The position numbers were made by a program, and so were the translations under genes. The notes beneath the pieces are model-generated. The model ran no database searches. It was not told where the DNA came from and saw nothing but the letters and a program-made list of their open reading frames with translations. Shown here in pieces: positions 1 to 64,000 of a stretch of DNA of 64,000 nucleotides (its first letter is position 1; each line of letters opens with the position of its first letter). The stretch spans positions 1,922,001 through 1,986,000 of the forward strand of contig NZ_LT671418.1 of assembly GCF_900130075.1 (NCBI RefSeq). Reading direction: 5' to 3'. The DNA comes from Herminiimonas arsenitoxidans (GTDB lineage Bacteria > Pseudomonadota > Gammaproteobacteria > Burkholderiales > Burkholderiaceae_D).

Positions 1-707
1 GGATACATCATCTGGAAGGGCATTTGCTGTCACCTTTGCTGGCCAGCGAACCGCCTGAATTTCCCTTCATCGCGCTACTGGTTTCCGGCGGCCATACGCA
101 ATTGATGCGCGTTGATGGCGTCGGTCAATACACGATGCTGGGTGAAACGCTGGATGATGCGGCCGGTGAAGCATTTGATAAGTCAGCAAAATTGCTGGGC
201 CTAGGCTATCCCGGTGGGCCTGCGATTTCACGCATGGCTGAATTTGGCGATCCGACTGCTTACAAACTGCCACGCCCTATGCTGCACTCCAAGAATCTGG
301 ATTTCAGCTTTTCCGGTTTAAAGACTGCTGTGCTGACGGTAGTCAAAAATCAAACCACTAATATCTGCGAGCAAGACAAAGCCAATATCGCACGTGCCTT
401 CGTCGATGCCATCGTCGAAGTACTGACCGCAAAATGCGTCACCGCACTTAAACATACAGGCTTGAAACGCTTGGTGATCGCAGGTGGCGTAGGTGCCAAT
501 CAACAACTGCGCGCATCGTTGAATGCAGCAGCTGCCAAAAAGCACTTCAAGGTGTTTTATCCAGAGCTGGAGTTTTGCACCGATAACGGCGCGATGATTG
601 CATTCGCTGGCGCGATGCGTTTGCAGATTAATCCAGATGCAGCGAAGAAAGACTACGCTTTCAACGTCAAACCACGCTGGCCATTGGATAGCATCAGCAA
701 GATTTAA
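1..707 (+). CDS. tsaD: tRNA N6-adenosine threonylcarbamoyltransferase TsaD, 5' end outside window
   Basis: TsaD transfers the threonylcarbamoyl group to A37 of ANN-decoding tRNAs, working with TsaB, TsaC and TsaE. The reading frame is open from the first complete codon (position 3) and already shows the HHLEGH metal-binding motif at positions 6-23, so the start codon lies before the window. Downstream come SGGHTQLM, the [10 protein letters not shown] segment, the nucleotide-binding [10 protein letters not shown] and [10 protein letters not shown]. The stop at 705-707 is followed at once by the convergent plsY. The partner tsaE is in this window at 13932. The family is certain; only the N-terminal part is missing, because of the window edge. 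Confidence 0.97.
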
Positions 708-708
708 A

Positions 709-732
709 CGGTATCCCGGACTGGCGATACCG
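709..732. terminator. Hairpin between convergent tsaD and plsY
   Basis: Arms CGGTATC (709-715) and GATACCG (726-732) form a 7-bp stem around a 10-nt loop in the 32-bp gap between two convergent stop codons. There is no T-run on either side. A bidirectional terminator role rests only on its position. Confidence 0.4.
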
Positions 733-739
733 AACTTCA

Positions 740-1345
740 CTACTTTTTCTTGCTGCCTAGTCGGCTTTCTTTGCCCGCCAACAGATTACCGATGTTCTTT
801 GCGTGTCGATAGATCAACAGCACACTCATCGCCAGCACCGCCAGCAAAATCACATCCGGTCCAAACATCAAACCATAATAGAACGGTGCGAAGATAGCCG
901 CGATCAATGCGGCCAGTGACGAGTAGCGAAATGCATACGCAATCACTACCCATGTAATCAAGGTCGCCAGACCCAGCCAGCCATTCAGCGCGAGCAATAC
1001 ACCCAGCGCAGTCGCGACACCTTTACCGCCGACGAAGCGGAAGAAAATAGGCCACAGATGGCCGAGAAAAACAGCAATCGCGACCAAGGCAACGCCATTC
1101 TCATGCACGCCATAAGCTGGGCCGAATTGTTTGACCAGCCAGACTGCGAGAAAGCCCTTCGCACCGTCGCCAAGCAACGTCAGTATTGCGGCTTTTTTAT
1201 TCCCGCTACGCAGCACATTGGTCGCACCCGGATTCTTGGAGCCGTAACTACGCGGATCGGCCAAACGGAAAAATTTGCTGACAACAACAGCAAAAGAGAT
1301 CGAACCGATCAGATAAGCACCGATGGCAAACAAAACTGTATTCAT
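740..1345 (-). CDS. plsY: Glycerol-3-phosphate acyltransferase PlsY
   Basis: PlsY is an inner-membrane enzyme that acylates glycerol-3-phosphate with acyl-phosphate, the first step of phospholipid synthesis. The 201-residue protein has the family pattern of about five hydrophobic segments. It carries the three conserved cytoplasmic motifs: GSISFA with the following [19 protein letters not shown], and [10 protein letters not shown]. The start is placed at MNTVLF (ATG complement at 1343-1345); an in-frame start nine codons upstream would only add a polar tail not typical of the family. It is convergent with tsaD, and ybaK lies upstream on the same strand after a 54-bp gap. Confidence 0.95.
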
Positions 1346-1399
1346 ACCAACCTTTTTAATATTTCCCTGCACATACCGCGCTCATCACGCTCGTCGTGT

Positions 1400-1891
1400 C
1401 TATTCTGCCAATGCGCAATTGACTGCCGTCGCAGACAATTTTTCTACCAGTATATTCGGTGCTATACCGATCAGATAACCGCGCCGCCCGCCATTGATAT
1501 AAATATGATCAAGCGCAAGGATACTCTGCTCGACATAGACCGGCATCACCTTGCGCGTACCGAAAGGCGACGTGCCACCGATCAAAAAACCTGAATGCCG
1601 ATTCGCCACCTCTGGCTTGCACGGCTCTACCGACTTGCAACCGATCTGGCGCGCCAGATTCTTGGTCGAGACCTTGCAGTCGCCATGCATCAGGACGATC
1701 AGTGGCTTGGCCGCTTCGTCCTGCATCACCAGCGTTTTCACGACATGATGCTCATCTACACCCAGTTTTTGCGCAGAAACCGTGGTGCCGCCGTGTTCTT
1801 CATAATCGTAAGGATGTTCGGAAAAAACAATACCGTTACGGCGCAACCACAGTGTCGCGGGCGTTTCGGAAATATGCTCTTTTTTGGCCAT
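1400..1891 (-). CDS. ybaK: Cys-tRNA(Pro) deacylase YbaK/EbsC
   Basis: YbaK-type editing proteins hydrolyse Cys-tRNA(Pro) mischarged by prolyl-tRNA synthetase. The 163-residue protein starts at MAKKEH and shows the family core: the HVVKTLVM strand with the conserved lysine, the KNLARQIGCKSVEP segment and GGTSPFGTRKVMPVYVE. An upstream in-frame start would add MSVTR, but it runs into the promoter region of the divergent gene at 1928. Only 36 bp separate the two start codons, so their promoters must be compact or lie inside the opposite gene. Confidence 0.92.
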   Translation of the reverse strand: MAKKEHISETPATLWLRRNGIVFSEHPYDYEEHGGTTVSAQKLGVDEHHVVKTLVMQDEAAKPLIVLMHGDCKVSTKNLARQIGCKSVEPCKPEVANRHSGFLIGGTSPFGTRKVMPVYVEQSILALDHIYINGGRRGYLIGIAPNILVEKLSATAVNCALAE

Positions 1892-1927
1892 GCGTGTTAC
1901 GCTCATCTATAAAATTTGGAGCACATT

Positions 1928-2941
1928 ATGCAACAAGAACTCCGCTTTGCAACCTTCAATGTCTGCAATCTCGCATTGCCGGGCATGAAATTCTATGAAG
2001 ACCAGATTCCGTATTCTGCCGAAGAATACGATGCCAAGATTACATGGATTGCACAGCAGCTAGACCGACTTGATGCCGACGTCATCGGTTTGCAGGAGAT
2101 CTTCTCGCAAGCCACGTTAACCGACGTACTGGCCAAAACACAAAAATACCAGAATGCGCATCATATCGGTTTCGATCCGGAAGCATCAGCCGATCATCTG
2201 ACGCCTAGCGTGGCCTTGATCTCGCGCTTGCCAGTCGCAGCCGGCGCCACCACTTACACGCAACTCCCCAACCATCTAGCCATTAATCTACCTGGCGTCA
2301 GCCATCCGGTAACGCATTTCACACGCCCTATCCTGCATGCGCAAATCGAAGTCTCGCCCGAGCTGCTGGTGCATGTTTTCGTCTGCCACCTGAAATCCAA
2401 ACTGCCGGATTACCGCAACGACATCAATGACGATCATCCGGATCAAACCGGTATCGCTATCCTGCGCTCATTGATACGTCGTGGCACCGATGCACTAGGC
2501 TTACGCTACTTGCTATCCGATTTAAAAAAAGGAAAGCGCACGCCTGTCATAGTCATGGGTGACTTCAACGATGTAGCCGACGCGATCCCGACCCAAATGG
2601 TGATGGGCTTGGGCAAATATCCGCTTAACGGCGTAGATGATCGTTTGTTTGAAAGCTACCGCATCCAGTCGCGACGCGATCCGCTACGCGATGTCGGTTA
2701 TACGCATATTCATGACAGCAGCTACGAGACAATCGACCACATTCTGGTTTCGGAAGAATTTAATCCGACATCGCATGCAGCCATCGGTGAGGTAGTCGAA
2801 GTAATCTATCTGAACGATCACATGACCTTGAGACAAGCACATGAGTCAGATCATGGCTTGGTGCTGGTACGTATTCTGTTACATGATAAAACTGTCGAAT
2901 CAGCTCAATCATCCGAGCAAAACGACTTGCCGTCTGACTGA
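1928..2941 (+). CDS. Endonuclease/exonuclease/phosphatase (EEP) family protein
   Basis: A 337-residue EEP-superfamily metal-dependent phosphohydrolase. Visible motifs are the N-terminal FNVCNL strand, the metal-binding glutamate in IGLQEIF, the catalytic aspartate/asparagine pair in VMGDFNDV, and the C-terminal ESDHGLVLV containing the SDH motif. The ATG at 1928 is preceded at suitable distance by GGAG, whereas the in-frame TTG at 1916 overlaps that ribosome-binding site. No signal peptide is seen, so it is probably cytoplasmic. Nucleic acids, phosphoinositides or sphingomyelin-like substrates are all handled by this fold; the substrate cannot be read from sequence. Confidence 0.85.
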   Translation: MQQELRFATFNVCNLALPGMKFYEDQIPYSAEEYDAKITWIAQQLDRLDADVIGLQEIFSQATLTDVLAKTQKYQNAHHIGFDPEASADHLTPSVALISRLPVAAGATTYTQLPNHLAINLPGVSHPVTHFTRPILHAQIEVSPELLVHVFVCHLKSKLPDYRNDINDDHPDQTGIAILRSLIRRGTDALGLRYLLSDLKKGKRTPVIVMGDFNDVADAIPTQMVMGLGKYPLNGVDDRLFESYRIQSRRDPLRDVGYTHIHDSSYETIDHILVSEEFNPTSHAAIGEVVEVIYLNDHMTLRQAHESDHGLVLVRILLHDKTVESAQSSEQNDLPSD

Positions 2942-2942
2942 G

Positions 2943-3140
2943 TTACTTGCTGGCAGGATCAACGTTGCTTGCATCATCCGCAACATCTGCATCCGATTCA
3001 TCACCATCAACGTCAGATGGTTCTGAGCCATCGTCAGGCGTATTGCCTTTTTCCTGCTTGCGCTTCAACTTCTCTTCTTTTTTTCTTTTCTTTTCCAACT
3101 CTTTTTGACGCTTTTCGTACTGAAAATTAGGTTTAGCCAA
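2943..3140 (-). CDS. Small charge-segregated conserved protein
   Basis: A 65-residue protein with a striking layout. After MAKPNFQYEK, residues 10-31 are almost all Lys, Arg, Glu and Gln (predicted basic helix or coiled coil). From residue 33 the tail is almost all Asp, Glu, Ser and Pro. I recall similar short proteins starting MAKPN annotated as hypothetical in Burkholderiales, which supports a real gene; no function is known to me. Its stop is 2 bp from the convergent EEP gene. It could bind RNA or ribosomes through the basic half, but that is speculation. Confidence 0.7.
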   Translation of the reverse strand: MAKPNFQYEKRQKELEKKRKKEEKLKRKQEKGNTPDDGSEPSDVDGDESDADVADDASNVDPASK

Positions 3141-3387
3141 GTGGTAGCTCTTTGAGTGGATGTTCTGTTTAAGGTAGGCAGACGGTCGTAATCATTACTT
3201 CGATAACGCACCATCAATGGGACGAATGCTAGCATGCCACCGCCCTTTGCGTCTTGAAGCAGACAGAGCAAAATTGCCGTTGCAAGCTCGAAATACATCG
3301 AAATATCTGGCAAAAATAGGCAATCCAGTCCAATTACATTCTTTTAAGCAACAAAATAAACCGAGGCCGCCGACAAAATAATCCGCA

Positions 3388-4293
3388 TTAACCACGCGGG
3401 TGATGCATCTGATGCAAGCGCTTTAAGCGTTCGCGCGCCACATGTGTATAAATTTGCGTGGTGGAAATATCGGAATGTCCCAGCAATAGCTGCACTACAC
3501 GCAGATCAGCACCGTGATTCAGCAAGTGTGTGGCAAAGGCATGGCGTAAAGTATGCGGCGACAAAGGCGCATTAATCTCTGCCGCGAATGCGTGCTTCTT
3601 GATCAAAGTCCAGAACATCTGACGTGTCATGGCACCGCCACGTGCCGTCACGAATAAGGCATCGTCGATCTGGCCATTCAGAATCGCAGGACGCGCTTCT
3701 TTCAGATAACGCTCGATCCAAGCACGTGCCTCTTCGCCAAACGGGATCAGGCGCGTTTTATCGCCTTTGCCTGTCACACGCAGCACGCCCTCATTCATGC
3801 CCACCTCTATCGACTTCAGCAACACCAGTTCCGTCACGCGCAAACCGCTGGCATACATCAGCTCCAGCATCGTACGGTCGCGCAAACCCAAAGGTGTTGT
3901 CACATCGGGTGCAGCCAGCAAGGATTCCACTTGCGCCTCTGACAGCGTCTTCGGCATGCGTGGCGGCTGTTTGGCCGAGCGCATTCTCAGACAAGGGTCA
4001 TCAGTGATTTTGTTTTGACGCAGCGCCAGTTGATAAAAACGCTTGAGCACAGCCAAGCGGCGATTCGATGAAGTTGCCTTGGTCTCCGCATGTCGCGCAA
4101 AGAAATACGCATTCAGATCGTCAGCATGCGCAGCCAGCAAGGGCTTGTTACGCTCGGCTTGCAACCATACGGCGAATAAACGCAAATCGCGTCTATACGC
4201 TTCCAGCGAATTCTTGGCCAGACCGTCTTCCAGCCACAAGGTATCGCAAAACTCATCGATCTCGCCTTGGCTGCGCAATGCCTCAACGCTCAT
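3388..4293 (-). CDS. xerD: Tyrosine recombinase XerD
   Basis: XerD works with XerC at dif sites to resolve chromosome dimers at the septum with FtsK. The 301-residue length matches the family. The N-terminal core-binding domain (about residues 10-95) is followed by the catalytic domain with Arg in ASGLRVTEL, Lys in TGKGDKTRLIPF, His and Arg in SPHTLRHAFATHLL, His in LLGHSDISTTQ and the nucleophile Tyr in IYTHVARERLK. The full set of active-site residues is intact. Its ATG overlaps the TGA of ogt by 4 bp, so the two are cotranscribed. Nothing suggests a mobile-element integrase. Confidence 0.95.
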   Translation of the reverse strand: MSVEALRSQGEIDEFCDTLWLEDGLAKNSLEAYRRDLRLFAVWLQAERNKPLLAAHADDLNAYFFARHAETKATSSNRRLAVLKRFYQLALRQNKITDDPCLRMRSAKQPPRMPKTLSEAQVESLLAAPDVTTPLGLRDRTMLELMYASGLRVTELVLLKSIEVGMNEGVLRVTGKGDKTRLIPFGEEARAWIERYLKEARPAILNGQIDDALFVTARGGAMTRQMFWTLIKKHAFAAEINAPLSPHTLRHAFATHLLNHGADLRVVQLLLGHSDISTTQIYTHVARERLKRLHQMHHPRG

Positions 4294-4790
4294 CGATAAC
4301 CTTCCACCATTTCATGTGCCAATAACCAACGTTTTATGCCAACGTGGAAACTGGTTTCATCGTCGTAGTGCGAGAAGCCACCGAGACCATTCGCAGCCGT
4401 AACACGGTGGCAAGGAATCACCAAAGGATACCAATTCGCGCCGCAGGCTTGACCGACTGCACGCGGCGCTGATTGCACACGCCTGGCAATATCACCGTAA
4501 GTCAGAACTTTGCCGCGCGGAATTTCAGTAATTGCTTTCCACACTTTGTTTTGAAATGCTGTTCCTATTGGCGCCAAAGGCAGATCGAAGTGGAAGTCAG
4601 GATCGTGCAGATAACGATCGACCTGCAAGGCAGCCTTTTCCGACAATAGATCGACTGGTTCTTTTTCATCAAAGCTCGCAGGCAGATACACCAACTCGCG
4701 TACATGCTCTCCTTCCACGCGTATGCCTATTGCACCGAAGGAAGCTTCGACGATAGCGGTGAATAAAGATTGTGCAGCGTTCTGTTTCAT
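4290..4790 (-). CDS. ogt: Methylated-DNA--[protein]-cysteine S-methyltransferase Ogt
   Basis: This suicide repair enzyme removes methyl groups from O6-methylguanine and O4-methylthymine in DNA. The 166-residue form has the short N-terminal domain followed by the C-terminal domain with FQNKVWKAITEIPRGKVLTYGDIA, the arginine-finger region RAVGQACGANWYP and the acceptor cysteine in PCHRV. The start is placed at MKQNAAQ (4788-4790) because the preceding 11 in-frame codons are not family-like. It is translationally coupled to xerD (ATGA overlap). Just upstream on the same strand lie a terminator and a putative small RNA, so ogt probably has its own promoter in the short gap, or is fed by readthrough. 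Confidence 0.94.
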   Translation of the reverse strand: MKQNAAQSLFTAIVEASFGAIGIRVEGEHVRELVYLPASFDEKEPVDLLSEKAALQVDRYLHDPDFHFDLPLAPIGTAFQNKVWKAITEIPRGKVLTYGDIARRVQSAPRAVGQACGANWYPLVIPCHRVTAANGLGGFSHYDDETSFHVGIKRWLLAHEMVEGYR

Positions 4791-4840
4791 GGCGATGACT
4801 TGAATAAGAGTGCGATAGGACAAGCATAAAGCAACACAGC

Positions 4841-4875
4841 ATAAAATAAAAAAGGCGCATCTCGCGATGCGCCCT
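4841..4875 (-). terminator. Rho-independent terminator of the putative RNA
   Basis: On the minus strand GGCGCATC, loop GCGA (a GNRA tetraloop) and GATGCGCC are followed directly by TTTTTTATTTT. The stem occupies 4854-4873. An almost identical terminator occurs at 5166-5200. Confidence 0.85.
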
Positions 4876-5029
4876 CAAATACCTCTACTGTACCCCCGCT
4901 GCGTATAGCCTTGGCTATCGCCTCTTTATTGATACAGGTCTCCCCTACTAATCCGGCATCGATGCCGTGTGTGTGTATGCGCCTCTGCTACCAATTCTGT
5001 CTTGCGATAAAAGCGCCTTGCGCCGAGTG
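4845..5029 (-). ncRNA. Putative structured small RNA or leader RNA, ~185 nt
   Basis: The minus strand has a strong sigma-70 promoter (5036-5064) and, about 185 nt downstream, an intrinsic terminator (4841-4875), with no reading frame between them. The transcript would contain several self-complementary blocks. One is CGGCATCGATGCCG (4954-4967 on the + strand); another is GCGATAGCC paired with GGCTATACGC around 4902-4922. Blocks reading AGAGGCGC, AGTA, GGGGA and GGCGATAGCCAAGG occur in an order loosely like a lysine riboswitch, but the match is imperfect. No lysine gene follows; the next gene is ogt. It could be a free-standing sRNA or a terminating leader for ogt-xerD. I cannot assign a family. 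Confidence 0.55.
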
Positions 5030-5035
5030 GGACTG

Positions 5036-5064
5036 ATTATAAAAATCAATTCACGAGAAATCAA
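5036..5064 (-). promoter_or_regulatory. Strong sigma-70 promoter for the putative RNA
   Basis: On the minus strand TTGATT (5059-5064) is separated by exactly 17 nt from a perfect TATAAT (5036-5041). The predicted start is near 5029. No coding gene begins within 240 nt. Confidence 0.75.
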
Positions 5065-5165
5065 GCATTGCGCCAGACTGGATCATAGCCGAGGAAAACA
5101 GCTTGTGGCATATTTTTTTGTCTAAATGCAAACAAACGTTTCATACCCTGAATCAAGCATGTAAC

Positions 5166-5200
5166 ACAAAATAAAAAGGGCGCATCTCGCGATGCGCCCT
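5166..5200 (-). terminator. Rho-independent terminator of the tct operon
   Basis: Arms AGGGCGCATC (5177-5186) and GATGCGCCCT (5191-5200) enclose a 4-nt loop. On the minus strand they are followed by TTTTTATTTTG. The hairpin lies about 80 bp past the tctA stop and is nearly the same sequence as the terminator at 4841-4875. Confidence 0.8.
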
Positions 5201-5279
5201 TAATCTTTACACACTACTTTTTTACATTTCCACCTGCTGCTTATCTGATCGTTTAATCGCTCAGTTCAGCAGCATAGGA

Positions 5280-6782
5280 TTAGTCTTCCTTGAACGCTTC
5301 TTCGCGTTTTTTGCGCAATGCTGGCAACAGAACCACTGCCATCGCCAATACTGCAACAGCCAGCATGGTTGCGCTGATTGGACGCTGCAAGAAAACCATC
5401 GGGTCGCTGCGGGACAACAACAGTGCACGACGCAGATACTCTTCCATCATTGGGCCAATGATGAAGCCCAACAACATCGGTGCAGGTTCAGCTTCCAGCT
5501 TGGCGCAAATGTAACCAAACAAACCAAACAATGCCATCAGATAAATATCGAAATCGCTATTGTTCAAGCTGAATACGCCAATCGCGCAGAACAGCAGAAT
5601 TGCTGGGAACAAATGGTGATACGGCACAGTAATCATGCGTACCCACAAACCGATCATAGGCAGATTCAACACGATCAGGAAGAAGTTACCTATCCACATC
5701 GATGCAATCAAACCCCAGAACAGTGTTGGCTGTTCCGTCATCACAGCAGGACCTGGCTGGATACCTTGAATGATCATCGCGCCGATCATCAGCGCCATCA
5801 CCGGATTCGATGGGATACCCAAAGTCAGCATAGGAATGAAAGAAGTTTGTGCACCGGCATTGTTTGCCGATTCTGGTGCTGCCACGCCTTCAATCGCGCC
5901 CTTACCAAACTGTGCCGAATTTTTCGAAATCTTCTTCTCTAAAGAATAAGACGCGAAAGATGCCAACATCGCGCCGCCACCAGGCAAGATACCCAATGCC
6001 GAACCCAGCGCAGTACCGCGCAGGATAGGTGCAATGATGCGCTTCATATCGTCTTTGGTCAGCATCAGGCCGGAGACCTTTTTCATCACCAAAGAACGCG
6101 TTTCTTCGTTTTCCAGATTGCGAATGATTTCGCCAATACCGAACATACCCATCGCAACGATCACGAAGTTGATGCCGTCTGCCAGTTCAGGCAGATCGAA
6201 GGTATAGCGTGCTGCGCCGGAGTTCACGTCGGAACCGACCAAACCCAACAACAGACCAAGAATCACCATACCGATTGCGTTGAGCAAGGAACCGCTGGCC
6301 AACACAACCGATGCAACCAAACCCAGCACCATCAGCGAAAAATATTCCGCAGGACCGAATTTCAACGCCAGATCTGCCAGTGGAGGAGCAAACAAGGCAA
6401 GCAAGATGGTTGCAACTGTACCGGCAAAGAAGGAACCGATCGCAGCCGTTGCCAGCGCCGCCCCCGCTCGTCCCTGTCGGGCCATCTGGTAACCGTCAAT
6501 GGCCGTCACCACTGAGGATGACTCCCCGGGCAGGTTGACCAGAATTGCAGTAGTTGAGCCACCATATTGCGCACCGTAATAAATACCGGCCAACATGATC
6601 AATGCAGCAATTGGAGGCAACGCAAACGTCGCCGGCAACAACATTGCGATCGTGGCCACAGGGCCAAGACCAGGTAATACGCCGACCGCCGTACCGAGGA
6701 AAACACCGGCCAAGCAGTATGCCAAGTTCTGAAACGACATCGCTGTGTCGAATCCAAGAGCCAAATTAGCAAATAATTCCAT
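5280..6782 (-). CDS. tctA: TTT transporter large membrane subunit, TctA family
   Basis: TctA is the roughly 12-helix channel subunit of tripartite tricarboxylate transporters, driven by an ion gradient. The 500-residue protein has both inverted-repeat signature regions: GLGPVATIAMLLPATF with GESSSVVTAIDGYQMARQG in the first half, and GILPGGGAMLASFASY with APESANNAGAQTSFIPML and LGIPSNPVMALM in the second. It is the last gene of a tctC-tctB-tctA operon, 12 bp from tctB. Substrate is set by the Bug protein and is unknown. A second TctA (35848) is clearly different in sequence. Confidence 0.95.
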   Translation of the reverse strand: MELFANLALGFDTAMSFQNLAYCLAGVFLGTAVGVLPGLGPVATIAMLLPATFALPPIAALIMLAGIYYGAQYGGSTTAILVNLPGESSSVVTAIDGYQMARQGRAGAALATAAIGSFFAGTVATILLALFAPPLADLALKFGPAEYFSLMVLGLVASVVLASGSLLNAIGMVILGLLLGLVGSDVNSGAARYTFDLPELADGINFVIVAMGMFGIGEIIRNLENEETRSLVMKKVSGLMLTKDDMKRIIAPILRGTALGSALGILPGGGAMLASFASYSLEKKISKNSAQFGKGAIEGVAAPESANNAGAQTSFIPMLTLGIPSNPVMALMIGAMIIQGIQPGPAVMTEQPTLFWGLIASMWIGNFFLIVLNLPMIGLWVRMITVPYHHLFPAILLFCAIGVFSLNNSDFDIYLMALFGLFGYICAKLEAEPAPMLLGFIIGPMMEEYLRRALLLSRSDPMVFLQRPISATMLAVAVLAMAVVLLPALRKKREEAFKED

Positions 6783-6794
6783 TTGAGTACCTTT

Positions 6795-7256
6795 TTAACC
6801 GCCAAACCATGGGCCAAAAATTGCAATCGGCAAACCGAGCAATTCGACGAATACCACTACCGAGAAGACGGCCGATCCTGTGGCCAGCATAAGTGCAGGT
6901 ATCCATTTGAATTTTGAACTTGCGTAGGCGCTGAACATGATGATCGCGAATACCGCAACGACCAAACCTGCACCACGAATCAGAAAGCCGAAAAGCAAAA
7001 CACCAGCCAGAATCAGTATTGTTTCCTTGATGGCAAACTTACTGATGGCCTCACCCTCGCGGAAGAAAGAGCGAACCACGGCAGCCAATCCAATCAACGC
7101 CAGCAAGCCGCCGAGGATCGTAGGGAAATAGGCAGGGCCCATTTTGCCGGCGGTACCCATGTTGTAATCACGGCCGATGATGACCGCAGCCAATCCAATA
7201 AATAGAAAAATAATCCCAGTCCAAAAATCCTTGGGATGTCGAATAAATGATAACAA
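6795..7256 (-). CDS. tctB: TTT transporter small membrane subunit, TctB family
   Basis: A 153-residue protein with four predicted membrane segments, as usual for TctB, the small poorly conserved subunit. It begins HPKDFWTGIIFLFIGL and has the family GTAGKMGPAYFPTILG segment after helix 1. The start is TTG at 7254-7256, supported by GGGGAG five bases upstream on the minus strand; no suitable ATG is nearby. It is followed closely by tctA and preceded by a 16-bp stem-loop that separates it from tctC. Confidence 0.9.
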   Translation of the reverse strand: MLSFIRHPKDFWTGIIFLFIGLAAVIIGRDYNMGTAGKMGPAYFPTILGGLLALIGLAAVVRSFFREGEAISKFAIKETILILAGVLLFGFLIRGAGLVVAVFAIIMFSAYASSKFKWIPALMLATGSAVFSVVVFVELLGLPIAIFGPWFGG

Positions 7257-7372
7257 GATGCTCCCCTTCTCTAAAAACCAGATAGTTCAACGCTGAATAT
7301 CAAACGTCGAACGATATACATTCTGTCCTGCCGTGAATCAGTAATTGTGAAATTACTATCAAGCCATTACTC

Positions 7373-7408
7373 AAATGACGAGATGCGCCTAAGCGCATCT
7401 CGTCATTT
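7373..7408 (-). terminator. Strong intercistronic stem-loop between tctC and tctB
   Basis: AAATGACGAGATGCGC (7373-7388) and its exact complement (7393-7408) form a perfect 16-bp stem with a 4-nt loop, 24 bp after the tctC stop. There is only a short TTT tail. Such hairpins after binding-protein genes commonly stabilise or partly terminate the transcript, giving more binding protein than membrane subunits. That role is inferred. Confidence 0.7.
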
Positions 7409-7431
7409 ATTGAATTACTGCATTTTTATGA

Positions 7432-8409
7432 TCAGTCAGCGTAGACGCCAGCTTTTTTGATGATCGGTGCCCACTTGGCGATTTCCGACTTCAGATGTGT
7501 GCGCAATGCTTCTGGTGTTGCACGGTTTTCAGCAACTGGCTCTGTACCCAGATCGGCAAAACGTTGTTTAACCGTTGGATCTTTCAGTGCTACCTGCAAT
7601 GCTGCATCCAGTTTGTCGATCACTGCTTTTGGTGTGCCTTTAGGTGCATACAGACCGTGCCAAACAGCAACTTCAAAACCAGGCAAGCCAGCTTCGTTCA
7701 TTGTTGGCAGATTAGGCAAGGAAGGTACGCGTGTTTTTGTAGTTACAGCGTAAGCCTTGATTTTGCCGCCTTTGATCTGGCTGGTGGTGTTAGTAGTTTG
7801 ATCGCACATAATATCAACCTGACCGCCGAGCAAATCGTTCATTGCTGGGCCTGTACCTTTATATGGAACAGTGGTCAATTCAGTATCAATTGCGGTCATG
7901 AACAACATACCGCACAGATGCGAAGCGGAACCAACGCCAGCATTAGCGTAAGTCACTTTGTTTTTGTTAGCTTTGACGTAGGTCAGCAACTCTTTCAAGT
8001 CTTTAGCTGGGAAATCGCCGCGTGCGATCAGAGTCATAGGTACATCGGTAATCAGACCGACAGGCTCGAAATCATCAATCGCGTTGTAGCTCAATTTGCG
8101 ATACAGCGATGGTGCAGTCGATTGACCGATGTGATGCAAGAACAAGGTGTAGCCATCTGGTGCCGATTTCGCAACACGTGCTGCACCGATAGTTCCGCCT
8201 GCACCACCGACGTTTTCAACCAGAACTGTCTGCTTCAATGTATTACCCATCGACTGTGCAACCAGACGTGCAACAGTATCGGTAGGGCCGCCTGCAGCAA
8301 ACGGCACAATCATCGTGATCGGCTTGGTTGGATAAGGTGTTTGGGCGTAAGAAAATGCGCTAGCTAATACAGCAAGGCCAACAACCGACTTCAGAAGTTT
8401 ATGTTTCAT
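7432..8409 (-). CDS. tctC: Bug-family periplasmic binding protein, TctC type
   Basis: The solute-binding subunit of the TTT transporter. The 325-residue precursor has a signal peptide ending near ASAFSYAQ. Next come YPTKPITMIVPFAAGGPTD (the first ligand-binding loop), VENVGGAGGTIGAARVA, and YKGTGPAMNDLLGGQVDIM, all characteristic of Bug proteins. Members bind carboxylates such as citrate, aspartate, adipate or terephthalate; the ligand here is unknown. Its ATG follows GGAG at a normal distance. It leads the tctCBA operon, and the 387-bp upstream gap holds its control region. Confidence 0.95.
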   Translation of the reverse strand: MKHKLLKSVVGLAVLASAFSYAQTPYPTKPITMIVPFAAGGPTDTVARLVAQSMGNTLKQTVLVENVGGAGGTIGAARVAKSAPDGYTLFLHHIGQSTAPSLYRKLSYNAIDDFEPVGLITDVPMTLIARGDFPAKDLKELLTYVKANKNKVTYANAGVGSASHLCGMLFMTAIDTELTTVPYKGTGPAMNDLLGGQVDIMCDQTTNTTSQIKGGKIKAYAVTTKTRVPSLPNLPTMNEAGLPGFEVAVWHGLYAPKGTPKAVIDKLDAALQVALKDPTVKQRFADLGTEPVAENRATPEALRTHLKSEIAKWAPIIKKAGVYAD

Positions 8410-8796
8410 GTGACGTGTCTCCAGATTTAATAATTATTGGAAAGGCTACAACTGAGATCCGAGTGGCTCGGGTCACTATTGTTCGTGCATCCTATCAAAG
8501 TCGTCAAAAAAACGATACCAAGGATGCTAGTTAATACCTCTGATTGGGTGGAAGAGACGTTTTGTACCAAAAACGTAGTGGATTCTAGCGATCCTATATC
8601 TTCCTGAACTAATCTAGGGAGGGCGATAATACTAACTGAACCTTTCACCAAACTTGCGGGGACAAGACTAAACGATTTTAGTTGCCGTCCGCAAGAAAAG
8701 AAATATTATCGTTTGCGAAGAATCAATACTAAATGAGTGATGGTTCAAAATAGTGAAAACTGCCCGCACTGAAAGTGTGCGAGCAAATAATGAGAA
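8410..8796. promoter_or_regulatory. Control region upstream of tctC; no gene supported
   Basis: This gap holds no convincing coding region; a 74-codon frame on the minus strand looks random. An inverted repeat with 7-bp arms ACGTTTT/AAAACGT lies at 8557-8576 and could be an operator for tctC. The end nearest dctP holds that gene's hairpin. No clear -35/-10 pair was chosen. Confidence 0.4.
8754..8784 (-). terminator. Probable terminator of dctP
   Basis: On the minus strand GCTCGCAC and GTGCGGGC pair (one mismatch) around a 7-nt loop at 8762-8784, followed by AGTTTTC. It lies 12 bp past the dctP stop. Confidence 0.6.
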
Positions 8797-9816
8797 TCAG
8801 CGTCCGCTTACGCGTCGCGCGTCAGAATCGCGTGTCACGGCAAACACGATCGCTTTGCCAATTCTACCTTCCAGTTCCTTCTGCACCGGCAACAAAGCCT
8901 GACGCCAGGCAGCAGTTTCTGCCTCGGTCAAGGTATGCACGGTCAATTTTTTCATTTTCTTGATCCGTTCCAGCGCGGCTGCATTTTCCTGCTCGGCCAA
9001 GAGATTGCCGTAGGTTGTTGCTTCGCGCATCGACACTTCGATCGCATTACGCAAATCCGATGGCAAATTTTCCCAGAATTTTTTATTGACGACGACGGCA
9101 CTACCTAGGTAGCCATGATTCGATATCGTCACATTGCTTTGTACGGCATACCATTTTCTTGCGTAAAAACTGGCTGGCGTACCCTCAGCGCCATCGATTG
9201 CATGCACTTGCAGTGCAGGATAAACCTCATGCGCATCCAGTATTTGTGGCGCAGCACCCAGCGCTTCCATTTGCATACTCAATACTCTGGATGGATGTAT
9301 CCGCATATTAAGTCCGACAAAATCGGCTGGCGTCTTCAATGCCTTGTTCGCCGACATGATCTTGAAGCCGCTATTCCAATACGCCAGCCCAATCATGCCT
9401 TTGGAATCCAGCTTCTTCAATAAACCTTTACCTATCGGTCCTTCTGTAATGCGCGCGACAGCATCCTTGTCGGCAAAAGCGAACGGCAAATCAAAGACCT
9501 CGAAATCCGGCGAACCGAATTCTGCCAATTTCGCCAGGGATGGCGCCAGCATCTGCACAGCACCTAATTGCAGCGCTTCCAGCTCGTCCGACTCTTTATA
9601 AAGCAGATTATTTGGATAAACGTCTACCCGTATGCGACGGCGGCTGGCTTCTTCAACCAGCTCCTTAAAACGCAGGGCAGCCTTGCCCTTTGGGGTGTCG
9701 CTGGCAGAAACGTGGCTGAATTTGATTACAGTAGTCGTTTGCGCAGATACAATTGCGCTGGTCAGCGATAATGCCAAGCCCAGCAGAAACAAATGTAGTT
9801 TTGTTGCTAATTTCAT
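8797..9816 (-). CDS. dctP: TRAP-type C4-dicarboxylate binding protein, DctP family
   Basis: A 339-residue periplasmic binding protein starting at MKLATKL, with a signal peptide ending near AIVSAQ. Family motifs are KFSHVSASDTPKG, LEALQLGAVQM, the ligand-clamping arginine region LNMRIHPSRVLSMQMEALGA and GAEGTPASFY. TRAP transporters also need the membrane subunits DctQ and DctM, but neither is next to it. Instead it diverges from a DctS/DctR two-component system. It may therefore serve a TRAP pair encoded elsewhere, or act as the periplasmic co-sensor for DctS. The second option is inference. Confidence 0.9.
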   Translation of the reverse strand: MKLATKLHLFLLGLALSLTSAIVSAQTTTVIKFSHVSASDTPKGKAALRFKELVEEASRRRIRVDVYPNNLLYKESDELEALQLGAVQMLAPSLAKLAEFGSPDFEVFDLPFAFADKDAVARITEGPIGKGLLKKLDSKGMIGLAYWNSGFKIMSANKALKTPADFVGLNMRIHPSRVLSMQMEALGAAPQILDAHEVYPALQVHAIDGAEGTPASFYARKWYAVQSNVTISNHGYLGSAVVVNKKFWENLPSDLRNAIEVSMREATTYGNLLAEQENAAALERIKKMKKLTVHTLTEAETAAWRQALLPVQKELEGRIGKAIVFAVTRDSDARRVSGR

Positions 9817-9879
9817 CGCACGACCAGAAAGTTTCAAATTGGGGTTGCTACTATGCGCAGTCACTCATGGCATCACAAG

Positions 9880-9893
9880 TGTGGATAACCACA
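9880..9893. promoter_or_regulatory. Candidate operator between dctP and dctS
   Basis: TGTGG-ATAA-CCACA is a perfect inverted repeat with 5-bp arms, about 65 bp upstream of the dctP start in the 220-bp divergent gap. A binding site for the neighbouring LuxR-type regulator is plausible but untested. Confidence 0.35.
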
Positions 9894-10036
9894 TTCTCCG
9901 CCACAATAGATGCCTCACGCACACACTTGAAATACACCAGCATTTTTTAATTTGAATGTAATGCTGTGAATGAACCACAAAAAATCGCCAGCGCCAGCGC
10001 TACTGCACAGCCAGTCGATTTTTTACATTGTTATTT

Positions 10037-12067
10037 ATGATACCAAATCAACCTCGTTCACCAAGCTTCGGCTTTCCAAGTCGCAAACAAGCGTGGCGCT
10101 GGCTTGCCCCTTTATTTCTGGCGCTACTGTTTTTGACAACCCTGATCTGGTTGCCATTGCACGAAAAGCAACAGGAAGCCAGCGAGCGTCAGGAACAATT
10201 AATTGCCGACTCCTTGTGGGTCGAGCAAACCATACGCTTCCAGCTACAACGCAACGAAGAAAGCTTGGGCTTGATGGGCTCTGAGATTATCTCAGGCTAT
10301 CTGACAGGTAAACGCTTACTTGATCGGATGGAGAGTTTAATTCGTAATAATCACGAAATCCACCGCATCATCGAGCTCGATGCAAACGGCAAACTGCTCA
10401 CCTCGACCGACGAAACATTGATCACCTTCAATGAATTGTCAGCACCATCGAAAAAAGCCAACGAACGCGCACGCACAACCAGAACACCACTCTACAGTCA
10501 GCCCGCTACCGATATCAGCGGGCCGGTGATGATCGATTATCACGTACCGCTTTTTGTCGGCAACAAATATATAGGCAGCATTATTGCGAGCTACCTCGCG
10601 TCCAGCATACTGGATGACATGGTGCCATGGTGGTTTGCGCAAGATAATGAAATCGCGCTCACCGACATCAATGATGTGATCATTCACAAACGCGCATCCG
10701 GTGGTGCCGGACGTGGTGTGTATACACATAGACGCGCGCTCAATCTCGCTGGCGTCTCGTTGAAGCTGAGCACCAACAGCATCAAGAGCGCACCCAAGCT
10801 GCTACCAAGTCTGCTGGTTGATACGGTCATCCTCTTATCACTCGGGCTGGCGTGGAGCTTGATCGCGTTGTGGCGCGACATTAATCGCCGCCTTGCCGCA
10901 GAGACTGCATTGCGCGAACAAATTGCTTTCCGTACTGCGATGGAAAACTCCTTGATCACCGGCTTGCGCGCACGCGATCTGGAAGGACGTGTGACCTATG
11001 TGAATCCGGCTTTCTCACAAATGGTAGGCATACCCGCGGAAGACATCGTTGGACACTTGCCTCCTATGCCGTATTGGGTACCAGAAGCGAGGTCTGAGTA
11101 TCACCGACACTTCTCTCAAGTCGCCGCAGGCACTGCCAATCCGCAAGGCTTTGAAACTATTTTCCAGCATGCAGACGGTCGTCGCATACCGGTGTTGATT
11201 TTTGAATCGCCGCTAGTTGATAACACCGGTGCACAAACCGGTTGGATGGGTTCCATTCTTGATATTTCAGATCGCAAACGCGTCGAAGACTTGAACCGAC
11301 AACAGGAAGAAAAACTGCAAGCCAGCGCGCGCCTCGCCACCATGGGTGAAATCGCCTCGACGCTGGCACATGAATTAAATCAGCCGCTCGCTGCGATCTC
11401 CAGCTACACCACCGGTGCCTTGAATATGTTGGAGCGCGACAAATCCAAAGCAAACGAAGTCAATATCGACATGCTCACGCACGCATTGGAAAAAGCCCAA
11501 GCGCAAGCACAACGTGCAGGACAAATCATTCGCAGCGTGCACACCTTCGTCAAGAAGCGCGAGCCTATGCGTACTGCCGTTACCATCGCGGAATTGATAG
11601 AGAGCGTTGCACCTCTGGTTGAATTGCAGGCACAAAAATATTTCGTCATGATCAAGATCGACATTCCATCGAACCTACCGCCAGTATTGGCCGATCATGT
11701 ATTGCTGGAGCAGGTCTTGCTCAATCTGACCCGCAACGCCATCGAAGCGATGCAAGACACCGCACCGGAGAAACGCCTATTGCGGATTGCCGCCACAGTT
11801 GACGATGCCGTACCGCAAAATGTCATCGTATCCATCAGCGATCAAGGGCATGGCATACCGGCAGAAGTATCCGAACGCTTGTATTCGCCTTTCTTCTCAA
11901 CCAAGGCAGACGGGATGGGCATGGGCTTGAGTATTTGTCGTACGGCAATCGAATTTCACGGCGGCACACTGACGCATACAGAGAATCCGGGCGGCGGCAC
12001 GACCTTCCGTTTCTCGCTCCCGACGTTGCAAAATAAATTGATCGAAACGACAATGCGTGCAAAGTAA
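10037..12067 (+). CDS. dctS: Sensor histidine kinase of the DctS/DctB type
   Basis: A 676-residue membrane sensor, probably for C4-dicarboxylates. A helix at about residues 20-40 (APLFLALLFLTTLIWL) and a second at about 260-285 (VDTVILLSLGLAWSLIAL) flank a periplasmic double-Cache-like domain. A PAS domain follows (YVNPAFSQMVGIPAEDIVGH), then HisKA with the phosphorylated His in STLAHELNQPLAAIS, and a HATPase domain with LTRNAIEAM, SDQGHGIP and GMGMGLSICRTAIEFHGG. All catalytic boxes are intact. The ATG at 10037 is preferred to a TTG three codons earlier. The cognate regulator starts 124 bp downstream. Confidence 0.93.
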   Translation: MIPNQPRSPSFGFPSRKQAWRWLAPLFLALLFLTTLIWLPLHEKQQEASERQEQLIADSLWVEQTIRFQLQRNEESLGLMGSEIISGYLTGKRLLDRMESLIRNNHEIHRIIELDANGKLLTSTDETLITFNELSAPSKKANERARTTRTPLYSQPATDISGPVMIDYHVPLFVGNKYIGSIIASYLASSILDDMVPWWFAQDNEIALTDINDVIIHKRASGGAGRGVYTHRRALNLAGVSLKLSTNSIKSAPKLLPSLLVDTVILLSLGLAWSLIALWRDINRRLAAETALREQIAFRTAMENSLITGLRARDLEGRVTYVNPAFSQMVGIPAEDIVGHLPPMPYWVPEARSEYHRHFSQVAAGTANPQGFETIFQHADGRRIPVLIFESPLVDNTGAQTGWMGSILDISDRKRVEDLNRQQEEKLQASARLATMGEIASTLAHELNQPLAAISSYTTGALNMLERDKSKANEVNIDMLTHALEKAQAQAQRAGQIIRSVHTFVKKREPMRTAVTIAELIESVAPLVELQAQKYFVMIKIDIPSNLPPVLADHVLLEQVLLNLTRNAIEAMQDTAPEKRLLRIAATVDDAVPQNVIVSISDQGHGIPAEVSERLYSPFFSTKADGMGMGLSICRTAIEFHGGTLTHTENPGGGTTFRFSLPTLQNKLIETTMRAK

Positions 12068-12072
12068 AAATT

Positions 12073-12143
12073 AAAAGATATCTTTTTGATATATTTTTGA
12101 CACTTTTAAGCTCTATCATCTGGCCGCGACAATATATAGTCGC
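12073..12143 (+). promoter_or_regulatory. Palindromes in the dctS-dctR gap
   Basis: A perfect 14-nt palindrome AAAAGATATCTTTT spans 12073-12086, just after the dctS stop. A second inverted repeat, GCGAC (12126-12130) with GTCGC (12139-12143), lies 49 bp before dctR. They could be a weak terminator and an operator for separate dctR expression. A TTGACA at 12097 has no matching -10. Confidence 0.35.
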
Positions 12144-12191
12144 AGTGAGAGTAAACGTAACAAGACATACGGCAGACCGACAGGATATTCA

Positions 12192-12782
12192 ATGCTGCAC
12201 ATTATTGACGATGAAGAAGTAATCCGCGATTCACTGATGTGGCTGGCCAAATCACGTGGCATCCCCGCCACCGCGTATGAAAGCGGCAAAACCTTTCTCG
12301 CTACGCTAGATGGCACGACACGCACCAACACACAGGGTCAATGCGTACTGCTGGATGTCCGCATGCCTGACATTAGCGGCGTTGCCTTGTTCGACCTGCT
12401 CACTGCGCGTGGCTTGACGCAAGCGTTCCCGGTCATTTTCCTGACCGGCCACGGCGATGTGCCGATGGCAGTCGATACCTTGAAGCGTGGCGCATTCGAC
12501 TTCTTTGAGAAACCGTTCAACGACAACAAGTTGATGGACCGCATACAAGAAGCACTGACTTCGTCGGAGCATGCTTCGGCCAGCGCAGCCATACACACAC
12601 GCCTGTCTGCACTATCCGGACGTGAACGCGAAGTATTGGATTTGATCCTTGAAGGCAAGATGAACAAGGTCATTGCCGACAAACTGGGCATCAGCATGCG
12701 CACAGTCGAAGTTCATCGCGCACATATTTTCGACAAGATGAATGTAAAAACAGCAGTCGAATTGGCGCGTCTGTTGAAGTAA
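12192..12782 (+). CDS. dctR: Response regulator, DctR/FixJ type
   Basis: A 196-residue two-domain response regulator. The receiver domain has the acidic pocket IDDEE at residues 5-9, the phosphoacceptor Asp55 in LLDVRMPDISG, Thr in LTGHGD and Lys in FEKPF. The C-terminal LuxR-type helix-turn-helix reads LSGREREVLDLILEG and KLGISMRTVEVHRAHIFDKM. It pairs with the upstream kinase, likely to control a dicarboxylate transporter. In Rhodobacter capsulatus the DctS/DctR pair of this architecture controls the TRAP genes dctPQM, consistent with the divergent dctP here. Confidence 0.93.
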   Translation: MLHIIDDEEVIRDSLMWLAKSRGIPATAYESGKTFLATLDGTTRTNTQGQCVLLDVRMPDISGVALFDLLTARGLTQAFPVIFLTGHGDVPMAVDTLKRGAFDFFEKPFNDNKLMDRIQEALTSSEHASASAAIHTRLSALSGREREVLDLILEGKMNKVIADKLGISMRTVEVHRAHIFDKMNVKTAVELARLLK

Positions 12783-12790
12783 AATCTTGT

Positions 12791-12816
12791 GCATGCAAGG
12801 CTCATGTCTTGCATGC
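12791..12816 (+). terminator. Stem-loop after dctR
   Basis: GCATGCAAG (12791-12799) and CTTGCATGC (12808-12816) form a 9-bp stem with an 8-nt loop, 8 bp past the dctR stop. There is no T-run, so it may be a Rho-assisted or mRNA-protecting end. Confidence 0.45.
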
Positions 12817-12881
12817 TGCACCATTGCACCGCTTTATTCCCCTAACCTGTCTTCCCGTTCCGGCGCCTGTCGCTGATTGCA

Positions 12882-13772
12882 ATGCATATCGTCAACCTCC
12901 TGCTTCCTGATTTCATGCTGATTCTGTTCGGCGCTGTGTTGTTTCGCGTCACGAATTGGCATGAAGAGTTCTGGATCGGGACGGAAAAGCTGATTTACTA
13001 CGTGCTGTTTCCGGCATTGTTGTTTTACTCCACCGCACGCTCGCCTATCAATTTCGGCACGACTGCTCAGTTTCTTCAGATTGTCATCGCGACATGCGTC
13101 GCCGGTATTGCTTTGGGCTGGCTGGCCAAGCCGCTGTTCAAAGCCGGCCCGATGATTTTCGAATCCGGCTTGCAAACCGCATTCCGCTTCAACTCCTACA
13201 TTGCACTCGCGATCGCAGGCCGCCTCGGCGGCGATGAAGGCGTATCTTTGATGGGCTTAGCTATCGGCTTTGCTGTTCCTTTATGCAATATGGCTGCAGT
13301 CCATGCGCTGGTGAAGAATAAGGGCAATCTGCTGATGGAGTTGATAAAGAACCCGTTGTTGATGGCGACCATGGGCGGCGTCATCTTCAATCTACTCGGC
13401 TTTCATCTGCCTGATCTGGCAAGCGCGTTCCTGTCACGCTTGGGCAATGCATCCATCGCACTTGGTCTAATCATGGTTGGTGCCGGACTGCGCTTGAATG
13501 GCCTGGAGGCATCAAAAGGCATTGCCGCTTACTTCCTCGTCGTCAAACTATTGTTCGTACCTATCGTCGCGTATGTCCTCGGATTGTGGATAGGTTTATC
13601 GCCCTTACATTTACAAATGGTCGTCATGTTCGCGGCATTACCGACGGCATCCAGCGCCTACGTCTTGGCCGTTCGCATGGGTGGTAATGGTCCTTTTGTT
13701 GCATTTCTGATTTCTGCAGGCACACTGATTTCCATGGCAAGCTTGCCACTTTGGCTGGCGCTGCTACAGTAA
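12882..13772 (+). CDS. AEC-family (auxin efflux carrier-like) transporter
   Basis: A 296-residue very hydrophobic protein with about ten predicted helices, typical of bacterial AEC proteins such as malonate or malate permeases. Visible family features are the N-terminal NLLLPDFMLILFGAVLFR, EKLIYYVLFPALLF with the conserved proline, and the second-half IALGLIMVGAGLRLNG and FAALPTASSAYVLAVRMGG. The substrate is unknown; bacterial members export or import small carboxylates. It sits 100 bp after dctR, with a hairpin between, so it is probably its own unit. Confidence 0.88.
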   Translation: MHIVNLLLPDFMLILFGAVLFRVTNWHEEFWIGTEKLIYYVLFPALLFYSTARSPINFGTTAQFLQIVIATCVAGIALGWLAKPLFKAGPMIFESGLQTAFRFNSYIALAIAGRLGGDEGVSLMGLAIGFAVPLCNMAAVHALVKNKGNLLMELIKNPLLMATMGGVIFNLLGFHLPDLASAFLSRLGNASIALGLIMVGAGLRLNGLEASKGIAAYFLVVKLLFVPIVAYVLGLWIGLSPLHLQMVVMFAALPTASSAYVLAVRMGGNGPFVAFLISAGTLISMASLPLWLALLQ

Positions 13773-13931
13773 ACGCACATCGCTGTTGCAACACCAAAAT
13801 AATACGATCACGCAGAAGTAGTGGAAAATTGAACTCTGCTTAAACAATTGCATCGTACTGCTGCGCACTGTTAGTTAAGCACGGCAAAGAACGAGATCAT
13901 TGACCAGTAATTTCACGGACACGTCTATTCA

Positions 13932-14417
13932 ATGCAACACTACACCGCCCATCTGCATGAAGAAGCCGGCACCATTGCCCTCGGTGCAGCGCTTGCACGT
14001 GCAGTGCAACCAGGTCTGACGATCTACCTGCATGGCGATCTTGGTGCCGGAAAAACTGCATTGACGCGCTCCATGCTGCATGCGCTAGGCCACAACGGCC
14101 ATGTAAAAAGTCCAACCTACACATTAGCCGAGCCATATACAGTCACCATAGACGAGCAAACAGTCAATGTGATCCATTTTGATTTGTATCGCATGGCCAG
14201 TGCTGAAGAATTTCTTGATGCCGGATTCCGCGAATACTTCAATCATCAAACCATTTGCGTCATCGAATGGCCTGAAAAGGCTGAAGCGGTATTACCTCCT
14301 CCCGATATCAGCATTTCGCTCGCAGTCGCAGGCGAAGGGCGTGATGTAGAATTGCAAGCGTTGTCCGACCAAGGTGTTGAATGTCTGAACCGACTGAAAT
14401 TCGCTCCCAACCTGTAA
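13932..14417 (+). CDS. tsaE: tRNA threonylcarbamoyladenosine ATPase TsaE
   Basis: TsaE is the small ATPase that supports the TsaD-TsaB complex in making t6A37 in tRNA. The 161-residue protein has the Walker A motif GDLGAGKTALTRSML at about residues 38-52, SPTYTLAEPY, the HFDLYRM strand, and IEWPEKAEAVLP. Its 3' end overlaps the start of amiC by 37 bp in another frame, so the two are translationally coupled. TsaE next to an amidase is a common proteobacterial arrangement. Its partner tsaD is at the left edge of the window. Confidence 0.95.
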   Translation: MQHYTAHLHEEAGTIALGAALARAVQPGLTIYLHGDLGAGKTALTRSMLHALGHNGHVKSPTYTLAEPYTVTIDEQTVNVIHFDLYRMASAEEFLDAGFREYFNHQTICVIEWPEKAEAVLPPPDISISLAVAGEGRDVELQALSDQGVECLNRLKFAPNL

Positions 14418-15682
14418 AAGCAAGAGTGCGTCGCACCGTCCTCAAGGCGGGCGGCACTTTACTCATCTCGCTCTTCTCCCCTTTGCCAGCATTCGCTTCG
14501 CAAATTCTTGCCGTGCGCGTTTGGCCATCGGAAGATTACACACGCGTTACGTTGGAAAACGATGCGAATCTAAAGACCAACCATTTCATCATCAAAGATC
14601 CGGAACGGCTGGTGGTGGATGTCGAAGGCATCGATCTGAATCCGACGCTGAAAAGTCTGATTGCAAAAATTCAGCCTAACGATCCTTACATCAAACAAGT
14701 ACGCGTCGGCCAGAACAAGCCTGGTGTAGTACGTCTGGTGTTCGATCTGAAGGAAGAAGTCAATCCGCAAGTATTTACCTTGGCACCGGTCGATAAATAT
14801 CAGCACCGCTTGGTATTCGACTTATATCCCGTCAATCCGCCTGACCCGATTGCTGCACTGATAGAAAAAGGCCAGTGGTCGCTGGATAAGCCGACAGAAA
14901 CAATGCCGCCGCCGGTTGCTGAAATCAAGCCACCGTATGCAGAGCCTAAAGTGGATCGCGCACCGCAAGTCAACCGCATGCTGACCATCGCACTCGATCC
15001 CGGCCACGGCGGCGAGGATCCCGGCGCAGTCGGACGCGGCGGCAGCTACGAAAAACATATCGTGCTGTCTATCGCCAAGCGCCTGAAGGCCAAACTGGAA
15101 CAACATCCGAATATGCGCGTCATGCTGACGCGTGACGGCGATTATTTTGTGCCGCTGCATGTGCGCGTGCAAAAAGCGCGCAAGGTGCAGGCTGATTTGT
15201 TTGTCTCCATCCATGCCGATGCGTTTGTGCAACCGACTGCCAATGGCTCATCGGTATTCGCATTATCGGAAAAAGGGGCCAGCTCAACCGCTGCACGTTG
15301 GCTCGCCAATAAAGAGAATGCTGCCGATTTGATTGGTGGCACCAATATCAAGAATCACGACAAGCAACTCGCCAGCGTCTTGCTCGATCTTTCCACGACG
15401 GCGCAGATCAACGACAGCCTGAAGCTAGGAAAATCGGTTTTGAATGAAATCGGCGGCGTCAATCGCTTGCACAAGAATGCAGTAGAGCAAGCCGGTTTTG
15501 CGGTATTGAAAGCGCCGGATATCCCGAGCATCTTGATCGAGACCGCGTTTATTTCAAATCCGGAAGAAGAAGCCAAGCTGAACGACGATGCGTATCAAGA
15601 TCGGATGGCCGATGCGGTGGCACAAGGTATCAAGAAATACTTTGCAAAAAATCCACCGCTGGCAAAAAACCGCATGATGTAG
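14381..15682 (+). CDS. amiC: N-acetylmuramoyl-L-alanine amidase AmiC
   Basis: AmiC cuts the amide bond between MurNAc and the stem peptide during daughter-cell separation. The 433-residue precursor begins with a twin-arginine signal (RRTVLKAGG, then a hydrophobic stretch to FAS), matching Tat export of AmiC. An AMIN domain (about residues 40-160) targets septal peptidoglycan. The Amidase_3 domain starts near residue 205 with IALDPGHGGEDPGAVG, and continues with a catalytic-region Glu (SYEKHIVL), FVSIHADAF and ILIETAFISNPEEE. Zn ligands are visible. It is coupled to tsaE and followed by convergent dedA. Confidence 0.95.
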   Translation: MSEPTEIRSQPVKARVRRTVLKAGGTLLISLFSPLPAFASQILAVRVWPSEDYTRVTLENDANLKTNHFIIKDPERLVVDVEGIDLNPTLKSLIAKIQPNDPYIKQVRVGQNKPGVVRLVFDLKEEVNPQVFTLAPVDKYQHRLVFDLYPVNPPDPIAALIEKGQWSLDKPTETMPPPVAEIKPPYAEPKVDRAPQVNRMLTIALDPGHGGEDPGAVGRGGSYEKHIVLSIAKRLKAKLEQHPNMRVMLTRDGDYFVPLHVRVQKARKVQADLFVSIHADAFVQPTANGSSVFALSEKGASSTAARWLANKENAADLIGGTNIKNHDKQLASVLLDLSTTAQINDSLKLGKSVLNEIGGVNRLHKNAVEQAGFAVLKAPDIPSILIETAFISNPEEEAKLNDDAYQDRMADAVAQGIKKYFAKNPPLAKNRMM

Positions 15683-15720
15683 TGTGCGCCGCCAGCGCAC
15701 ACGCATTACTTCTCGCTCGA

Positions 15721-16362
15721 TTACTTCCTGAATCGTTTAGCGAAACGCCATAAGGCACTTATCACGACTGGGACGAAGGCTGCGCCGACACCGACCAGCA
15801 CAATGGTATTCAAGTGATCGCGGATGATCGGAATATTGCCGAACAGATAACCACCCACCACCAGTATCCCTACCCACAGAATCGCACCGACGCAGTTGAA
15901 TATCTGAAATCGGAAGAAAGTCATATCCGATATACCGGCAATAAACGGTGCAAAGGTACGGGCAAACGGGATGAAGCGCGCAAGTATCAATGTTTTACCG
16001 CCGTGCTTTTCATAGAAGGCATGCGTTTTTCTCAAGGCATCCTTGTCCAGCCAGCGGTAATCGTGGGTAAACACTTTTTCACCTACCAAGTGGCCTATCC
16101 AGTAATTCACCGTATTGCCCAGTATCCCCGCCGCCATCAACAGACTAAGCAGCAACCATAGATTCATTTGGCCGGACGCACAGAATGCGCCCGCAATGAA
16201 GAGCAAGGTATCACCGGGTAGAAAAGGAAAGACGACCAGACCGGTTTCACTAAAAATAATGGCAAACAGAACGACATAAATCCACATGCCGTATTGCGCA
16301 ATAAAAATGCCGAGATACTTGTCAACATGCAAAATCATGTCGAAGAACTGCATGAAATCCAT
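15721..16362 (-). CDS. DedA/VTT-domain inner-membrane protein
   Basis: A 213-residue DedA-family membrane protein; members flip undecaprenyl phosphate or phospholipids, or affect membrane potential. Family landmarks are SETGLVVFPFLPGDTLLFIAGAF, the NYWIGHLVGEKVF segment, and the conserved HGGKTLILARFIPFARTFAPFIAGISDM. About five hydrophobic helices are present. MDFMQF is chosen as the start because the longer in-frame start would reach into the mutL promoter; MQFF, three codons later, is also possible. It is divergent from mutL. Confidence 0.9.
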   Translation of the reverse strand: MDFMQFFDMILHVDKYLGIFIAQYGMWIYVVLFAIIFSETGLVVFPFLPGDTLLFIAGAFCASGQMNLWLLLSLLMAAGILGNTVNYWIGHLVGEKVFTHDYRWLDKDALRKTHAFYEKHGGKTLILARFIPFARTFAPFIAGISDMTFFRFQIFNCVGAILWVGILVVGGYLFGNIPIIRDHLNTIVLVGVGAAFVPVVISALWRFAKRFRK

Positions 16363-16472
16363 AATTTTCCTTGGTAGCGGCAGCATCATACACCAGCGAT
16401 CAGGCTGACAGACAACCTAGAAAGACTACGCTTTGCAGCGACAGTTCACTGCAGTTCATGCGCATGCAACGT

Positions 16473-16485
16473 TATAATCTGTCCA
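16473..16485 (+). promoter_or_regulatory. TATAAT element 6 nt before the mutL ATG
   Basis: A perfect TATAAT at 16473-16478 is followed by only six bases before the ATG at 16485, the only start that fits the family. If this is the -10 box, transcription would begin at or next to the A of the ATG, giving a leaderless mRNA. The -35 position (16450-16455, TGCAGT) is poor. Confidence 0.5.
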
Positions 16486-18323
16486 TGCATGCATCCTCCC
16501 AGCCCATTCGGCCGATACAGCCACTATCCGACCAACTCATTTCACAAATCGCCGCCGGCGAGGTAGTCGAGCGTCCCTCTGCCGTCGTCAAGGAATTACT
16601 GGAAAACGCATTGGATGCTGGCGCCACGCAAATCAGTGTGCGACTGGAACAAGGCGGCGTAAAACGCATCGCAATTACCGACAACGGTCGCGGCATTGCG
16701 CCGGAACAATTGCCGCTAGCATTGGCACGACATGCTACATCCAAGATCAATTCGCTGACTGAATTGGAAAATGTCGCGACATTGGGCTTTCGCGGTGAAG
16801 CGCTGGCCTCGATTGCATCTGTTGCACAACTGACGCTCACATCACGCACGGCGGATGCGCAGCACGCGTGGGAAATCAGCGGCGTGCAAACCATAGATCA
16901 AAAAAGCACGGTCGCGCCTTCTTCCGGCGCATTGGGTACCACCGTCGATGTACAGGATTTGTATTTCAATACACCGGCGCGTCGCAAGTTTTTAAAAACC
17001 GAACAAACCGAATTTGGCCACTGCGCAGAAGTCGTGCGTCGCATCGCCTTGTCGCGCCCTGACGTATCGTTCTCGCTGTCGCATAACGGCCGCACCATAG
17101 ATCACTGGGCGGTGAACGACATCGCCAAACGTAGCGCACATATACTCGGCAATGAATTCTCCGGTGCACGCATGCCTCTGGAGGAAGCAGCCGGCCCTTT
17201 GCGCTTGCATGGCTTTATCGGCTTGCCAACGGCTTCCAAGGCGCGTGCCGATGCGCAGTACTTCTATGTGAATGGCCGCTTCGTACGCGATAAATTATTG
17301 ACGCACGCAGTACGCTCCGCTTATCAAGACGTGCTGCATGGCGACCGCTATCCATCGTATGTAATCAGCCTTGATCTCGATCCGGCATTGGTAGATGTCA
17401 ACGTACATCCATCGAAGATAGAAGTACGCTTCCGCGACAGTCGTGCCGTGCATCAGTTTGTCTTCCATGCCGTTAGTCGCGCTTTGGCACAAACTTCAGC
17501 CACAGCATTCGGCGCAGTTCCTTCGCCAACACCAGCACCATCCGGCGCAATGCCTTGGTTGCGCGAGCAGCAACAGACATCATTCGCGCCACAATTCAAT
17601 ACACCGTATGGCGTCGCGCAAACGACTGCAAGTTATGGCGCACTCTTTGGCGCAGAAACAATAGCGGATCAAAGTAACGGCGCGTCTTCGCCACTGCAAG
17701 CATTCGCCGGCAACAACACGCAGGCCTTATCCGACGATGAATTTCCTCTCGGCTTTGCGCTGGCACAATTGCACGGCATTTTCATCCTGGCACAGAACAC
17801 CAAAGGCTTGGTACTGGTCGATATGCACGCCGCGCACGAACGCATACTTTATGAGCAGTTGAAAAATGCGCTGGACGATAATGCGATGCAGGTGCAACCG
17901 CTGCTGATCCCGATTACTTTCTACGCCGATGGCGTGGAAGTCGGCACAGCGGAAGACAATAAAGACATACTGCAATCACTAGGCTTCGACATCGCCGCTT
18001 TGTCTCCTACCACCTTGGCCGTGCGCGCTGTGCCAGCACTATTGAAAAGTGCCGATGCACAAACACTGGCACGCGATGTATTGCGTGACGTACGTGAATA
18101 CGGCGGCTCGCGTGTATTGGTAGAACGACGCAATGAATTACTCGGCACACTGGCTTGCCATACCGCGGTACGCGCCAACCGCACACTGACGGGGCCGGAA
18201 ATGAACGCACTGCTGCGTCAAATGGAAGCCACCGAACGAGCAGATCAATGCAATCACGGCCGTCCAACCTGGGTACAACTAGGCTTGTCTGATCTGGATA
18301 AACTCTTCGAGCGCGGACGCTAA
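16485..18323 (+). CDS. mutL: DNA mismatch repair protein MutL
   Basis: MutL links MutS mismatch recognition to strand incision. The 612-residue protein starts at MHASSQPIRPIQPLSDQLIS, which aligns with the conserved N-terminus. The GHKL ATPase motifs are ELLENALDAGA, TDNGRGIAP and TLGFRGEALASIASV. The C-terminal domain has VDMHAAHERILYE, matching the endonuclease motif DQHA-x2-E-x4-E except Met for Gln, plus ACHTAVRAN and CNHGRPTW. So it probably nicks DNA itself, as in bacteria without MutH. A linker rich in Ala, Pro and Thr separates the domains. miaA follows after 27 bp. Confidence 0.96.
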   Translation: MHASSQPIRPIQPLSDQLISQIAAGEVVERPSAVVKELLENALDAGATQISVRLEQGGVKRIAITDNGRGIAPEQLPLALARHATSKINSLTELENVATLGFRGEALASIASVAQLTLTSRTADAQHAWEISGVQTIDQKSTVAPSSGALGTTVDVQDLYFNTPARRKFLKTEQTEFGHCAEVVRRIALSRPDVSFSLSHNGRTIDHWAVNDIAKRSAHILGNEFSGARMPLEEAAGPLRLHGFIGLPTASKARADAQYFYVNGRFVRDKLLTHAVRSAYQDVLHGDRYPSYVISLDLDPALVDVNVHPSKIEVRFRDSRAVHQFVFHAVSRALAQTSATAFGAVPSPTPAPSGAMPWLREQQQTSFAPQFNTPYGVAQTTASYGALFGAETIADQSNGASSPLQAFAGNNTQALSDDEFPLGFALAQLHGIFILAQNTKGLVLVDMHAAHERILYEQLKNALDDNAMQVQPLLIPITFYADGVEVGTAEDNKDILQSLGFDIAALSPTTLAVRAVPALLKSADAQTLARDVLRDVREYGGSRVLVERRNELLGTLACHTAVRANRTLTGPEMNALLRQMEATERADQCNHGRPTWVQLGLSDLDKLFERGR

Positions 18324-18350
18324 GGTGTCCATCATTCAAGCAGCAAGCGC

Positions 18351-19304
18351 ATGACTACCCATTCCGCAAAACCGCTGGTCGTCTCCATCATGGGACCGAC
18401 CGCTTCAGGTAAAACCGCTGCCGCGCTAGCCATTGCAGAACGCATCCCGGCGGAAATCATCTCAGTCGATTCCGCTCTGGTGTATCGCGAGATGGATATT
18501 GGCACTGCCAAGCCAACTGATGAAGAGCGTGCGCAAGTGCCGCATCATTTGATCGACATCCTCGATCCGCTGGAGTCGTACTCAGTCATGCAATTTCGTC
18601 AGGATGCCATACGCCTGGCAGCAGAAATTAGCGCGCGCGGCAAACTGCCTTTGCTGGTCGGCGGCACGATGCTGTATTTCAAAGGTTTGAAAGATGGACT
18701 GGATGCCTTGCCGCAGGCCGATGCCGCGCTCCGCGCAGAGCTGGACGCCGAAGCAGCGATCATCGGTTCGCCTGCCATGCACGCCAAGCTGGCCGCCTTA
18801 GATCCCGTCACTGCAGCTCGCTTGAAACCGAACGATGCGCAACGCATACAACGCGCATTGGAAATCATCGCGCTGACCGGGCAACCGATGTCAGCCTTGC
18901 TGGCACAAGCGCCCAAGACTGAATTGCCTTTTACTCTATTGCCAATTGCATTAGAACCATCCGATCGCAGTGTTTTGCATACACGCATTGCAACGCGCTT
19001 CGATGCGATGCTAAAAGGCGGCGCCTTGCTCGATGAAGTGAAAGCATTACGCGCACGCGGCGATTTGCACCTCGGCCTGCCCTCCATGCGCTGTGTCGGC
19101 TATCGCCAAAGCTGGGAATATCTGGATGGTGCTTACGGCTTGAACGAACTACGCGAAAAAGGCATAGCCGCCACACGTCAACTAGCCAAACGGCAATTAA
19201 CCTGGCTGCGTTCGATGGAAGATAGACACGTCATTGATTGCCTGGCGCCCGATACTGCCGGCGCAATTTTGCAGAAAATAGAAAACGCTCAAAAAAAGCC
19301 CTGA
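18351..19304 (+). CDS. miaA: tRNA dimethylallyltransferase MiaA
   Basis: MiaA adds the dimethylallyl group to N6 of A37 in UNN-decoding tRNAs, the substrate then used by MiaB (44252 in this window). The 317-residue protein has the P-loop [28 protein letters not shown], the [11 protein letters not shown] motif, [13 protein letters not shown], and [10 protein letters not shown] near the C-terminus. It probably forms an operon with mutL, an arrangement also found in E. coli. hfq, which often follows miaA, is absent; a tRNA gene follows instead. Confidence 0.96.
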
Positions 19305-19392
19305 TTGCAAATTCAATAAGAATTTCATCTCCTGCAGACCCGCAGAAACCAAGGATTTTGCCCAATATCTTGCGAAGTAATGGAATTGGATA

Positions 19393-19421
19393 TTGACAGG
19401 GACGGCCAAAAACGCGATAAT
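19393..19421 (+). promoter_or_regulatory. Promoter of the tRNA-Met gene
   Basis: A perfect TTGACA (19393-19398) and GATAAT (19416-19421) are separated by 17 bp. The predicted start is about six bases before the mature tRNA. Confidence 0.85.
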
Positions 19422-19433
19422 TTTCGGCTATCT

Positions 19434-19510
19434 GGTGATATAGCTCAGTTGGTTAGAGCACAGCACTCATAATGCTGGGGTCGGTGGTTCAAATCCACCT
19501 ATCACCACCA
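19434..19510 (+). tRNA. tRNA-Met (anticodon CAT), elongator type
   Basis: A 77-nt cloverleaf with acceptor arms GGTGATA and TATCACC, D-arm AGCTC AGTTGGTTA GAGC, anticodon loop CTCATAA (CAT at 19468-19470) and a TTCAAAT T-loop. CCA is encoded at 19508-19510. The stem CAGCA/TGCTG and body resemble elongator tRNA-Met rather than initiator tRNA. The possibility that C34 is lysidinylated (Ile2) is less likely but cannot be fully excluded from sequence. Confidence 0.93.
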
Positions 19511-19542
19511 AGAACATGTTTTCAGAGCAATCCGGAACATAC

Positions 19543-19586
19543 AAAAACCCGCTTTCAGCTTCGGCCGATGCGGGTTTTTTGTTTTC
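19543..19586 (+). terminator. Rho-independent terminator after tRNA-Met
   Basis: AAAAACCCGC (19543-19552) pairs with GCGGGTTTTT (19570-19579), followed by TGTTTTC. It lies 33 bp after the tRNA. Confidence 0.9.
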
Positions 19587-19638
19587 TAATTTATTGCAAC
19601 CTCACCTCCAAGCGAAGCTGCAATAAGAAGAAATGCTG

Positions 19639-20076
19639 TTAGCTATGTTTGTGCTGCTGCGTACGCGCATAACGCTCCAGTAATTCGAATATCCCCATCC
19701 CCGCCACCATCGCGATAACAAAAATAATCGTCTTGCTGTTGCCCATAATCAGAGAAGCCAGCGCCGGGCCAGGACAGTAGCCAGCAAGCCCCCAACCTAC
19801 ACCGAAGGCAAGCCCACCCAATACCAAACGACGGTCTATCTGCGTTGCCTGTGGCAAACGTAATGCACCACCCAACAGTGTCGTGGTCCGCTTTGCAGCA
19901 ATGCGAAATGCAATCAGCCCTACCAGAATGGCTCCACCCATCACAAAAGCCAGCGAGGGATCCCACTTGCCACCGATATCCAGAAAACCGATCACCTTGG
20001 CCGGATTAGCCATGCCCGAAATAATCAGACCAAATCCAAAAATCAAACCAGCGAGTAATGCCATCACAATTTGCAT
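19639..20076 (-). CDS. YeeE/YedE-family sulfur transport half-protein (second subunit)
   Basis: A 145-residue membrane protein with about four helices. It has GLIISGMANPAKVIGFLDI near the N-terminus and GWGLAGYCPGPALASLIMG, the cysteine-containing signature of this DUF6691/YeeE subgroup. Two-gene versions of YeeE/YedE occur next to BigR-type repressors and sulfide or persulfide genes; a role in moving thiosulfate or another reduced sulfur compound is inferred. The AAGGAG ribosome site overlaps the stop region of the partner gene, 10 bp upstream, so the two are cotranslated. Confidence 0.88.
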   Translation of the reverse strand: MQIVMALLAGLIFGFGLIISGMANPAKVIGFLDIGGKWDPSLAFVMGGAILVGLIAFRIAAKRTTTLLGGALRLPQATQIDRRLVLGGLAFGVGWGLAGYCPGPALASLIMGNSKTIIFVIAMVAGMGIFELLERYARTQQHKHS

Positions 20077-20086
20077 ACTCCGCTCC

Positions 20087-20518
20087 TTAAGCGATCAGAT
20101 GTCGCACAATGAATACTGTTAAAAAACCAGCTGCCATGAACGTCATGGTCGCCACCAGCGAGCGCAGTGAAAGGCGCGACAATCCGCAGACGCCATGTCC
20201 ACTCGTGCAGCCATAGCCGTAACGCGTGCCTATCCCCACCAATAATCCAGCCACGACCAGTGTTACGAAGTCGGCATCGATATGCGCATCCGGCAAGGGC
20301 TTGAATAGAGCAAACACGAGCGGTGCCAAAATCAAACCAAGTAGGAAGGCAATCCGCCAGGACATATCGCCCTTCACCGGTCGCAACAGGCCACCTAAAA
20401 TGCCGCTGATACCGGCGATCTTGCCGTTGAATAATATGAACGATGCCGCAGCAAGGCCGATCAGCAATCCGCCCAATAGCGAACTCCACGGCGTAAAGTG
20501 CACCCAGTCGATAGTCAT
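20087..20518 (-). CDS. YeeE/YedE-family sulfur transport half-protein (first subunit)
   Basis: A 143-residue membrane protein with four to five helices and the YeeE signature [17 protein letters not shown], in which the two cysteines are thought to pass sulfur along the pore. It has [16 protein letters not shown] near the N-terminus. Its ATG shares one base with the stop of the ArsR gene (TAATG), so repressor and transporter form one tightly coupled operon. Substrate uncertain: thiosulfate is transported by a full-length YeeE relative (TsuA), whereas these half-size proteins are poorly characterised. Confidence 0.88.
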
Positions 20519-20847
20519 TATTTTTTCCTTTTGCCAGTAGTACAGTACTGCTGGTACAACACGTCAATCACTGCCATCGCTTCCGTACTGGCGATGCTGT
20601 AATAAATCTGCTTGCCTTCACGCCGCGTATTGACCAACTGCTCTTCGCGCAATACGGTCAATTGCTGCGACAAAGTCGGCTGCCGTATGCCCGTCACGAC
20701 TTCCAGCTCGCTCACGCAGTATTCGCTTTCGCACAACTGGCAAAGCAGCAGCAATCTATCCGGATTCGATAAAGTCTTAAGCAAACTGCATGCCTTGGAA
20801 GCCGCCTTCTGCAACGATTCCAAATCAATCTCTTCTTTTGTACTCAT
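20518..20847 (-). CDS. bigR: ArsR-family persulfide-type repressor, BigR/SqrR-like
   Basis: A 109-residue winged-helix repressor. The recognition region is [32 protein letters not shown]. Cys36 (RLLLLCQL) and Cys102 (YQQYC) are 66 residues apart, the same spacing as the redox pair Cys41/Cys107 of SqrR, which forms a tetrasulfide bridge on persulfide stress. Two more cysteines (39 and 44) sit near Cys36. It leads an operon with two YeeE-type genes, and an AT-rich near-palindrome lies 42-61 bp upstream. It probably derepresses sulfur export or uptake when reactive sulfur accumulates. Confidence 0.85.
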
Positions 20848-20888
20848 CTACATTACTCATTTGCGCACAAAACAATATGCATTATTTT

Positions 20889-20908
20889 AATATATATTTA
20901 TATATATT
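20889..20908. promoter_or_regulatory. AT-rich near-palindrome upstream of bigR
   Basis: AATATATATTTATATATATT is palindromic except for the two central bases and lies 42-61 bp before the bigR start. BigR-type repressors bind AT-rich dyads and control their own genes. A TATAAT-like sequence on the minus strand (20906-20911) overlaps its end. Confidence 0.55.
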
Positions 20909-20969
20909 ATAAGATAAAAAATAGAGCGCTATGTCACGCGTGGCTGCTGAAAGCATACGTAGCAATGGC

Positions 20970-21491
20970 TCATGGCTGTACGCATCCTTTGTTGGCCTTA
21001 TTGTGTTTTCTGGCAGTCGCTATTTTTTTCTCTGCTTCAGCGAATGCATTATCAAGATAACCACCATACAAGCCGGCAATATCGCCGCCGACGATTGGTG
21101 CAGTCAACAAGCACCCCGCAGCATCAAGAAAGAGAACAGTAGGCGCAGCATGAATTTTGTAGGTCTTGGCTATGCTGCGATGATTGCCCCATGAATGGTC
21201 AAGATTCACAACAGCCTGCGTTCCCGTCACATCCACTTCACGGATGATAGGACGCTCTTTGACGCGAGCATCACGCAACAAAGGTAATAGATAGTTGTTC
21301 CGCACGACATGGCAAAACGAGCAACCAGGCAATGTGAAGAAGAGAATGATGGGCTTGCCCTGACGTTGCGCCTGCGTGCTGTCACGCGATAGATCGGTCA
21401 ACATCGGCACTGCCATCACTTTACTAGCAGCCCCAGCATGGCCGTTCAACATGAGGCCTAGCAACAGCACCGAAAGAATACGCAAACTCAT
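20970..21491 (-). CDS. Periplasmic thioredoxin-fold protein, SoxW-like
   Basis: A 173-residue precursor with a signal peptide (LSVLLLGLMLNGHAGAA) and a thioredoxin fold containing the redox motif CSFC in FFTLPGCSFCHVVRNNYL and cis-Pro in IHAAPTVLFLD. SoxW proteins keep Sox components reduced with electrons from the membrane protein SoxV; no soxV/ccdA gene is in the window. It starts 9 bp after the TlpA-like gene stop, with AGGA as ribosome site. It is the last gene of the sox transcription direction before bigR. Confidence 0.85.
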   Translation of the reverse strand: MSLRILSVLLLGLMLNGHAGAASKVMAVPMLTDLSRDSTQAQRQGKPIILFFTLPGCSFCHVVRNNYLLPLLRDARVKERPIIREVDVTGTQAVVNLDHSWGNHRSIAKTYKIHAAPTVLFLDAAGCLLTAPIVGGDIAGLYGGYLDNAFAEAEKKIATARKHNKANKGCVQP

Positions 21492-21500
21492 TTTTACATC

Positions 21501-22016
21501 CTAATCTTGCCGGGCGAAACGTCCGATATCGTCGAAGTCTTCATCGAAGATTTCCCCAATATCTATACGCCTCAGCACTCCCCGCTTGTCGAATACATAG
21601 TTGACTGGCAAACCTTTGCGTTTACCCAGCACGCGCTCCAGCGCCAGATAGTCAGTCGTGACTGGATGAGTGAGGCGGTATTTCTCTACCCACTTCAGTG
21701 CTTTCGCTTTTTGGTCTGCATCACCGACTTCAATATTAACGCCGATGACGATCAATTTATCTGCGTTCTCCCGATACAGCTTTTGCAGCTTGGGAGCTTC
21801 ATTCGCGCAGAAAGGGCAATAGGAAGCAAAGTAACTGAGTACAACAACCTTGCCGCGCAAACTGGCAGGTGTGATCGTTTTTCCATCCAGAGTAGTCAAC
21901 GTCGGCAACACAGGTGTGTCACCGGGGCGCACATCAGCAGCGTGCACCCATCCGGCAGATAAAAAGGACAACAGAACGAACAGACGGGATAAGGGCAACA
22001 TCAAACGATTAGGCAT
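21501..22016 (-). CDS. TlpA-family thiol-disulfide reductase
   Basis: A 171-residue exported thioredoxin-like protein. A signal peptide ends near GWVHAA. VLPTLTTLDGKTITPASLRGKVVVLSYFASYCPFC contains the active-site CPFC, and the cis-Pro loop is KGLPVNYVFDKRG. The ATG at 22014-22016 is preferred, as AAGGTG precedes it; a GTG three codons earlier is the alternative. It lies between the rhodanese and the SoxW-like gene, so it probably supplies reductant to SoxYZ or to cytochrome c maturation. Two exported CxxC proteins side by side is notable. Confidence 0.86.
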   Translation of the reverse strand: MPNRLMLPLSRLFVLLSFLSAGWVHAADVRPGDTPVLPTLTTLDGKTITPASLRGKVVVLSYFASYCPFCANEAPKLQKLYRENADKLIVIGVNIEVGDADQKAKALKWVEKYRLTHPVTTDYLALERVLGKRKGLPVNYVFDKRGVLRRIDIGEIFDEDFDDIGRFARQD

Positions 22017-22078
22017 GCTGCACACCTTGAGTGTATGGAATCAATAGCATGACACAAGGCATGCAATCATGCGTCGCA

Positions 22079-22663
22079 TCAGTACTTGGGAAAGTACAAC
22101 TTGCTCTTATCCAACTTGTAGCTCCACGGCAGATTGGCATTCTTCCATCCGTTTACTACGCGCTGCCCTGCTTGTGGTCCAGTCTTTGCAACATCGCCTT
22201 CAAAGCCATCAACCACGGTATATACCTTGCTGTAGCCAAGATCTGACAACAGATTGGCGGCACGTGAACTACGATCGCCTGAGCGGCAAATCAGAATCAC
22301 TGTATCGCCCTTGCCTAGTCCACTTGCACTCATGCGACGTGCCAACTCAGGTCCAAAGTCGCTATTCACATCCAGTTTGAAGCGGCCATTCTTGTCATCC
22401 CACGGTGCATCGTCCGGATGCTCAACATACGGAATGTTTGCATCGACGATCGTAGGCATACCGACATAAGACACTTCCGCACGGGTACGCACATCAACGA
22501 AATAAGCTTTTGCACCTAATTGCTGCTTAAGTGCATAAGCTTCTTTCGCATCGAGGTACAAGCCTGCCTTGGTTTGCTTGATATCCTGTACTTGCGCAGC
22601 ATCGAAGGCAAATGCAGATATACAACTAACGCTCAGCAACAGAGCCGCAAGAATTTTTTTCAT
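22079..22663 (-). CDS. Periplasmic rhodanese-domain sulfurtransferase
   Basis: A 194-residue protein with a signal peptide (KKILAALLLSVSCISAFAF) and a single rhodanese domain. It shows YFVDVRTRAEVSYVG, then the active-site loop CRSGDRS, with the catalytic Cys in VILICRSGDRSSRAANLLSDLGY. Rhodaneses carry sulfane sulfur as a cysteine persulfide. Twelve bases separate it from soxB, so it is very likely cotranscribed. A role in handling thiosulfate or polysulfide in the periplasm together with SoxYZ is inferred from context. Confidence 0.88.
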   Translation of the reverse strand: MKKILAALLLSVSCISAFAFDAAQVQDIKQTKAGLYLDAKEAYALKQQLGAKAYFVDVRTRAEVSYVGMPTIVDANIPYVEHPDDAPWDDKNGRFKLDVNSDFGPELARRMSASGLGKGDTVILICRSGDRSSRAANLLSDLGYSKVYTVVDGFEGDVAKTGPQAGQRVVNGWKNANLPWSYKLDKSKLYFPKY

Positions 22664-22675
22664 GTCGGCTCAGTT

Positions 22676-24394
22676 TTAGTTAGCAATACCAGGATTGCCA
22701 TCCATACCAATAATCTTCGGCGTGTTCAGCTTGCGCGGTGTAACGACCTTGTTCGTACGCAGCCACTGCGCTACGACATCCCATACTGGCTCGCCTGACG
22801 CACCTTCAGCAACCGGCGCCCAACCAGCGACCTTATAGGTCTTGCTGGCATCGATCAGCTTGCCATCGAGGCGCATGTCTTGAATACGTCCGCCCATTTT
22901 TTGCTTAGGTTCTATCGTGTAGCTCATGCCACCGACACGCACCATATCTCCACCCTGTTGGTAATACGGGTCAGGATTGAACAGATTGTCGGCGACGTCT
23001 TCGAGGATGGTTTTAATCGTTGCGCCATTCATTTCCGTCAGCGTGCTGTACGAATACGTGGTCGCGGTCTGATCCATCAGATGTTCCATCAGGATAGGAC
23101 TATCCGGCAACAAGGATGTGCCCCAGCGGAAGCCTGGAGAGAATGCAATGTCCGCACCTTTGACATCCATCAAGGCATCGACGATCAATTGATCGAAGGT
23201 GCCATTGAAATTGCCACGGCGGTACAAAGTACCTTCCGTCATCGCGAGTTTTTCATTGAGCTTGGATTCATACGGTGCACGTATCTTCGTGATCAATGCA
23301 TCCATATTCTTGTCGGCTGGCAGGAAGTTCGAGAACACTGGCAACAAACGATATTTATAACCTTGTACCTTGCCACCGCGCACATCGAAATCAAGCACGC
23401 CGAGGAATTTGCTGTTGCTGCCGGCATTCGTTACTAGCGTCTTGCCGCCCGGATTGCTGACGATCACTGGTGTCGGTATGCCGTCATGCGTATGGCCACC
23501 CATGATGGCATCGATGCCACGTACGCGCGACGCCATCTTCAGATCGACGTCCATACCGTTATGCGACAACACGACGACAACCTTGGCACCTTTGCTGCGC
23601 GCTTCGTCCACCATCTTTTGCATATTCTCTTCTTGGATGCCGAAGCTCCATTCAGGCACCAGATAGCGCGGATTGGCGATAGGCGTATAAGGGAAAGCTT
23701 GACCGATAATCGCGATCTGTACGCCGTTCATTTCTTTCAGAACGTACGGAGGGAATACCGGATCACCAAAGTCTGTCGTCTTGATATTCTGCGCGACAAA
23801 ATCAACCTTGCCCTTGAAATCCTTCTCAACAATTTCCTTGACGCGCTTGTCACCCAAGGTCATTTCCCAGTGCGCCGTCATCACATCCACGCCTAGCTCC
23901 AGACAGGCATCAACCATGTCTTGACCGTTGGTCCACAAAGCCGTTGCCGAACCCTGCCATGTATCACCACCATCGAGCAGCAATGCGCCGGGACGACCGG
24001 CCTTCATGCGTTTAACCAGTGTGGAAAGATGCGCGAAGCCACCGACCTTGCCGTAGGTTTGCGCAGCTTTTTCAAAATTCAAATAGCTGAATGCATACGC
24101 TTCCGGCGTATTCGGCTTGAGGCCGATCTGCTTGAGCAATTGTTCACCAACCAGATGCGGCAGACGACCAACCGCGTCACCTATGCCAAGATTGACATTA
24201 GGCTCGCGGAAATAAATCGGCTTCAATTGCGCATGGCAATCGGTGAAGTGTAAAAAGTGGACATTGCCAAAACGTGGCACGTCGTAGAGTTTGGCTGCAG
24301 ATGGAGCAGCCAGTGCGCCCTTGGCGTCGAGCAGCATGCCGCCAGCGGCCGCAATACCCATGACCTGAATGAACTCGCGACGATTCAACCCCAT
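22676..24394 (-). CDS. soxB: Thiosulfohydrolase SoxB
   Basis: SoxB hydrolyses the sulfonate from SoxYZ-bound cysteine S-thiosulfonate, releasing sulfate. The 572-residue precursor starts with a Tat signal (NRREFIQVMGIAAAGG). Its 5'-nucleotidase-like fold binds two Mn ions: Asp52-x-His54 in FTDCHAQL, Asp141 and Asp144 in LLDGGDTWQGSA, the AHWEMTLG loop, LSHNGMD, and MGGHTHDGIP. C-terminal residues include the substrate-binding region YSYSTLTEMNG. It is separated from soxX by two stem-loops and followed closely by the rhodanese gene. Confidence 0.97.
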   Translation of the reverse strand: MGLNRREFIQVMGIAAAGGMLLDAKGALAAPSAAKLYDVPRFGNVHFLHFTDCHAQLKPIYFREPNVNLGIGDAVGRLPHLVGEQLLKQIGLKPNTPEAYAFSYLNFEKAAQTYGKVGGFAHLSTLVKRMKAGRPGALLLDGGDTWQGSATALWTNGQDMVDACLELGVDVMTAHWEMTLGDKRVKEIVEKDFKGKVDFVAQNIKTTDFGDPVFPPYVLKEMNGVQIAIIGQAFPYTPIANPRYLVPEWSFGIQEENMQKMVDEARSKGAKVVVVLSHNGMDVDLKMASRVRGIDAIMGGHTHDGIPTPVIVSNPGGKTLVTNAGSNSKFLGVLDFDVRGGKVQGYKYRLLPVFSNFLPADKNMDALITKIRAPYESKLNEKLAMTEGTLYRRGNFNGTFDQLIVDALMDVKGADIAFSPGFRWGTSLLPDSPILMEHLMDQTATTYSYSTLTEMNGATIKTILEDVADNLFNPDPYYQQGGDMVRVGGMSYTIEPKQKMGGRIQDMRLDGKLIDASKTYKVAGWAPVAEGASGEPVWDVVAQWLRTNKVVTPRKLNTPKIIGMDGNPGIAN

Positions 24395-24427
24395 GTTATT
24401 CCTCTAATGAATTCGGTAGATAGCCTC

Positions 24428-24512
24428 ATCGTTCTTGCGGTGCGCAAGCGATGGGACAAGACAAAGAAACGAGCATCGAAGCTGCGCATGAATTTGCGCG
24501 TCTTCGATGCTC
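24428..24512 (-). terminator. Tandem stem-loops between soxX and soxB
   Basis: A stem of 11 bp, GAGCATCGAAG (24471-24481) with CTTCGATGCTC (24502-24512), plus an inner GCGC/GCGC, is followed by a smaller hairpin with TTGCG/CGCAA at 24428-24453. The minus strand after the first stem reads GTTTCTTTG, a weak T-run. They may reduce readthrough from soxX into soxB or protect the upstream message. Confidence 0.6.
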
Positions 24513-24520
24513 TGATCGTG

Positions 24521-25135
24521 TTACTTGTTGACGGGTGAAGCCGGATCCAGCAACAAGGCCATTACGTCCTTGATTTGCTTCTCTTGCAGGATGCCGTTGT
24601 GGCCGAAGCGTGGCATGTTCGAACATGCAGTGAAGGCTTGAGCGTTATAAATCTTGGCCCAGGTGTACTTCAACATGTCTTCACTTTGACCGCGGATCTT
24701 TCCGTATTGATAGAGAGACGGGCCGATGTTGCCGAACGAGATTTCCGCTTTGCCGATTTGATGGCAGGCATAGCAGTTACCGCCGTTCACGCTACCGATT
24801 GCATCGGACGATTGCATGCCGCGACCGTTCTGTGCAATTTTCTCGCCTTCTTTCCAATCGCCCAGATACTTGCCATCCGCCGGATATTTCACCAGTTTCA
24901 TTTGTGCAGCTTCCAACGCGGCGGCTTTTTCCTTAGGTACGTCGCTCGGATATTCGCTACACAATTTCTGTGCATCGTCCTGATTGAGCATGCGCTCCAT
25001 CGTTGCAGGACCTTTGGATTTGAAGTCCGCCTTCAACATGGCAACAGTGTCTTTATCGTAGTCACTATTCGCTGCCACTGTTGCGCAACCGGCGATGATT
25101 GCCGCCGATGCCAATAAGATGCCAATTTTTTTCAT
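24521..25135 (-). CDS. soxX: Sulfur-oxidizing cytochrome c subunit SoxX, possible lipoprotein
   Basis: SoxX is the monoheme partner of SoxA; the complex attaches thiosulfate to SoxY oxidatively. The 204-residue protein has one heme motif CYACH followed by FGNIGPSLYQYGKIRG, and a C-terminal SNMPRFGHNG that likely supplies the axial Met. The N-terminus MKKIGILLASAAIIAGCATV has a lipobox (IAGC), so the protein may be lipid-anchored rather than free in the periplasm. An N-terminal extension of about 80 residues precedes the heme domain. AGGGAG precedes the start and soxA lies 9 bp upstream. Confidence 0.95.
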   Translation of the reverse strand: MKKIGILLASAAIIAGCATVAANSDYDKDTVAMLKADFKSKGPATMERMLNQDDAQKLCSEYPSDVPKEKAAALEAAQMKLVKYPADGKYLGDWKEGEKIAQNGRGMQSSDAIGSVNGGNCYACHQIGKAEISFGNIGPSLYQYGKIRGQSEDMLKYTWAKIYNAQAFTACSNMPRFGHNGILQEKQIKDVMALLLDPASPVNK

Positions 25136-25144
25136 ATCGCCTCC

Positions 25145-25951
25145 CTATCGTTTCAGCGCTGGGCCGTTATAGACGCCACCATCGGCATTTTTCGCGAGGA
25201 ACATCGTCACCGCAGTGATGACGTCCGAACCATAAAGCGGTTCAGGGAAGCGCTGCTGACGGAAGCAATCATTCAAGCGATGCTGCATGGTACGTACCTC
25301 GCCCTGCGATACGCGATATGCCGGCCAGGTGGTATAAGCCGCCTGCGCATTGCTCTTGTTCAGCAGATTAGGAAGGTCTTGCAATCGTATGCGTTGATTG
25401 TCGACCGAGTGGCAAGTCGCACACGCAAAGTCATGCGAACCGGCACGGTAGAAGAAAACTTTTTTGCCGATTTCGTAAGCACGCTTTTCTTCCGGATGCG
25501 AAGTCGAAACCGACATCTTCATGCCTCTCGATTCGGAAGTAATGTAGGCCACGATAGGTTCGATCTCGGAAGGCTTGCCAGCAGAGCCAAACGGCATTTT
25601 CACCGCTTGTTCGCGCGTCAAACCCTGCAAGTTCATGCGGCAATAGATCAGACGCTGCTCAAGATCCATGACCTTGTTGACGTCCTTGAAGTAACGCGGC
25701 AATTCAGCATAAGCGCCTTTGAGTACACCAGGCCCTTTACCAAGATCGCATTGCTCCAGGCTGACATTCTTTGGCCCTGCTTTCATGCGCCACAATTCTT
25801 CGCCACGCATTTCCCACAACTCGGCAGGATTACCATCAGCCAGCAATTGACGATACTTTGCAATCTCGTCCGTTGCCGACCCTTGAGCCATTGCAGATGC
25901 AGCCATGCTCATTGCGATCGCTGCTAAAAGATATAAGCCTCTATGTCTCAT
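25145..25951 (-). CDS. soxA: L-cysteine S-thiosulfotransferase subunit SoxA, monoheme type
   Basis: SoxA carries the active site that joins thiosulfate to the SoxY cysteine. The 268-residue precursor begins MRHRGLYLL, supported by AAGGAGGG just upstream, and has a signal peptide to about AMAQ. Only one heme motif is present (CATCH). The N-terminal domain retains two cysteines (SLEQC and RLIYC), as in the monoheme SoxA proteins where a disulfide replaces heme 1. The persulfide-modified heme-ligand cysteine is probably the one in LNDCFRQQRFPE. It sits between soxZ and soxX. Confidence 0.95.
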   Translation of the reverse strand: MRHRGLYLLAAIAMSMAASAMAQGSATDEIAKYRQLLADGNPAELWEMRGEELWRMKAGPKNVSLEQCDLGKGPGVLKGAYAELPRYFKDVNKVMDLEQRLIYCRMNLQGLTREQAVKMPFGSAGKPSEIEPIVAYITSESRGMKMSVSTSHPEEKRAYEIGKKVFFYRAGSHDFACATCHSVDNQRIRLQDLPNLLNKSNAQAAYTTWPAYRVSQGEVRTMQHRLNDCFRQQRFPEPLYGSDVITAVTMFLAKNADGGVYNGPALKR

Positions 25952-26043
25952 TACGCCCTCCTTAAAATAAAGTGGATGCGGTCTATGCCGCATTCATGTC
26001 ACTCGGGTACAACTGCTCCCGTTTAATTTGCGTATGACTAGCT

Positions 26044-26355
26044 TCAGGAAACTACTGCTTCATCGGTACGGCTGTCACCCATATTGTCAGTCCAGGTGAT
26101 GGTGATCTTGTCGCCTTTTGCGCCGCCTTTGAATTTGAATGACAGGAATGGATCTTTGGAGATCGAAGTACCCATCAATGAATCCAGTACTACCTTGTCG
26201 TTGCACTTGGCAACCAGCGTCTGAATGAAGTGCGCAGGAACTACCTTGCCTGCTGCATCTTTGCGTTGACCTGTTTCCATATCATGACGCATCAAGACCT
26301 TCACTTCTACGACGTCGCCGCTTGCATTCGCGCGAATGCGCATCGGATTTCCCAT
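26044..26355 (-). CDS. soxZ: Sulfur carrier complex subunit SoxZ
   Basis: SoxZ is the immunoglobulin-like partner that stabilises SoxY. The 103-residue protein shows VVEVKVLMRHDMETGQRKD, VPAHFIQTLVAKCNDKVVLDS and WTDNMGDSRTDEAVVS, as expected. It has no signal peptide; SoxZ is co-exported with Tat-dependent SoxY. The start is supported by GAGGAA. A short inverted repeat (ATGCGG/CCGCAT, 25976-25993) lies between it and soxA. Confidence 0.96.
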   Translation of the reverse strand: MGNPMRIRANASGDVVEVKVLMRHDMETGQRKDAAGKVVPAHFIQTLVAKCNDKVVLDSLMGTSISKDPFLSFKFKGGAKGDKITITWTDNMGDSRTDEAVVS

Positions 26356-26408
26356 GATAATTTCCTCAAAAATTGGTGTAGATATACAGCGCGTTCAGTG
26401 CTTACTGA

Positions 26409-26870
26409 TTAACCGCCGCAGCCGCCGAGAGTGACTTTGATCTCTTTGCTAGCGATCAGCCACTTGCCATTTGCTTTTACCAGCGCGTGCACATTCGATG
26501 TGCCGCCCATCTTCACGCGGGTGCTGATGTTTGCTTCAGTACCTGCTGGAATGGTGAACGTAGCTGACAATGGCGTAGGATTTTTCTCGACCAGAATGGC
26601 CATGAATTCCGTGTTCGGCACATTGCTCGAAACCGACACTGGAACCACTGCACCGTTTTCCGCGATATCAGGACCGTTGACAGCGATGTCTGTGCTGATT
26701 GCTGCTTTATCGGCACCCAAGGCTGCCAATGCTTCTTGCAAGGATTTTGCGTCGAAGCCGCTAGACTTCCAGTCTGCAGCCAGTACGTCTGTAGGCTTCA
26801 ACAAACCTGCGCTGATAGCCAGGCCGAGTACGGTTGCAATGCGCAACGCGTCGCGTCTATTTTGATTCAT
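26409..26870 (-). CDS. soxY: Sulfur carrier protein SoxY
   Basis: SoxY covalently carries the pathway intermediates on a C-terminal cysteine. The 153-residue precursor begins MNQNRRDALRIATVLGLAISAG, a twin-arginine signal, and ends with the swinging-arm motif GGCGG as the very last residues. The internal VPVSVSSNVPN and NPTPLSATFTIP strands match the family. A longer in-frame start (26927) would add a non-homologous tail and is rejected. soxZ follows 53 bp downstream; a pseudoazurin gene lies upstream. Confidence 0.97.
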   Translation of the reverse strand: MNQNRRDALRIATVLGLAISAGLLKPTDVLAADWKSSGFDAKSLQEALAALGADKAAISTDIAVNGPDIAENGAVVPVSVSSNVPNTEFMAILVEKNPTPLSATFTIPAGTEANISTRVKMGGTSNVHALVKANGKWLIASKEIKVTLGGCGG

Positions 26871-26927
26871 TAGATTCTCCTCTTGAAAAATGGATGCCAT
26901 CTCAACTGCTGATGGCACGATCATCAT

Positions 26928-27362
26928 TTACTTCACTTGCGCCAGCGCCTTCGACAGACGATCTTTGTTCATGACGAAGCTCTTCGACAGCTTGTCTGCT
27001 TCGGCTTTTGCTGCGTCCAGATTCGTTGGCTTACCGACCTGAATCACACCCGCCATGCCCATGGTTTTATGAGGATCGCAGACATAAACATACACGCCAT
27101 CTTGCGTCAGTGGCACAACTATTTCTTCATCCATTTTGCCTTTCCACTCTTTAGCACCTGCTGGTACCAAAGTGGAAGCAGTGTTGTGCGCTGCATCAGC
27201 CTTGATGAATTTAACTGTGTCGCCCTTTTCCGCTTTCAGAAAAGTAGGCTCGAAGGACATCATGCCGTCCTTGCCGTTATTAACCATTTTTACTTGATGT
27301 TCTGCTGCCGACACGCCCAACGAAAACAATGCCAAAGTCACAGCGCTTACTAATTTGTACAT
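26928..27362 (-). CDS. Pseudoazurin-type cupredoxin
   Basis: A 144-residue exported type-1 copper protein. A signal peptide (VTLALFSLGVSAA) is followed by the pseudoazurin pattern. His is in ADAAHNTAS, and the C-terminal loop CDPHKTMGM places Cys, His (+3) and Met (+8) exactly as in pseudoazurin. The tail AKAEADKLSKSFVMNKDRLSKALAQ is the usual helical end. Located between soxD and soxY, it is probably the electron acceptor for SoxXA or SoxCD, passing electrons to a terminal oxidase or denitrification enzyme. That role is inferred from position. Confidence 0.92.
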   Translation of the reverse strand: MYKLVSAVTLALFSLGVSAAEHQVKMVNNGKDGMMSFEPTFLKAEKGDTVKFIKADAAHNTASTLVPAGAKEWKGKMDEEIVVPLTQDGVYVYVCDPHKTMGMAGVIQVGKPTNLDAAKAEADKLSKSFVMNKDRLSKALAQVK

Positions 27363-27443
27363 GCATCTCTCCAATTTCTAGTTCTAGTTAAATCAAATTT
27401 TTACTAACAGTATTTACAGATAACCATCAGCGTTCCAACAACC

Positions 27444-28520
27444 TTATTTCGCGCCGTTCAAAATCCAGGCAACCAGCGTTTTAATATCGTCATCCTTAAC
27501 ATGTGCTTGCGCCGGCATAGGTATCGGGCCCCATGTGCCGCTGCTACCGTTTTTGATCTTGGCTGCCAATCCTGCCGTTGCTCCTGCATCGCCTTTGTAC
27601 TTGGCAGCGATTTCATTGAAGCCTGGACCTATGATCTTGTTGTTAACGCCGTGACAGGCAACGCAAGCGTATTGCTTGGCGATGGCAAGTCCATCCGGTT
27701 TAGCAGGTGTTGCAGGCTTGGCCGGTGCAGCGAGTGCCAACTTCTGATCTTTGGAAACGGCAGAAATCGGTGTAGTCAAAGCTGGCTTGGTGGTATCGAC
27801 ACCACGTACTTCACCGAAGGGACGGTTCTGTTCCTGAATATTGCCGTGTGCATTTCTGGATGGTGCTGGCAACGTCGAACGAACATCGCTGCTGACCGGA
27901 CAATCCTTCATGCATGCCACGCTCTTCACATCCGGCTTGCCTTTGACATCCCACATGCCGTGCTTTTGCGTCATGCCATTACGATTCGGCATCAGCTGTT
28001 GCACTTCGGCGATGTTCTTGTCCGACAGAACAAAATCGTCAGGCAGAACTTCGGCCATGTTCAGAATGTAAGCAGTCACCGCATAGACTTCTTCCGTCGT
28101 CAGCGACTTCGGCGCAGTCCACGGCATTGCGCGATTGATGTAATCCCACAAGGTCGATACGGTCGCGACTTTCATCATCGTGGTACGTTGCGGCTGCTTG
28201 TTGGTAGTCAATGCAGCAACGTGGCCCGTCTTCATATCTTCTTTGGTGGTGCCACCAACGATAGGCGTGAAGACTTCATTCGATTCACCGAAGGTACCGT
28301 GACAGGATGCGCACTTGCCTTCCCATACGATCATCCCTTTGGAAACCGAGCCTGATCCTTTTGGCAAACCCTTGAAGTCAGGACGCACATCGATGTCCCA
28401 CGCTGCGATTTCTTTTTCAGTTGCAGTACGGCCGATATTTGAATAAGCAGTTTGTGCAAAGGCTATCGCGCCCGTTGCTGCCAGCGCCAGCGCGACGACA
28501 GTTTTAGTAAACCTGGACAT
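27444..28520 (-). CDS. soxD: Sulfane dehydrogenase diheme cytochrome subunit SoxD
   Basis: SoxD takes electrons from the molybdenum subunit SoxC as the sulfane sulfur on SoxY is oxidised. The 358-residue precursor begins MSRFTKTVVALALAATGAIAFAQ (signal peptide). The first heme motif CASCH is at about residue 77 and the second, CVACH, is in the C-terminal quarter after an Ala/Pro/Lys-rich linker. Conserved Met-containing loops follow each. Its start lies 17 bp inside the 3' end of soxC, so the two subunits are translationally coupled. Confidence 0.95.
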   Translation of the reverse strand: MSRFTKTVVALALAATGAIAFAQTAYSNIGRTATEKEIAAWDIDVRPDFKGLPKGSGSVSKGMIVWEGKCASCHGTFGESNEVFTPIVGGTTKEDMKTGHVAALTTNKQPQRTTMMKVATVSTLWDYINRAMPWTAPKSLTTEEVYAVTAYILNMAEVLPDDFVLSDKNIAEVQQLMPNRNGMTQKHGMWDVKGKPDVKSVACMKDCPVSSDVRSTLPAPSRNAHGNIQEQNRPFGEVRGVDTTKPALTTPISAVSKDQKLALAAPAKPATPAKPDGLAIAKQYACVACHGVNNKIIGPGFNEIAAKYKGDAGATAGLAAKIKNGSSGTWGPIPMPAQAHVKDDDIKTLVAWILNGAK

Positions 28521-29865
28521 TCGACACCTCTCCGGATTCCGACACTTTCCACGACTGGATAGCGTTGTTGTGATAAATGGAGCGCGTGCCGCGCACTTCG
28601 CGTAGTTCATTGATTTTTGGTTGCACGTAACCGGTCTCGTCTATCGCACGCGATTGCAATACGACAGGCGAACCATCCCACGTCCAATTGATATTGAAAC
28701 GCGTCAGGCACTTGGTATTGATAGGCCCTTCCAGTCGTGCCGTGCGCCAGTTGCGTCCGCCATCGACAGACACATCGACGCGCTTGATCTTGCCGCGACC
28801 TGACCATGCCAAACCTGTGATGTTGTAGAAGCCTTTATCCAGCAGCATCTGACCGGCAGATGGTGTGGTGATGACCGATTTGCATTCTTGGATTGATGTG
28901 TACTGACGGTACATGCCATCCGGCATTGCATCGATATAGTGAATCGCTTCGTCTTTGGTAGCGTAAGGCATGTCGCCTACTTCGATACGACGCAGCCATT
29001 TGACCCATGACACGCCTTGCACACCCGGCACCACCAAACGCAGCGGATAACCATTCTCGGGACGCAGCATTTCGCCATTCATACCCCATGCGACGATGAC
29101 ATCGTCCAAGGCTCTATCCATGCTGATGGTGCGCGTCATGCTGGAACCATCCGCACCTTCGGCGAGGACGAACTTGCCATTCTTTTTGTCGTAACCGCAG
29201 TCTTCCAGCAACACCGATAAAGGCACACCAGTAAATTCGCAGCAGCTCAACATGCCATGCGAATACTGCACGGATGGAACGGCGACATTGCCCCACTCCA
29301 TCGCGGTATTGGCACCACACTCGATGAAGTGCATGCGTGATACAGACGGCAGACGCATCAAGTCATCCATTGTGTAAACTTTTGGATTCTTGACCAGGCC
29401 ATTGATCATGAAACGATGCTTGCTCGGATCGATGTCGTGCCAACCTTGATGATGACGCTCGAAGTGCAAACCGCTAGGCGTAATGATGCCGAACAGACCT
29501 TGCAGCGGCGCGAATGAAACCGAAGCGGCAGACACACGCGTCAGCCCCGGCGACTCGCGGCGCATCAGATTTTTTTCGTATTTGGATGGAACACCGTAAC
29601 CGTTGGTTGCTACAGGCTGACCCAACGTGGTGGAATGTTCAGGCAGATTCAGGATGTTGGGATCACCGTCACCGACTGCCGATCCTGTCTGTGCAAATGA
29701 AACACCACTTGCCATTGCAGCACTCGCTGCGAGAAAACTTTTACGCAGAAAACCCCTGCGCTCTTCACTCAAACCTTGGGATGTAATTTCCTGGGCCAAT
29801 ACAGGATCCACGAAATTCTCTGGCGCGCGCACTATGCGGCCCGCCTTTATCGCCTCTTTAGTCAT
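28504..29865 (-). CDS. soxC: Sulfane dehydrogenase molybdopterin subunit SoxC
   Basis: SoxC is a sulfite-oxidase-family enzyme that removes six electrons from SoxY-bound sulfane sulfur. The 453-residue precursor has a Tat signal set in from the start (Arg36-Arg37 in EERRGFLRKSF), the molybdenum-ligand Cys183 in FIECGANTAMEW, and the Mo-co dimerisation domain with VDVSVDGGRNWRTARLEGP. AGGAG precedes the ATG. Presence of soxCD predicts full oxidation of thiosulfate to sulfate without sulfur globules. It is the first gene after a TATA-rich operator. Confidence 0.96.
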   Translation of the reverse strand: MTKEAIKAGRIVRAPENFVDPVLAQEITSQGLSEERRGFLRKSFLAASAAMASGVSFAQTGSAVGDGDPNILNLPEHSTTLGQPVATNGYGVPSKYEKNLMRRESPGLTRVSAASVSFAPLQGLFGIITPSGLHFERHHQGWHDIDPSKHRFMINGLVKNPKVYTMDDLMRLPSVSRMHFIECGANTAMEWGNVAVPSVQYSHGMLSCCEFTGVPLSVLLEDCGYDKKNGKFVLAEGADGSSMTRTISMDRALDDVIVAWGMNGEMLRPENGYPLRLVVPGVQGVSWVKWLRRIEVGDMPYATKDEAIHYIDAMPDGMYRQYTSIQECKSVITTPSAGQMLLDKGFYNITGLAWSGRGKIKRVDVSVDGGRNWRTARLEGPINTKCLTRFNINWTWDGSPVVLQSRAIDETGYVQPKINELREVRGTRSIYHNNAIQSWKVSESGEVSNVQVY

Positions 29866-29903
29866 CCATCGTCTCCTGCTGCAATTTCGTTTAATTATGT
29901 GCC

Positions 29904-29925
29904 TATATAACTATATGCGCATATA
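29904..29925. promoter_or_regulatory. Candidate SoxR operator upstream of soxC
   Basis: TATATAACTATAT (29904-29916) runs directly into a perfect 14-nt palindrome TATATGCGCATATA (29912-29925), 39-60 bp before the soxC ATG. The same 13-mer, inverted, lies before the SoxH-like gene at 31949-31961. Confidence 0.65.
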
Positions 29926-29958
29926 CGGAATATTAGAAACGTTTTTTTCTTTTTTTAA

Positions 29959-30342
29959 TTATCTGCTGGCGATGCGACGTGTCGTTGCCACGACTGGTAG
30001 TTCAACTACCGGTGATTGCACGCCTATCTGGGCAGCAACCCGACCACATACTGACTTACACAAATCGACGGTCTTCTCATCATCGACGCGGTAATAGACT
30101 TGCGTACCATCTTTGCGACGCGCGAGAATTTTTGCGCGATACAACATATTGATTTGGCGCGACACATTCGCTTGTGTCGATTCGACTTCGTTGACGATAT
30201 CGCCAACCGAACGCTCACCATTACACACTGCGTACAGAATCTTCAGGCGAGTCGGCTCACAGAGCAAAGAAAAATAGTTTGCCACTTCTTCAAACAGCAC
30301 ACTCATCTCTTCTTTGTTGAAATTTTTATCCACGACCAGCAC
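29959..30342 (-). CDS. soxR: ArsR-family regulator of sulfur oxidation, SoxR type
   Basis: A winged-helix repressor with LCEPTRLKILYAVCNGERSVGDIVNEVESTQANVSRQINMLYRAKILARRKDGTQVYYRV. SoxR proteins of this kind (unrelated to the MerR-type redox SoxR) repress sox genes until a sulfur compound modifies cysteines. Cys28, Cys40, Cys95 and Cys99 are candidates here. The 127-residue frame starts at GTG; an ATG at residue 13 (30304-30306) would give 115 residues and is equally possible. It lies directly upstream of soxC with the operator in the gap, and downstream of a separate terminated unit. Confidence 0.87.
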   Translation of the reverse strand: MLVVDKNFNKEEMSVLFEEVANYFSLLCEPTRLKILYAVCNGERSVGDIVNEVESTQANVSRQINMLYRAKILARRKDGTQVYYRVDDEKTVDLCKSVCGRVAAQIGVQSPVVELPVVATTRRIASR

Positions 30343-30420
30343 CTAAAAATAAATAGTAAAAACAGATAGTTCGTTCACTATACACATGCAACGTTAACAC
30401 TACTGCGTCATCACTGCACT

Positions 30421-30454
30421 TAAAAAAACTGCCGAGTTAGCAATAACCCGGCAG
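30421..30454 (-). terminator. Rho-independent terminator after the DsrE-like gene
   Basis: CTGCC-ga-GTTA (30429 on) pairs with TAAC-cc-GGCAG (ending 30454) around a gcaa loop. On the minus strand it is followed by TTTTTTTA (30421-30428). It separates the SoxH-like/DsrE unit from soxR. Confidence 0.8.
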
Positions 30455-30459
30455 GCTGA

Positions 30460-30888
30460 TTACGGCTTGATGTAAGCGTAACCTTCTTGTATCTGTAAAC
30501 GAGCCACTTCAGCCACGCCAGAAGGAACAATAGTTGCCTCCTGGATCACTTGGCTCTTGTCGATTTTGCGTGTTTCCAAAGTATTGTTGCAAACCCGGAA
30601 TTGCACATTGCGATTCACCAGTTCTTGCACGACTGCATCGTAAGGATTACCGTTTTTGTTCTTTGCACCTTCCAGCAAGAAATCGATGCCTGGACCATGT
30701 GTCACGACGATGATTTTCGCTTTAGGGCTGGCATTCAAATGATTGCGGATATTGTTCAAAGCAGCGGTAGCAACAGAGCTATCGTTGATGTGATACACCA
30801 CCTTCTCTTCACGCTCGGCGGCACCAGCAGCTGTCATACCGACAGTTGCACATAAAAGTAACAGGAATGCTGCGCGGATCATTTTCAT
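30460..30888 (-). CDS. Exported DsrE-family protein
   Basis: A 142-residue precursor with a signal peptide (IRAAFLLLLCATVGMTAAGAA) and a DsrE-like fold. Visible features are EEKVVYHINDSS, IIVVTHGPGIDFLLEGAK and the conserved cysteine in VQFRVCNNTL, where DsrE/TusD relatives carry sulfur. Several Met codons cluster at the start; the ATG at 30888 has the best spacing to GGAG. It follows the SoxH-like gene by 41 bp and is closed by a strong terminator. A sulfur-relay role in the periplasm is inferred. Confidence 0.82.
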   Translation of the reverse strand: MKMIRAAFLLLLCATVGMTAAGAAEREEKVVYHINDSSVATAALNNIRNHLNASPKAKIIVVTHGPGIDFLLEGAKNKNGNPYDAVVQELVNRNVQFRVCNNTLETRKIDKSQVIQEATIVPSGVAEVARLQIQEGYAYIKP

Positions 30889-30929
30889 CATCGTCTCCAA
30901 AATTAGAATTATCGTCTAGCCACATCAGT

Positions 30930-31901
30930 TTAAGGCTTATCCAGACTTTCTTTTTCCATCAAAATATAGGTGCCGTAAGCATTGAGTCGATTGGCTTGAT
31001 CAAATGCCGGATATTTCTCAAACCCAGACCAATCAACCTTGCCATACGCTTCATCAAACGGTACCAGATCCGCTACTGCATCACCCATTTTTTGTCGTAA
31101 AAAAATCAGGTAATCGCGCGTCAACTGCATATCCTTCAAAGGCGCATGTGACATTTTTCCATGCCCTGGAACAACCATCGCTGGCTTGACTTCCAGCATA
31201 CGATCCAGTGCTTGCAGCCAGACTTTGCTATTCGCTTCGCCGACAAACGGAATACGGCCAGTGAAGAATAGATCGCCTGCAAACAAGACTTTATCTTCAT
31301 CTACGTACAGCATGATGTCTTCCGGCGAATGCGCACCGCTGGAATCAATAATGCGGAAATGCATGCCGCCCATTTCAAACGGCAGCACTTTGGCATCTTT
31401 AAAACTGAGCCAGCGATCTGCCGGGATCAAACGCGTATTTTCATTCACCCATGGCGCCAGATCGGTACGGCGCTGCTTGAGTCGCTCTTGCGTCAAATCA
31501 GAATTCAGTGTGGCACGCGCATTCTCGTGCGCCCAGACTTCTGCACCTTGCGCCTTGAATGCTTGCAAACCATAGAAATGATCTGCGTGGTAATGACTGA
31601 TAATCACGCGCTTCACCGGTTGCGGTGTGATCCGCTTGATCGCCTTCAACATCGCTTCACCCAAGGCTGGCGTTGCCAATGCATCGAAAACGACTACGCC
31701 ATCTTTCGTAACAACAAAGCCGGCATTCGACATGAAGCCTTTGTTGGCCGCGCTTGCCATTCCGGCTGTGCCCTGGAAGTAATACACATGCGGCGATATT
31801 TTTATCGGACGCAGCGTGATTTCTTCTGCGACTGCTGCACGTGCACACAACAGTGTCAGTGCGATAAACAGAAAACCATAAACCTTGGTATAGCGCTGCA
31901 T
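30930..31901 (-). CDS. soxH: Exported metallo-beta-lactamase-fold hydrolase, SoxH-like
   Basis: A 323-residue precursor with a signal peptide (FLFIALTLLCARAAVAEE) and a metallo-beta-lactamase domain. HYHADH is the zinc motif; SSGAHSPEDIML, FAGDLFFTGRIPFVG and VPGHGK supply the remaining ligands. SoxH-type proteins occur at the ends of sox clusters, but their reaction is not settled; thiol-ester or persulfide hydrolysis has been suggested by fold. GGAGAAG precedes the ATG. Its promoter region contains the 13-mer shared with soxC. Confidence 0.82.
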   Translation of the reverse strand: MQRYTKVYGFLFIALTLLCARAAVAEEITLRPIKISPHVYYFQGTAGMASAANKGFMSNAGFVVTKDGVVVFDALATPALGEAMLKAIKRITPQPVKRVIISHYHADHFYGLQAFKAQGAEVWAHENARATLNSDLTQERLKQRRTDLAPWVNENTRLIPADRWLSFKDAKVLPFEMGGMHFRIIDSSGAHSPEDIMLYVDEDKVLFAGDLFFTGRIPFVGEANSKVWLQALDRMLEVKPAMVVPGHGKMSHAPLKDMQLTRDYLIFLRQKMGDAVADLVPFDEAYGKVDWSGFEKYPAFDQANRLNAYGTYILMEKESLDKP

Positions 31902-31945
31902 GTCTTCTCCGTGCTATGCGTATCTGCTTAAATACGTATAAATTA

Positions 31946-31961
31946 ATTATATAGTTATATA
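31946..31961. promoter_or_regulatory. Candidate SoxR operator upstream of the SoxH-like gene
   Basis: ATATAGTTATATA (31949-31961) is the exact reverse complement of TATATAACTATAT at 29904-29916. On the minus strand it merges with TATAAT (31946-31951), a likely -10 box, 45-60 bp before the start codon. Binding there would block transcription. Confidence 0.65.
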
Positions 31962-32001
31962 AGCAAATATTACCAAAGCAATTCTTTCCCGCACAGCCTT
32001 A

Positions 32002-32574
32002 TTAGAATTCGCCTTGCGCGCCCCGCTCCATCATCTTCCACATCGTGTTGCGTACCTGCATCACGGATTTTTTCAATTCAGGTGGAAGTTTGCGACCCAT
32101 TTTGATCAACATGTCCATGTTCAACGCGTAGATCCAGAGGCCATCGTCTCTCTCTACAACAGTGAGGCGACACGGCATATAAGCGGCCATGTGTGGACTG
32201 AAATCGACCATTTCGCGCGCGATGGTGGGACTGCAGTAGGAATAAACTTTCAGGAATTTTTCCGGCTTGCCGGAACGCAGTGACAGCTCACGCGATAGAT
32301 AGAACTCACCGACCGACTTGATATTCTCTTCTGCGGCAACACTGGTAAAGGCTTGCTCTACTTCAGCTATCGTCACGCCATCCTTGACCTTGCGCTCCCA
32401 AGTCGTTGCCACAGCGATATCACCATCCGAATCTACCCAGCGCTGCCAGACATTCATCGCTTCAGCGCCGGAACCATCTTCCGTATTATTGATTGCGCGC
32501 AGCGTGCCGCACGCAGACAAACTTGCGAGTGCGACGGTCAACGACAACAGCTTGATCCAGGATTTTATTTTCAT
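32002..32574 (-). CDS. DUF302-family lipoprotein
   Basis: A 190-residue protein with a lipoprotein signal (LLSLTVALASLSACG; lipobox LSAC). A DUF302-like domain follows with TIAEVEQAFTSVAAEENIKSVGEFYLS, FLKVYSYCSPTIAREMVDFSPHMAAYMPCRLTVVERDDGLWIYAL. DUF302 proteins often accompany sulfur oxidation genes, but their function is unknown to me. Two cysteines (YSYCS and MPCRL) are within the domain. It lies upstream of the SoxH-like gene with 100 bp and an operator between, and marks the right edge of the sulfur region. Confidence 0.8.
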   Translation of the reverse strand: MKIKSWIKLLSLTVALASLSACGTLRAINNTEDGSGAEAMNVWQRWVDSDGDIAVATTWERKVKDGVTIAEVEQAFTSVAAEENIKSVGEFYLSRELSLRSGKPEKFLKVYSYCSPTIAREMVDFSPHMAAYMPCRLTVVERDDGLWIYALNMDMLIKMGRKLPPELKKSVMQVRNTMWKMMERGAQGEF

Positions 32575-32721
32575 TACAACTAATCTGACTTGGTTTGAGA
32601 GCGTGCCGCTTCATTTCTGCACGGCAGCCGTACTATACCGTGCTCAGCGCACTCGCTCTATCAAGAAATAGCGCGAGTGCCAAAACATCAACAAAAATCA
32701 GATGATGCGGGCAAGCAAAAA

Positions 32722-33864
32722 TTACTGACTCAAGCCACGCGCATCGATATTCCACAAGCATTCAACAACATCACCTCTGAATCCGACGTACTGCTGATAC
32801 AGATTTGCAGTCGGATCGCAGTGACCAGGAATCAGAAACAGGCGTTCACCCAGATAATCCCGTTCATTACCAGCCGCAATCTGCAAAATCCCATGCTCAT
32901 CATTGGCGGCCGTATATTTCAACTGATCGCCATATTCTCCCGGCCTGACCAAGGGCAAACCGGAATCCACCGCCACGCCTTTAAGGCCAACATCGCATAC
33001 GGCCAGCCCTGCTTTTGCGGTACTCATAATAGTAGATGCGATAAACAGGCTATGTGCCGGCTTCCATCCGCCTACCCAATCCTTGGAACCGTAGTCGCCA
33101 TCCATAAACACATAAGAGCCAGGCTGAATCTCGGTAAATACACCACTCGTCACGTCGAACTCGGCCGTCCCCGTGCCACCGCCTGTAACAACCGGGCAAG
33201 CGATCCCGCGCGCGGCAAGGAATTGCACATACTGCGCCGCCGCATCAGCCGCGACACTCGCCGCCGACCGACGCTGCTCCCAGCTAGCCACATGCTGAAT
33301 GCCGCCGTGATACGCCTGCAAACCACCAAAAGACAAACCTTGATAGCGCGCGATCCTGTCGACCAAGGCAGCCAGCGCATCATTACCTTTCACTCCGCAG
33401 CGCCCCTGACCTATATCCACTTCAGGAAAAACTGCGATAGAAACACCGGCCTGACTAACTGCTTTTCCCAGCGCATCCACTTGCGCCACATGATCCACAC
33501 ACACGCTTAAGCGCACGTAGCCTGCCAATTCAACGGCCATCGCCACCTTGTCCGCACCGACAAACTCATTACTAATATGTATGCTCTGCACGCCCTTCGC
33601 GACGAAAGGGTAAGCCTCGCTCATCTTTTGGCAGCAAATCCCGACTGCACCCAAAGCCAACTGCGCTTGGGCAATCGCGCTTGATTTATGTGCTTTGGCA
33701 TGCGGCCGCAATGCCACGCCATGCCGCTGCGTCAATTCCGCCATGCGTTGCGCATTCGCCTCAAACGCCTCCAGATCGAGCAAAAGCGCAGGCGTACTAA
33801 CGCGCGAGACCGGATCGCCGATACGGGCCATGACCGGCAACTTCAAATTTGCGACATCTTTCAT
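32722..33864 (-). CDS. DSD1-family PLP enzyme, D-threonine/3-hydroxyaspartate aldolase-like
   Basis: A 380-residue fold-type III PLP enzyme (alanine-racemase N-domain plus DSD1 domain). The N-terminus has STPALLLDLEAFEANAQRMAE, and RPHAKAHKS (about residues 53-61) holds the PLP lysine, probably Lys57. The metal site reads GHCDPT with His348 and Asp350; D-threonine aldolases use His-x-Asp, whereas D-serine dehydratases use His-x-Cys. This favours an aldolase that splits a beta-hydroxy amino acid into glycine plus an aldehyde or glyoxylate. It diverges from the second TTT operon, with a shared control region. Confidence 0.83.
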   Translation of the reverse strand: MKDVANLKLPVMARIGDPVSRVSTPALLLDLEAFEANAQRMAELTQRHGVALRPHAKAHKSSAIAQAQLALGAVGICCQKMSEAYPFVAKGVQSIHISNEFVGADKVAMAVELAGYVRLSVCVDHVAQVDALGKAVSQAGVSIAVFPEVDIGQGRCGVKGNDALAALVDRIARYQGLSFGGLQAYHGGIQHVASWEQRRSAASVAADAAAQYVQFLAARGIACPVVTGGGTGTAEFDVTSGVFTEIQPGSYVFMDGDYGSKDWVGGWKPAHSLFIASTIMSTAKAGLAVCDVGLKGVAVDSGLPLVRPGEYGDQLKYTAANDEHGILQIAAGNERDYLGERLFLIPGHCDPTANLYQQYVGFRGDVVECLWNIDARGLSQ

Positions 33865-34234
33865 GCTCACTCCGAAGTAATAAATAAGACGATATACAGG
33901 ACTTCTCGGCATCCCTAGACGCATCCGGAAGCAGCTACTTTGTACTCAAAATGCCATTTATACGAATTTCTTCGAAAAATTTCATGGCATCACGTATCCA
34001 GCAATTGACATTTTTTCTCAGATGTATATTGTATTCAATATTCTAAATGCACGGATCGCAAATTACAGCGACTCCATACTTTTGGGAAATTATTAGTTGG
34101 CAGAGATGAAAAAAGCGCGTCAGACGCATGCATTTCTACCGACAAACGAATTCAGGATGCGGGCAATGATGTGCGCGACTGATGCAGGAGATGGTCAAAA
34201 AAGGGTACGCAACCCACATATAGGAGACAGCATC
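33865..34234. promoter_or_regulatory. Divergent control region, DSD1 gene and second TTT operon
   Basis: No convincing gene lies here; an in-frame extension of tctC from 34097 lacks signal-peptide logic. It contains TTGACA (34005-34010) and TATTGT (34027-34032) with a 16-bp spacer on the plus strand, and the operator-like element 34028-34043. An imperfect AT-rich inverted repeat lies at 33964-33983 nearer the DSD1 gene. The tctC leader would be near 200 nt. Confidence 0.6.
34028..34043 (+). promoter_or_regulatory. Candidate GntR/FCD operator before the second tctC
   Basis: ATTGTATTCAATATTC contains the ATTG-n4-CAAT dyad and overlaps the proposed -10 box. It matches 38459-38474 at 14 of 16 positions. 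GntR regulators with FCD domains often bind TTGTATACAA-like sites. Confidence 0.65.
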
Positions 34235-35239
34235 ATGCAGAAAAAACTTATCCGCCAACCGATGAAAATCGGCCTCTTCCTCACCACGATGTGCTGCGCA
34301 TTAAGTGCATCAGCCTGGGAACCAACCAAACCGGTTGAGCTGGTCGTACCGTTCAGCGCAGGTGGCGCATCAGATCAGATGGCACGCTCGATTCAAGGCA
34401 TCATCACCAAGCACAATCTGATGAAGCAACCGATCATCGTGCAAAACAAGGCCGGCGCCAGCGGCGCGGAAGGCTTGCTGGATCTGAAAGCAGCCAAAGG
34501 CGACCCAAACAAAATTATCGTCGCATCCTCATCGATATACACCACACCACTCGCTACCAACCTGCCATTCAACTGGCGCGATCTGACACCGATCGCCATG
34601 GTTGCGCAAGATGCATTTGTACTGTGGACCAATACTCAGGCTGGCTACAAAACACCAATGGCTTATATTGACGACGTCAAGAAAAAGCCAGAAACATTCA
34701 AGATGGGCGGCACCAGCTCCAAGCGCGAAGATCACATGATTACGATGATGATCGAAAAGCAAACTGGCGCGAAATTCCTCTACATTCCGTATAAAGGCGG
34801 CGGCGAAGCAGCTACTCAACTCTCCGGTAATCACATCAATTCCGACACTAACAATCCATCTGAATCCGTTTCACAATGGCGCGCCGGTGAACATCAGGCT
34901 TTGTGCGTGTTCTCGCCTAAACGCATTGCATACACCGCTAAAGTAACTGCCACACAAGCCTGGTCCGACATCCCTACCTGCAAGGAAAAGGGACTGAATG
35001 TCAGCTATGAAATGCTGCGCATTTTCATGATGCCAGGCGGTGTCAAACCAGAACAGACACAGTTCTACGTGGACCTGTTTAAAAAAGTGATGGAAACACC
35101 TGAGTGGAAAACATATCTCGAAAAGAATGCGCTGAAAGGCGAATTCATGACGGGTGCTCCGCTGGAAGCGTTCCTGATGAAAGATGAACAGTTGCACCGT
35201 GAAATCATGAAAGAGGCTGGCTTCATCGTCTCCAAGTAA
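34235..35239 (+). CDS. Second Bug-family periplasmic binding protein, TctC type
   Basis: A 334-residue binding protein starting at MQKKLIRQPMK, with TAGGAG eight bases upstream and a signal peptide ending near ALSASAW. The Bug pattern is present but divergent: KPVELVVPFSAGGASDQMARSIQ, VQNKAGASGAEGLLDLKA, and YIPYKGGGEAATQLSG in place of the usual TGPAM motif. This places it in a subgroup distinct from tctC at 7432. It is first in a tctC-tctB-tctA operon placed between a beta-hydroxy amino acid enzyme and an aminotransferase, so the ligand may be a hydroxylated or amino dicarboxylate. That is inference. Confidence 0.93.
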   Translation: MQKKLIRQPMKIGLFLTTMCCALSASAWEPTKPVELVVPFSAGGASDQMARSIQGIITKHNLMKQPIIVQNKAGASGAEGLLDLKAAKGDPNKIIVASSSIYTTPLATNLPFNWRDLTPIAMVAQDAFVLWTNTQAGYKTPMAYIDDVKKKPETFKMGGTSSKREDHMITMMIEKQTGAKFLYIPYKGGGEAATQLSGNHINSDTNNPSESVSQWRAGEHQALCVFSPKRIAYTAKVTATQAWSDIPTCKEKGLNVSYEMLRIFMMPGGVKPEQTQFYVDLFKKVMETPEWKTYLEKNALKGEFMTGAPLEAFLMKDEQLHREIMKEAGFIVSK

Positions 35240-35316
35240 TCCTCACATCATCACCCTGATTCAATGACCGACATGCGTATGCCACGGTCATTGAATCACT
35301 TCACGGACAAGCGAAT

Positions 35317-35838
35317 ATGAATCCTTCAGAACCTCACGCAGAAGAAGAGAGAGAACACTCTCGCGCAGTCATCACCATCCGTAGCGCCGAAATCATCGTC
35401 GCGATTGCGCTCGGTCTGGTATCCCTCCTTACTATCTGGAGCAATTACCAACTCGGCGCAGGCTGGGGTCCTTACGGCCCCGAAGCCGGTTATTTCCCAC
35501 TCAGATTAGGTGTAGTGATCCTGCTCGCCAGTTGCCTCGTATTAGTCCATGCGATACGCGATAACGATCAAACGCCCTTCCTTGAAATCGCACAAGCACG
35601 TCTGGTTGCAGTCATTCTGCTGCCTTTAATCGTGTTCGTTTTTACCATTGCATATCTGGGCATTTACGTCGCATCGATCATCTTCATCGCAGCATTCATG
35701 TTTTTCCTCGGCAAGTTCACTTGGTGGAAGTCGGCCAGCGTGTCGATCATCGTCATGCTCGTGTTCTTTTTTGTTTTCGAAATTCAATTCAAGGTGCCGC
35801 TGCCTAAGGGTCCTCTTGAAAACTGGTTAGGCTTCTAA
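35317..35838 (+). CDS. TTT transporter small membrane subunit, TctB family
   Basis: A 173-residue protein with four hydrophobic helices after a polar, acidic N-terminus (NPSEPHAEEEREHS). The family GWGPYGPEAGYFPLRLGVVIL segment follows the first helix. It lies 77 bp after the binding-protein gene and 9 bp before tctA, so it is part of the second TTT operon. Confidence 0.9.
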   Translation: MNPSEPHAEEEREHSRAVITIRSAEIIVAIALGLVSLLTIWSNYQLGAGWGPYGPEAGYFPLRLGVVILLASCLVLVHAIRDNDQTPFLEIAQARLVAVILLPLIVFVFTIAYLGIYVASIIFIAAFMFFLGKFTWWKSASVSIIVMLVFFFVFEIQFKVPLPKGPLENWLGF

Positions 35839-35847
35839 GGAAAAAAC

Positions 35848-37356
35848 ATGGAAGAACTAAACTCATTAATGATCGGCTTCGGCCACGTTCTTGGCTGGCA
35901 CAACATTGCACTGATGTTCCTCGGCATTTTGCTGGGCATCGTAGTCGGCGTGCTGCCTGGTCTCGGTGGTCCGAATGGCGTTGCCATACTGTTGCCGCTC
36001 ACGTTCTCGATGAATCCGACCTCCGCCATCATTCTGCTGTCTTGCATCTATTGGGGCGCGTTGTTCGGTGGTGCGATCACATCTATCCTGTTCAACATTC
36101 CAGGTGAGGCATGGTCGGTGGCCACAACCTTCGATGGTTATCCGCTCGCGCAACAAGGCAAGGCGGGGCAGGCACTGACGTCCGCATTTACTGGCTCCTG
36201 TATCGGTGCATTGTTCGGCGTGATCGTGATTACCTTCCTGGCTCCAGTGGTCGCCAAGTTTGCATTGCGCTTTGGCCCGCCGGAATTTTTCGCTGTCTAC
36301 TTCCTGACCTTCTGCAGCTTTATCGGCATGGGCAAGGAACCGAAAGCGAAGATCATCATTTCGATGTGCGTCGGCTTTATGCTTGCAGCAGTCGGTATGG
36401 ATACCGTGTCCGGACAATTGCGTATGACCTACGATGTCCCTGATCTGTTGCGCGGATTCGATTTCCTCGTAGCCGTAATCGGTTTGTTCGGCGTCAGCGA
36501 AATTCTGATCACGATGGAAGAAGGCTTGGCATTCAAGGGCAAGAAGGCAGCGATTGATCTCAAGGTTGTTTTCAAGACCTGGGCGATGATGCCGAAATAC
36601 TGGATGACCTTGTTGCGTTCGTCGGTCATCGGTTGCTGGCTGGGCATTACACCAGGCGGCGCGGTAGCTGCATCCTTCATGGGATACGGCATGGCGAAGA
36701 AGTTGTCGCGTGATTCCGAGTCTTTCGGCAAAGGCAATATTGAAGGCGTACTGGCACCGGAAACAGCAGCACACGCTGCCGGCACCAGCGCACTACTGCC
36801 TATGCTCGCACTCGGCATTCCTGGTTCGGCTACAGCTGCGGTTCTGCTTGGCGGCTTGATGATCTGGGGCTTGCAACCAGGCCCTATGCTGTTCGTCGAA
36901 CAAAAGGAATTTGTCTGGAGCTTGATTGCCAGTATGTACCTCGGCAACATCGTCGGCTTGCTGGTCGTACTCAGCACAGTCCCGGTATTCGCTGCGATCT
37001 TGCGCATTCCGTTTTCGATCATTGCGCCAGCCATCATGGTGATTTGTGCGATCGGTGCCTACACAGTACACGGCGCAGAATTCGACATCTGGTTGATGGT
37101 GATCTTCGGCGTGATTGGCTACATCTTCAAGAAATTGAATTACCCGTTAGCTCCGTTGGTTTTAGCCTTGGTGCTGGGTGATCGTGCAGAAGATGCCTTC
37201 CGTCAAACCATGGTTGGCTCCAAAGGCGCACTCGGCGTGTTCTGGGGCAGTGGTCTGGTTGGCACCGTGATGACGTTGGCAGTCATCGCATTGATCTGGC
37301 CTATCATCAGCAGCCTTATCGGTAACCTTCGTCAGAATCGTCAAAAACCTGCCTGA
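35848..37356 (+). CDS. TTT transporter large membrane subunit, TctA family
   Basis: A 502-residue permease with the duplicated TctA layout: GLGGPNGVAILLPLTF and GEAWSVATTFDGYPLAQQGKAG in the first half; GITPGGAVAASFMGYGMAKK, APETAAHAAGTSALLPML and LGIPGSATAAVLLGG in the second. Compared with the TctA at 5280, the pore motifs differ at many positions, suggesting a different substrate class. AAGGAA precedes the ATG. A 15-bp bidirectional terminator follows, 45 bp after the stop. Confidence 0.95.
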   Translation: MEELNSLMIGFGHVLGWHNIALMFLGILLGIVVGVLPGLGGPNGVAILLPLTFSMNPTSAIILLSCIYWGALFGGAITSILFNIPGEAWSVATTFDGYPLAQQGKAGQALTSAFTGSCIGALFGVIVITFLAPVVAKFALRFGPPEFFAVYFLTFCSFIGMGKEPKAKIIISMCVGFMLAAVGMDTVSGQLRMTYDVPDLLRGFDFLVAVIGLFGVSEILITMEEGLAFKGKKAAIDLKVVFKTWAMMPKYWMTLLRSSVIGCWLGITPGGAVAASFMGYGMAKKLSRDSESFGKGNIEGVLAPETAAHAAGTSALLPMLALGIPGSATAAVLLGGLMIWGLQPGPMLFVEQKEFVWSLIASMYLGNIVGLLVVLSTVPVFAAILRIPFSIIAPAIMVICAIGAYTVHGAEFDIWLMVIFGVIGYIFKKLNYPLAPLVLALVLGDRAEDAFRQTMVGSKGALGVFWGSGLVGTVMTLAVIALIWPIISSLIGNLRQNRQKPA

Positions 37357-37401
37357 CAAACGTGTAGCGGTGGAGAACAACGACTTTCCACTGCCCAACG
37401 T

Positions 37402-37437
37402 AAAAAAGCCTGAAGATTTCTCTTCAGGCTTTTTTTA
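37402..37437. terminator. Bidirectional Rho-independent terminator
   Basis: AAAAAAGCCTGAAGA (37402-37416) and TCTTCAGGCTTTTTT (37421-37435) form a 15-bp stem with loop TTTC and a T-run in both directions. It serves tctA on the plus strand and the gntR gene on the minus strand. Confidence 0.92.
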
Positions 37438-37485
37438 TTGCTGCAGATATTACGTAAGCAAATGAGCTGCGAATTACCTTAGCGC

Positions 37486-38211
37486 TCAATCTACCTTTGC
37501 AGCACGGCTGCTGGTGTCACGCAAATCTGCCATCACTGAGTCACGCTTGTCGAGCAAATGCTGGCGCAGAATAACTGCCAGTCGTTTGCCATCACGTGCT
37601 TCCAGCGCTTGTATCATTTCATCATGTTCACCGATGGCTCTATCCCACTTCTCTTCCTTGAAGTTGGACTTAAAGCGCAAGGCCAGCAAACGTCTGTTCA
37701 CTGATAGATAGATTTGTCGCAGCATCGAATTGCGCGCCGCTTCATTGATCTTGTTATGAATGGTTTGATTGCGGCTGTAATAACCAGGCAAATCGTTTTG
37801 TGCTCTGCATACCAGCATCGCTTGATGCAAGGCCTTGATATCAGCAATCTCGGCTGGTGAGATGCGCTCGGCTGCCAACTCGCCTGATAAGGCTTCCAGA
37901 CCGCTCATCATTTCAAACGCTTCCCAGACTTCGGTGTCATTCATCTTCGACACGAAAGCACCGCGATTCGGCACGATGTCGATCAAGCCTTCAGACGCCA
38001 GCACCTTCATCGCTTCACGTAGCGGCGTGCGCGAAATACCCAAGCGTTCGCACACTTCGCGCTCGTTCAACTTCATGCCCGGAGCCAACACGCCTTCAAT
38101 AATCAGTCGCTGCAAATGTTCCACCACCGCATCATGCAAGCGCTGACGCTCCATACGTGGCATGTCTGGACTGCTATTGTTGTTTTCACCAGCGATCAAT
38201 GTATTTTGCAT
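37486..38211 (-). CDS. GntR-family regulator with FCD domain
   Basis: A 241-residue regulator. The winged helix spans about residues 20-90 with GVLAPGMKLNEREVCERLGISRTPLREAMKVLASEGLIDIVPNRGAFV, followed by an all-helical FCD ligand-binding domain (residues 100-220). The FCD domain shows YSRNQTIHNKINEAARNSML and IGEHDEMIQALEARDG, where His and Asp residues usually hold a metal ion. It lies between, and convergent or divergent with, the TTT operon and the aminotransferase gene. Matching elements TTGTATnCAATATTC lie before both. It is most likely a repressor released by the catabolised compound. Confidence 0.92.
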   Translation of the reverse strand: MQNTLIAGENNNSSPDMPRMERQRLHDAVVEHLQRLIIEGVLAPGMKLNEREVCERLGISRTPLREAMKVLASEGLIDIVPNRGAFVSKMNDTEVWEAFEMMSGLEALSGELAAERISPAEIADIKALHQAMLVCRAQNDLPGYYSRNQTIHNKINEAARNSMLRQIYLSVNRRLLALRFKSNFKEEKWDRAIGEHDEMIQALEARDGKRLAVILRQHLLDKRDSVMADLRDTSSRAAKVD

Positions 38212-38458
38212 ACTAAGTCCGATTTAATTTAACCCTATTTTAATCTAATTGCCTGGTAAATGATGCAGCACACCATATGCCATTTCAGACATATCCCATA
38301 CGGCCGATTACATATATCTACTTAGTCACGCCACGCCAGTATTGCATTCCCAGCAACTTGCTGGATACACCTAAAAACGACATACAAACCGTCCGTATCA
38401 ATTCGCACATTGTTAGGCGCAAAAAGCTTTACTAATCAAAATCACTCTGCTAAAGTAT

Positions 38459-38474
38459 TTTGTATGCAATATTC
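38459..38474 (+). promoter_or_regulatory. Candidate GntR/FCD operator before the aminotransferase
   Basis: TTTGTATGCAATATTC contains TTG-n4-CAA and matches 34028-34043 at 14 of 16 positions. It lies 30 bp before the start codon in the 292-bp divergent gap with gntR. A weaker half-site (GTATGC in GTATGCAAAAT, minus strand) overlaps the gntR start near 38205-38215 and could serve autoregulation. Confidence 0.65.
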
Positions 38475-38503
38475 AATAATATGAAATTTCTTAGGAGACT
38501 GAA

Positions 38504-39721
38504 ATGCTGAAGCTCGACTTTCATCCGGCCGGCCGCCACATGTTGCAAATTCCTGGCCCGAGTCCTGTGCCGGATCGCATCCTGCGCGCAATGAGCTACC
38601 CGACCATCGATCACCGCGGCCCTGAGTTTGGCGCGCTGGGCTTGAAGGTCTTGTCCGGCATACAAAAGATTTTCAAAACGACGCAACCAGTCATCATTTA
38701 CCCAGCATCCGGTACCGGCGCATGGGAAGCAGCATTGAGCAACACCCTCAGCCCAGGCGACACCGTACTGATGTATGAAACAGGTCACTTCGCCACGCTG
38801 TGGAAAAAAATGGCAGAAGCACTCGGCATCAAACCTGAGTTCATCGGTTTGCCTGGCATCGAAGGCTGGCGTCGCGGCGTACAAGCTGATTTGATCGAAG
38901 CACGTCTGCGTGCCGATACCGGTCATGTCATCAAGGCAGTCTGCGTAGTCCATAACGAAACCTCCACCGGCGTTACCTCCAATATCGCTGCCGTACGTAA
39001 AGCGATGGACGCAGCCAATCACCCTGCATTGTTGTTAGTCGATACGATCTCCGGCCTCGCGGCAGCGGACTATCGCCATGACGAATGGGGCGTGGACGTC
39101 ACCGTATCCGGTTCGCAAAAAGGCTTGATGCTGCCACCTGGCATCAGCTTCAATGCCGTCTCGAAAAAAGCGATCGCTGCCAGCAAGAACGCCAAGTTGC
39201 CACGCGCATTCTGGGATTGGACTGACATCATCGAGATGAACAAAACCGGCTACTGGCCGTACACACCAAACACCAATCTGTTGTACGGCTTGCACGAAGC
39301 GCTCGACATGATCCTCACCGAAGGCTTGGACAATGTATTTGCCCGCCACGAACGCCTGGCTGCAGCTTGCCGCCTCGCCGTCAACGCCTGGGGTCTGGAA
39401 GTGCAATGCGCAGATTCGACCGTCTACTCGCCTATCCTGACCGGCGTCATGACACCAGAAGGCATAGACGCAGACATGGTGCGTAAAACCATTTACGAAC
39501 GTTTCAATATGTCGCTGGGCACCGGCCTCGGCAAGATGAAAGGCCGCATGTTCCGCATCGGTCACTTGGGCGAAGCAAACGATCTGAGCTTGATGGCGAC
39601 ATTGGCCGGTTGCGAAATGGGTCTGAAAATCGCCGGCATCAAACTCAAGGGCAGCGGCGTTGGTGCAGCGATGGAATTTTTGGCAGAACAAAAAATCCCG
39701 CCGTTGAAAATTGCAGCCTGA
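38504..39721 (+). CDS. Class V aminotransferase, serine/aspartate-glyoxylate type
   Basis: A 405-residue fold-type I PLP enzyme. The N-terminus HMLQIPGPSPVPDRILRAM and MSYPTIDHRGPEFG, the phosphate-binding YPASGTGAWEAAL, and the PLP lysine Lys206 in SGSQKGLMLPPGI are typical of serine-glyoxylate aminotransferases and the related aspartate-glyoxylate aminotransferase. The reaction would move an amino group between glycine/glyoxylate and another amino acid. TAGGAG precedes the ATG. Its neighbours, a DSD1-type aldolase and a carboxylate transporter, fit glyoxylate/glycine metabolism. The exact amino donor cannot be read. Confidence 0.88.
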   Translation: MLKLDFHPAGRHMLQIPGPSPVPDRILRAMSYPTIDHRGPEFGALGLKVLSGIQKIFKTTQPVIIYPASGTGAWEAALSNTLSPGDTVLMYETGHFATLWKKMAEALGIKPEFIGLPGIEGWRRGVQADLIEARLRADTGHVIKAVCVVHNETSTGVTSNIAAVRKAMDAANHPALLLVDTISGLAAADYRHDEWGVDVTVSGSQKGLMLPPGISFNAVSKKAIAASKNAKLPRAFWDWTDIIEMNKTGYWPYTPNTNLLYGLHEALDMILTEGLDNVFARHERLAAACRLAVNAWGLEVQCADSTVYSPILTGVMTPEGIDADMVRKTIYERFNMSLGTGLGKMKGRMFRIGHLGEANDLSLMATLAGCEMGLKIAGIKLKGSGVGAAMEFLAEQKIPPLKIAA

Positions 39722-39737
39722 TTTAAGACGATAAGAC

Positions 39738-39795
39738 TGCGACGAAAAAATCAACCTGCATGCTTGCGTAATAGCGAGCTGCAGGTTGTGTCGCA
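39738..39795. other. Large stem-loop between aminotransferase and oxidoreductase genes
   Basis: CAACCTGCA (39752-39760) pairs with TGCAGGTTG (39780-39788), with inner GCTTGC/GCGAGC pairing (one wobble) and an outer TGCGAC/GTCGCA. The stem is interrupted only by a bulged A-run. On the minus strand that run becomes T-rich after the hairpin, so it would terminate leftward rather than rightward transcripts. In the sense direction it may process or stabilise the mRNA. Confidence 0.6.
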
Positions 39796-39870
39796 CAATT
39801 TAAAGAGACGCACGCGACTGTGCAGCGCTGATTGAATGTGCTGTTTATTTCAGAAAAGGATGTCCTGGAA

Positions 39871-42870
39871 ATGCTCGTCAAGCCGATTCACTTTGTTCCT
39901 GTAAGCGGCCGTAGTCCCAGCCCGCTGGCAAGCCGCTTGCGCAAAGAATTGCGCGGCGATGTGTTATTCGGCAATGCAGATCGTGGTCGTTACGCCACCG
40001 ATGCGTCTATCTATCAAATCATGCCGATAGGTGTTGTCGTTCCGCGCGATCAGGCTGATCTGCTGCTCTGCCTCGACATTGCACGTTCCGAAAAAACACC
40101 CATCCTCGCGCGCGGTGGTGGCACCAGCCAATGCGGTCAAACAGTAGGCGAAGCGCTGGTCATCGACAACAGCAAGTGGCTCAACAACGTTATCGATTTC
40201 GATGCAGAAAAACGCACCATCACGGTAGAACCGGGCATGGTGCTGGATCATCTGAATGCATGGCTCAAGCCGCACGGATTATGGTTCCCGGTTGACGTTT
40301 CTACTGCAGCCCAATGCACGATAGGTGGCATGGCAGGCAACAATTCCTGCGGCTCACGTTCTATCGAATACGGCAATATGGTGCACAACGTGTTGGCGAT
40401 AGATGCAGTGCTCGCTGATGGCACGCAAGGTCGCTTCGAGACGTTGGAAAATATGGCGCACACCACGCGCCTGCAAGAAATAACACAAGGCTTGCGTCGT
40501 ATCGCGACTCGCGAGCAACAAGAAATTATCGAGCGCGTACCGAAAGTATTGCGCCGCGTCGCCGGTTACAACATCGATCTATTCGATTGCCAAAATCCGC
40601 GCGCTTACACCGATGACGGCAGCGCCAATCTGGCACACATACTGGTTGGCTCCGAAGGGACACTGGCCTTCAGCCGCCAACTGACATTGAAGCTGGTGCC
40701 ATTGCCTAAGCACAAGGTACTCGGCGTCATCAACTTCCCGACTTTTTACCAAGCGATGGATGCCGCGCAGCACATCGTCAAACTGCTGCCGACCGCTGTA
40801 GAGCTGGTCGATCGCACGATGATCGATCTGTCGCTGGATATAGCCGCATTCCGCCCTGTCATTGAAAAGGCCTTGGTCGGTAGTCCACAAGCGATCTTGC
40901 TGGTGGAATTCGCCGGCGACGATAAAGTAGCTTTGGTTGAAAGACTCGCCGCTCTGGCCGACTTGATGAGCGATCTCAGCTTGCCGGGATCTGTCGTCAA
41001 CATGGTCGACGCGAACGAACAAAAAGCTTTGTGGGATGTGCGCAAAGCCGGTCTCAACATCATGATGAGCATGAAGGGGGACGGCAAACCCGTGTCCTTC
41101 ATCGAAGACTGCGCCGTACCGCTGGTGCATCTGGCCGAATACACCAATCGTCTGACTGAAGTCTTCCACAAATACCATACCGAAGGCACCTGGTACGCGC
41201 ATGCCAGCGTCGGCACCTTGCACGTGCGTCCGATCCTCGATATGCGCCGTGACGGCGCAGCCGATATGCGCAAAATTGCGGAAGAAGCATCGGCACTGGT
41301 ACGCGAATACAAAGGTGCCTATTCCGGTGAACATGGCGACGGCTTGTGCCGTGGCGAATGGGTGTCCTGGCAATATGGACCGAGCATCAATCAGGCATTC
41401 AGCGAGATCAAGGATCTGTTCGATCCGGACAATCGCTTCAATCCGGACAAAATCGTGCGTCCGCCGAAGATGGATGACAAAAGCAATTTCCGCTTTGCGC
41501 CCGGTTATCAGGAATTGGCGATCAAGACGCAACTGGATTGGTCTGCGTGGAACGTCACACGCGATCCTGCCAGCGGCAAGGAAACCGAACCAGGCACTGG
41601 CAATGATCGTACCGGCGGTTTAGCCAAAGCAGTCGAGATGTGTAACAACAACGGTCATTGCCGCAAGTTCGACGCTGGCACCATGTGCCCTAGTTATCGC
41701 ATCACAAAAGATGAACGTCACGTGACGCGCGGTCGTGCCAACACATTGCGTCTGGCTATCTCAGGTCAACTCGGTGATGAAGGACTAGCCAGCCCCGACG
41801 TCAAGGAAGTGCTTGATCTGTGCGTCTCCTGCAAAGGTTGCAAACGCGATTGCCCGACCGGCGTCGATATGGCGAAAGTAAAGATAGAAGCACGCGCTGC
41901 ATGGGCAAATAAACACGGCATCAGTCTGCGCGAAAAACTCGTGGCTTACATGCCGCGTTATGCGCCTTATGCCAGTCACGTCGGCACACTGCTCGCGGTC
42001 GCCGACAAGCTGCCATGGATATCCGGCTGGTTGAAAAAACAAATAGGACTGGCACCGCAACGTGCATTCCCTCGTTTCAAGTCATCCTTCCTGTCGCAGC
42101 GTAGCAATCACCGCAGCGAAGCAACGACCAACAAGGAAGTACTGCTGTTCGTCGATACCTTCAACAATTATATGGAGCCGGAAAACGCCATCGCCGCGCA
42201 AGCGGTGCTGGAAGCTGCCGGCTACACCGTGCATTTCAATGTACGCGCTGGTGAACGTCCGCTGTGCTGTGGCCGCACCTACCTATCCGCAGGTTTGGTT
42301 GATCAAGCCAAACAGGAAGCGCGCAGAACACTGGATGCATTGATGCCCTTCGTTAATAGAGGTGTTGCCATCGTCGGTCTGGAACCATCATGCCTGCTGT
42401 CGCTACGCGATGAATTCCTCAATTACGGATACGGTGAAGAAGCCGAGAAGCTCGCCAGCATGGCCTATCTGTTTGAAGAGTTCCTGGTACATGAACATAG
42501 CGCAGGACGACTGCAGCTTGATCTCAAGCCACTCGCCTCAAACAAGGCGATGGTGCATGGTCACTGTCATCAAAAAGCATTCGATGCATTCCGTCCGGTG
42601 CAAACAGTATTGAACTGGATACCGCAACTTGATGTTGCTGTGGTCGAATCATCCTGCTGCGGCATGGCTGGCAGCTTCGGCTATGAAGCAGAGCATTACG
42701 AAGCATCGCAAGCGATGGCTGAGCTATCGCTACTCCCGGCGATACGCAAGGCAGAAGATGGCACCATCTTCGTCGCCGACGGCACCAGTTGCAGACATCA
42801 AATTTCTGATGGTACACAGGAAGAAGCCATCCACGTCTCGCGCGTGCTGGCCGACGCCTTACGCAAGTAA
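39871..42870 (+). CDS. FAD-linked oxidase/Fe-S oxidoreductase fusion (D-2-hydroxyacid dehydrogenase type)
   Basis: A 999-residue protein fusing a GlcD-like flavoprotein to a GlcF-like iron-sulfur part. The FAD domain has VVVPRDQADLLLCLDIA, ARGGGTSQCGQTVGEA and GGMAGNNSCGSRSIEYGNM; the oxidase C-domain ends with GAYSGEHGDGLCRGEW. Two [4Fe-4S] motifs follow (CNNNGHCRKFDAGTMCPSY and CVSCKGCKRDCP), then two CCG domains (CCGRTYLSAG, CCGMAGSFGYE). The layout matches E. coli YdiJ and related D-lactate or D-2-hydroxyglutarate dehydrogenases; the substrate here is unknown. The ATG at 39871 is preferred, but TTG at 39832 is in frame. Electrons probably go to quinone. Confidence 0.9.
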   Translation: MLVKPIHFVPVSGRSPSPLASRLRKELRGDVLFGNADRGRYATDASIYQIMPIGVVVPRDQADLLLCLDIARSEKTPILARGGGTSQCGQTVGEALVIDNSKWLNNVIDFDAEKRTITVEPGMVLDHLNAWLKPHGLWFPVDVSTAAQCTIGGMAGNNSCGSRSIEYGNMVHNVLAIDAVLADGTQGRFETLENMAHTTRLQEITQGLRRIATREQQEIIERVPKVLRRVAGYNIDLFDCQNPRAYTDDGSANLAHILVGSEGTLAFSRQLTLKLVPLPKHKVLGVINFPTFYQAMDAAQHIVKLLPTAVELVDRTMIDLSLDIAAFRPVIEKALVGSPQAILLVEFAGDDKVALVERLAALADLMSDLSLPGSVVNMVDANEQKALWDVRKAGLNIMMSMKGDGKPVSFIEDCAVPLVHLAEYTNRLTEVFHKYHTEGTWYAHASVGTLHVRPILDMRRDGAADMRKIAEEASALVREYKGAYSGEHGDGLCRGEWVSWQYGPSINQAFSEIKDLFDPDNRFNPDKIVRPPKMDDKSNFRFAPGYQELAIKTQLDWSAWNVTRDPASGKETEPGTGNDRTGGLAKAVEMCNNNGHCRKFDAGTMCPSYRITKDERHVTRGRANTLRLAISGQLGDEGLASPDVKEVLDLCVSCKGCKRDCPTGVDMAKVKIEARAAWANKHGISLREKLVAYMPRYAPYASHVGTLLAVADKLPWISGWLKKQIGLAPQRAFPRFKSSFLSQRSNHRSEATTNKEVLLFVDTFNNYMEPENAIAAQAVLEAAGYTVHFNVRAGERPLCCGRTYLSAGLVDQAKQEARRTLDALMPFVNRGVAIVGLEPSCLLSLRDEFLNYGYGEEAEKLASMAYLFEEFLVHEHSAGRLQLDLKPLASNKAMVHGHCHQKAFDAFRPVQTVLNWIPQLDVAVVESSCCGMAGSFGYEAEHYEASQAMAELSLLPAIRKAEDGTIFVADGTSCRHQISDGTQEEAIHVSRVLADALRK

Positions 42871-42874
42871 GCAG

Positions 42875-42901
42875 TTGCGATGCACTCATAGTGCATCGCA
42901 A
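42875..42901 (+). terminator. Perfect 12-bp stem-loop after the oxidoreductase
   Basis: TTGCGATGCACT (42875-42886) and AGTGCATCGCAA (42890-42901) pair around a 3-nt loop, 4 bp past the stop. No T-run follows in the sense direction, so the end may be Rho-assisted. Confidence 0.6.
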
Positions 42902-43079
42902 CAAAAAACCTTCCTCCCCCAGAACGAGACCATCCAGCCAGGGATGGCAAGAAGTTCTGCTTCCGCCCGGAACCAAACGATCTTTTTGCACTCAGTTTAA
43001 GTATGTAAGATGAAATAACACCTAAGCTATCGGCCTTGGGACTCTGACGTAACGACCGCATCCGCGTATTGCCGATGTT

Positions 43080-43120
43080 TTGATCTGCATCAATCACTTG
43101 CGCTGCGTGCGCAATATAGT
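43080..43120 (+). promoter_or_regulatory. FNR/Anr-type class II promoter of uspA
   Basis: A perfect FNR/Anr box TTGAT-CTGC-ATCAA (43080-43093) is centred at 43086.5. A -10 box TATAGT lies at 43115-43120, putting the start near 43127-43128, so the box sits at about -41.5, the class II activation position. Activation under low oxygen is predicted. Confidence 0.8.
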
Positions 43121-43158
43121 CGAGAAAGCAGCACCCTTTTCACATCATGGAGGCCACC

Positions 43159-43602
43159 ATGTTCCAGAAAATTCTCATTCCAACCGACGGTTCCCCGCTA
43201 TCCGATAAAGCAGTCGATACAGCAATTGAGTTTGTGCAAAAACTGGGCGGTGAACTAGTCATACTCTCCGTCGCCGAACCTTATTTATATACGGGCATGA
43301 TGGAAGGTGCAGGCGTCTTCCCGATAGATCCCGTGCTGTATGACGACAAGGTGGCGGCGCTCGCACAGAAACACTTGGACAAAATAGAAGCCACAACACG
43401 CGCCAAAGGCATTAAATCCAGAACCGTGGTGTCGATAGGCCTCAATCCGTACGAAGAAATCGTAAAAATCGCCGAAGAATACAAATGCGACGCCATCTTC
43501 ATGGCATCGCACGGGCGCAAAGGATTGAACAAGCTGTTTGTCGGCAGCGAAACACAAAAAGTACTGGCGCACACCACGCTGCCGGTTCTGGTGCTCCGCT
43601 AG
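43159..43602 (+). CDS. Universal stress protein, UspA family
   Basis: A 147-residue Usp protein starting at MFQKILIPTDGSPLSDKAV; TGGAGG precedes this ATG, while an in-frame ATG four codons earlier overlaps it. The nucleotide-binding pattern is complete: ASHGRKGLNKLFVGSETQKVLAHTTLPVLVLR, with G-x2-G-x9-G followed by S. So an ATP-binding type is likely. The gene stands alone between an FNR-type promoter and its own terminator, suggesting a role in adaptation to low oxygen. Confidence 0.93.
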   Translation: MFQKILIPTDGSPLSDKAVDTAIEFVQKLGGELVILSVAEPYLYTGMMEGAGVFPIDPVLYDDKVAALAQKHLDKIEATTRAKGIKSRTVVSIGLNPYEEIVKIAEEYKCDAIFMASHGRKGLNKLFVGSETQKVLAHTTLPVLVLR

Positions 43603-43616
43603 AAACGCGTGTCACC

Positions 43617-43649
43617 CTGGGTTGCGACGGCCTGTCGTGACCCATTTTT
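43617..43649 (+). terminator. Rho-independent terminator of uspA
   Basis: GGGT-tg-CGAC (43619-43628) pairs with GTCG-tg-ACCC (43634-43643), followed by ATTTTT (43644-43649). Confidence 0.8.
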
Positions 43650-43852
43650 CCTGCAATTCCATCCAAGGTACGCAGGTAATAGCCGTTCTCGCCCCGTGGT
43701 ATCATTGCGCTTCGCAAAAATGCGCAGAAAACATCCTGATTCAACACGAAATTCGCAAAAAATCCGCATAGTTCGTATATCCGAGCCGGATTGATTCTTG
43801 TCCTAGCCATCCAGATAGCCGCCATCCATTTTTATCCTGAACGGAATTAGTC

Positions 43853-44227
43853 ATGCGGATACACAATTTCCTGATCACTTGCGCTCTTGCTCTTGTGACA
43901 TTATCGGCACAAGCATTTGAACGACCCTTCCCGCCCGAAGTAAAACGCGGCGTGATGACACCGGCAAACTATCCGGCAATTGTTATCAATGAGAAAACAC
44001 GCACCTTGTCTGCTGGCGCACGTATCTGGAATCAAGACAATATGATCGAAATGCCGTCTGCTTTACGCGGCAGCGACATCGCCGTGAATTACACGGAAAG
44101 CAATACCGGCGACATCGACCGCATCTGGATTTTGACGGCAGACGAAGCGAAAAGAACCTTGCCGCTCGTGCCTGTGGAGCCTGCCAAACCCACGCCACTG
44201 CCAGCCCCTGTATCAACAGTCAAATAA
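43853..44227 (+). CDS. Exported protein of unknown function
   Basis: A 124-residue protein with a clear signal peptide (MRIHNFLITCALALVTLSAQAF). The mature part contains FPPEVKRGVMTPANYPAIVINEKTRTLSAGARIWNQDNMIEMPSAL and IDRIWILTADEAKRTLP, then a proline-rich tail. I do not recognise a named family; short exported proteins like this occur next to miaB in related genomes as far as I recall. Its stop is 24 bp before miaB, so cotranscription is likely. No catalytic motif or lipobox is visible. Confidence 0.78.
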   Translation: MRIHNFLITCALALVTLSAQAFERPFPPEVKRGVMTPANYPAIVINEKTRTLSAGARIWNQDNMIEMPSALRGSDIAVNYTESNTGDIDRIWILTADEAKRTLPLVPVEPAKPTPLPAPVSTVK

Positions 44228-44251
44228 GTAACTGAGTAAATAAGCCATACC

Positions 44252-45604
44252 ATGCAGAAAAAGATATACATCAAAACCTTCGGTTGCCAAATGAACGAGT
44301 ACGACTCGGACAAGATGGTCGACGTACTCAATGCCTCCGATGGCATGATCAAAACCGACACGCCGGAAGATGCCGATGTGATCCTGCTCAACACCTGCTC
44401 CGTGCGCGAAAAAGCGCAAGAGAAAGTATTCTCCGATCTCGGCCGTCTGCGTGAATTGAAATTGCTGAAGCCGGATCTGGTGATCGGTGTTGGCGGTTGC
44501 GTCGCATCACAAGAAGGCGATGTCATCGTCAAGCGCGCACCTTATGTTGATCTGGTATTCGGCCCGCAAACCCTGCATCGTTTGCCGGAAATGTTGAAGC
44601 AGCGCCGTTCCACAGGCCGCTCGCAAGTCGATATCAGCTTCCCGGAGATCGAAAAATTCGATCACATGCCGCCAGCCAAGGTTGAAGGCGCAACAGCATT
44701 CGTCTCTATCATGGAAGGTTGCAGCAAGTACTGCAGCTATTGCGTCGTGCCGTACACACGTGGTGAAGAAGTTTCGCGCAACTTCGACGATGTGCTGGCA
44801 GAAGTAGCAGGACTCGAAGCGCAAGGCGTGAAGGAAATCACCTTGCTCGGTCAGAACGTCAACGCCTATCGCGGCAAGATGAGCCGTGACGCAGCCGATG
44901 GCGAGATCGCCGACTTCGCGCTCTTGATCGAATACATCGCCGAAATGGAAGGCATCGAACGCATACGCTTCGTCACCAGCCATCCAAAAGAATTCACGCA
45001 ACGTCTGATCGATGCTTATGCCAAAGTACCTAAGCTGGTCGATCATTTGTATCTACCGGCGCAGCACGGTTCCGACCGCATACTGGCGGCGATGAAGCGC
45101 GGCTACACCTCGCTCGAATACAAATCCATCTTGCGTCGCTTGCGTGAAGTGCGTCCGAACATTTCAATCTCGTCCGACTTCATCGTCGGCTTCCCTGGCG
45201 AAACCGATGCCGATTTTGAAGCGATGATGAAGCTGATAGCCGATGTCGGTTACGACAATAGCTTCAGTTTCATTTTCAGCCCGCGCCCAGGCACGCCTGC
45301 CGCCAACCTGGAAGATGACACTCCTCATGAAGTCAAACTCCAGCGTCTGCAAAGACTGCAAGCAGTGATCGATCAAAACACACGTCGCTACAGCAATGAA
45401 ATGGTCGGTACCGTGCAACGTATTTTGGTGGAAGGTCCATCGAAAAAAGATGCCGATGAACTGCAAGGCCGCACCGAAAACAATCGCGTCGTCAACTTCT
45501 CCGCCGGTCCTAATTCTGCACGTCTGATCGGTCAAATGGTCGACGTCAACATCGTGCAATCCCACGCGTATACATTGCGCGGCGAGATCATCGTTAAACA
45601 ATAA
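44252..45604 (+). CDS. miaB: tRNA-2-methylthio-N6-dimethylallyladenosine synthase MiaB
   Basis: MiaB adds the methylthio group to i6A37 made by MiaA (18351). The 450-residue protein has the three N-terminal cluster cysteines ([31 protein letters not shown]), the radical-SAM motif CSKYCSYC, and a C-terminal TRAM domain (about residues 380-448). FVTSHPKEF and [13 protein letters not shown] are also typical. It heads the miaB-phoH-ybeY-corC-lnt series, though 36 bp separate it from phoH. Confidence 0.97.
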
Positions 45605-45640
45605 ATTCCTCTAATCGCATCAGCGCCTGCTCAGCCAAAA

Positions 45641-46711
45641 TTGAAAACAAAAACTGCCGCTCAACCACTGTATTTCGTCCCGGAACCGCTGGATAACAAG
45701 CGCCTCGCGCATCTGTGCGGCCCTATGGATGAGAATCTGCGGCAGATTTCCGCCGCACTCGACGTCACCATCTTCCGTCGTGGCGAAAAGTTCATCATCA
45801 ACGGTGACAACGGCGCGCGTGCGCTGGAAATTCTTGAACAGTTTTATCCGCTGGCAGACAAGATAGTCTCGCTGGAAGAAGTGCAATTGGCGCTGGTTGA
45901 ACAACGCGCCGCATTGGCAGAACCGGAACTGGTCTTGGCAGTGTCTGCCAAACCTTCGAAAAAGAAAGCCGTTGAATCTGTCACCGATGCGCCGGTGTTA
46001 AAAACCCGTCGCCATGATTTGCGTGGTCGTACACCGCATCAGTTGCAGTATCTGAAGGCGATCATGGATCACGACATCACCTTTGGTGTTGGTCCCGCTG
46101 GTACCGGTAAGACATATCTGGCAGTCGCCTGCGCCGTCGATGCGCTAGAACGCGATGCCGTCAAACGCATCATCCTGACTCGCCCTGCGGTAGAAGCTGG
46201 TGAGCGCCTGGGCTTTCTGCCTGGTGATCTGTCGCAAAAAATTGATCCTTATCTGCGCCCCTTGTACGATGCGCTCTACGATTTGCTCGGCTTCGATCGC
46301 ACGCAAAAAATGTTTGAAAAACAGGCGATTGAAATTGCACCGCTGGCCTATATGCGCGGCCGCACTTTGAATCACGCCTTCGTCATTCTGGATGAGGCGC
46401 AAAACACCACGCCGGAACAGATGAAAATGTTCCTGACGCGCATAGGCTTCGGCAGCAAAGCGGTCATCACCGGCGACATTACGCAAATCGATTTGCAGCA
46501 AAATCAAAAAAGCGGCTTGATCGAAGCAATTGATGTCTTGAAAGATGTCCGTGGTCTGGCCTTTACGCGCTTTACCAGCGCCGACGTCGTACGCCATCCA
46601 TTGGTCGCGCGTATCGTCGATGCTTATGATGATGCCAATCAAGCTACCAAACCCGCTTTAAAGAAAACCGTAGCCACCAAAACCACGACGAAAAATGCTG
46701 CAAAAAAATAA
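45641..46711 (+). CDS. ybeZ: PhoH-family ATPase
   Basis: A 356-residue PhoH/YbeZ-type NTPase with Walker [16 protein letters not shown] and Walker [16 protein letters not shown]. An N-terminal KH-like region is followed by [16 protein letters not shown]. The start in this frame is TTG at 45641; no in-frame ATG fits the conserved N-terminus, so a TTG start is likely. Its 3' end overlaps ybeY by 17 bp. YbeZ interacts with the endoribonuclease YbeY in ribosome quality control; the Lys/Thr/Ala-rich C-terminal tail is variable. Confidence 0.94.
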
Positions 46712-47153
46712 GCTTTCCCTGTCAGTGCAATATCCTGACAAACGCCTGCAAGATCTGATCACCCGCCCTAAATTGCGTAGCTGGGTCAAGGCCGCGCTGC
46801 TTGCACCGGCACAAATCACTTTGCGCTTCGTCGATGCGGAAGAAGGTCGCACGCTGAATCGCAATTATCGCGGCAAGGATTACGCCACCAATGTACTGAC
46901 CTTCGCCTACACCGAAGATGAAGACAGCGAAGTCACGCAAGCCGACATCATCCTGTGCACAGACGTATTGGAACGCGAAGCTGCCGAACAAGAGAAAACG
47001 CTGGAAGCGCATACCGCGCATCTGGTGATACACGGCGTCTTGCATGCGCAAGGCTACGATCACGAATCGGACGAAGAAGCAGAAGAGATGGAAGCGCTGG
47101 AAATTGAATTTCTGGCAGATCTCGGCTACGCCAATCCATATCTGAATACCTAA
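46695..47153 (+). CDS. ybeY: Endoribonuclease YbeY (rRNA maturation factor)
   Basis: YbeY helps process 16S rRNA 3' ends and removes defective ribosomes. The 152-residue protein has the zinc motif [11 protein letters not shown], with three histidines in the family pattern, preceded by [13 protein letters not shown]. The tail [24 protein letters not shown] is typical. It overlaps phoH, indicating coupled translation with its partner. corC follows after a gap of 140 bp with its own possible promoter. Confidence 0.95.
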
Positions 47154-47293
47154 TCAACACTTTATCTCACACAGGCATTGCACATCAGCAAGTAACGTTC
47201 TGCCATGCGTTTTCCATGCATTTTTGGCAGCACACGTCATTTGTTGTATCCTAATATCAATTGAAACCACCACCCGCAACGGCTTTTCGCCTT

Positions 47294-48184
47294 ATGCAAG
47301 ATATCCCCACTAGCGGCAAATCCGGCGATGCTAAACCGCATCGATCCTTGTTTGAGCGCCTGACCGCATTAATCGCCCCCGAACCCGACAGTCGCTCCGA
47401 GTTACTTACCATCCTGCACGATGCGCACGAACGCAATCTGATTGATGCGGATGCGCTCGCGATGATCGAGGGTGTTTTTCAAGTATCCGAATTGTGCGCG
47501 CGTGACATCATGGTGCCGCGCGCGCAAATGGACGTCGTCGATATCACCAAGCCGATAGAAGAATGGCTGCCTATGGTGTTGCATACCGCACACTCGCGCT
47601 TCCCTGCCATCGATGGTGAACGTGACAAGGTAGTCGGCATACTGATGGCGAAGGACTTGCTGCGTTACTACGCGGAAGAATCCTTTGATATCCGCAGCAC
47701 CTTGCGCACTGCCGTTTTCATTCCCGAATCGAAGCGCCTGAACGTCTTGCTGAGCGACTTCCGCGCCAAGCACAATCACATTGCCATCGTCGTCGATGAG
47801 TACGGTGGCGTGGCTGGCTTGATCACGATTGAAGATGTGCTGGAACAAATCGTCGGCGACATCGAAGATGAATACGACTTCGATGAAGAAGAAGACAATA
47901 TTCTCGCCATCAAGGCCGGTGAACATGGCCCGCGCTGGCGCATCAAGGCCTTGACCGAGATTGAGCAATTCAATGAAGAACTCGGCACCTCATTATCCAG
48001 TCCGGATGTCGATACGATAGGCGGCTTGGTTGCCGATCATCTGGGGCGCATGCCACACAAAGGCGAAATGCTGGATATAGGTAATCTGCGCTTTGAGGTA
48101 TTGCGCGCCGATGCACGCCACATTCATGTACTGCTGGTAGAAAAACTGCCTTCGTCACCGAGCGAGGATGCGCTTGATAGCTGA
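47294..48184 (+). CDS. corC: CorC/HlyC-type CBS-domain protein
   Basis: A 296-residue protein with a leading LLTILHDAHERNLIDADALAMIEGVFQVSELCARDIMVPRAQM, two CBS domains (about residues 70-190) and a C-terminal CorC_HlyC domain with GGLVADHLGRMPHKGEML. It lacks the membrane DUF21 domain, as in E. coli CorC/YbeX, where it is linked to Mg/Co efflux and ribosome metabolism. ATG at 47294 is chosen; an upstream TTG (47261) is possible. Placement between ybeY and lnt is classic. Confidence 0.93.
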   Translation: MQDIPTSGKSGDAKPHRSLFERLTALIAPEPDSRSELLTILHDAHERNLIDADALAMIEGVFQVSELCARDIMVPRAQMDVVDITKPIEEWLPMVLHTAHSRFPAIDGERDKVVGILMAKDLLRYYAEESFDIRSTLRTAVFIPESKRLNVLLSDFRAKHNHIAIVVDEYGGVAGLITIEDVLEQIVGDIEDEYDFDEEEDNILAIKAGEHGPRWRIKALTEIEQFNEELGTSLSSPDVDTIGGLVADHLGRMPHKGEMLDIGNLRFEVLRADARHIHVLLVEKLPSSPSEDALDS

Positions 48185-48243
48185 TTTCACAGATAACATC
48201 GCGCGCTCTTCCCACATCACGTCACGGCATCGCGCCTGATCTC

Positions 48244-49794
48244 GTGAACAGTCTTTCATCCTTCCGTTTTACAACAACCTCGGCCGCCATCGCGGCCTTG
48301 TTCGCAGGCGCACTGAATGTATTCGCCTTCGCGCCTTTCGGCTTTTGGCAGGTGCAAATCATCGCGTTGGCGCTGCTGTTCTATCTGATATTGCAAGCGC
48401 CGTCAGTTAAATCCAGCGTATTGACAGGCTGGGCCTACGGCTTTGGATGGTTTGGATGTTGCATCTACTGGCTGTATATCAGCATGCATCAATATGGTGG
48501 CATGCCAGCACCAATCGCAGCGCTGGCGGTGATCTTGTTGGCAGCCTTCCTCGGCCTGCTTCCTGCTTTGGCCACTGGTCTCGCCGCACGTTTTCAACGA
48601 GGTCGAGTGATCCCCTCTTGGATCATGCTTTTGCTGGTTTTACCTGCATTGTGGATGTTCTCCGAATGGTTACGCGGCTGGGTGTTTACCGGCTTTCCAT
48701 GGGCCATCTCTGGTTACGCACACACCAATAGCCCGCTCGCCGGTTACGCGCCACTGATCGGCGTATATGGCGTGGGATGGCTAGCTGCATTGCTGGCTGC
48801 TTGTCTCGTCTTGCTACCGAACAAAAAATTCGCCTTCCCTTTGTTTATCGTCATTTTGGCGGCTGGCCTCGGTCTGAAGACAGTCAGCTGGACGACGCCA
48901 AATGGACAGGATATTTCCGTACGTCTGCTGCAAGGCAATGTGCCGCAGGAAATCAAGTTCGACGCCGAGCAAATCAATGCGACGCTGACCTTGTACGAAG
49001 ACATGATACGTGCCGCACCGGCAGATTTAATCGCGACACCAGAGACAGCACTGCCACTCTTGGCGCATCAATTACCTGCAGATTACCTGCCGCGTCTGGC
49101 TGAATTCTCTACCGCATCCAACAGTCATCTGGTTATCGGCATCCCGATCAGCGACGGGCCGCAGCAATATGCCAATAGCGTCATCGGCATCACGCCTACG
49201 CCGGCCAGCGGCACCGCACCCAAACTGTATCGCTACGACAAGCATCACTTGGTGCCCTTCGGCGAATTTATTCCGCTCGGTTTCCGCTGGTTTGTCGACA
49301 TGATGCACATCCCGCTCGGCGACTTCAGCCGTGGCGATGCCTTGCAGGCACCATTCGCAGTCAAGGATCAATGGGTCTTGCCGAATATTTGCTACGAAGA
49401 TTTGTTCGGTGAAGAAATCGCCGGTCAATTACGCGCCAGCGATGCCGCCGGCGCCCCGGTCGCGACGCTGCTGCTGAACGTCTCGAATATCGCCTGGTTC
49501 GGTGACTCCATCGCCCTGCCACAACACTTGCAAATCTCGCAAATGCGCGCAATCGAGACTGGTCGCCCCATGTTGCGTGCGACCAATACCGGTGCCACTG
49601 CCATCATAGGCCCAGACGGAAAAGTGCTCTCGCAGCTCAAACCCTTCGAGCGCGGCGTGCTGACAGCGTCGGTGCAGGGTTATCACGGGATCACGCCTTA
49701 TGTTGCCATTGGCAACGTTTTCATCGTGCTGCTGGCTTTCGCCCTGCTACTCGCAGCCTGGTATCTTGCGCGCAGAACCCCTAGTAGCCACTAA
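48244..49794 (+). CDS. lnt: Apolipoprotein N-acyltransferase Lnt
   Basis: Lnt adds the third acyl chain to lipoproteins, needed for sorting to the outer membrane. The 516-residue protein starts at GTG, has five to six N-terminal helices and a periplasmic nitrilase-like domain with the catalytic triad Glu (TPETALPLL), Lys (YRYDKHHLVPFGEF) and Cys (LPNICYEDLFGEE), and one last helix. Client lipoproteins in this window would include the DUF302 protein and possibly SoxX. Confidence 0.96.
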   Translation: MNSLSSFRFTTTSAAIAALFAGALNVFAFAPFGFWQVQIIALALLFYLILQAPSVKSSVLTGWAYGFGWFGCCIYWLYISMHQYGGMPAPIAALAVILLAAFLGLLPALATGLAARFQRGRVIPSWIMLLLVLPALWMFSEWLRGWVFTGFPWAISGYAHTNSPLAGYAPLIGVYGVGWLAALLAACLVLLPNKKFAFPLFIVILAAGLGLKTVSWTTPNGQDISVRLLQGNVPQEIKFDAEQINATLTLYEDMIRAAPADLIATPETALPLLAHQLPADYLPRLAEFSTASNSHLVIGIPISDGPQQYANSVIGITPTPASGTAPKLYRYDKHHLVPFGEFIPLGFRWFVDMMHIPLGDFSRGDALQAPFAVKDQWVLPNICYEDLFGEEIAGQLRASDAAGAPVATLLLNVSNIAWFGDSIALPQHLQISQMRAIETGRPMLRATNTGATAIIGPDGKVLSQLKPFERGVLTASVQGYHGITPYVAIGNVFIVLLAFALLLAAWYLARRTPSSH

Positions 49795-49865
49795 AACCCG
49801 GTAAAATCTAGGGTTTCGGCAACTCTGCCCTCGCCCGTACCGGGTGATGCAAAAATTCAAACAAG

Positions 49866-50783
49866 ATGCTCACATTTCAACAAATTATTCTGACGCTCCA
49901 GAAGTACTGGGATGCGCAAGGCTGCGCACTGCTACAACCATACGATATGGAAGTCGGCGCTGGCACTTCCCACACAGCTACTTTCCTCCGTGCAATCGGC
50001 CCTGAACCATGGAAAGCCGCCTACGTACAACCATCGCGCCGCCCGAAAGATGGCCGCTATGGTGAAAATCCAAATCGCCTGCAGCACTACTACCAATTTC
50101 AAGTCGTGTTAAAACCAGCACCAGCCAACATTCTGGAACTGTATCTCGGCTCGCTGGAAGCACTCGGCTTCGATCTGAAGCAAAACGATATCCGTTTCGT
50201 TGAAGACGACTGGGAAAATCCAACGCTGGGCGCCTGGGGTTTAGGCTGGGAAGTCTGGCTGAACGGCATGGAAGTCACGCAATTCACTTACTTCCAGCAA
50301 GTTGGCGGCATTAACTGCAAACCGATCACCGGCGAAATCACCTACGGTCTGGAACGTCTCGCGATGTATTTGCAAGGTGTCGACAACGTCTACGATTTGA
50401 AGTGGACCGAAGGCCTGTCCTACGGCGACGTCTACAAGCAAAATGAAATCGAGCAATCGACCTACAACTTCGAACACAGCGATGCCGACTTCCTGTTCAC
50501 CGCTTTCGGTGCACACGAAAAACAAGCGCTGAATCTGATCGATAACAAGCTAGCCTTGCCTGCTTACGAACAAGTATTGAAAGCCGCACACACTTTCAAT
50601 CTGCTGGATGCACGTGGTGCGATTTCGGTTACTGAACGCGCTGCCTATATCGGCCGCATCCGTAATCTGGCACGCAGCGTTGCACGTAGCTATCTCGACA
50701 GCCGCGCCCGTCTCGGCTTCCCGATGGCGAAACCAGAACATGCCGCCGAAGTGCTGGCCCAGATTGAGAAGGAAGCGGCATAA
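49866..50783 (+). CDS. glyQ: Glycyl-tRNA synthetase alpha subunit GlyQ
   Basis: GlyQ is the catalytic class II core of the alpha2beta2 bacterial glycyl-tRNA synthetase. The 305-residue protein opens with [34 protein letters not shown] and contains [31 protein letters not shown] (motif 2) and [15 protein letters not shown] (motif 3). glyS begins 2 bp after its stop. The length fits the family. Confidence 0.97.
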
Positions 50784-50785
50784 GC

Positions 50786-52888
50786 ATGAGTACCAAAAAT
50801 TTATTAGTTGAACTGTTCGTCGAAGAATTGCCACCAAAGGCGTTGAAAAAAATCGGCGAAGCTTTTGCGCAAACATTGCAGGCATCGCTCAAGACACAAG
50901 GTCTGCTGGCTGATGGCAGCGTACTGACACACTTCGCGTCACCGCGTCGTCTCGGCGTGCATCTGACAGAAGTTGAGATTCAGGCTGACGACAAACAAGT
51001 CATGCAGAAATTGATGCCGGCAGCGGTAGGCTTGAGCGCCGATGGCAAAGCCACACCTGCTCTGCTGAAAAAACTTGCAGCACTAGGCGCAGACGAATCT
51101 GCAGTCGCTGGTCTAAAGCGCGAATCTGACGGCAAAGCCGATGTACTGTTTTTCAACAGCATCGTGACCGGCGTCACCTTGGCTGACGGCTTGCAAAAAG
51201 CTCTCGAAGAAACGCTGAGCAAATTGCCGATTCCTAAAGTCATGGCGTATCAATTGGCCGATGGCTGGGAAACCGTCAACTTCGTGCGCCCAGCACATGG
51301 CTTGGTTGCATTGCATGGTGCGGATGTCGTGCCTCTTGCCGTGCTCGGCCTGAATGCAGGTAACACCACTCGCGGTCATCGTTTTGAAGCCGGCCTCGAT
51401 CCTGTTTACATCCGCGATGCAGACAGCTATGCGAAACAACTCCTCAGTGAAGGTGCCGTCATTGCCAGCTTCGCGGAACGTCGCGCAGAAATCGTGCGCC
51501 AGCTCGCCGCTGCCGCCAAAGAAGCCGGCGACAATCTGACGCCGATTGAAGATGAAGCATTGCTGGATGAAGTCACTGGTCTGGTCGAACGTCCTAACGT
51601 TCTGATCGGCCAATTCGAAGAAGCCTTCCTCGAAGTACCGCAGGAATGTTTGATTCTGACCATGAAGGCGAATCAAAAATACTTTCCTTTGCTCGATAGC
51701 AAGGGCGGACTCAGCAATAAATTCCTGATCGTTTCCAACATTCGCCCAGCCGATGCCAGTACCGTCATCGGCGGCAATGAACGCGTGGTTCGCCCACGTC
51801 TGGCCGATGCCAAATTCTTCTTCGACCAAGATCGCAAGAAGACGCTGACATCACGCGTAACTGGTCTCGACAAAGTCGTGTATCACAACAAACTCGGCAC
51901 TCAGGGCGAACGTATCGCTCGCGTACGCGCCATCGCACAAGCCATTGCAGCCAAACTCGGCGTCGATGCACAACAAGCAGATAGCGCAGCGCAATTGGCC
52001 AAGGCAGATTTGCTGACCGATATGGTGGGCGAATTCCCTGAACTGCAAGGCATCATGGGCCGCTACTACGCGCTGCATGACGGCTTGCCAGCTCAGGTTG
52101 CGGACGCAATTGAAGATCACTACAAGCCACGCTTTGCCGGCGATGAATTGCCACGCAATCCGGTTGGCATGGTCGTCGCACTCGCCGACAAACTGGAAAC
52201 CTTGGTTGGCTTGTTCAGCATCGGACAAGTACCGACTGGCGACAAAGATCCATTTGCATTACGTCGTCATGCACTCGGTATCATCCGTATGCTGATCGAA
52301 GGCAAACTGGATATCGGCATCAACGACTTGATCGCTGCAGCGGAAAAACCATTCAACGGCTTGAGCGCAGAACATCGCACTGCCTTGCTGACCTTCATTT
52401 TTGATCGTCTTGCCAATGCCTTGCGCGAACAAGGCTACAGCGTACAGGAAATCGATGCAGTGCTGGCATTGCAACCACAACGCCTGGCAGATGTCGCCAA
52501 TCGTCTCGCTGCAGTCCGCGCTTTCGCCGCATTGCCGGAAGCACCAGCACTAGCTGCCGCCAACAAGCGCGTCGGCAATATTCTGAAAAAAGTGGATGGC
52601 GCAGTTGCTGCCAAGGTCGATACAGCTCTGCTGAAAGAATCTGCCGAAGTCGCATTGAACCAGACCTTGGCGACGGTCAAACCGCAAGCCGAAGCAGCGT
52701 TTGCACGCGGCGATTACACTGCATCCTTGCAAGCATTGGCCGCATTGAAAAATCCGGTCGATGCCTTCTTCGATGGCGTGATGGTGAATGCAGAAGATGT
52801 CGCACTGCGTAATAATCGTCTGGGCTTGCTGGCTACCTTGCATCAAGCGATGAATCAGGTTGCCGATATTTCCAAACTGGCCTCTTGA
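50786..52888 (+). CDS. glyS: Glycyl-tRNA synthetase beta subunit GlyS
   Basis: GlyS provides the tRNA-binding part of glycyl-tRNA synthetase. The 700-residue protein starts LLVELFVEELPPKALKKIGEAF and has the conserved PTWLSKQ-equivalent region HFASPRRLGVHL, the HD-like core DKVVYHNKLGTQGERIARV and YYALHDGLPAQVADAIEDHYKPRFAGDELP, then DKLETLVGLFSIGQVPTGDKDPFALRRHALG. A C-terminal DALR anticodon-binding domain ends it. It is tightly linked to glyQ; gmhB follows. Confidence 0.97.
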   Translation: MSTKNLLVELFVEELPPKALKKIGEAFAQTLQASLKTQGLLADGSVLTHFASPRRLGVHLTEVEIQADDKQVMQKLMPAAVGLSADGKATPALLKKLAALGADESAVAGLKRESDGKADVLFFNSIVTGVTLADGLQKALEETLSKLPIPKVMAYQLADGWETVNFVRPAHGLVALHGADVVPLAVLGLNAGNTTRGHRFEAGLDPVYIRDADSYAKQLLSEGAVIASFAERRAEIVRQLAAAAKEAGDNLTPIEDEALLDEVTGLVERPNVLIGQFEEAFLEVPQECLILTMKANQKYFPLLDSKGGLSNKFLIVSNIRPADASTVIGGNERVVRPRLADAKFFFDQDRKKTLTSRVTGLDKVVYHNKLGTQGERIARVRAIAQAIAAKLGVDAQQADSAAQLAKADLLTDMVGEFPELQGIMGRYYALHDGLPAQVADAIEDHYKPRFAGDELPRNPVGMVVALADKLETLVGLFSIGQVPTGDKDPFALRRHALGIIRMLIEGKLDIGINDLIAAAEKPFNGLSAEHRTALLTFIFDRLANALREQGYSVQEIDAVLALQPQRLADVANRLAAVRAFAALPEAPALAAANKRVGNILKKVDGAVAAKVDTALLKESAEVALNQTLATVKPQAEAAFARGDYTASLQALAALKNPVDAFFDGVMVNAEDVALRNNRLGLLATLHQAMNQVADISKLAS

Positions 52889-52968
52889 TGGCAACCAGCT
52901 ACTTGCTTCACGACATTGCAGTATCGTATTAACGATCCATCATGCAATCCATTTTGAAAGGTGATTCG

Positions 52969-53526
52969 ATGAAACTGGTTATCCTCGATCGCGACGGCGT
53001 CATTAATCACGACTCGCACACCTTTATCAAAACGCCTGATCAGTGGGTGCCAATTCCCGGCTCGCTAGAAGCAATTGCGCGCTTGAATCAAGCCGACTAT
53101 CGCGTGGTCGTCGCCACCAATCAGGCTGGCATTGCGCGCGGCGAGTTCAACATCATGGCATTGAATGCGATCCATCAAAAAATGCATTCCGCCGCGCAAT
53201 CGGTAGGCGCAGAGATTGATGCCGTTTTCTTTTGCCCGCATGCACAAGACGATAGCTGCGATTGCCGCAAACCCAAGCCGGGCATGCTGCATACGATAGC
53301 CAAACGATTCAATGTGAGCTTGAAGGGATTGCCGATGATAGGTGATTCCTTACGCGACTTGCAGGCGGGTTTTGTCGTTGGCTGTGCACCTTATCTGGTG
53401 CTCACCGGCAAAGGTGAAAAAACCAGTGAAAAAGGTGGCTTACCACCGGGAACCACGATTTATCCCAACCTCGCTGCCGTCGTCGATCATTTACTGAAAG
53501 CGCCTGCGCTCAGTTACGCCGTTTAA
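52969..53526 (+). CDS. gmhB: D-glycero-beta-D-manno-heptose 1,7-bisphosphate phosphatase GmhB
   Basis: GmhB removes the C7 phosphate in the ADP-heptose pathway for lipopolysaccharide core. The 185-residue HAD-family protein has the nucleophile loop LDRDGVINHDS, TNQAGIARG, and the zinc-binding CPHAQDDSCDCRKPKPGM. The start at 52969 follows AAAGGTGA; a longer in-frame start at 52942 includes this ribosome site and is rejected. It lies between glyS and plsC as in many Burkholderiales. Confidence 0.94.
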   Translation: MKLVILDRDGVINHDSHTFIKTPDQWVPIPGSLEAIARLNQADYRVVVATNQAGIARGEFNIMALNAIHQKMHSAAQSVGAEIDAVFFCPHAQDDSCDCRKPKPGMLHTIAKRFNVSLKGLPMIGDSLRDLQAGFVVGCAPYLVLTGKGEKTSEKGGLPPGTTIYPNLAAVVDHLLKAPALSYAV

Positions 53527-53556
53527 ATTATTGCTGTTAAAAAATCTGGAGACTTG

Positions 53557-54312
53557 ATGTCACGTGCCATTTTGTTTTTGCGTTCCCTGCTCTTTGCATT
53601 GATCATGCTGGTCGCCACCCTGATATGGGCACCGATCTGCTTTCTGGCAGCGCCCTTGTCTTATAACAGACGGTATTACATTACCTCGCGCTGGAACGTC
53701 TTCATCATCTGGCTGGCAAAAGTGTTGTGCGGCATCCGCTACGAGATCAAGGGATATGAGAATCTTCCAGACCAGCCTGTGATCTTGCTGTCCAAACATC
53801 AGTCAGCATGGGAAACCATTTTTCTGCTGTGCAAAATGTCGCACCCGCTGGTCTTCGTCTTTAAAAAGGAATTGCTCTACGTGCCTTTCTTTGGCTGGGC
53901 ACTTGGACTGTTGCGCATGATCCCTATCGATCGCAATAACGGCAAGGACGCGTTTGCTCAAGTCGTGGTGCAAGGTCGCAAGCGTCTTGCCGATGGTCAA
54001 TGGATCATCATGTTCCCTGAAGGCACACGTATCCCGGTCGGTGAACAAGGTCGCTATAAAGGCGGTGGTGCACGCCTCGCCGTTGAAACAAATACCGTGG
54101 TCGTACCTATCGCCTTGAATCCAGGCGCATGCTGGCCGAAAAATTCCTTCATCAAGAAACCAGGATTGGTGACTGTTTCCATCGGCAAGCCGATGTCGCC
54201 GGAAGGCCTTACTGCAGTCGAATTGATGCAACAAGTCGAAAATTGGATAGAATCCGAAATGCGGGTGATTTCGCCCGAAGCCTATCCTGCTGAAGCATCA
54301 CAGAAACAATAA
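53557..54312 (+). CDS. plsC: 1-acyl-sn-glycerol-3-phosphate acyltransferase PlsC
   Basis: PlsC makes phosphatidic acid from lysophosphatidic acid, the step after PlsY. The 251-residue protein has one N-terminal helix (SLLFALIMLVATLIWAPICF), the acyltransferase motif SKHQSAWET, in which Glu stands where many members have Asp, and the glycerol-phosphate-binding FPEGTRIPVGEQGRYKGGGARLA. The H-x4-E variant is common in this clade as far as I know. It starts 30 bp after gmhB. Confidence 0.93.
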   Translation: MSRAILFLRSLLFALIMLVATLIWAPICFLAAPLSYNRRYYITSRWNVFIIWLAKVLCGIRYEIKGYENLPDQPVILLSKHQSAWETIFLLCKMSHPLVFVFKKELLYVPFFGWALGLLRMIPIDRNNGKDAFAQVVVQGRKRLADGQWIIMFPEGTRIPVGEQGRYKGGGARLAVETNTVVVPIALNPGACWPKNSFIKKPGLVTVSIGKPMSPEGLTAVELMQQVENWIESEMRVISPEAYPAEASQKQ

Positions 54313-54326
54313 CGGCCCGACTACTC

Positions 54327-55229
54327 TTGAAGCTGCTTCGTCACACATCGCCCGATCCGCAACAGCTTGCGCTGCAGCTTGATTTCTTTTCGTCTGATTT
54401 TTCTTCACAACCGAAAATAGATCACCCGGCACCCAAGCATTCACCTGGATCGTTGCTGCCTAGTTTGCCATTATCAAATGGCGATGTGAGCGCACCTGTG
54501 CCTAACGGCAAACGTCGCGTCCACGTCGGCGAACACATACTGGATTACACGCTGGTGAGATCCAAGCGTCGCTCTATCGGTTTCATGATTGATGACGATG
54601 GCTTGCGTATCACTGCGCCGAAATGGGTAACGCTGACTGAAATCGAGAATGCGATTTGCGAAAAGCAGCGCTGGATTTTTACCAAACTGAATGAGCGGCG
54701 CGAACACTCTGCCCGACGTCTGCAACCGCAAATGGAATGGCGCGATGGCGCAACCTTGCCTTATCTCGGCAACGACATCACCTTGCGCATTTTGGGCACG
54801 CAATCTGCCGGCATAGTCTACGATGCCGCATCAAAAGAATTAACTGTCTGTCTGCCTGGTGCCGCTGCTGAACGCCAATTAAAAGATCGCGTGCAAGGCT
54901 GGTTGCAACTGGAAGCGAAACGCATTTTCGCTGAGCGTTTGCCGGTCTATGCGGAGAAACTGGATGTCAGCTATCAATCCTTCGCCTTGTCATCGGCGAT
55001 GACGCAATGGGGCTCATGTACGGCTGACGGCAAGATTAGATTGAACTGGCGGCTGATTCATTTTGCACTGCCATTAATCGATTATGTGATTGCACATGAG
55101 TTGTCGCATTTACGCGAGATGAATCACAGTCCGCAATTCTGGGCGACTGTGCAATCGGTATTCCCTGAATTTGCTGCGGCGAAAAAAGCCTTGCGTGATC
55201 ACGCGCCGGAAACGCTACCGATTTTCTAG
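54327..55229 (+). CDS. YgjP-like zinc metallopeptidase (DUF45/WLM type)
   Basis: A 300-residue protein with a poorly conserved N-terminal region (residues 1-60) and a C-terminal metallopeptidase domain. VIAHELSHLREMNHSPQFWATV contains the HExxH zinc motif and a downstream histidine, with MTQWGSCTADGKIRLNWRLIHFALPLIDY before it, as in the YgjP family. The frame starts at TTG 54327, 14 bp after plsC; this or a start further in is possible. Substrates of the family are unknown; the fold predicts zinc-dependent peptide hydrolysis. Confidence 0.88.
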   Translation: MKLLRHTSPDPQQLALQLDFFSSDFSSQPKIDHPAPKHSPGSLLPSLPLSNGDVSAPVPNGKRRVHVGEHILDYTLVRSKRRSIGFMIDDDGLRITAPKWVTLTEIENAICEKQRWIFTKLNERREHSARRLQPQMEWRDGATLPYLGNDITLRILGTQSAGIVYDAASKELTVCLPGAAAERQLKDRVQGWLQLEAKRIFAERLPVYAEKLDVSYQSFALSSAMTQWGSCTADGKIRLNWRLIHFALPLIDYVIAHELSHLREMNHSPQFWATVQSVFPEFAAAKKALRDHAPETLPIF

Positions 55230-55236
55230 CAAGACT

Positions 55237-55264
55237 GCATCATGCATGTCGACATGCATGATGC
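55237..55264. terminator. Perfect 28-nt palindrome between convergent genes
   Basis: The arm GCATCATGCATGTC (55237-55250) is followed immediately by its exact reverse complement (55251-55264). It lies 7 bp past the YgjP-like stop and 32 bp from the gloA stop. Without a T-run it may be a bidirectional end or mRNA-protecting element. Confidence 0.6.
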
Positions 55265-55296
55265 GAGTTGCCCTACGTAGAGCACTCTTTCAAACA

Positions 55297-55704
55297 TCAG
55301 AACTTCTCTGTACTTTCCCATTCCTTGCGTTCGATCAGCTCGACTTTGTAACCGTCGGGATCCGCAACAAACGCAATCACGGTGCTACCACCTTTGACAG
55401 GTCCTGCTTCACGCGTTACGTTACCGCCACTGGCTTTGACATCAGAACAAGCCTTGTAAGCATCTGGCACTGCAATTGCAATGTGACCGTAAGCCGTACC
55501 CATTTCATATTCATGTTGGCCATGGTTATAGGTCAGTTCCAGCTCAGCATGCTCTGGATTGCTGCCATAACCGAGGTAAGCCAACGTGTATTTGTATTCG
55601 GTGTTTTCCACCTGGCGCAGCAATTTCATACCGAGCAGTTTGGTATAAAAGTCTATGGATCGTTGCAGATCGCCGACGCGGAGCATGGTGTGAAGAATGC
55701 GCAT
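55297..55704 (-). CDS. gloA: Lactoylglutathione lyase GloA (glyoxalase I)
   Basis: GloA turns the methylglyoxal-glutathione adduct into S-lactoylglutathione. The 135-residue protein starts [30 protein letters not shown] and has the metal ligands His5, Glu in HAELELTYN, His in [10 protein letters not shown] and Glu in GYKVELIE. The short length matches the Ni/Co-activated bacterial type. A longer in-frame start (55758) runs into the region downstream of rsmA and adds 18 unrelated residues. Confidence 0.95.
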
Positions 55705-55750
55705 GGATATCCTCGTGGGTAAATAAAGTGAAGCCTGAATTCTATGCCGA

Positions 55751-55769
55751 TCAGGCATTCTTTGCCTGA
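55751..55769 (-). terminator. Hairpin after rsmA
   Basis: TCAGGCA (55751-55757) and TGCCTGA (55763-55769) pair around a 5-nt loop, 32 bp past the rsmA stop. There is no clear T-run, so termination is only probable. Confidence 0.45.
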
Positions 55770-55800
55770 CACACAGAAAATCGAGGAGCGCGAATTCGCC

Positions 55801-56568
55801 TTACAGGCGATTGGCTAATGCGACGTATTGTGCAAGTGGAATTGTTTCCGGCCGCAATTGAGGATCGATACCGACTTCGATCAAATCGTTTTCAGTAAAC
55901 ATGCCGGCCAAACAATTACGTATGACCTTGCGACGTTGCGAGAATGCCTTCAGTACGACTTGTTCCAATTTTTCCCGATCGCAATGCAGTGGATTTTCGA
56001 GCGGAATCATACGGACAATCGCTGACTCTACACGTGGCGGCGGATCGAATGCAGTCGGCGGCACTATGAACATCAATTCCATGTGATAACGCCATTGCAG
56101 CATCACAGACAAACGACCATAGGTCTTGCTACCCGGTTCGGCCACCATGCGTTCGACCACTTCCTTTTGCAGCATGAAGTGTTGATCCTGCACATGTGGC
56201 GCCATCTCTGCCAGATGAAACAGCAAGGGACTGGAAATGTTGTATGGCAAGTTTCCAACCACGCGCAACTTGCTGCCGGCTGGAACCGGAATAGACGAAA
56301 AATCGAATTGCAAGGCATCTGCCGAATGAATAATCAGCTTCTTCGGATCGAAAGTTTTCTTCAAGCGCTCAACCAGATCGCGATCCAGTTCAACTACGTG
56401 CATCTGATCCACGCCTTCCAGCAACAAGCGCGTCATGGCAGCCAGGCCAGGACCGATTTCAACCATCGTATCTTGTGGCTGTGGATCGATCGCGCGAATG
56501 ATGTTGTATAGAACTGTGTCGTCGGTCAGAAAATTCTGGCCGAAGCGCTTGCGGGGGATATGTTTCAT
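55801..56568 (-). CDS. rsmA: 16S rRNA (adenine1518-N6/1519-N6)-dimethyltransferase RsmA
   Basis: RsmA (KsgA) dimethylates the two adenines at the 3' end of 16S rRNA, a late ribosome assembly step. The 255-residue protein has the N-terminal RKRFGQNFLTD, the SAM-binding VEIGPGLAAMT, and the catalytic NLPYNISSPLLF. It is last in the lptD-surA-pdxA-rsmA operon, 26 bp after pdxA, the same order as in many Proteobacteria. Confidence 0.97.
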   Translation of the reverse strand: MKHIPRKRFGQNFLTDDTVLYNIIRAIDPQPQDTMVEIGPGLAAMTRLLLEGVDQMHVVELDRDLVERLKKTFDPKKLIIHSADALQFDFSSIPVPAGSKLRVVGNLPYNISSPLLFHLAEMAPHVQDQHFMLQKEVVERMVAEPGSKTYGRLSVMLQWRYHMELMFIVPPTAFDPPPRVESAIVRMIPLENPLHCDREKLEQVVLKAFSQRRKVIRNCLAGMFTENDLIEVGIDPQLRPETIPLAQYVALANRL

Positions 56569-56594
56569 TGATTAACGGTTCAAGCCGAATGGAT

Positions 56595-57638
56595 TCAGCG
56601 AGTTGCTTCTGTAAAAGAGGTGGATGCTGTTGCCATTTGCGATGCAACGCGTATCGCTTCCAGCATGCTGCCATGATCGGCATGGCCCAAACCGGCCGCA
56701 GCCAGATCCAGCGCTGTACCGTGATCAACCGAGGTACGAATAATCGGCAAGCCCAAGGTAATGTTTACGCCCAGCCCGAAGCTGGCGTACTTCAATACCG
56801 GCAAACCCTGATCGTGATACATCGCGAGCACGCAATCAGCATCTTCCAGATACTTTTGCTGGAACAAGGTATCGGCTGGATAAGGACCGCGCACATCAAA
56901 ACCTTTTGCAAGTGCAGCTTGTAGTACCGGCGTGATGACCTCAATTTCTTCACGTCCCAGATAGCCGCCTTCGCCTGCATGCGGATTCAAACCGGTTACA
57001 AGAATACGTGGTTGCGCAATACCGAATTTCTTCTGTAAATCTGCGTGCAGGATATCGAGGATGCCGGCCAGACTATCGAAAGTAATTGCCGCAGCGATAT
57101 CTTTCAGTGCCAGATGCGTCGTTGCCAAGGCCACACGCAAGGGCTGCGGCGTCGCATTGGTCGCCAACATCATCACCACTTGTGCAGTATTGGTTTTATC
57201 AGCCAGATATTCTGTATGGCCGGTGAATGGTACGCCGGCTTCGTTGATCGTGCTTTTTTGCAGCGGCGCAGTGACTATCGCATCGAACCAGCCTTGCATT
57301 GCACCTTCTATCGCAATATCCAGCGTTTGCAAGACGTAACGACCATTGTGCACATCCAGCTTGCCAGGCACCACGTGCGCCGCAAGCGAGCAGTCGATCA
57401 CAGTAATTTGGTCACGTGGAAAATCCGGCAAACCGCTATTACGTACGGCTTGCAAAGATAATGCTGACAATCGAATAGCCGGATTGATGGCAGCAGCGGT
57501 CATGGCTAAAAATGCCGCATCGCCTATCAGTATGCTTTTTACATCGGCACGCAATTCCCATGCAGCCCGGATTGAAATTTCCGGGCCAATACCGGCCGGT
57601 TCGCCACAAGTAATGGCGATAGTCGGACGCTTACTCAC
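56595..57638 (-). CDS. pdxA: 4-hydroxythreonine-4-phosphate dehydrogenase PdxA
   Basis: PdxA oxidises 4-hydroxythreonine phosphate in pyridoxal phosphate synthesis. The 347-residue protein has [13 protein letters not shown], metal-ligand histidines in [19 protein letters not shown] and [12 protein letters not shown], and [13 protein letters not shown]. Its product cofactor is used by the DSD1 enzyme and aminotransferase at 32.7-39.7 kb. It lies between surA and rsmA. Confidence 0.96.
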
Positions 57639-57665
57639 AGCATGGATAAAACGAGATGGACATGA

Positions 57666-59087
57666 TTATCTATCTTCCAAACGGTATTCGACATAGGCGC
57701 GATCACGTACTTGGCGCAACCAATCCTGCGTTGCTTCTTCCATTTTTTGTTCGCGAATTGCCTGACGCGCAATCATGCGCTGACGCTCTTGCGATACGTC
57801 GTCGCTCTTGCGTTCCGTCACGAGAATCAAGTGATAACCAAATGGAGATTCGATCGGCTCACTGACTTGACCTATCGGCAGCGCATCCATCGCGCGTTCG
57901 AATTCCGGCACGGTATCGCCAGGATAAATCCAGCCGAGATCGCCACCTTTGGATGCAGAGAAGTCATTCGAATACAGTCGTGCCAATTCTTCAAACGTCG
58001 CGGCCTTGTTATCCAGACGCTGCTTCAATTCCGTCAATTTGCGGCGTGCTTCCGCTGCCGAGACAACTTGATTCACCTTGATCAGAATATGGCTGACATG
58101 TGTTTGCTTGACAGCTGCAGGTGCCGCAGCACCATGATCCTGCGCCGCACCACGCATCACGCTTTGCGTACGTTTTCCGAGCAACTTGATAATGTGAAAA
58201 CCGTTACCGCTCTTAACCAGCGGTGCAATTTGTCCTTCTTGCAGATTGGCTGTGGCATCAACGAATAATTGCGGCAAACGCTCCGCAGTACGCCAACCCA
58301 ACTCACCACCCGTCAAGCCATCCGTACCATCTGAATAGGCAACTGCCAATTTGGTAAAGTCTGCACCAGCATTCAATTGCGCTATTACGTCATCTGCACG
58401 TTTTTTGCTATCGGCGAGTTGTTGTGGCGTTGCATTTTCAGGCACACGAATCAGAATTTGTGCGAGATGCAATTCCTGCGGGGCAGCCGCAGTCGTACCA
58501 TTTTGTGCTGCGAGGTAAGCATCTATTTCAGCATCCGATATCTGGATCTTGTTATCTACTTCGCGCTCACGCAAACGCTGCATGGTGATCTCATCGCGAA
58601 TTTCGTTACGAAATTTGGAGTAGATCAGACCATCTTCTTCCAAGCGCTTGCGGAATTCCGGCATGCTCAATTTATTTTGTTCTGCAATACGACCGACGGC
58701 GCGATCCAACATCGCATCATCAACCTTGATCCCAGACTCTTTCGCTTGCTGCAATTGTGCGCGCTCGACGATCATGCGCTCCAATAATTGGCGCTGCAGT
58801 TGATCACGCGGCGGCATGGCACCACCCTGGCTTTTCAAGCGTGCCTCGATCATCTTGAGACGCTCAAGGAATTCGTAGCGTGTGATTACTTCATTGTTGA
58901 CCACCACAATAATGGCATCGGCCAAACGCGGCTGCACACTAGGAGAAGCTGCAGCGGCATTGACATTGGCAGGAACCATGTTTTGCGCATGGGCAGCAAG
59001 CGTCACGCCACACGTCATGCTCAACAAAATCAATGCATGTTTGACAGATCGAATCGGCTTTTGAAAATTAAACATAGGATGACTCAT
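57666..59087 (-). CDS. surA: Periplasmic chaperone/peptidyl-prolyl isomerase SurA
   Basis: SurA escorts outer-membrane proteins such as LptD to the BAM complex. The 473-residue precursor has a signal peptide (ILLSMTCGVTLAAHAQN), an N-terminal chaperone domain (ADAIIVVVNNEVITRYEFLERLKMIE), two parvulin domains and a final C-helix. The second domain shows VSHILIKVNQVVSAAEARRKL, YSNDFSASKGGDLGWIYPGDTVPEFERAM and SPFGYHLILV. ATG at 59087 or four codons later (59075) could be the start. It follows lptD by 17 bp. Confidence 0.96.
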   Translation of the reverse strand: MSHPMFNFQKPIRSVKHALILLSMTCGVTLAAHAQNMVPANVNAAAASPSVQPRLADAIIVVVNNEVITRYEFLERLKMIEARLKSQGGAMPPRDQLQRQLLERMIVERAQLQQAKESGIKVDDAMLDRAVGRIAEQNKLSMPEFRKRLEEDGLIYSKFRNEIRDEITMQRLREREVDNKIQISDAEIDAYLAAQNGTTAAAPQELHLAQILIRVPENATPQQLADSKKRADDVIAQLNAGADFTKLAVAYSDGTDGLTGGELGWRTAERLPQLFVDATANLQEGQIAPLVKSGNGFHIIKLLGKRTQSVMRGAAQDHGAAAPAAVKQTHVSHILIKVNQVVSAAEARRKLTELKQRLDNKAATFEELARLYSNDFSASKGGDLGWIYPGDTVPEFERAMDALPIGQVSEPIESPFGYHLILVTERKSDDVSQERQRMIARQAIREQKMEEATQDWLRQVRDRAYVEYRLEDR

Positions 59088-59104
59088 GATTTCTACGTAA
59101 CAGC

Positions 59105-61366
59105 TTAATAATTAAGATTATTGGAAGGTTGTCCCAAAACTTGATAGCCGGGAATACTTCTACGCAAAGCTTCCAAAGGATCGGAACCCAACTTTGTTAA
59201 GCCGCTCAACTCGAGTTGAAAAAAGAGCGTTGAAGTTGATTGGCCAGTCGCCGTTGGAATACGTTGCGCCACCACGCGGAATATCCAGCAATCGGCCTTG
59301 TATTCAAGACCGATCAAGCCTTCAGACAAACCTCTGGCGGGCGCCACTCCTGTTTGCGTATAGCTAGGGCGATTCGCATAATCGTTGGGCAAAGAATAAT
59401 TGAGTCGACCGACACCATACCAGCGATCAGCGATCGGCCATTGGCCAGATACGTCCACTTGACGCAAGGCATTCGGTACGTCAACACGGTAGGTCAAATT
59501 CAATACTTTCTTTGGCTCCGGCCGCCAGCTCACCCCTGCATTGGCGCGAGTAACAGCTCTTTCACTTGCGCTATATTGCATATTGCCTTCAGTGCTGAGC
59601 GCATTGGAAATTTTGAGCATGGCGGATGCCAGCAAATCGGATTTGCTTTCCGCAATCGGGGTACCCAAGATAACGCGTTGGTCGTCAAAATAAAGCCTCT
59701 GAGCAAGTGCTAAACGCAAACGCTCTGTGCCGCTTTCTTCGATATAGCGTGAGACCATTGCTACCGTTAACTGGTTCGCGTTGCTGATGCGATCATTACC
59801 GATAAAACGATTTTCACTGAAAATCTGCGCAAAGCTCAGATCAGCTAATGCCGTATCAAATATCGGGAACTGACTTTGATCACGATACGGCGTTCTTACG
59901 TAGAACAGACGCGGTTCCAGAGTCTGGGTTGCGGCTTGACCAAAAATACTGGTTTCACGCTCAAATACCAAACCGCCATCCAGAGAAAATGTCGGCAGTG
60001 CGCGGTTGTATTTTGAACTGATGTCGGTAGAGGGATCCTGTACGCTGTATGTCGCGGCATTCAGCGACAATTTCGGCGTCAGGAAATAACTAGGACGAAT
60101 AATCGGGTATGAAATACTAGGATTAACGACATAACGCTCGCCGCGCACCAGAGTCGGATGCCAGAAGCGTGTCGCCTCAAGATTTGCCGTCCAATCAAAA
60201 CCATTAACGTCTTGTCGTCCTGCTACAAGGCTCACCTGAGGCAGTCTATCGTACGGAGCAACGATAGGAGAAGCAGGATCCTGCAATACTTGATAGTTAG
60301 AAGCGCGTGCCGTCGCCGTCCAGAAACTACCAGAGTAATTGAAGTACAGATCTCGCGACAACAAGCGTTGCGTACTCGTTGTCAGATTCCGGGAAAAATC
60401 AACAGGGTAGTTATTATCCGAAGCCGAATTGATATTCCAGCCAAACGACGCCGCTGAATTAAAGCGTTGCGTATGCACAGAGGAAAACGCCCAACGATCG
60501 GTCTTGGTCTCACTATCATTAGGCAGGAATTCCGCTTTGGTTTGTCCTGCGTAATCAGCATCCAAGTAACGCGCATCTGCACCCAACATAAGGCCTCGAC
60601 GGGCAATGTATCGCGGTGTCAGTGTCAAATCGCGATTCGGCGCGATATTGAAATAATAAGGTGTCGCTAATTCAAAACCGCCGGTACTCGTTGTACCAAA
60701 TGTCGGCGCCAGGAAACCCGACTTGCGTGCCCCGGAAAGCGGGAAAGACATAGAGAACGCACCCAGAATCGGTACGCCCTTGAAATAAATCACAGGCGAC
60801 TCGGCAGAGCCAACCTCACGCCCGGTGTCGAGTTCCAAGGTGCTCGATTTGATATACCAGTCCGGATTCGGGCCTTCGCAAGTACTATAGGTTCCCCCGA
60901 CAACAACTGCGCGGTCTTCCCCTTCGAAATTGATTCGTTCCGCGCGTCCTTGCCCATTGCTCTCTTGCATGAGGTACGTCGTATTGGTGACATAACCAAC
61001 ACCCGTATCCATCTTGATGCGCATCTTGTCGCCGGTGTAACGGTCGCCGAAGCGTGTCATGCGAACGTTGCCGTTCACTTCGACTTCATCCTCGCTCACC
61101 CAATAAGTCGCATGATCGGCAGAAACCGTCGTCTCGCCGCGGATGATTTCCACATCACGATCCAGCACCAGCTCACGATCCGGACGCCCAGTCATTTGCT
61201 CGGCACTGACACGCGTCTCTTCGTCACGTTCGGCCGCCTTGGGCGATTTTGCAGTTGTTTCAACAATTTGGGCAGAAACGAAGGTCGGCGCAGAAACCGC
61301 GGCGATCAATGCGGCCATTGTCGTTAGCAAACGCTGAGGGCGGTGAAAAGAGAAGGGCCAGGTCAT
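59105..61366 (-). CDS. lptD: LPS-assembly protein LptD
   Basis: LptD is the outer-membrane barrel that, with LptE, inserts lipopolysaccharide on the cell surface. The 753-residue precursor has a signal peptide (AALIAAVSAPTFVSA), a periplasmic OstA-like beta-jellyroll (RDVEIIRGETTVSADHATYWVSEDEVEVNGNV) and a large barrel ending in YQVLGQPSNNLNY. It shows one cysteine in the N-terminal half (TYSTCEGPN) and one near the C-terminus (EYKADCWIF), so a single interdomain disulfide is possible. It heads the surA-pdxA-rsmA operon and diverges from amgK. Confidence 0.95.
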   Translation of the reverse strand: MTWPFSFHRPQRLLTTMAALIAAVSAPTFVSAQIVETTAKSPKAAERDEETRVSAEQMTGRPDRELVLDRDVEIIRGETTVSADHATYWVSEDEVEVNGNVRMTRFGDRYTGDKMRIKMDTGVGYVTNTTYLMQESNGQGRAERINFEGEDRAVVVGGTYSTCEGPNPDWYIKSSTLELDTGREVGSAESPVIYFKGVPILGAFSMSFPLSGARKSGFLAPTFGTTSTGGFELATPYYFNIAPNRDLTLTPRYIARRGLMLGADARYLDADYAGQTKAEFLPNDSETKTDRWAFSSVHTQRFNSAASFGWNINSASDNNYPVDFSRNLTTSTQRLLSRDLYFNYSGSFWTATARASNYQVLQDPASPIVAPYDRLPQVSLVAGRQDVNGFDWTANLEATRFWHPTLVRGERYVVNPSISYPIIRPSYFLTPKLSLNAATYSVQDPSTDISSKYNRALPTFSLDGGLVFERETSIFGQAATQTLEPRLFYVRTPYRDQSQFPIFDTALADLSFAQIFSENRFIGNDRISNANQLTVAMVSRYIEESGTERLRLALAQRLYFDDQRVILGTPIAESKSDLLASAMLKISNALSTEGNMQYSASERAVTRANAGVSWRPEPKKVLNLTYRVDVPNALRQVDVSGQWPIADRWYGVGRLNYSLPNDYANRPSYTQTGVAPARGLSEGLIGLEYKADCWIFRVVAQRIPTATGQSTSTLFFQLELSGLTKLGSDPLEALRRSIPGYQVLGQPSNNLNY

Positions 61367-61467
61367 GAAAATAGAGTTTTGAGTACCATCGCTGGCGATT
61401 TTTCGAATTTAATCCCTTATTATATGGGAACTCACCGCCCATCAACCGGATTACCTAGGCTTGCTTC

Positions 61468-62505
61468 ATGTCTTTACATACAACATCTGATTCCGCTGAC
61501 GACTTGCGTCTGACGGAACTCAACAAATGGCTAGCCTCTTTACCAGCGCCGCTGCTCAAACTGGACTCCTTACGACCAGCATCCTCCGATGCAAGTTTCC
61601 GCCGTTATTTCCGCATAGACGGCGCGGATGGGGCCACTTTTATCGTAATGGATGCCCCTCCGCCGCAGGAAGACGTACGGCCTTTTATCCATGTCGCAGA
61701 GGTTTTTGGCGAAACCGGAGTGTCCGTGCCGAGCATTTTGGCACAAGATATCGACCAGGGCTTTTTGCTGCTGACCGACCTTGGATCGACTACTTATCTG
61801 CAATTGTTGAATCCGGACAATGCGCACAAGTTATATATCGATGCCATCGATGCATTGGTCCACATCCAGACACACAGCAAACCGGCGGTTTTACCCGAAT
61901 ATGATCGCGCCCTGCTGTTGCGCGAACTGATGCTGTTTCCCGAATGGTATATAGGCAAGCATCTTGGCCTGACCATGACAGAAAAGCAAACGACTACGCT
62001 GAACAATATATTCGAGCTCCTGCTGGCGAATAACCTTGCGCAAGCGCAAGTCTATGTACACCGCGATTATCACTCGCGTAACCTGATGGTGCTGACGCAA
62101 GGCAATCCCGGCATTCTGGATTTCCAGGATGCGGTATTTGGTCCTATTACCTACGATCTGGCCTCATTGCTACGTGATGCCTATATTCAATGGGACGAGG
62201 AAATCGTACTGGACTGGGCAATCCGCTATTGGGAGCGCGCCAAACGTGCTGGTTTGCCGGTCAATCCTGATATCGATTCTTTCTATCGCGATTTTGAATT
62301 CATGGGCTTGCAGCGGCACCTGAAAGTGCTGGGTATTTTTGCGCGCCTGTATCACCGCGACGGCAAAGACGCTTACCTGAAAGACCTGCCGCTGGTCATG
62401 GAATACACCCGCAAAGTGGCCTATCGTTACAAAGAACTCGCACCGCTAGTGAAATTACTGGACGAGCTAGAAGACAAGGCGCCACAAGTCGGCTATACCT
62501 TTTAA
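61468..62505 (+). CDS. amgK: N-acetylmuramate/N-acetylglucosamine 1-kinase AmgK
   Basis: AmgK phosphorylates recycled MurNAc at the anomeric carbon; with MurU it bypasses de novo UDP-MurNAc synthesis. The 345-residue protein has the aminoglycoside-phosphotransferase fold with VYVHRDYHSRNLM (catalytic loop) and GILDFQDAVFGPITYDLASLLRDAY (metal-binding Asp). Its adjacency to murU, divergent from lptD, is the arrangement described in Pseudomonas and many Betaproteobacteria. Confidence 0.94.
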   Translation: MSLHTTSDSADDLRLTELNKWLASLPAPLLKLDSLRPASSDASFRRYFRIDGADGATFIVMDAPPPQEDVRPFIHVAEVFGETGVSVPSILAQDIDQGFLLLTDLGSTTYLQLLNPDNAHKLYIDAIDALVHIQTHSKPAVLPEYDRALLLRELMLFPEWYIGKHLGLTMTEKQTTTLNNIFELLLANNLAQAQVYVHRDYHSRNLMVLTQGNPGILDFQDAVFGPITYDLASLLRDAYIQWDEEIVLDWAIRYWERAKRAGLPVNPDIDSFYRDFEFMGLQRHLKVLGIFARLYHRDGKDAYLKDLPLVMEYTRKVAYRYKELAPLVKLLDELEDKAPQVGYTF

Positions 62506-62584
62506 GCAACAGCACACTCCGGCCTGCCGCTAGCCCTTGGCTACGCAGGCTGCATCAAAGATCTATTAACGAAATGCGAACACC

Positions 62585-63301
62585 ATGAAAGCGATGATAT
62601 TCGCAGCCGGACGCGGCGAGAGAATGCGTCCGCTCACAGATACCTGCCCCAAGCCGCTGCTCACAGTGCGCGGACGTCCTTTGATCGTCTGGCACATCCT
62701 GAATCTGGTGCGCGCCGGCATCACAGATATCGTGATCAATCACGCCCACCTCGGCAATATGATTGAAGAAACACTGGGCAATGGTGAAAAATTTGGTGCA
62801 CGTATCAGCTATTCAGCTGAAGGCACCGCCTTAGAAACCGCGGGCGGCATTGCCAAGGCTCGCCACCTGCTCGGTGATGAACCTTTTCTGGCTCTTGCAG
62901 CTGACATCTACTGCCCCCACTTTGATTTTGCACAAGTGAAAAATGTGCTGGAAGATAACGATGTCTGGGGCAATCCATACCCTGTCGATCAGCGCGATGT
63001 AGCATGGCTGTATCTGGTAAAAAATCCGGCACATAACCCGCTGGGTGATTTTGCATTACACAGTTTTTCCATCACCAACGAAGGCGAGCCTAGACTGACT
63101 TTTTCCGGCATAGGCGTGTATCGCCCCTGCATGTTCGATTCGATAGCGGCCGGTGAATCGGCCAAGCTCGCACCACTGTTGCGTGAATATGCAGCGCGCG
63201 GCCAGGTCGGTGGCGAACTGTACCGCGGTGACTGGACCGATGTAGGCACGGCTGAACGTTTGGCAGAACTGAATGCACCTTTGACAGGACATTACAAATG
63301 A
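62585..63301 (+). CDS. murU: MurNAc-1-phosphate uridylyltransferase MurU
   Basis: MurU joins MurNAc-1-phosphate to UTP to give UDP-MurNAc in peptidoglycan recycling. The 238-residue nucleotidyltransferase opens with the signature MIFAAGRGERMRPLTDTCPKPLL and has GTALETAGGIAKARHLLGDEPFL and ALAADIYCP. It lies 79 bp after amgK, and its TGA overlaps the pepP ATG (ATGA), so pepP is translationally coupled. Confidence 0.95.
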   Translation: MKAMIFAAGRGERMRPLTDTCPKPLLTVRGRPLIVWHILNLVRAGITDIVINHAHLGNMIEETLGNGEKFGARISYSAEGTALETAGGIAKARHLLGDEPFLALAADIYCPHFDFAQVKNVLEDNDVWGNPYPVDQRDVAWLYLVKNPAHNPLGDFALHSFSITNEGEPRLTFSGIGVYRPCMFDSIAAGESAKLAPLLREYAARGQVGGELYRGDWTDVGTAERLAELNAPLTGHYK

Positions 63302-64000
63302 AACCGTACACCGATAGACGCGCATCACTGATCGCACAAATGCAAGCCAAAGGCGGCGGCATAGCGATCATTCCGACCGCGCCGGAAGTCATGCGCAACC
63401 GCGACGCCGACTATCCGTACCGACACGATAGCTATTTCTATTATTTGTCCGGATTCACCGAACCGGAAGCTGTAATTGTCTTAGTCGCAGGCGCAAAGAA
63501 CCAAGCCATCTTGTTCTGCCGCGAAAAGAATATGGAACGTGAAATCTGGGATGGCTTTCGTTATGGCCCCGATGTAGCGCGCAGTACTTTTGGTTTCGAT
63601 GCGGCCTATCCGATAGAGGCACTGGATACAGAACTGCCGAAGTTGATGGCGAATGCACCCGCCCTATTCTACGCACTCGGCAGCGACAGCAAACTCGATA
63701 CCCAAGTACAAGGCTGGCTGCAAACTGTACGCACGCAAGCACGTGCCGGCGTCACACCGCCGACTGCTGCCTACGATGTGCATGTACTGCTGGATGAAAT
63801 GCGTCTGTTCAAGGATGCTAGTGAAATCGACATCATGCAACGCTCGGCAGATATCGCAGCAGCAGCACATAGACGTGCAATGCGCATCTCGCGCCCCGGC
63901 CTGCGTGAATATCATCTGGAAGCAGAAATCCTGCATGAATTCCGCAACAGCGGTTCGCAGTTTCCAGCTTACGGCTCCATCGTCGCCACCGGCGCGAATG
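63298..64000 (+). CDS. pepP: Xaa-Pro aminopeptidase PepP, 3' end outside window
   Basis: The frame starts MKPYTDRRASLIAQMQAKGGG and continues to the window edge. The N-terminal creatinase-like domain shows APEVMRNRDADYPYRHDSYFYYLSGFTEPEA, typical of the aminopeptidase P N-domain, followed by FCREKNMEREIWDGFRYG. The metal-binding pita-bread domain would lie past position 64000. PepP removes the first residue from peptides with proline at position two. It is the last gene of amgK-murU-pepP in view. Confidence 0.92.
   Translation, partial: MKPYTDRRASLIAQMQAKGGGIAIIPTAPEVMRNRDADYPYRHDSYFYYLSGFTEPEAVIVLVAGAKNQAILFCREKNMEREIWDGFRYGPDVARSTFGFDAAYPIEALDTELPKLMANAPALFYALGSDSKLDTQVQGWLQTVRTQARAGVTPPTAAYDVHVLLDEMRLFKDASEIDIMQRSADIAAAAHRRAMRISRPGLREYHLEAEILHEFRNSGSQFPAYGSIVATGAN

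Follow-up and report, generated by a model that had tools for sequence, protein, structure and literature searches.

Which compound would a bacterium import and degrade with an island of genes that places a PLP enzyme of the DSD1 family beside a tripartite transporter, a GntR/FCD regulator, an aminotransferase and a flavin-dependent oxidoreductase? The island lies in Herminiimonas arsenitoxidans (GCF_900130075.1, NZ_LT671418.1), at positions 32,722–42,870 of a 64,000-nt stretch of the forward strand (1,922,001–1,986,000), here termed the window, in whose positions all coordinates are given. The original prediction had read it as a possible regulon for uptake and cleavage of a beta-hydroxy amino or dicarboxylic acid, with enzymes from the families of the beta-hydroxyaspartate cycle; every gene that it placed in the island (DSD1-family enzyme, TTT operon, GntR/FCD regulator, class V aminotransferase and FAD/Fe-S enzyme) is present.

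Gene content of the locus

The features are as follows, with the basis of each call in brackets.

32722..33864, minus strand: D-threonine-aldolase-clade PLP enzyme (DSD1 family), Lys57, His348/Asp350 (ORF, profiles, alignment, tree)
33937..33952, no strand: weak operator-like site, two mismatches (motif scan)
34005..34032, plus strand: predicted sigma-70-type promoter of tctC, TTGACA-16-TATTGT (promoter scan; TTGACA block kept in 7 loci)
34026..34041, no strand: operator-like site ATATTGTATTCAATAT between aldolase and tctC, overlapping the predicted -10 box (motif scan, alignment)
34235..35239, plus strand: TctC, substrate-binding protein of the TTT transporter (ORF, profiles)
35317..35838, plus strand: TctB, small membrane subunit (ORF, profiles)
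35848..37356, plus strand: TctA, large membrane subunit (ORF, profiles)
37408..37429, no strand: possible terminator, an inverted repeat with a T-run in the tctA–gntR gap (seen in the sequence; absent from the scan output)
37486..38211, minus strand: GntR/FCD regulator, probable repressor (ORF, profiles)
38203..38218, no strand: operator-like site across the gntR start, two mismatches (motif scan)
38457..38472, no strand: operator-like site ATTTTGTATGCAATAT upstream of the aminotransferase, one mismatch, the best in the genome (motif scan)
38504..39721, plus strand: class V aminotransferase of a third clade, sister to SgaA and BhcA (ORF, profiles, tree)
39871..42870, plus strand: fused FAD/4Fe-4S D-2-hydroxyacid-type dehydrogenase (ORF, profiles, residues)

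The PLP enzyme comprises 380 aa from the Met used by its homologues, the longest ORF extending to 33924; the oxidoreductase comprises 999 aa from its ATG, within an ORF beginning at 39832.

Identity of the PLP enzyme and the aminotransferase

The predicted metal site of the PLP enzyme is found in the alignment, where the pair His348-x-Asp350 (380-aa numbering) coincides with that of solved D-threonine aldolases and of BhcC; together with Lys57, the lysine of the PHAK motif, both residues align with the Achromobacter D-threonine aldolase 4v15. In a tree of 26 of the 49 aldolase loci, the window and 5 references (many of the other loci being repeat genomes: L083, L084, L085 and L107 are the same genomes as G022, G099, G057 and G031), the enzyme shares one clade with 4v15 (support 100/99) and lies outside the BhcC clade, which corrects the link to BhcC in the original prediction. 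Its score against the BhcC NCBIfam equivalog is 359.9 bits, below the cut-off of 690, whereas a true BhcC reaches 752.3.

That the enzyme is instead a D-serine dehydratase is barely credible, even though the Pfam domains are the same and some sources call its homologues D-serine deaminase-like: it scores 386.1 bits to D-threonine aldolase against 74.7 bits to the D-serine dehydratase 3anu, and no grouping with dehydratases was seen in the tree, where hydroxyaspartate dehydratase stood in for D-serine dehydratase. This label was dropped on metal site, bit scores and clade. Residues and tree thus place the PLP enzyme with the aldolases of its family, in the clade of D-threonine aldolase and apart from BhcC. 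It resembles 4v15 in clade, metal site and PHAKAHK lysine motif, but differs in its genomic setting, where the neighbours, a TTT transporter and an operon of hydroxyacid and aminotransferase enzymes, have an operator-like site in common with it; its activity is predicted from sequence.

The aminotransferase was placed in neither of the two clades considered for it, BhcA and SgaA. It scores 453.9 bits against the BhcA equivalog (cut-off 650) and separates from BhcA and SgaA at 99/100 in a tree whose reference branches are long, and in which one row labelled ‘module’ (L069) sits on the SgaA/BhcA side. The enzyme is 47–49% identical to two SgaA copies that adjoin malyl-CoA genes, yet belongs to a clade of its own; on this phylogeny it is assigned to a third, sister clade, neither BhcA nor the SgaA of the serine cycle. 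Among the clade-specific residues listed, none could be linked to a substrate. With both enzymes below the cut-offs and in other clades, BhcC/BhcA membership was abandoned.

The flavoenzyme

The fused FAD/Fe-S oxidoreductase carries the Arg/His/His/Glu/His catalytic set of VAO-type D-2-hydroxyacid dehydrogenases as Arg404, His457, His464, Glu500 and His501, retained in all 117 hits (114 distinct sequences). Interpreted against the available parts of PMC7801405 and PMC10589216, this invariant set is common to the D-2-hydroxyglutarate dehydrogenase/LDHD/GlcD family, from which the module enzyme differs in its pocket residues Leu408, Ile/Val424 (here Ile424), Tyr455 and Arg466. As judged from these residues, the pocket is distinct from those of glycolate oxidase, D-lactate dehydrogenase and D-2-hydroxyglutarate dehydrogenase. 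Arg466 also occurs in a 37%-identical haloarchaeal relative and hence is not special to the module. The labels YdiJ and GlcD were set aside, the scores of 509.2 bits (cut-off 1350) and 183.7 bits (cut-off 567.9), respectively, falling short of the NCBIfam equivalogs; a second, long FAD/Fe-S relative encoded in the genome gave no match to the YdiJ model.

A common operator-like site

A palindrome, ATTTTGnATnCAAAAT, has been identified in both divergent promoter regions of the island, between the GntR and aminotransferase genes and between the aldolase and TctC genes. At up to two mismatches the window holds 4 matches (0.54 expected), all in these two regions, and across the genome the scan returned 23 places against 7 for a reversed control, the best lying upstream of the aminotransferase. 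The copy ATATTGTATTCAATAT is shared letter for letter by 7 loci between aldolase and tctC, and is the best-conserved block in their alignment, 35 of the 41 invariant columns falling within one 45-column block. The promoter scan that gave the -10 box overlapped by this copy returned 1 site, fewer than the 5.2 in shuffled sequences. Of the 80 named loci, 79 have a seed match of at least 10/12 upstream of the aminotransferase, where shuffles gave about 2.6.

A regulon is well supported because the palindrome is present in both divergent promoters and conserved in relatives, the binding itself being predicted; the aldolase, tctCBA, aminotransferase and FAD/Fe-S genes probably constitute one GntR regulon, as originally proposed, with a candidate operator. 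Aldolase genes at the end of operons have weak or missing upstream sites of their own (best 7–11 of 14), and an unlinked aldolase (L070), in a genome lacking the aminotransferase, has a 12-of-14 site. Among the 9 of 19 genomic sites outside the island that were read (5 within chosen ORFs, 1 across a gene start and 3 between ORFs), no clear further member was found, and a wider regulon was set aside on these nine; one of them lies ∼600 bp ahead of a TctC-family gene, with another ORF intervening. GlcR, which represses glcDEF in Paracoccus denitrificans according to the available text of PMC11323563, is similarly a GntR-family repressor over a 2-hydroxyacid oxidase, although its target genes differ and the likeness is one of description.

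Distribution of the module

The GntR and FAD/Fe-S genes adjoin the aminotransferase in 61 of the 80 named loci, as counted under identity, coverage and score thresholds that exclude weak hits. The core that recurs comprises GntR, the aminotransferase and the FAD/Fe-S enzyme, in many cases accompanied by a transporter for organic anions of the TTT, TRAP or MFS type. Its third-clade aminotransferase and fused flavoenzyme occur in Herminiimonas, Paraburkholderia and Caballeronia, on rhodobacterial plasmids, and in a 1.2-Mb genome from a different family. The expected conservation of the gene set in other genomes was borne out for the core and less so for the aldolase, a recurrent minority addition that is mostly absent: it lies near the module in 11 of the 80 named loci, and when 300 genomes were drawn evenly from the order, 8 carried both genes and 1 of these had the aldolase near the module. 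Because most of the cores elsewhere lack it, the aldolase does not form the centre of the pathway. Two loci carry, between the GntR and flavoenzyme genes, an unrelated gene of the threonine-aldolase type (GntG family). Homologue searches listed near relatives under generic names, and a further search was read from the best 80 of its 580 rows. Among the titles and abstract openings listed on the gene set, its parts and the beta-hydroxyaspartate cycle (with subscription journals mostly outside the scope), none described the module.

A proposed pathway and its alternatives

On the whole, we lean, by a modest degree, towards a catabolic regulon under GntR/FCD control that serves a small organic anion. 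In the uninduced state, the regulator would occupy the ATTTTGnATnCAAAAT sites at the gntR/aminotransferase and aldolase/tctC promoters; when present, the substrate would be imported by the TTT system. The FAD/Fe-S enzyme would then oxidise a 2-hydroxyacid, probably a D form whose side chain is short and anionic, to the corresponding 2-oxoacid, and the third-clade aminotransferase would interconvert this with its amino acid, or use glyoxylate as acceptor to give glycine, while the co-regulated D-threonine-aldolase-clade enzyme may release glycine from a D-beta-hydroxy-alpha-amino acid. The replacement of the transporter by TRAP or MFS types in relatives suggests an organic anion rather than specifically an amino acid, and a small 2-hydroxy(di)carboxylate is the best reading of the imported compound as a candidate substrate class. 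Class V aminotransferases normally act on L-amino acids and the aldolase on D-amino acids, so the two enzymes need share no intermediate except glycine.

Import of 3-hydroxyaspartate by the TTT system, with cleavage to glycine and glyoxylate by the PLP enzyme and a BhcA-like aminotransferase, would be a variant beta-hydroxyaspartate route, the original prediction in its literal form, for which the superfamily membership of both enzymes and a directly adjoining complete bhcABCD cluster beside the core module in Tateyamaria could speak. The Tateyamaria module aminotransferase (448.7 bits), however, stands alongside a true BhcA (729.3 bits), and the Herminiimonas enzymes, for which glycine/glyoxylate chemistry is conceivable, score and group apart from BhcC and BhcA as described above. 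The noted lack of the dehydratase and iminosuccinate reductase of the cycle extends beyond the window to the whole genome: the only hit similar to BhcB (32%) is the biosynthetic threonine ammonia-lyase IlvA (807.1 bits to the IlvA model, cut-off 411.3; 197.5 to the BhcB model, cut-off 550), and BhcD has no match at 1e-5, with a query that recovers itself in its own plasmid. A complete cycle elsewhere in the genome was accordingly discarded; purely catabolic cleavage could do without BhcB and BhcD, but the variant is improbable. We consider equally doubtful a glycolate module in which the flavoenzyme, a GlcD/GlcF-like fusion, is a glycolate oxidase and the aminotransferase converts glyoxylate to glycine. 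A GlcG/HbpS-type gene near the module in 8 of 34 phylum loci (fetched from 52 aminotransferase places) and on the Tateyamaria plasmid, and a glyoxylate carboligase encoded in the genome, are in its favour, but Tyr and Arg occupy the positions of Val and Leu in the GlcD pocket, and a distinct glcD-like gene is encoded in the genome (788.8 bits, slightly under its cut-off, 897), with glcE directly after it (548.8 bits, cut-off 284), so that the flavoenzyme was rejected as its only glycolate oxidase.

The aldolase might also be a passenger, a separate D-threonine/D-allo-threonine enzyme that in this group is under the same regulator but handles another compound than the core; its minority linkage, and the presence of two same-clade aldolases where the genome lacks the aminotransferase (G041 and G068), are consistent with this. 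Set against these are the operator-like site that its promoter has in common with the core, its repeated appearance next to the module in several different arrangements, and a co-occurrence with the aminotransferase above expectation (Fisher 1.8e-4 in the order draw and 3.7e-7 in the family draw, both uncorrected for kinship), which together make the passenger reading unlikely. Within the favoured small-anion regulon, a far more speculative example of an undescribed, widely distributed pathway for a very short 2-hydroxy-dicarboxylate would run from tartronate to mesoxalate (FAD/Fe-S enzyme), aminomalonate (aminotransferase) and glycine (PLP decarboxylation), a long shot as a whole. Threonine aldolases are able to decarboxylate aminomalonate, and the last step would be taken by the D-type PLP enzyme here and by the unrelated GntG/L-type enzyme in one other lineage; a prochiral intermediate would explain aldolases of opposite stereo-type in the same slot. 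An alanine-ketomalonate aminotransferase exists, according to the available part of PMC7736077.

Implications

Three tempting labels do not hold here: BhcC for the PLP enzyme, BhcA or SgaA for the aminotransferase, and YdiJ or GlcD for the flavoenzyme. New to this locus is a candidate operator in both divergent promoters, and the substrate candidates are narrowed to a short list; given the spread of the core across many taxa, its substrate is probably widespread in the environment.

Distribution of the core module

The gene set originally described is confirmed: the island (32722..42870) comprises the PLP enzyme (− strand), tctC-tctB-tctA (+), gntR (−), and the aminotransferase followed by the FAD/Fe-S dehydrogenase (+), in a single-contig genome of 3.78 Mb. 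Upstream, window positions 28504-31901 hold a sulfite dehydrogenase of SoxC type (623 bits against a cut-off of 420), an ArsR-type regulator and a metallohydrolase with a sub-cut-off SoxH-related score, apparently a sulfur-oxidation set.

The expected conservation of the gene set was borne out for the core module, with the aldolase an optional addition. Within 10 kb of the aminotransferase at the nearest 80 of 580 named loci (nine shorter than 19 kb; the closest Herminiimonas contaminans, 93%), GntR was found at 78/80, the FAD/Fe-S enzyme at 61, an MFS carrier at 62, a TTT transporter at 7, a 2-keto-4-pentenoate-hydratase-like gene at 51, enoyl-CoA hydratase at 6, class III CoA-transferase at 21 (some from a separate neighbouring cluster) and the aldolase at 11. 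The MFS carrier reference scored 244.7 bits against the D-galactonate transporter model (cut-off 395). In a phylum draw, 46 of 398 genomes carried the aminotransferase; the 34 fetched loci held FAD/Fe-S (28), GntR (25), enoyl-CoA hydratase (13), CoA-transferase (12), TTT (11), GlcG (8), TRAP (6) and the aldolase (1), with none of four transporter types at 17 under the thresholds used.

Annotated plasmids agree with the surveyed gene content: Limimaricola (aminotransferase, TRAP, hydratase, CoA-transferase), Caballeronia grimmiae (aminotransferase, hydratase-like gene, FAD/Fe-S, MFS, CoA-transferase, aldolase) and Tateyamaria omphalii (L162 1790-15493), where a complete bhcABCD-bhcR cluster is the immediate neighbour of the core module, which here comes with a TRAP transporter. 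For the two CoA-transferases scanned, the nearest models, all below cut-off, were those of enzymes acting on succinate-glutarate, mesaconate and oxalate, suggesting a dicarboxylate substrate. At two loci (L216 7780-8850; L201 11075-12145), a GntG-family threonine-aldolase-type gene (323.9 bits, cut-off 230; 97% identity between the two), with no sequence relationship to the DSD1-type aldolase, lies between gntR and FAD/Fe-S. In a 1.2-Mb genome of another family (L173 6629-15600), aminotransferase, FAD/Fe-S, TRAP, enoyl-CoA hydratase and CoA-transferase form one run.

Placement and linkage of the aldolase

Enzyme placement is improved beyond the reach of the original prediction. Read as 380 aa, the PLP enzyme has its His and Asp at 348 and 350, matching the original numbering. 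Among solved D-threonine aldolases it scores 386.1 bits with 4v15 (Achromobacter), 306 with 7dib and 253.7 with 7yqa; the BhcC structure 6qkb falls between the latter two (274.9), D-threo-3-hydroxyaspartate dehydratase reaches 102 and D-serine dehydratase 74.7, and the BhcC model gives 359.9 bits, below its cut-off of 690. A 32-row maximum-likelihood tree places 4v15 with the window enzyme and its module-linked relatives (100/99), upholding the proposed aldolase grouping but not an affinity with BhcC, whose two rows pair separately (100/100); the hydroxyaspartate dehydratase row sits on a very long branch that leaves its own position unsure. Twelve linked rows and the unlinked G041 and G068 form one clade (100/100). 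L079 carries a second DSD1-type PLP gene (8428-9624; own genome 2404523-2405611), possibly for a separate hydroxyaspartate enzyme, which lies downstream of an ABC transporter of glutamate/aspartate type whose binding protein reaches 394.9 bits (cut-off 375). This PLP gene scores 382.3 of 690 bits with the BhcC model. Aldolase copies in L048 (5530-6668) and L102 (18988-19536 onward) are apparently split across two frames.

Of 116 genomes drawn from the family, 23 hold the aldolase (1e-60), 29 the aminotransferase and 16 both, seven of these within 20 kb; across 300 genomes of the order the counts are 9 (1e-110), 83 (1e-150) and 8, the window's own genome being the only one of the eight where the two genes lie near each other. 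Co-occurrence is enriched (Fisher 3.7e-7 and 1.8e-4, respectively, ignoring kinship).

A predicted operator in both divergent promoter regions

A near-identical palindrome was first seen upstream of the aminotransferase and in the aldolase/tctC gap. Within 330 bases before the aminotransferase, at least 10 of 12 seed positions are matched at 79 of the best 80 of 580 named loci, versus ~2.6/80 in mononucleotide shuffles. The symmetric consensus derived from these loci, ATTTTGnATnCAAAAT, has four window matches at no more than two mismatches (0.54 expected; four reached in 1/100 shuffles), all inside the two divergent promoter regions. Genome-wide, 23 operator-like places were found versus 7 with the reversed control, the aminotransferase site ranking best; the chance of four of 23 falling in the island is 4e-7, for a motif first noticed in that same island.

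Aligned across seven Herminiimonas/Oxalicibacterium-group loci, the stretch separating aldolase and tctC has 41 invariant columns, 35 in one block running from TTGACAT through TATTCAATATTC plus the following AAAT. The site overlaps the −10 box of a predicted promoter, TTGACA-16-TATTGT, as would be expected under repression; this was the sole scan match in 33800-38600, and since shuffles average 5.2 the scan is weak on its own. The two unlinked aldolases within the clade match 12/14 (L070) and 10/14 (L071) operator positions and those outside the linked clade (L072-L079, L162) 7-9/14; upstream of aldolases inside or at the end of the operon (Caballeronia, Pandoraea, G440, G024) 7-11/14 are matched, so the regulon test for the aldolase rests on the Herminiimonas/Oxalicibacterium group. 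In L226 (2600-4284), an operator-like place (two mismatches) lies between ORFs; a TctC-family gene follows ~600 bp further on, beyond another small ORF. The term regulon, as predicted from sequence, is thus well supported for the island by the putative operator in both regions, and the aldolase is probably a regulon member in the window's group, recurrent beside the module elsewhere, yet optional.

Aminotransferase, flavoenzyme and candidate chemistry

Assignment of the aminotransferase to the BhcA or SgaA type did not hold: it scores 453.9 bits with the BhcA model (cut-off 650), and a 99/100 fork parts the enzymes of the module, 55-100% identical to that of the window, from one BhcA row, 6pk1, L069 and two SgaA rows, the latter labelled from adjoining malyl-CoA genes, in a tree whose long reference branches were flagged. 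The Tateyamaria plasmid carries both a module copy (448.7 bits) and a true BhcA (729.3 bits). Four plasmid copies without flavoenzyme in the stretch shown, one adjoining a bile-acid-symporter-type gene (Acidiphilium) and the others among amidase, hydantoinase or purine genes, point to a wider use of the enzyme than the module.

The flavoenzyme is a GlcD/GlcF-like fusion in which Arg404, His457, His464, Glu500 and His501 correspond to the catalytic set described in PMC7801405 and PMC10589216 (human D-2-hydroxyglutarate dehydrogenase, mouse LDHD) and are kept in 117/117 matches (114 distinct; 44-100% identity to the window). Its side-chain pocket, Leu408, Ile424 (placed via a gapped alignment; Val in 10 matches), Tyr455 and Arg466, differs both from the Lys/Asn pocket of D-2-hydroxyglutarate dehydrogenase and from the hydrophobic pocket of D-lactate dehydrogenase and GlcD; the Arg is also found in a haloarchaeal relative. 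Elsewhere in the genome lie a glcD-like gene, scoring 788.8 bits against a cut-off of 897 and adjoined by glcE, a 507-aa relative, a glyoxylate carboligase above its cut-off, and a 1332-aa FAD/Fe-S relative for which identity as YdiJ was ruled out by the YdiJ model.

Tyr455 and Arg466 would fit a short anionic substrate side chain. A tartronate-to-glycine version of the pathway appears very improbable; the members are best fitted, by a modest balance of probability, by short 2-hydroxy(di)carboxylate chemistry with glycine as the meeting point.
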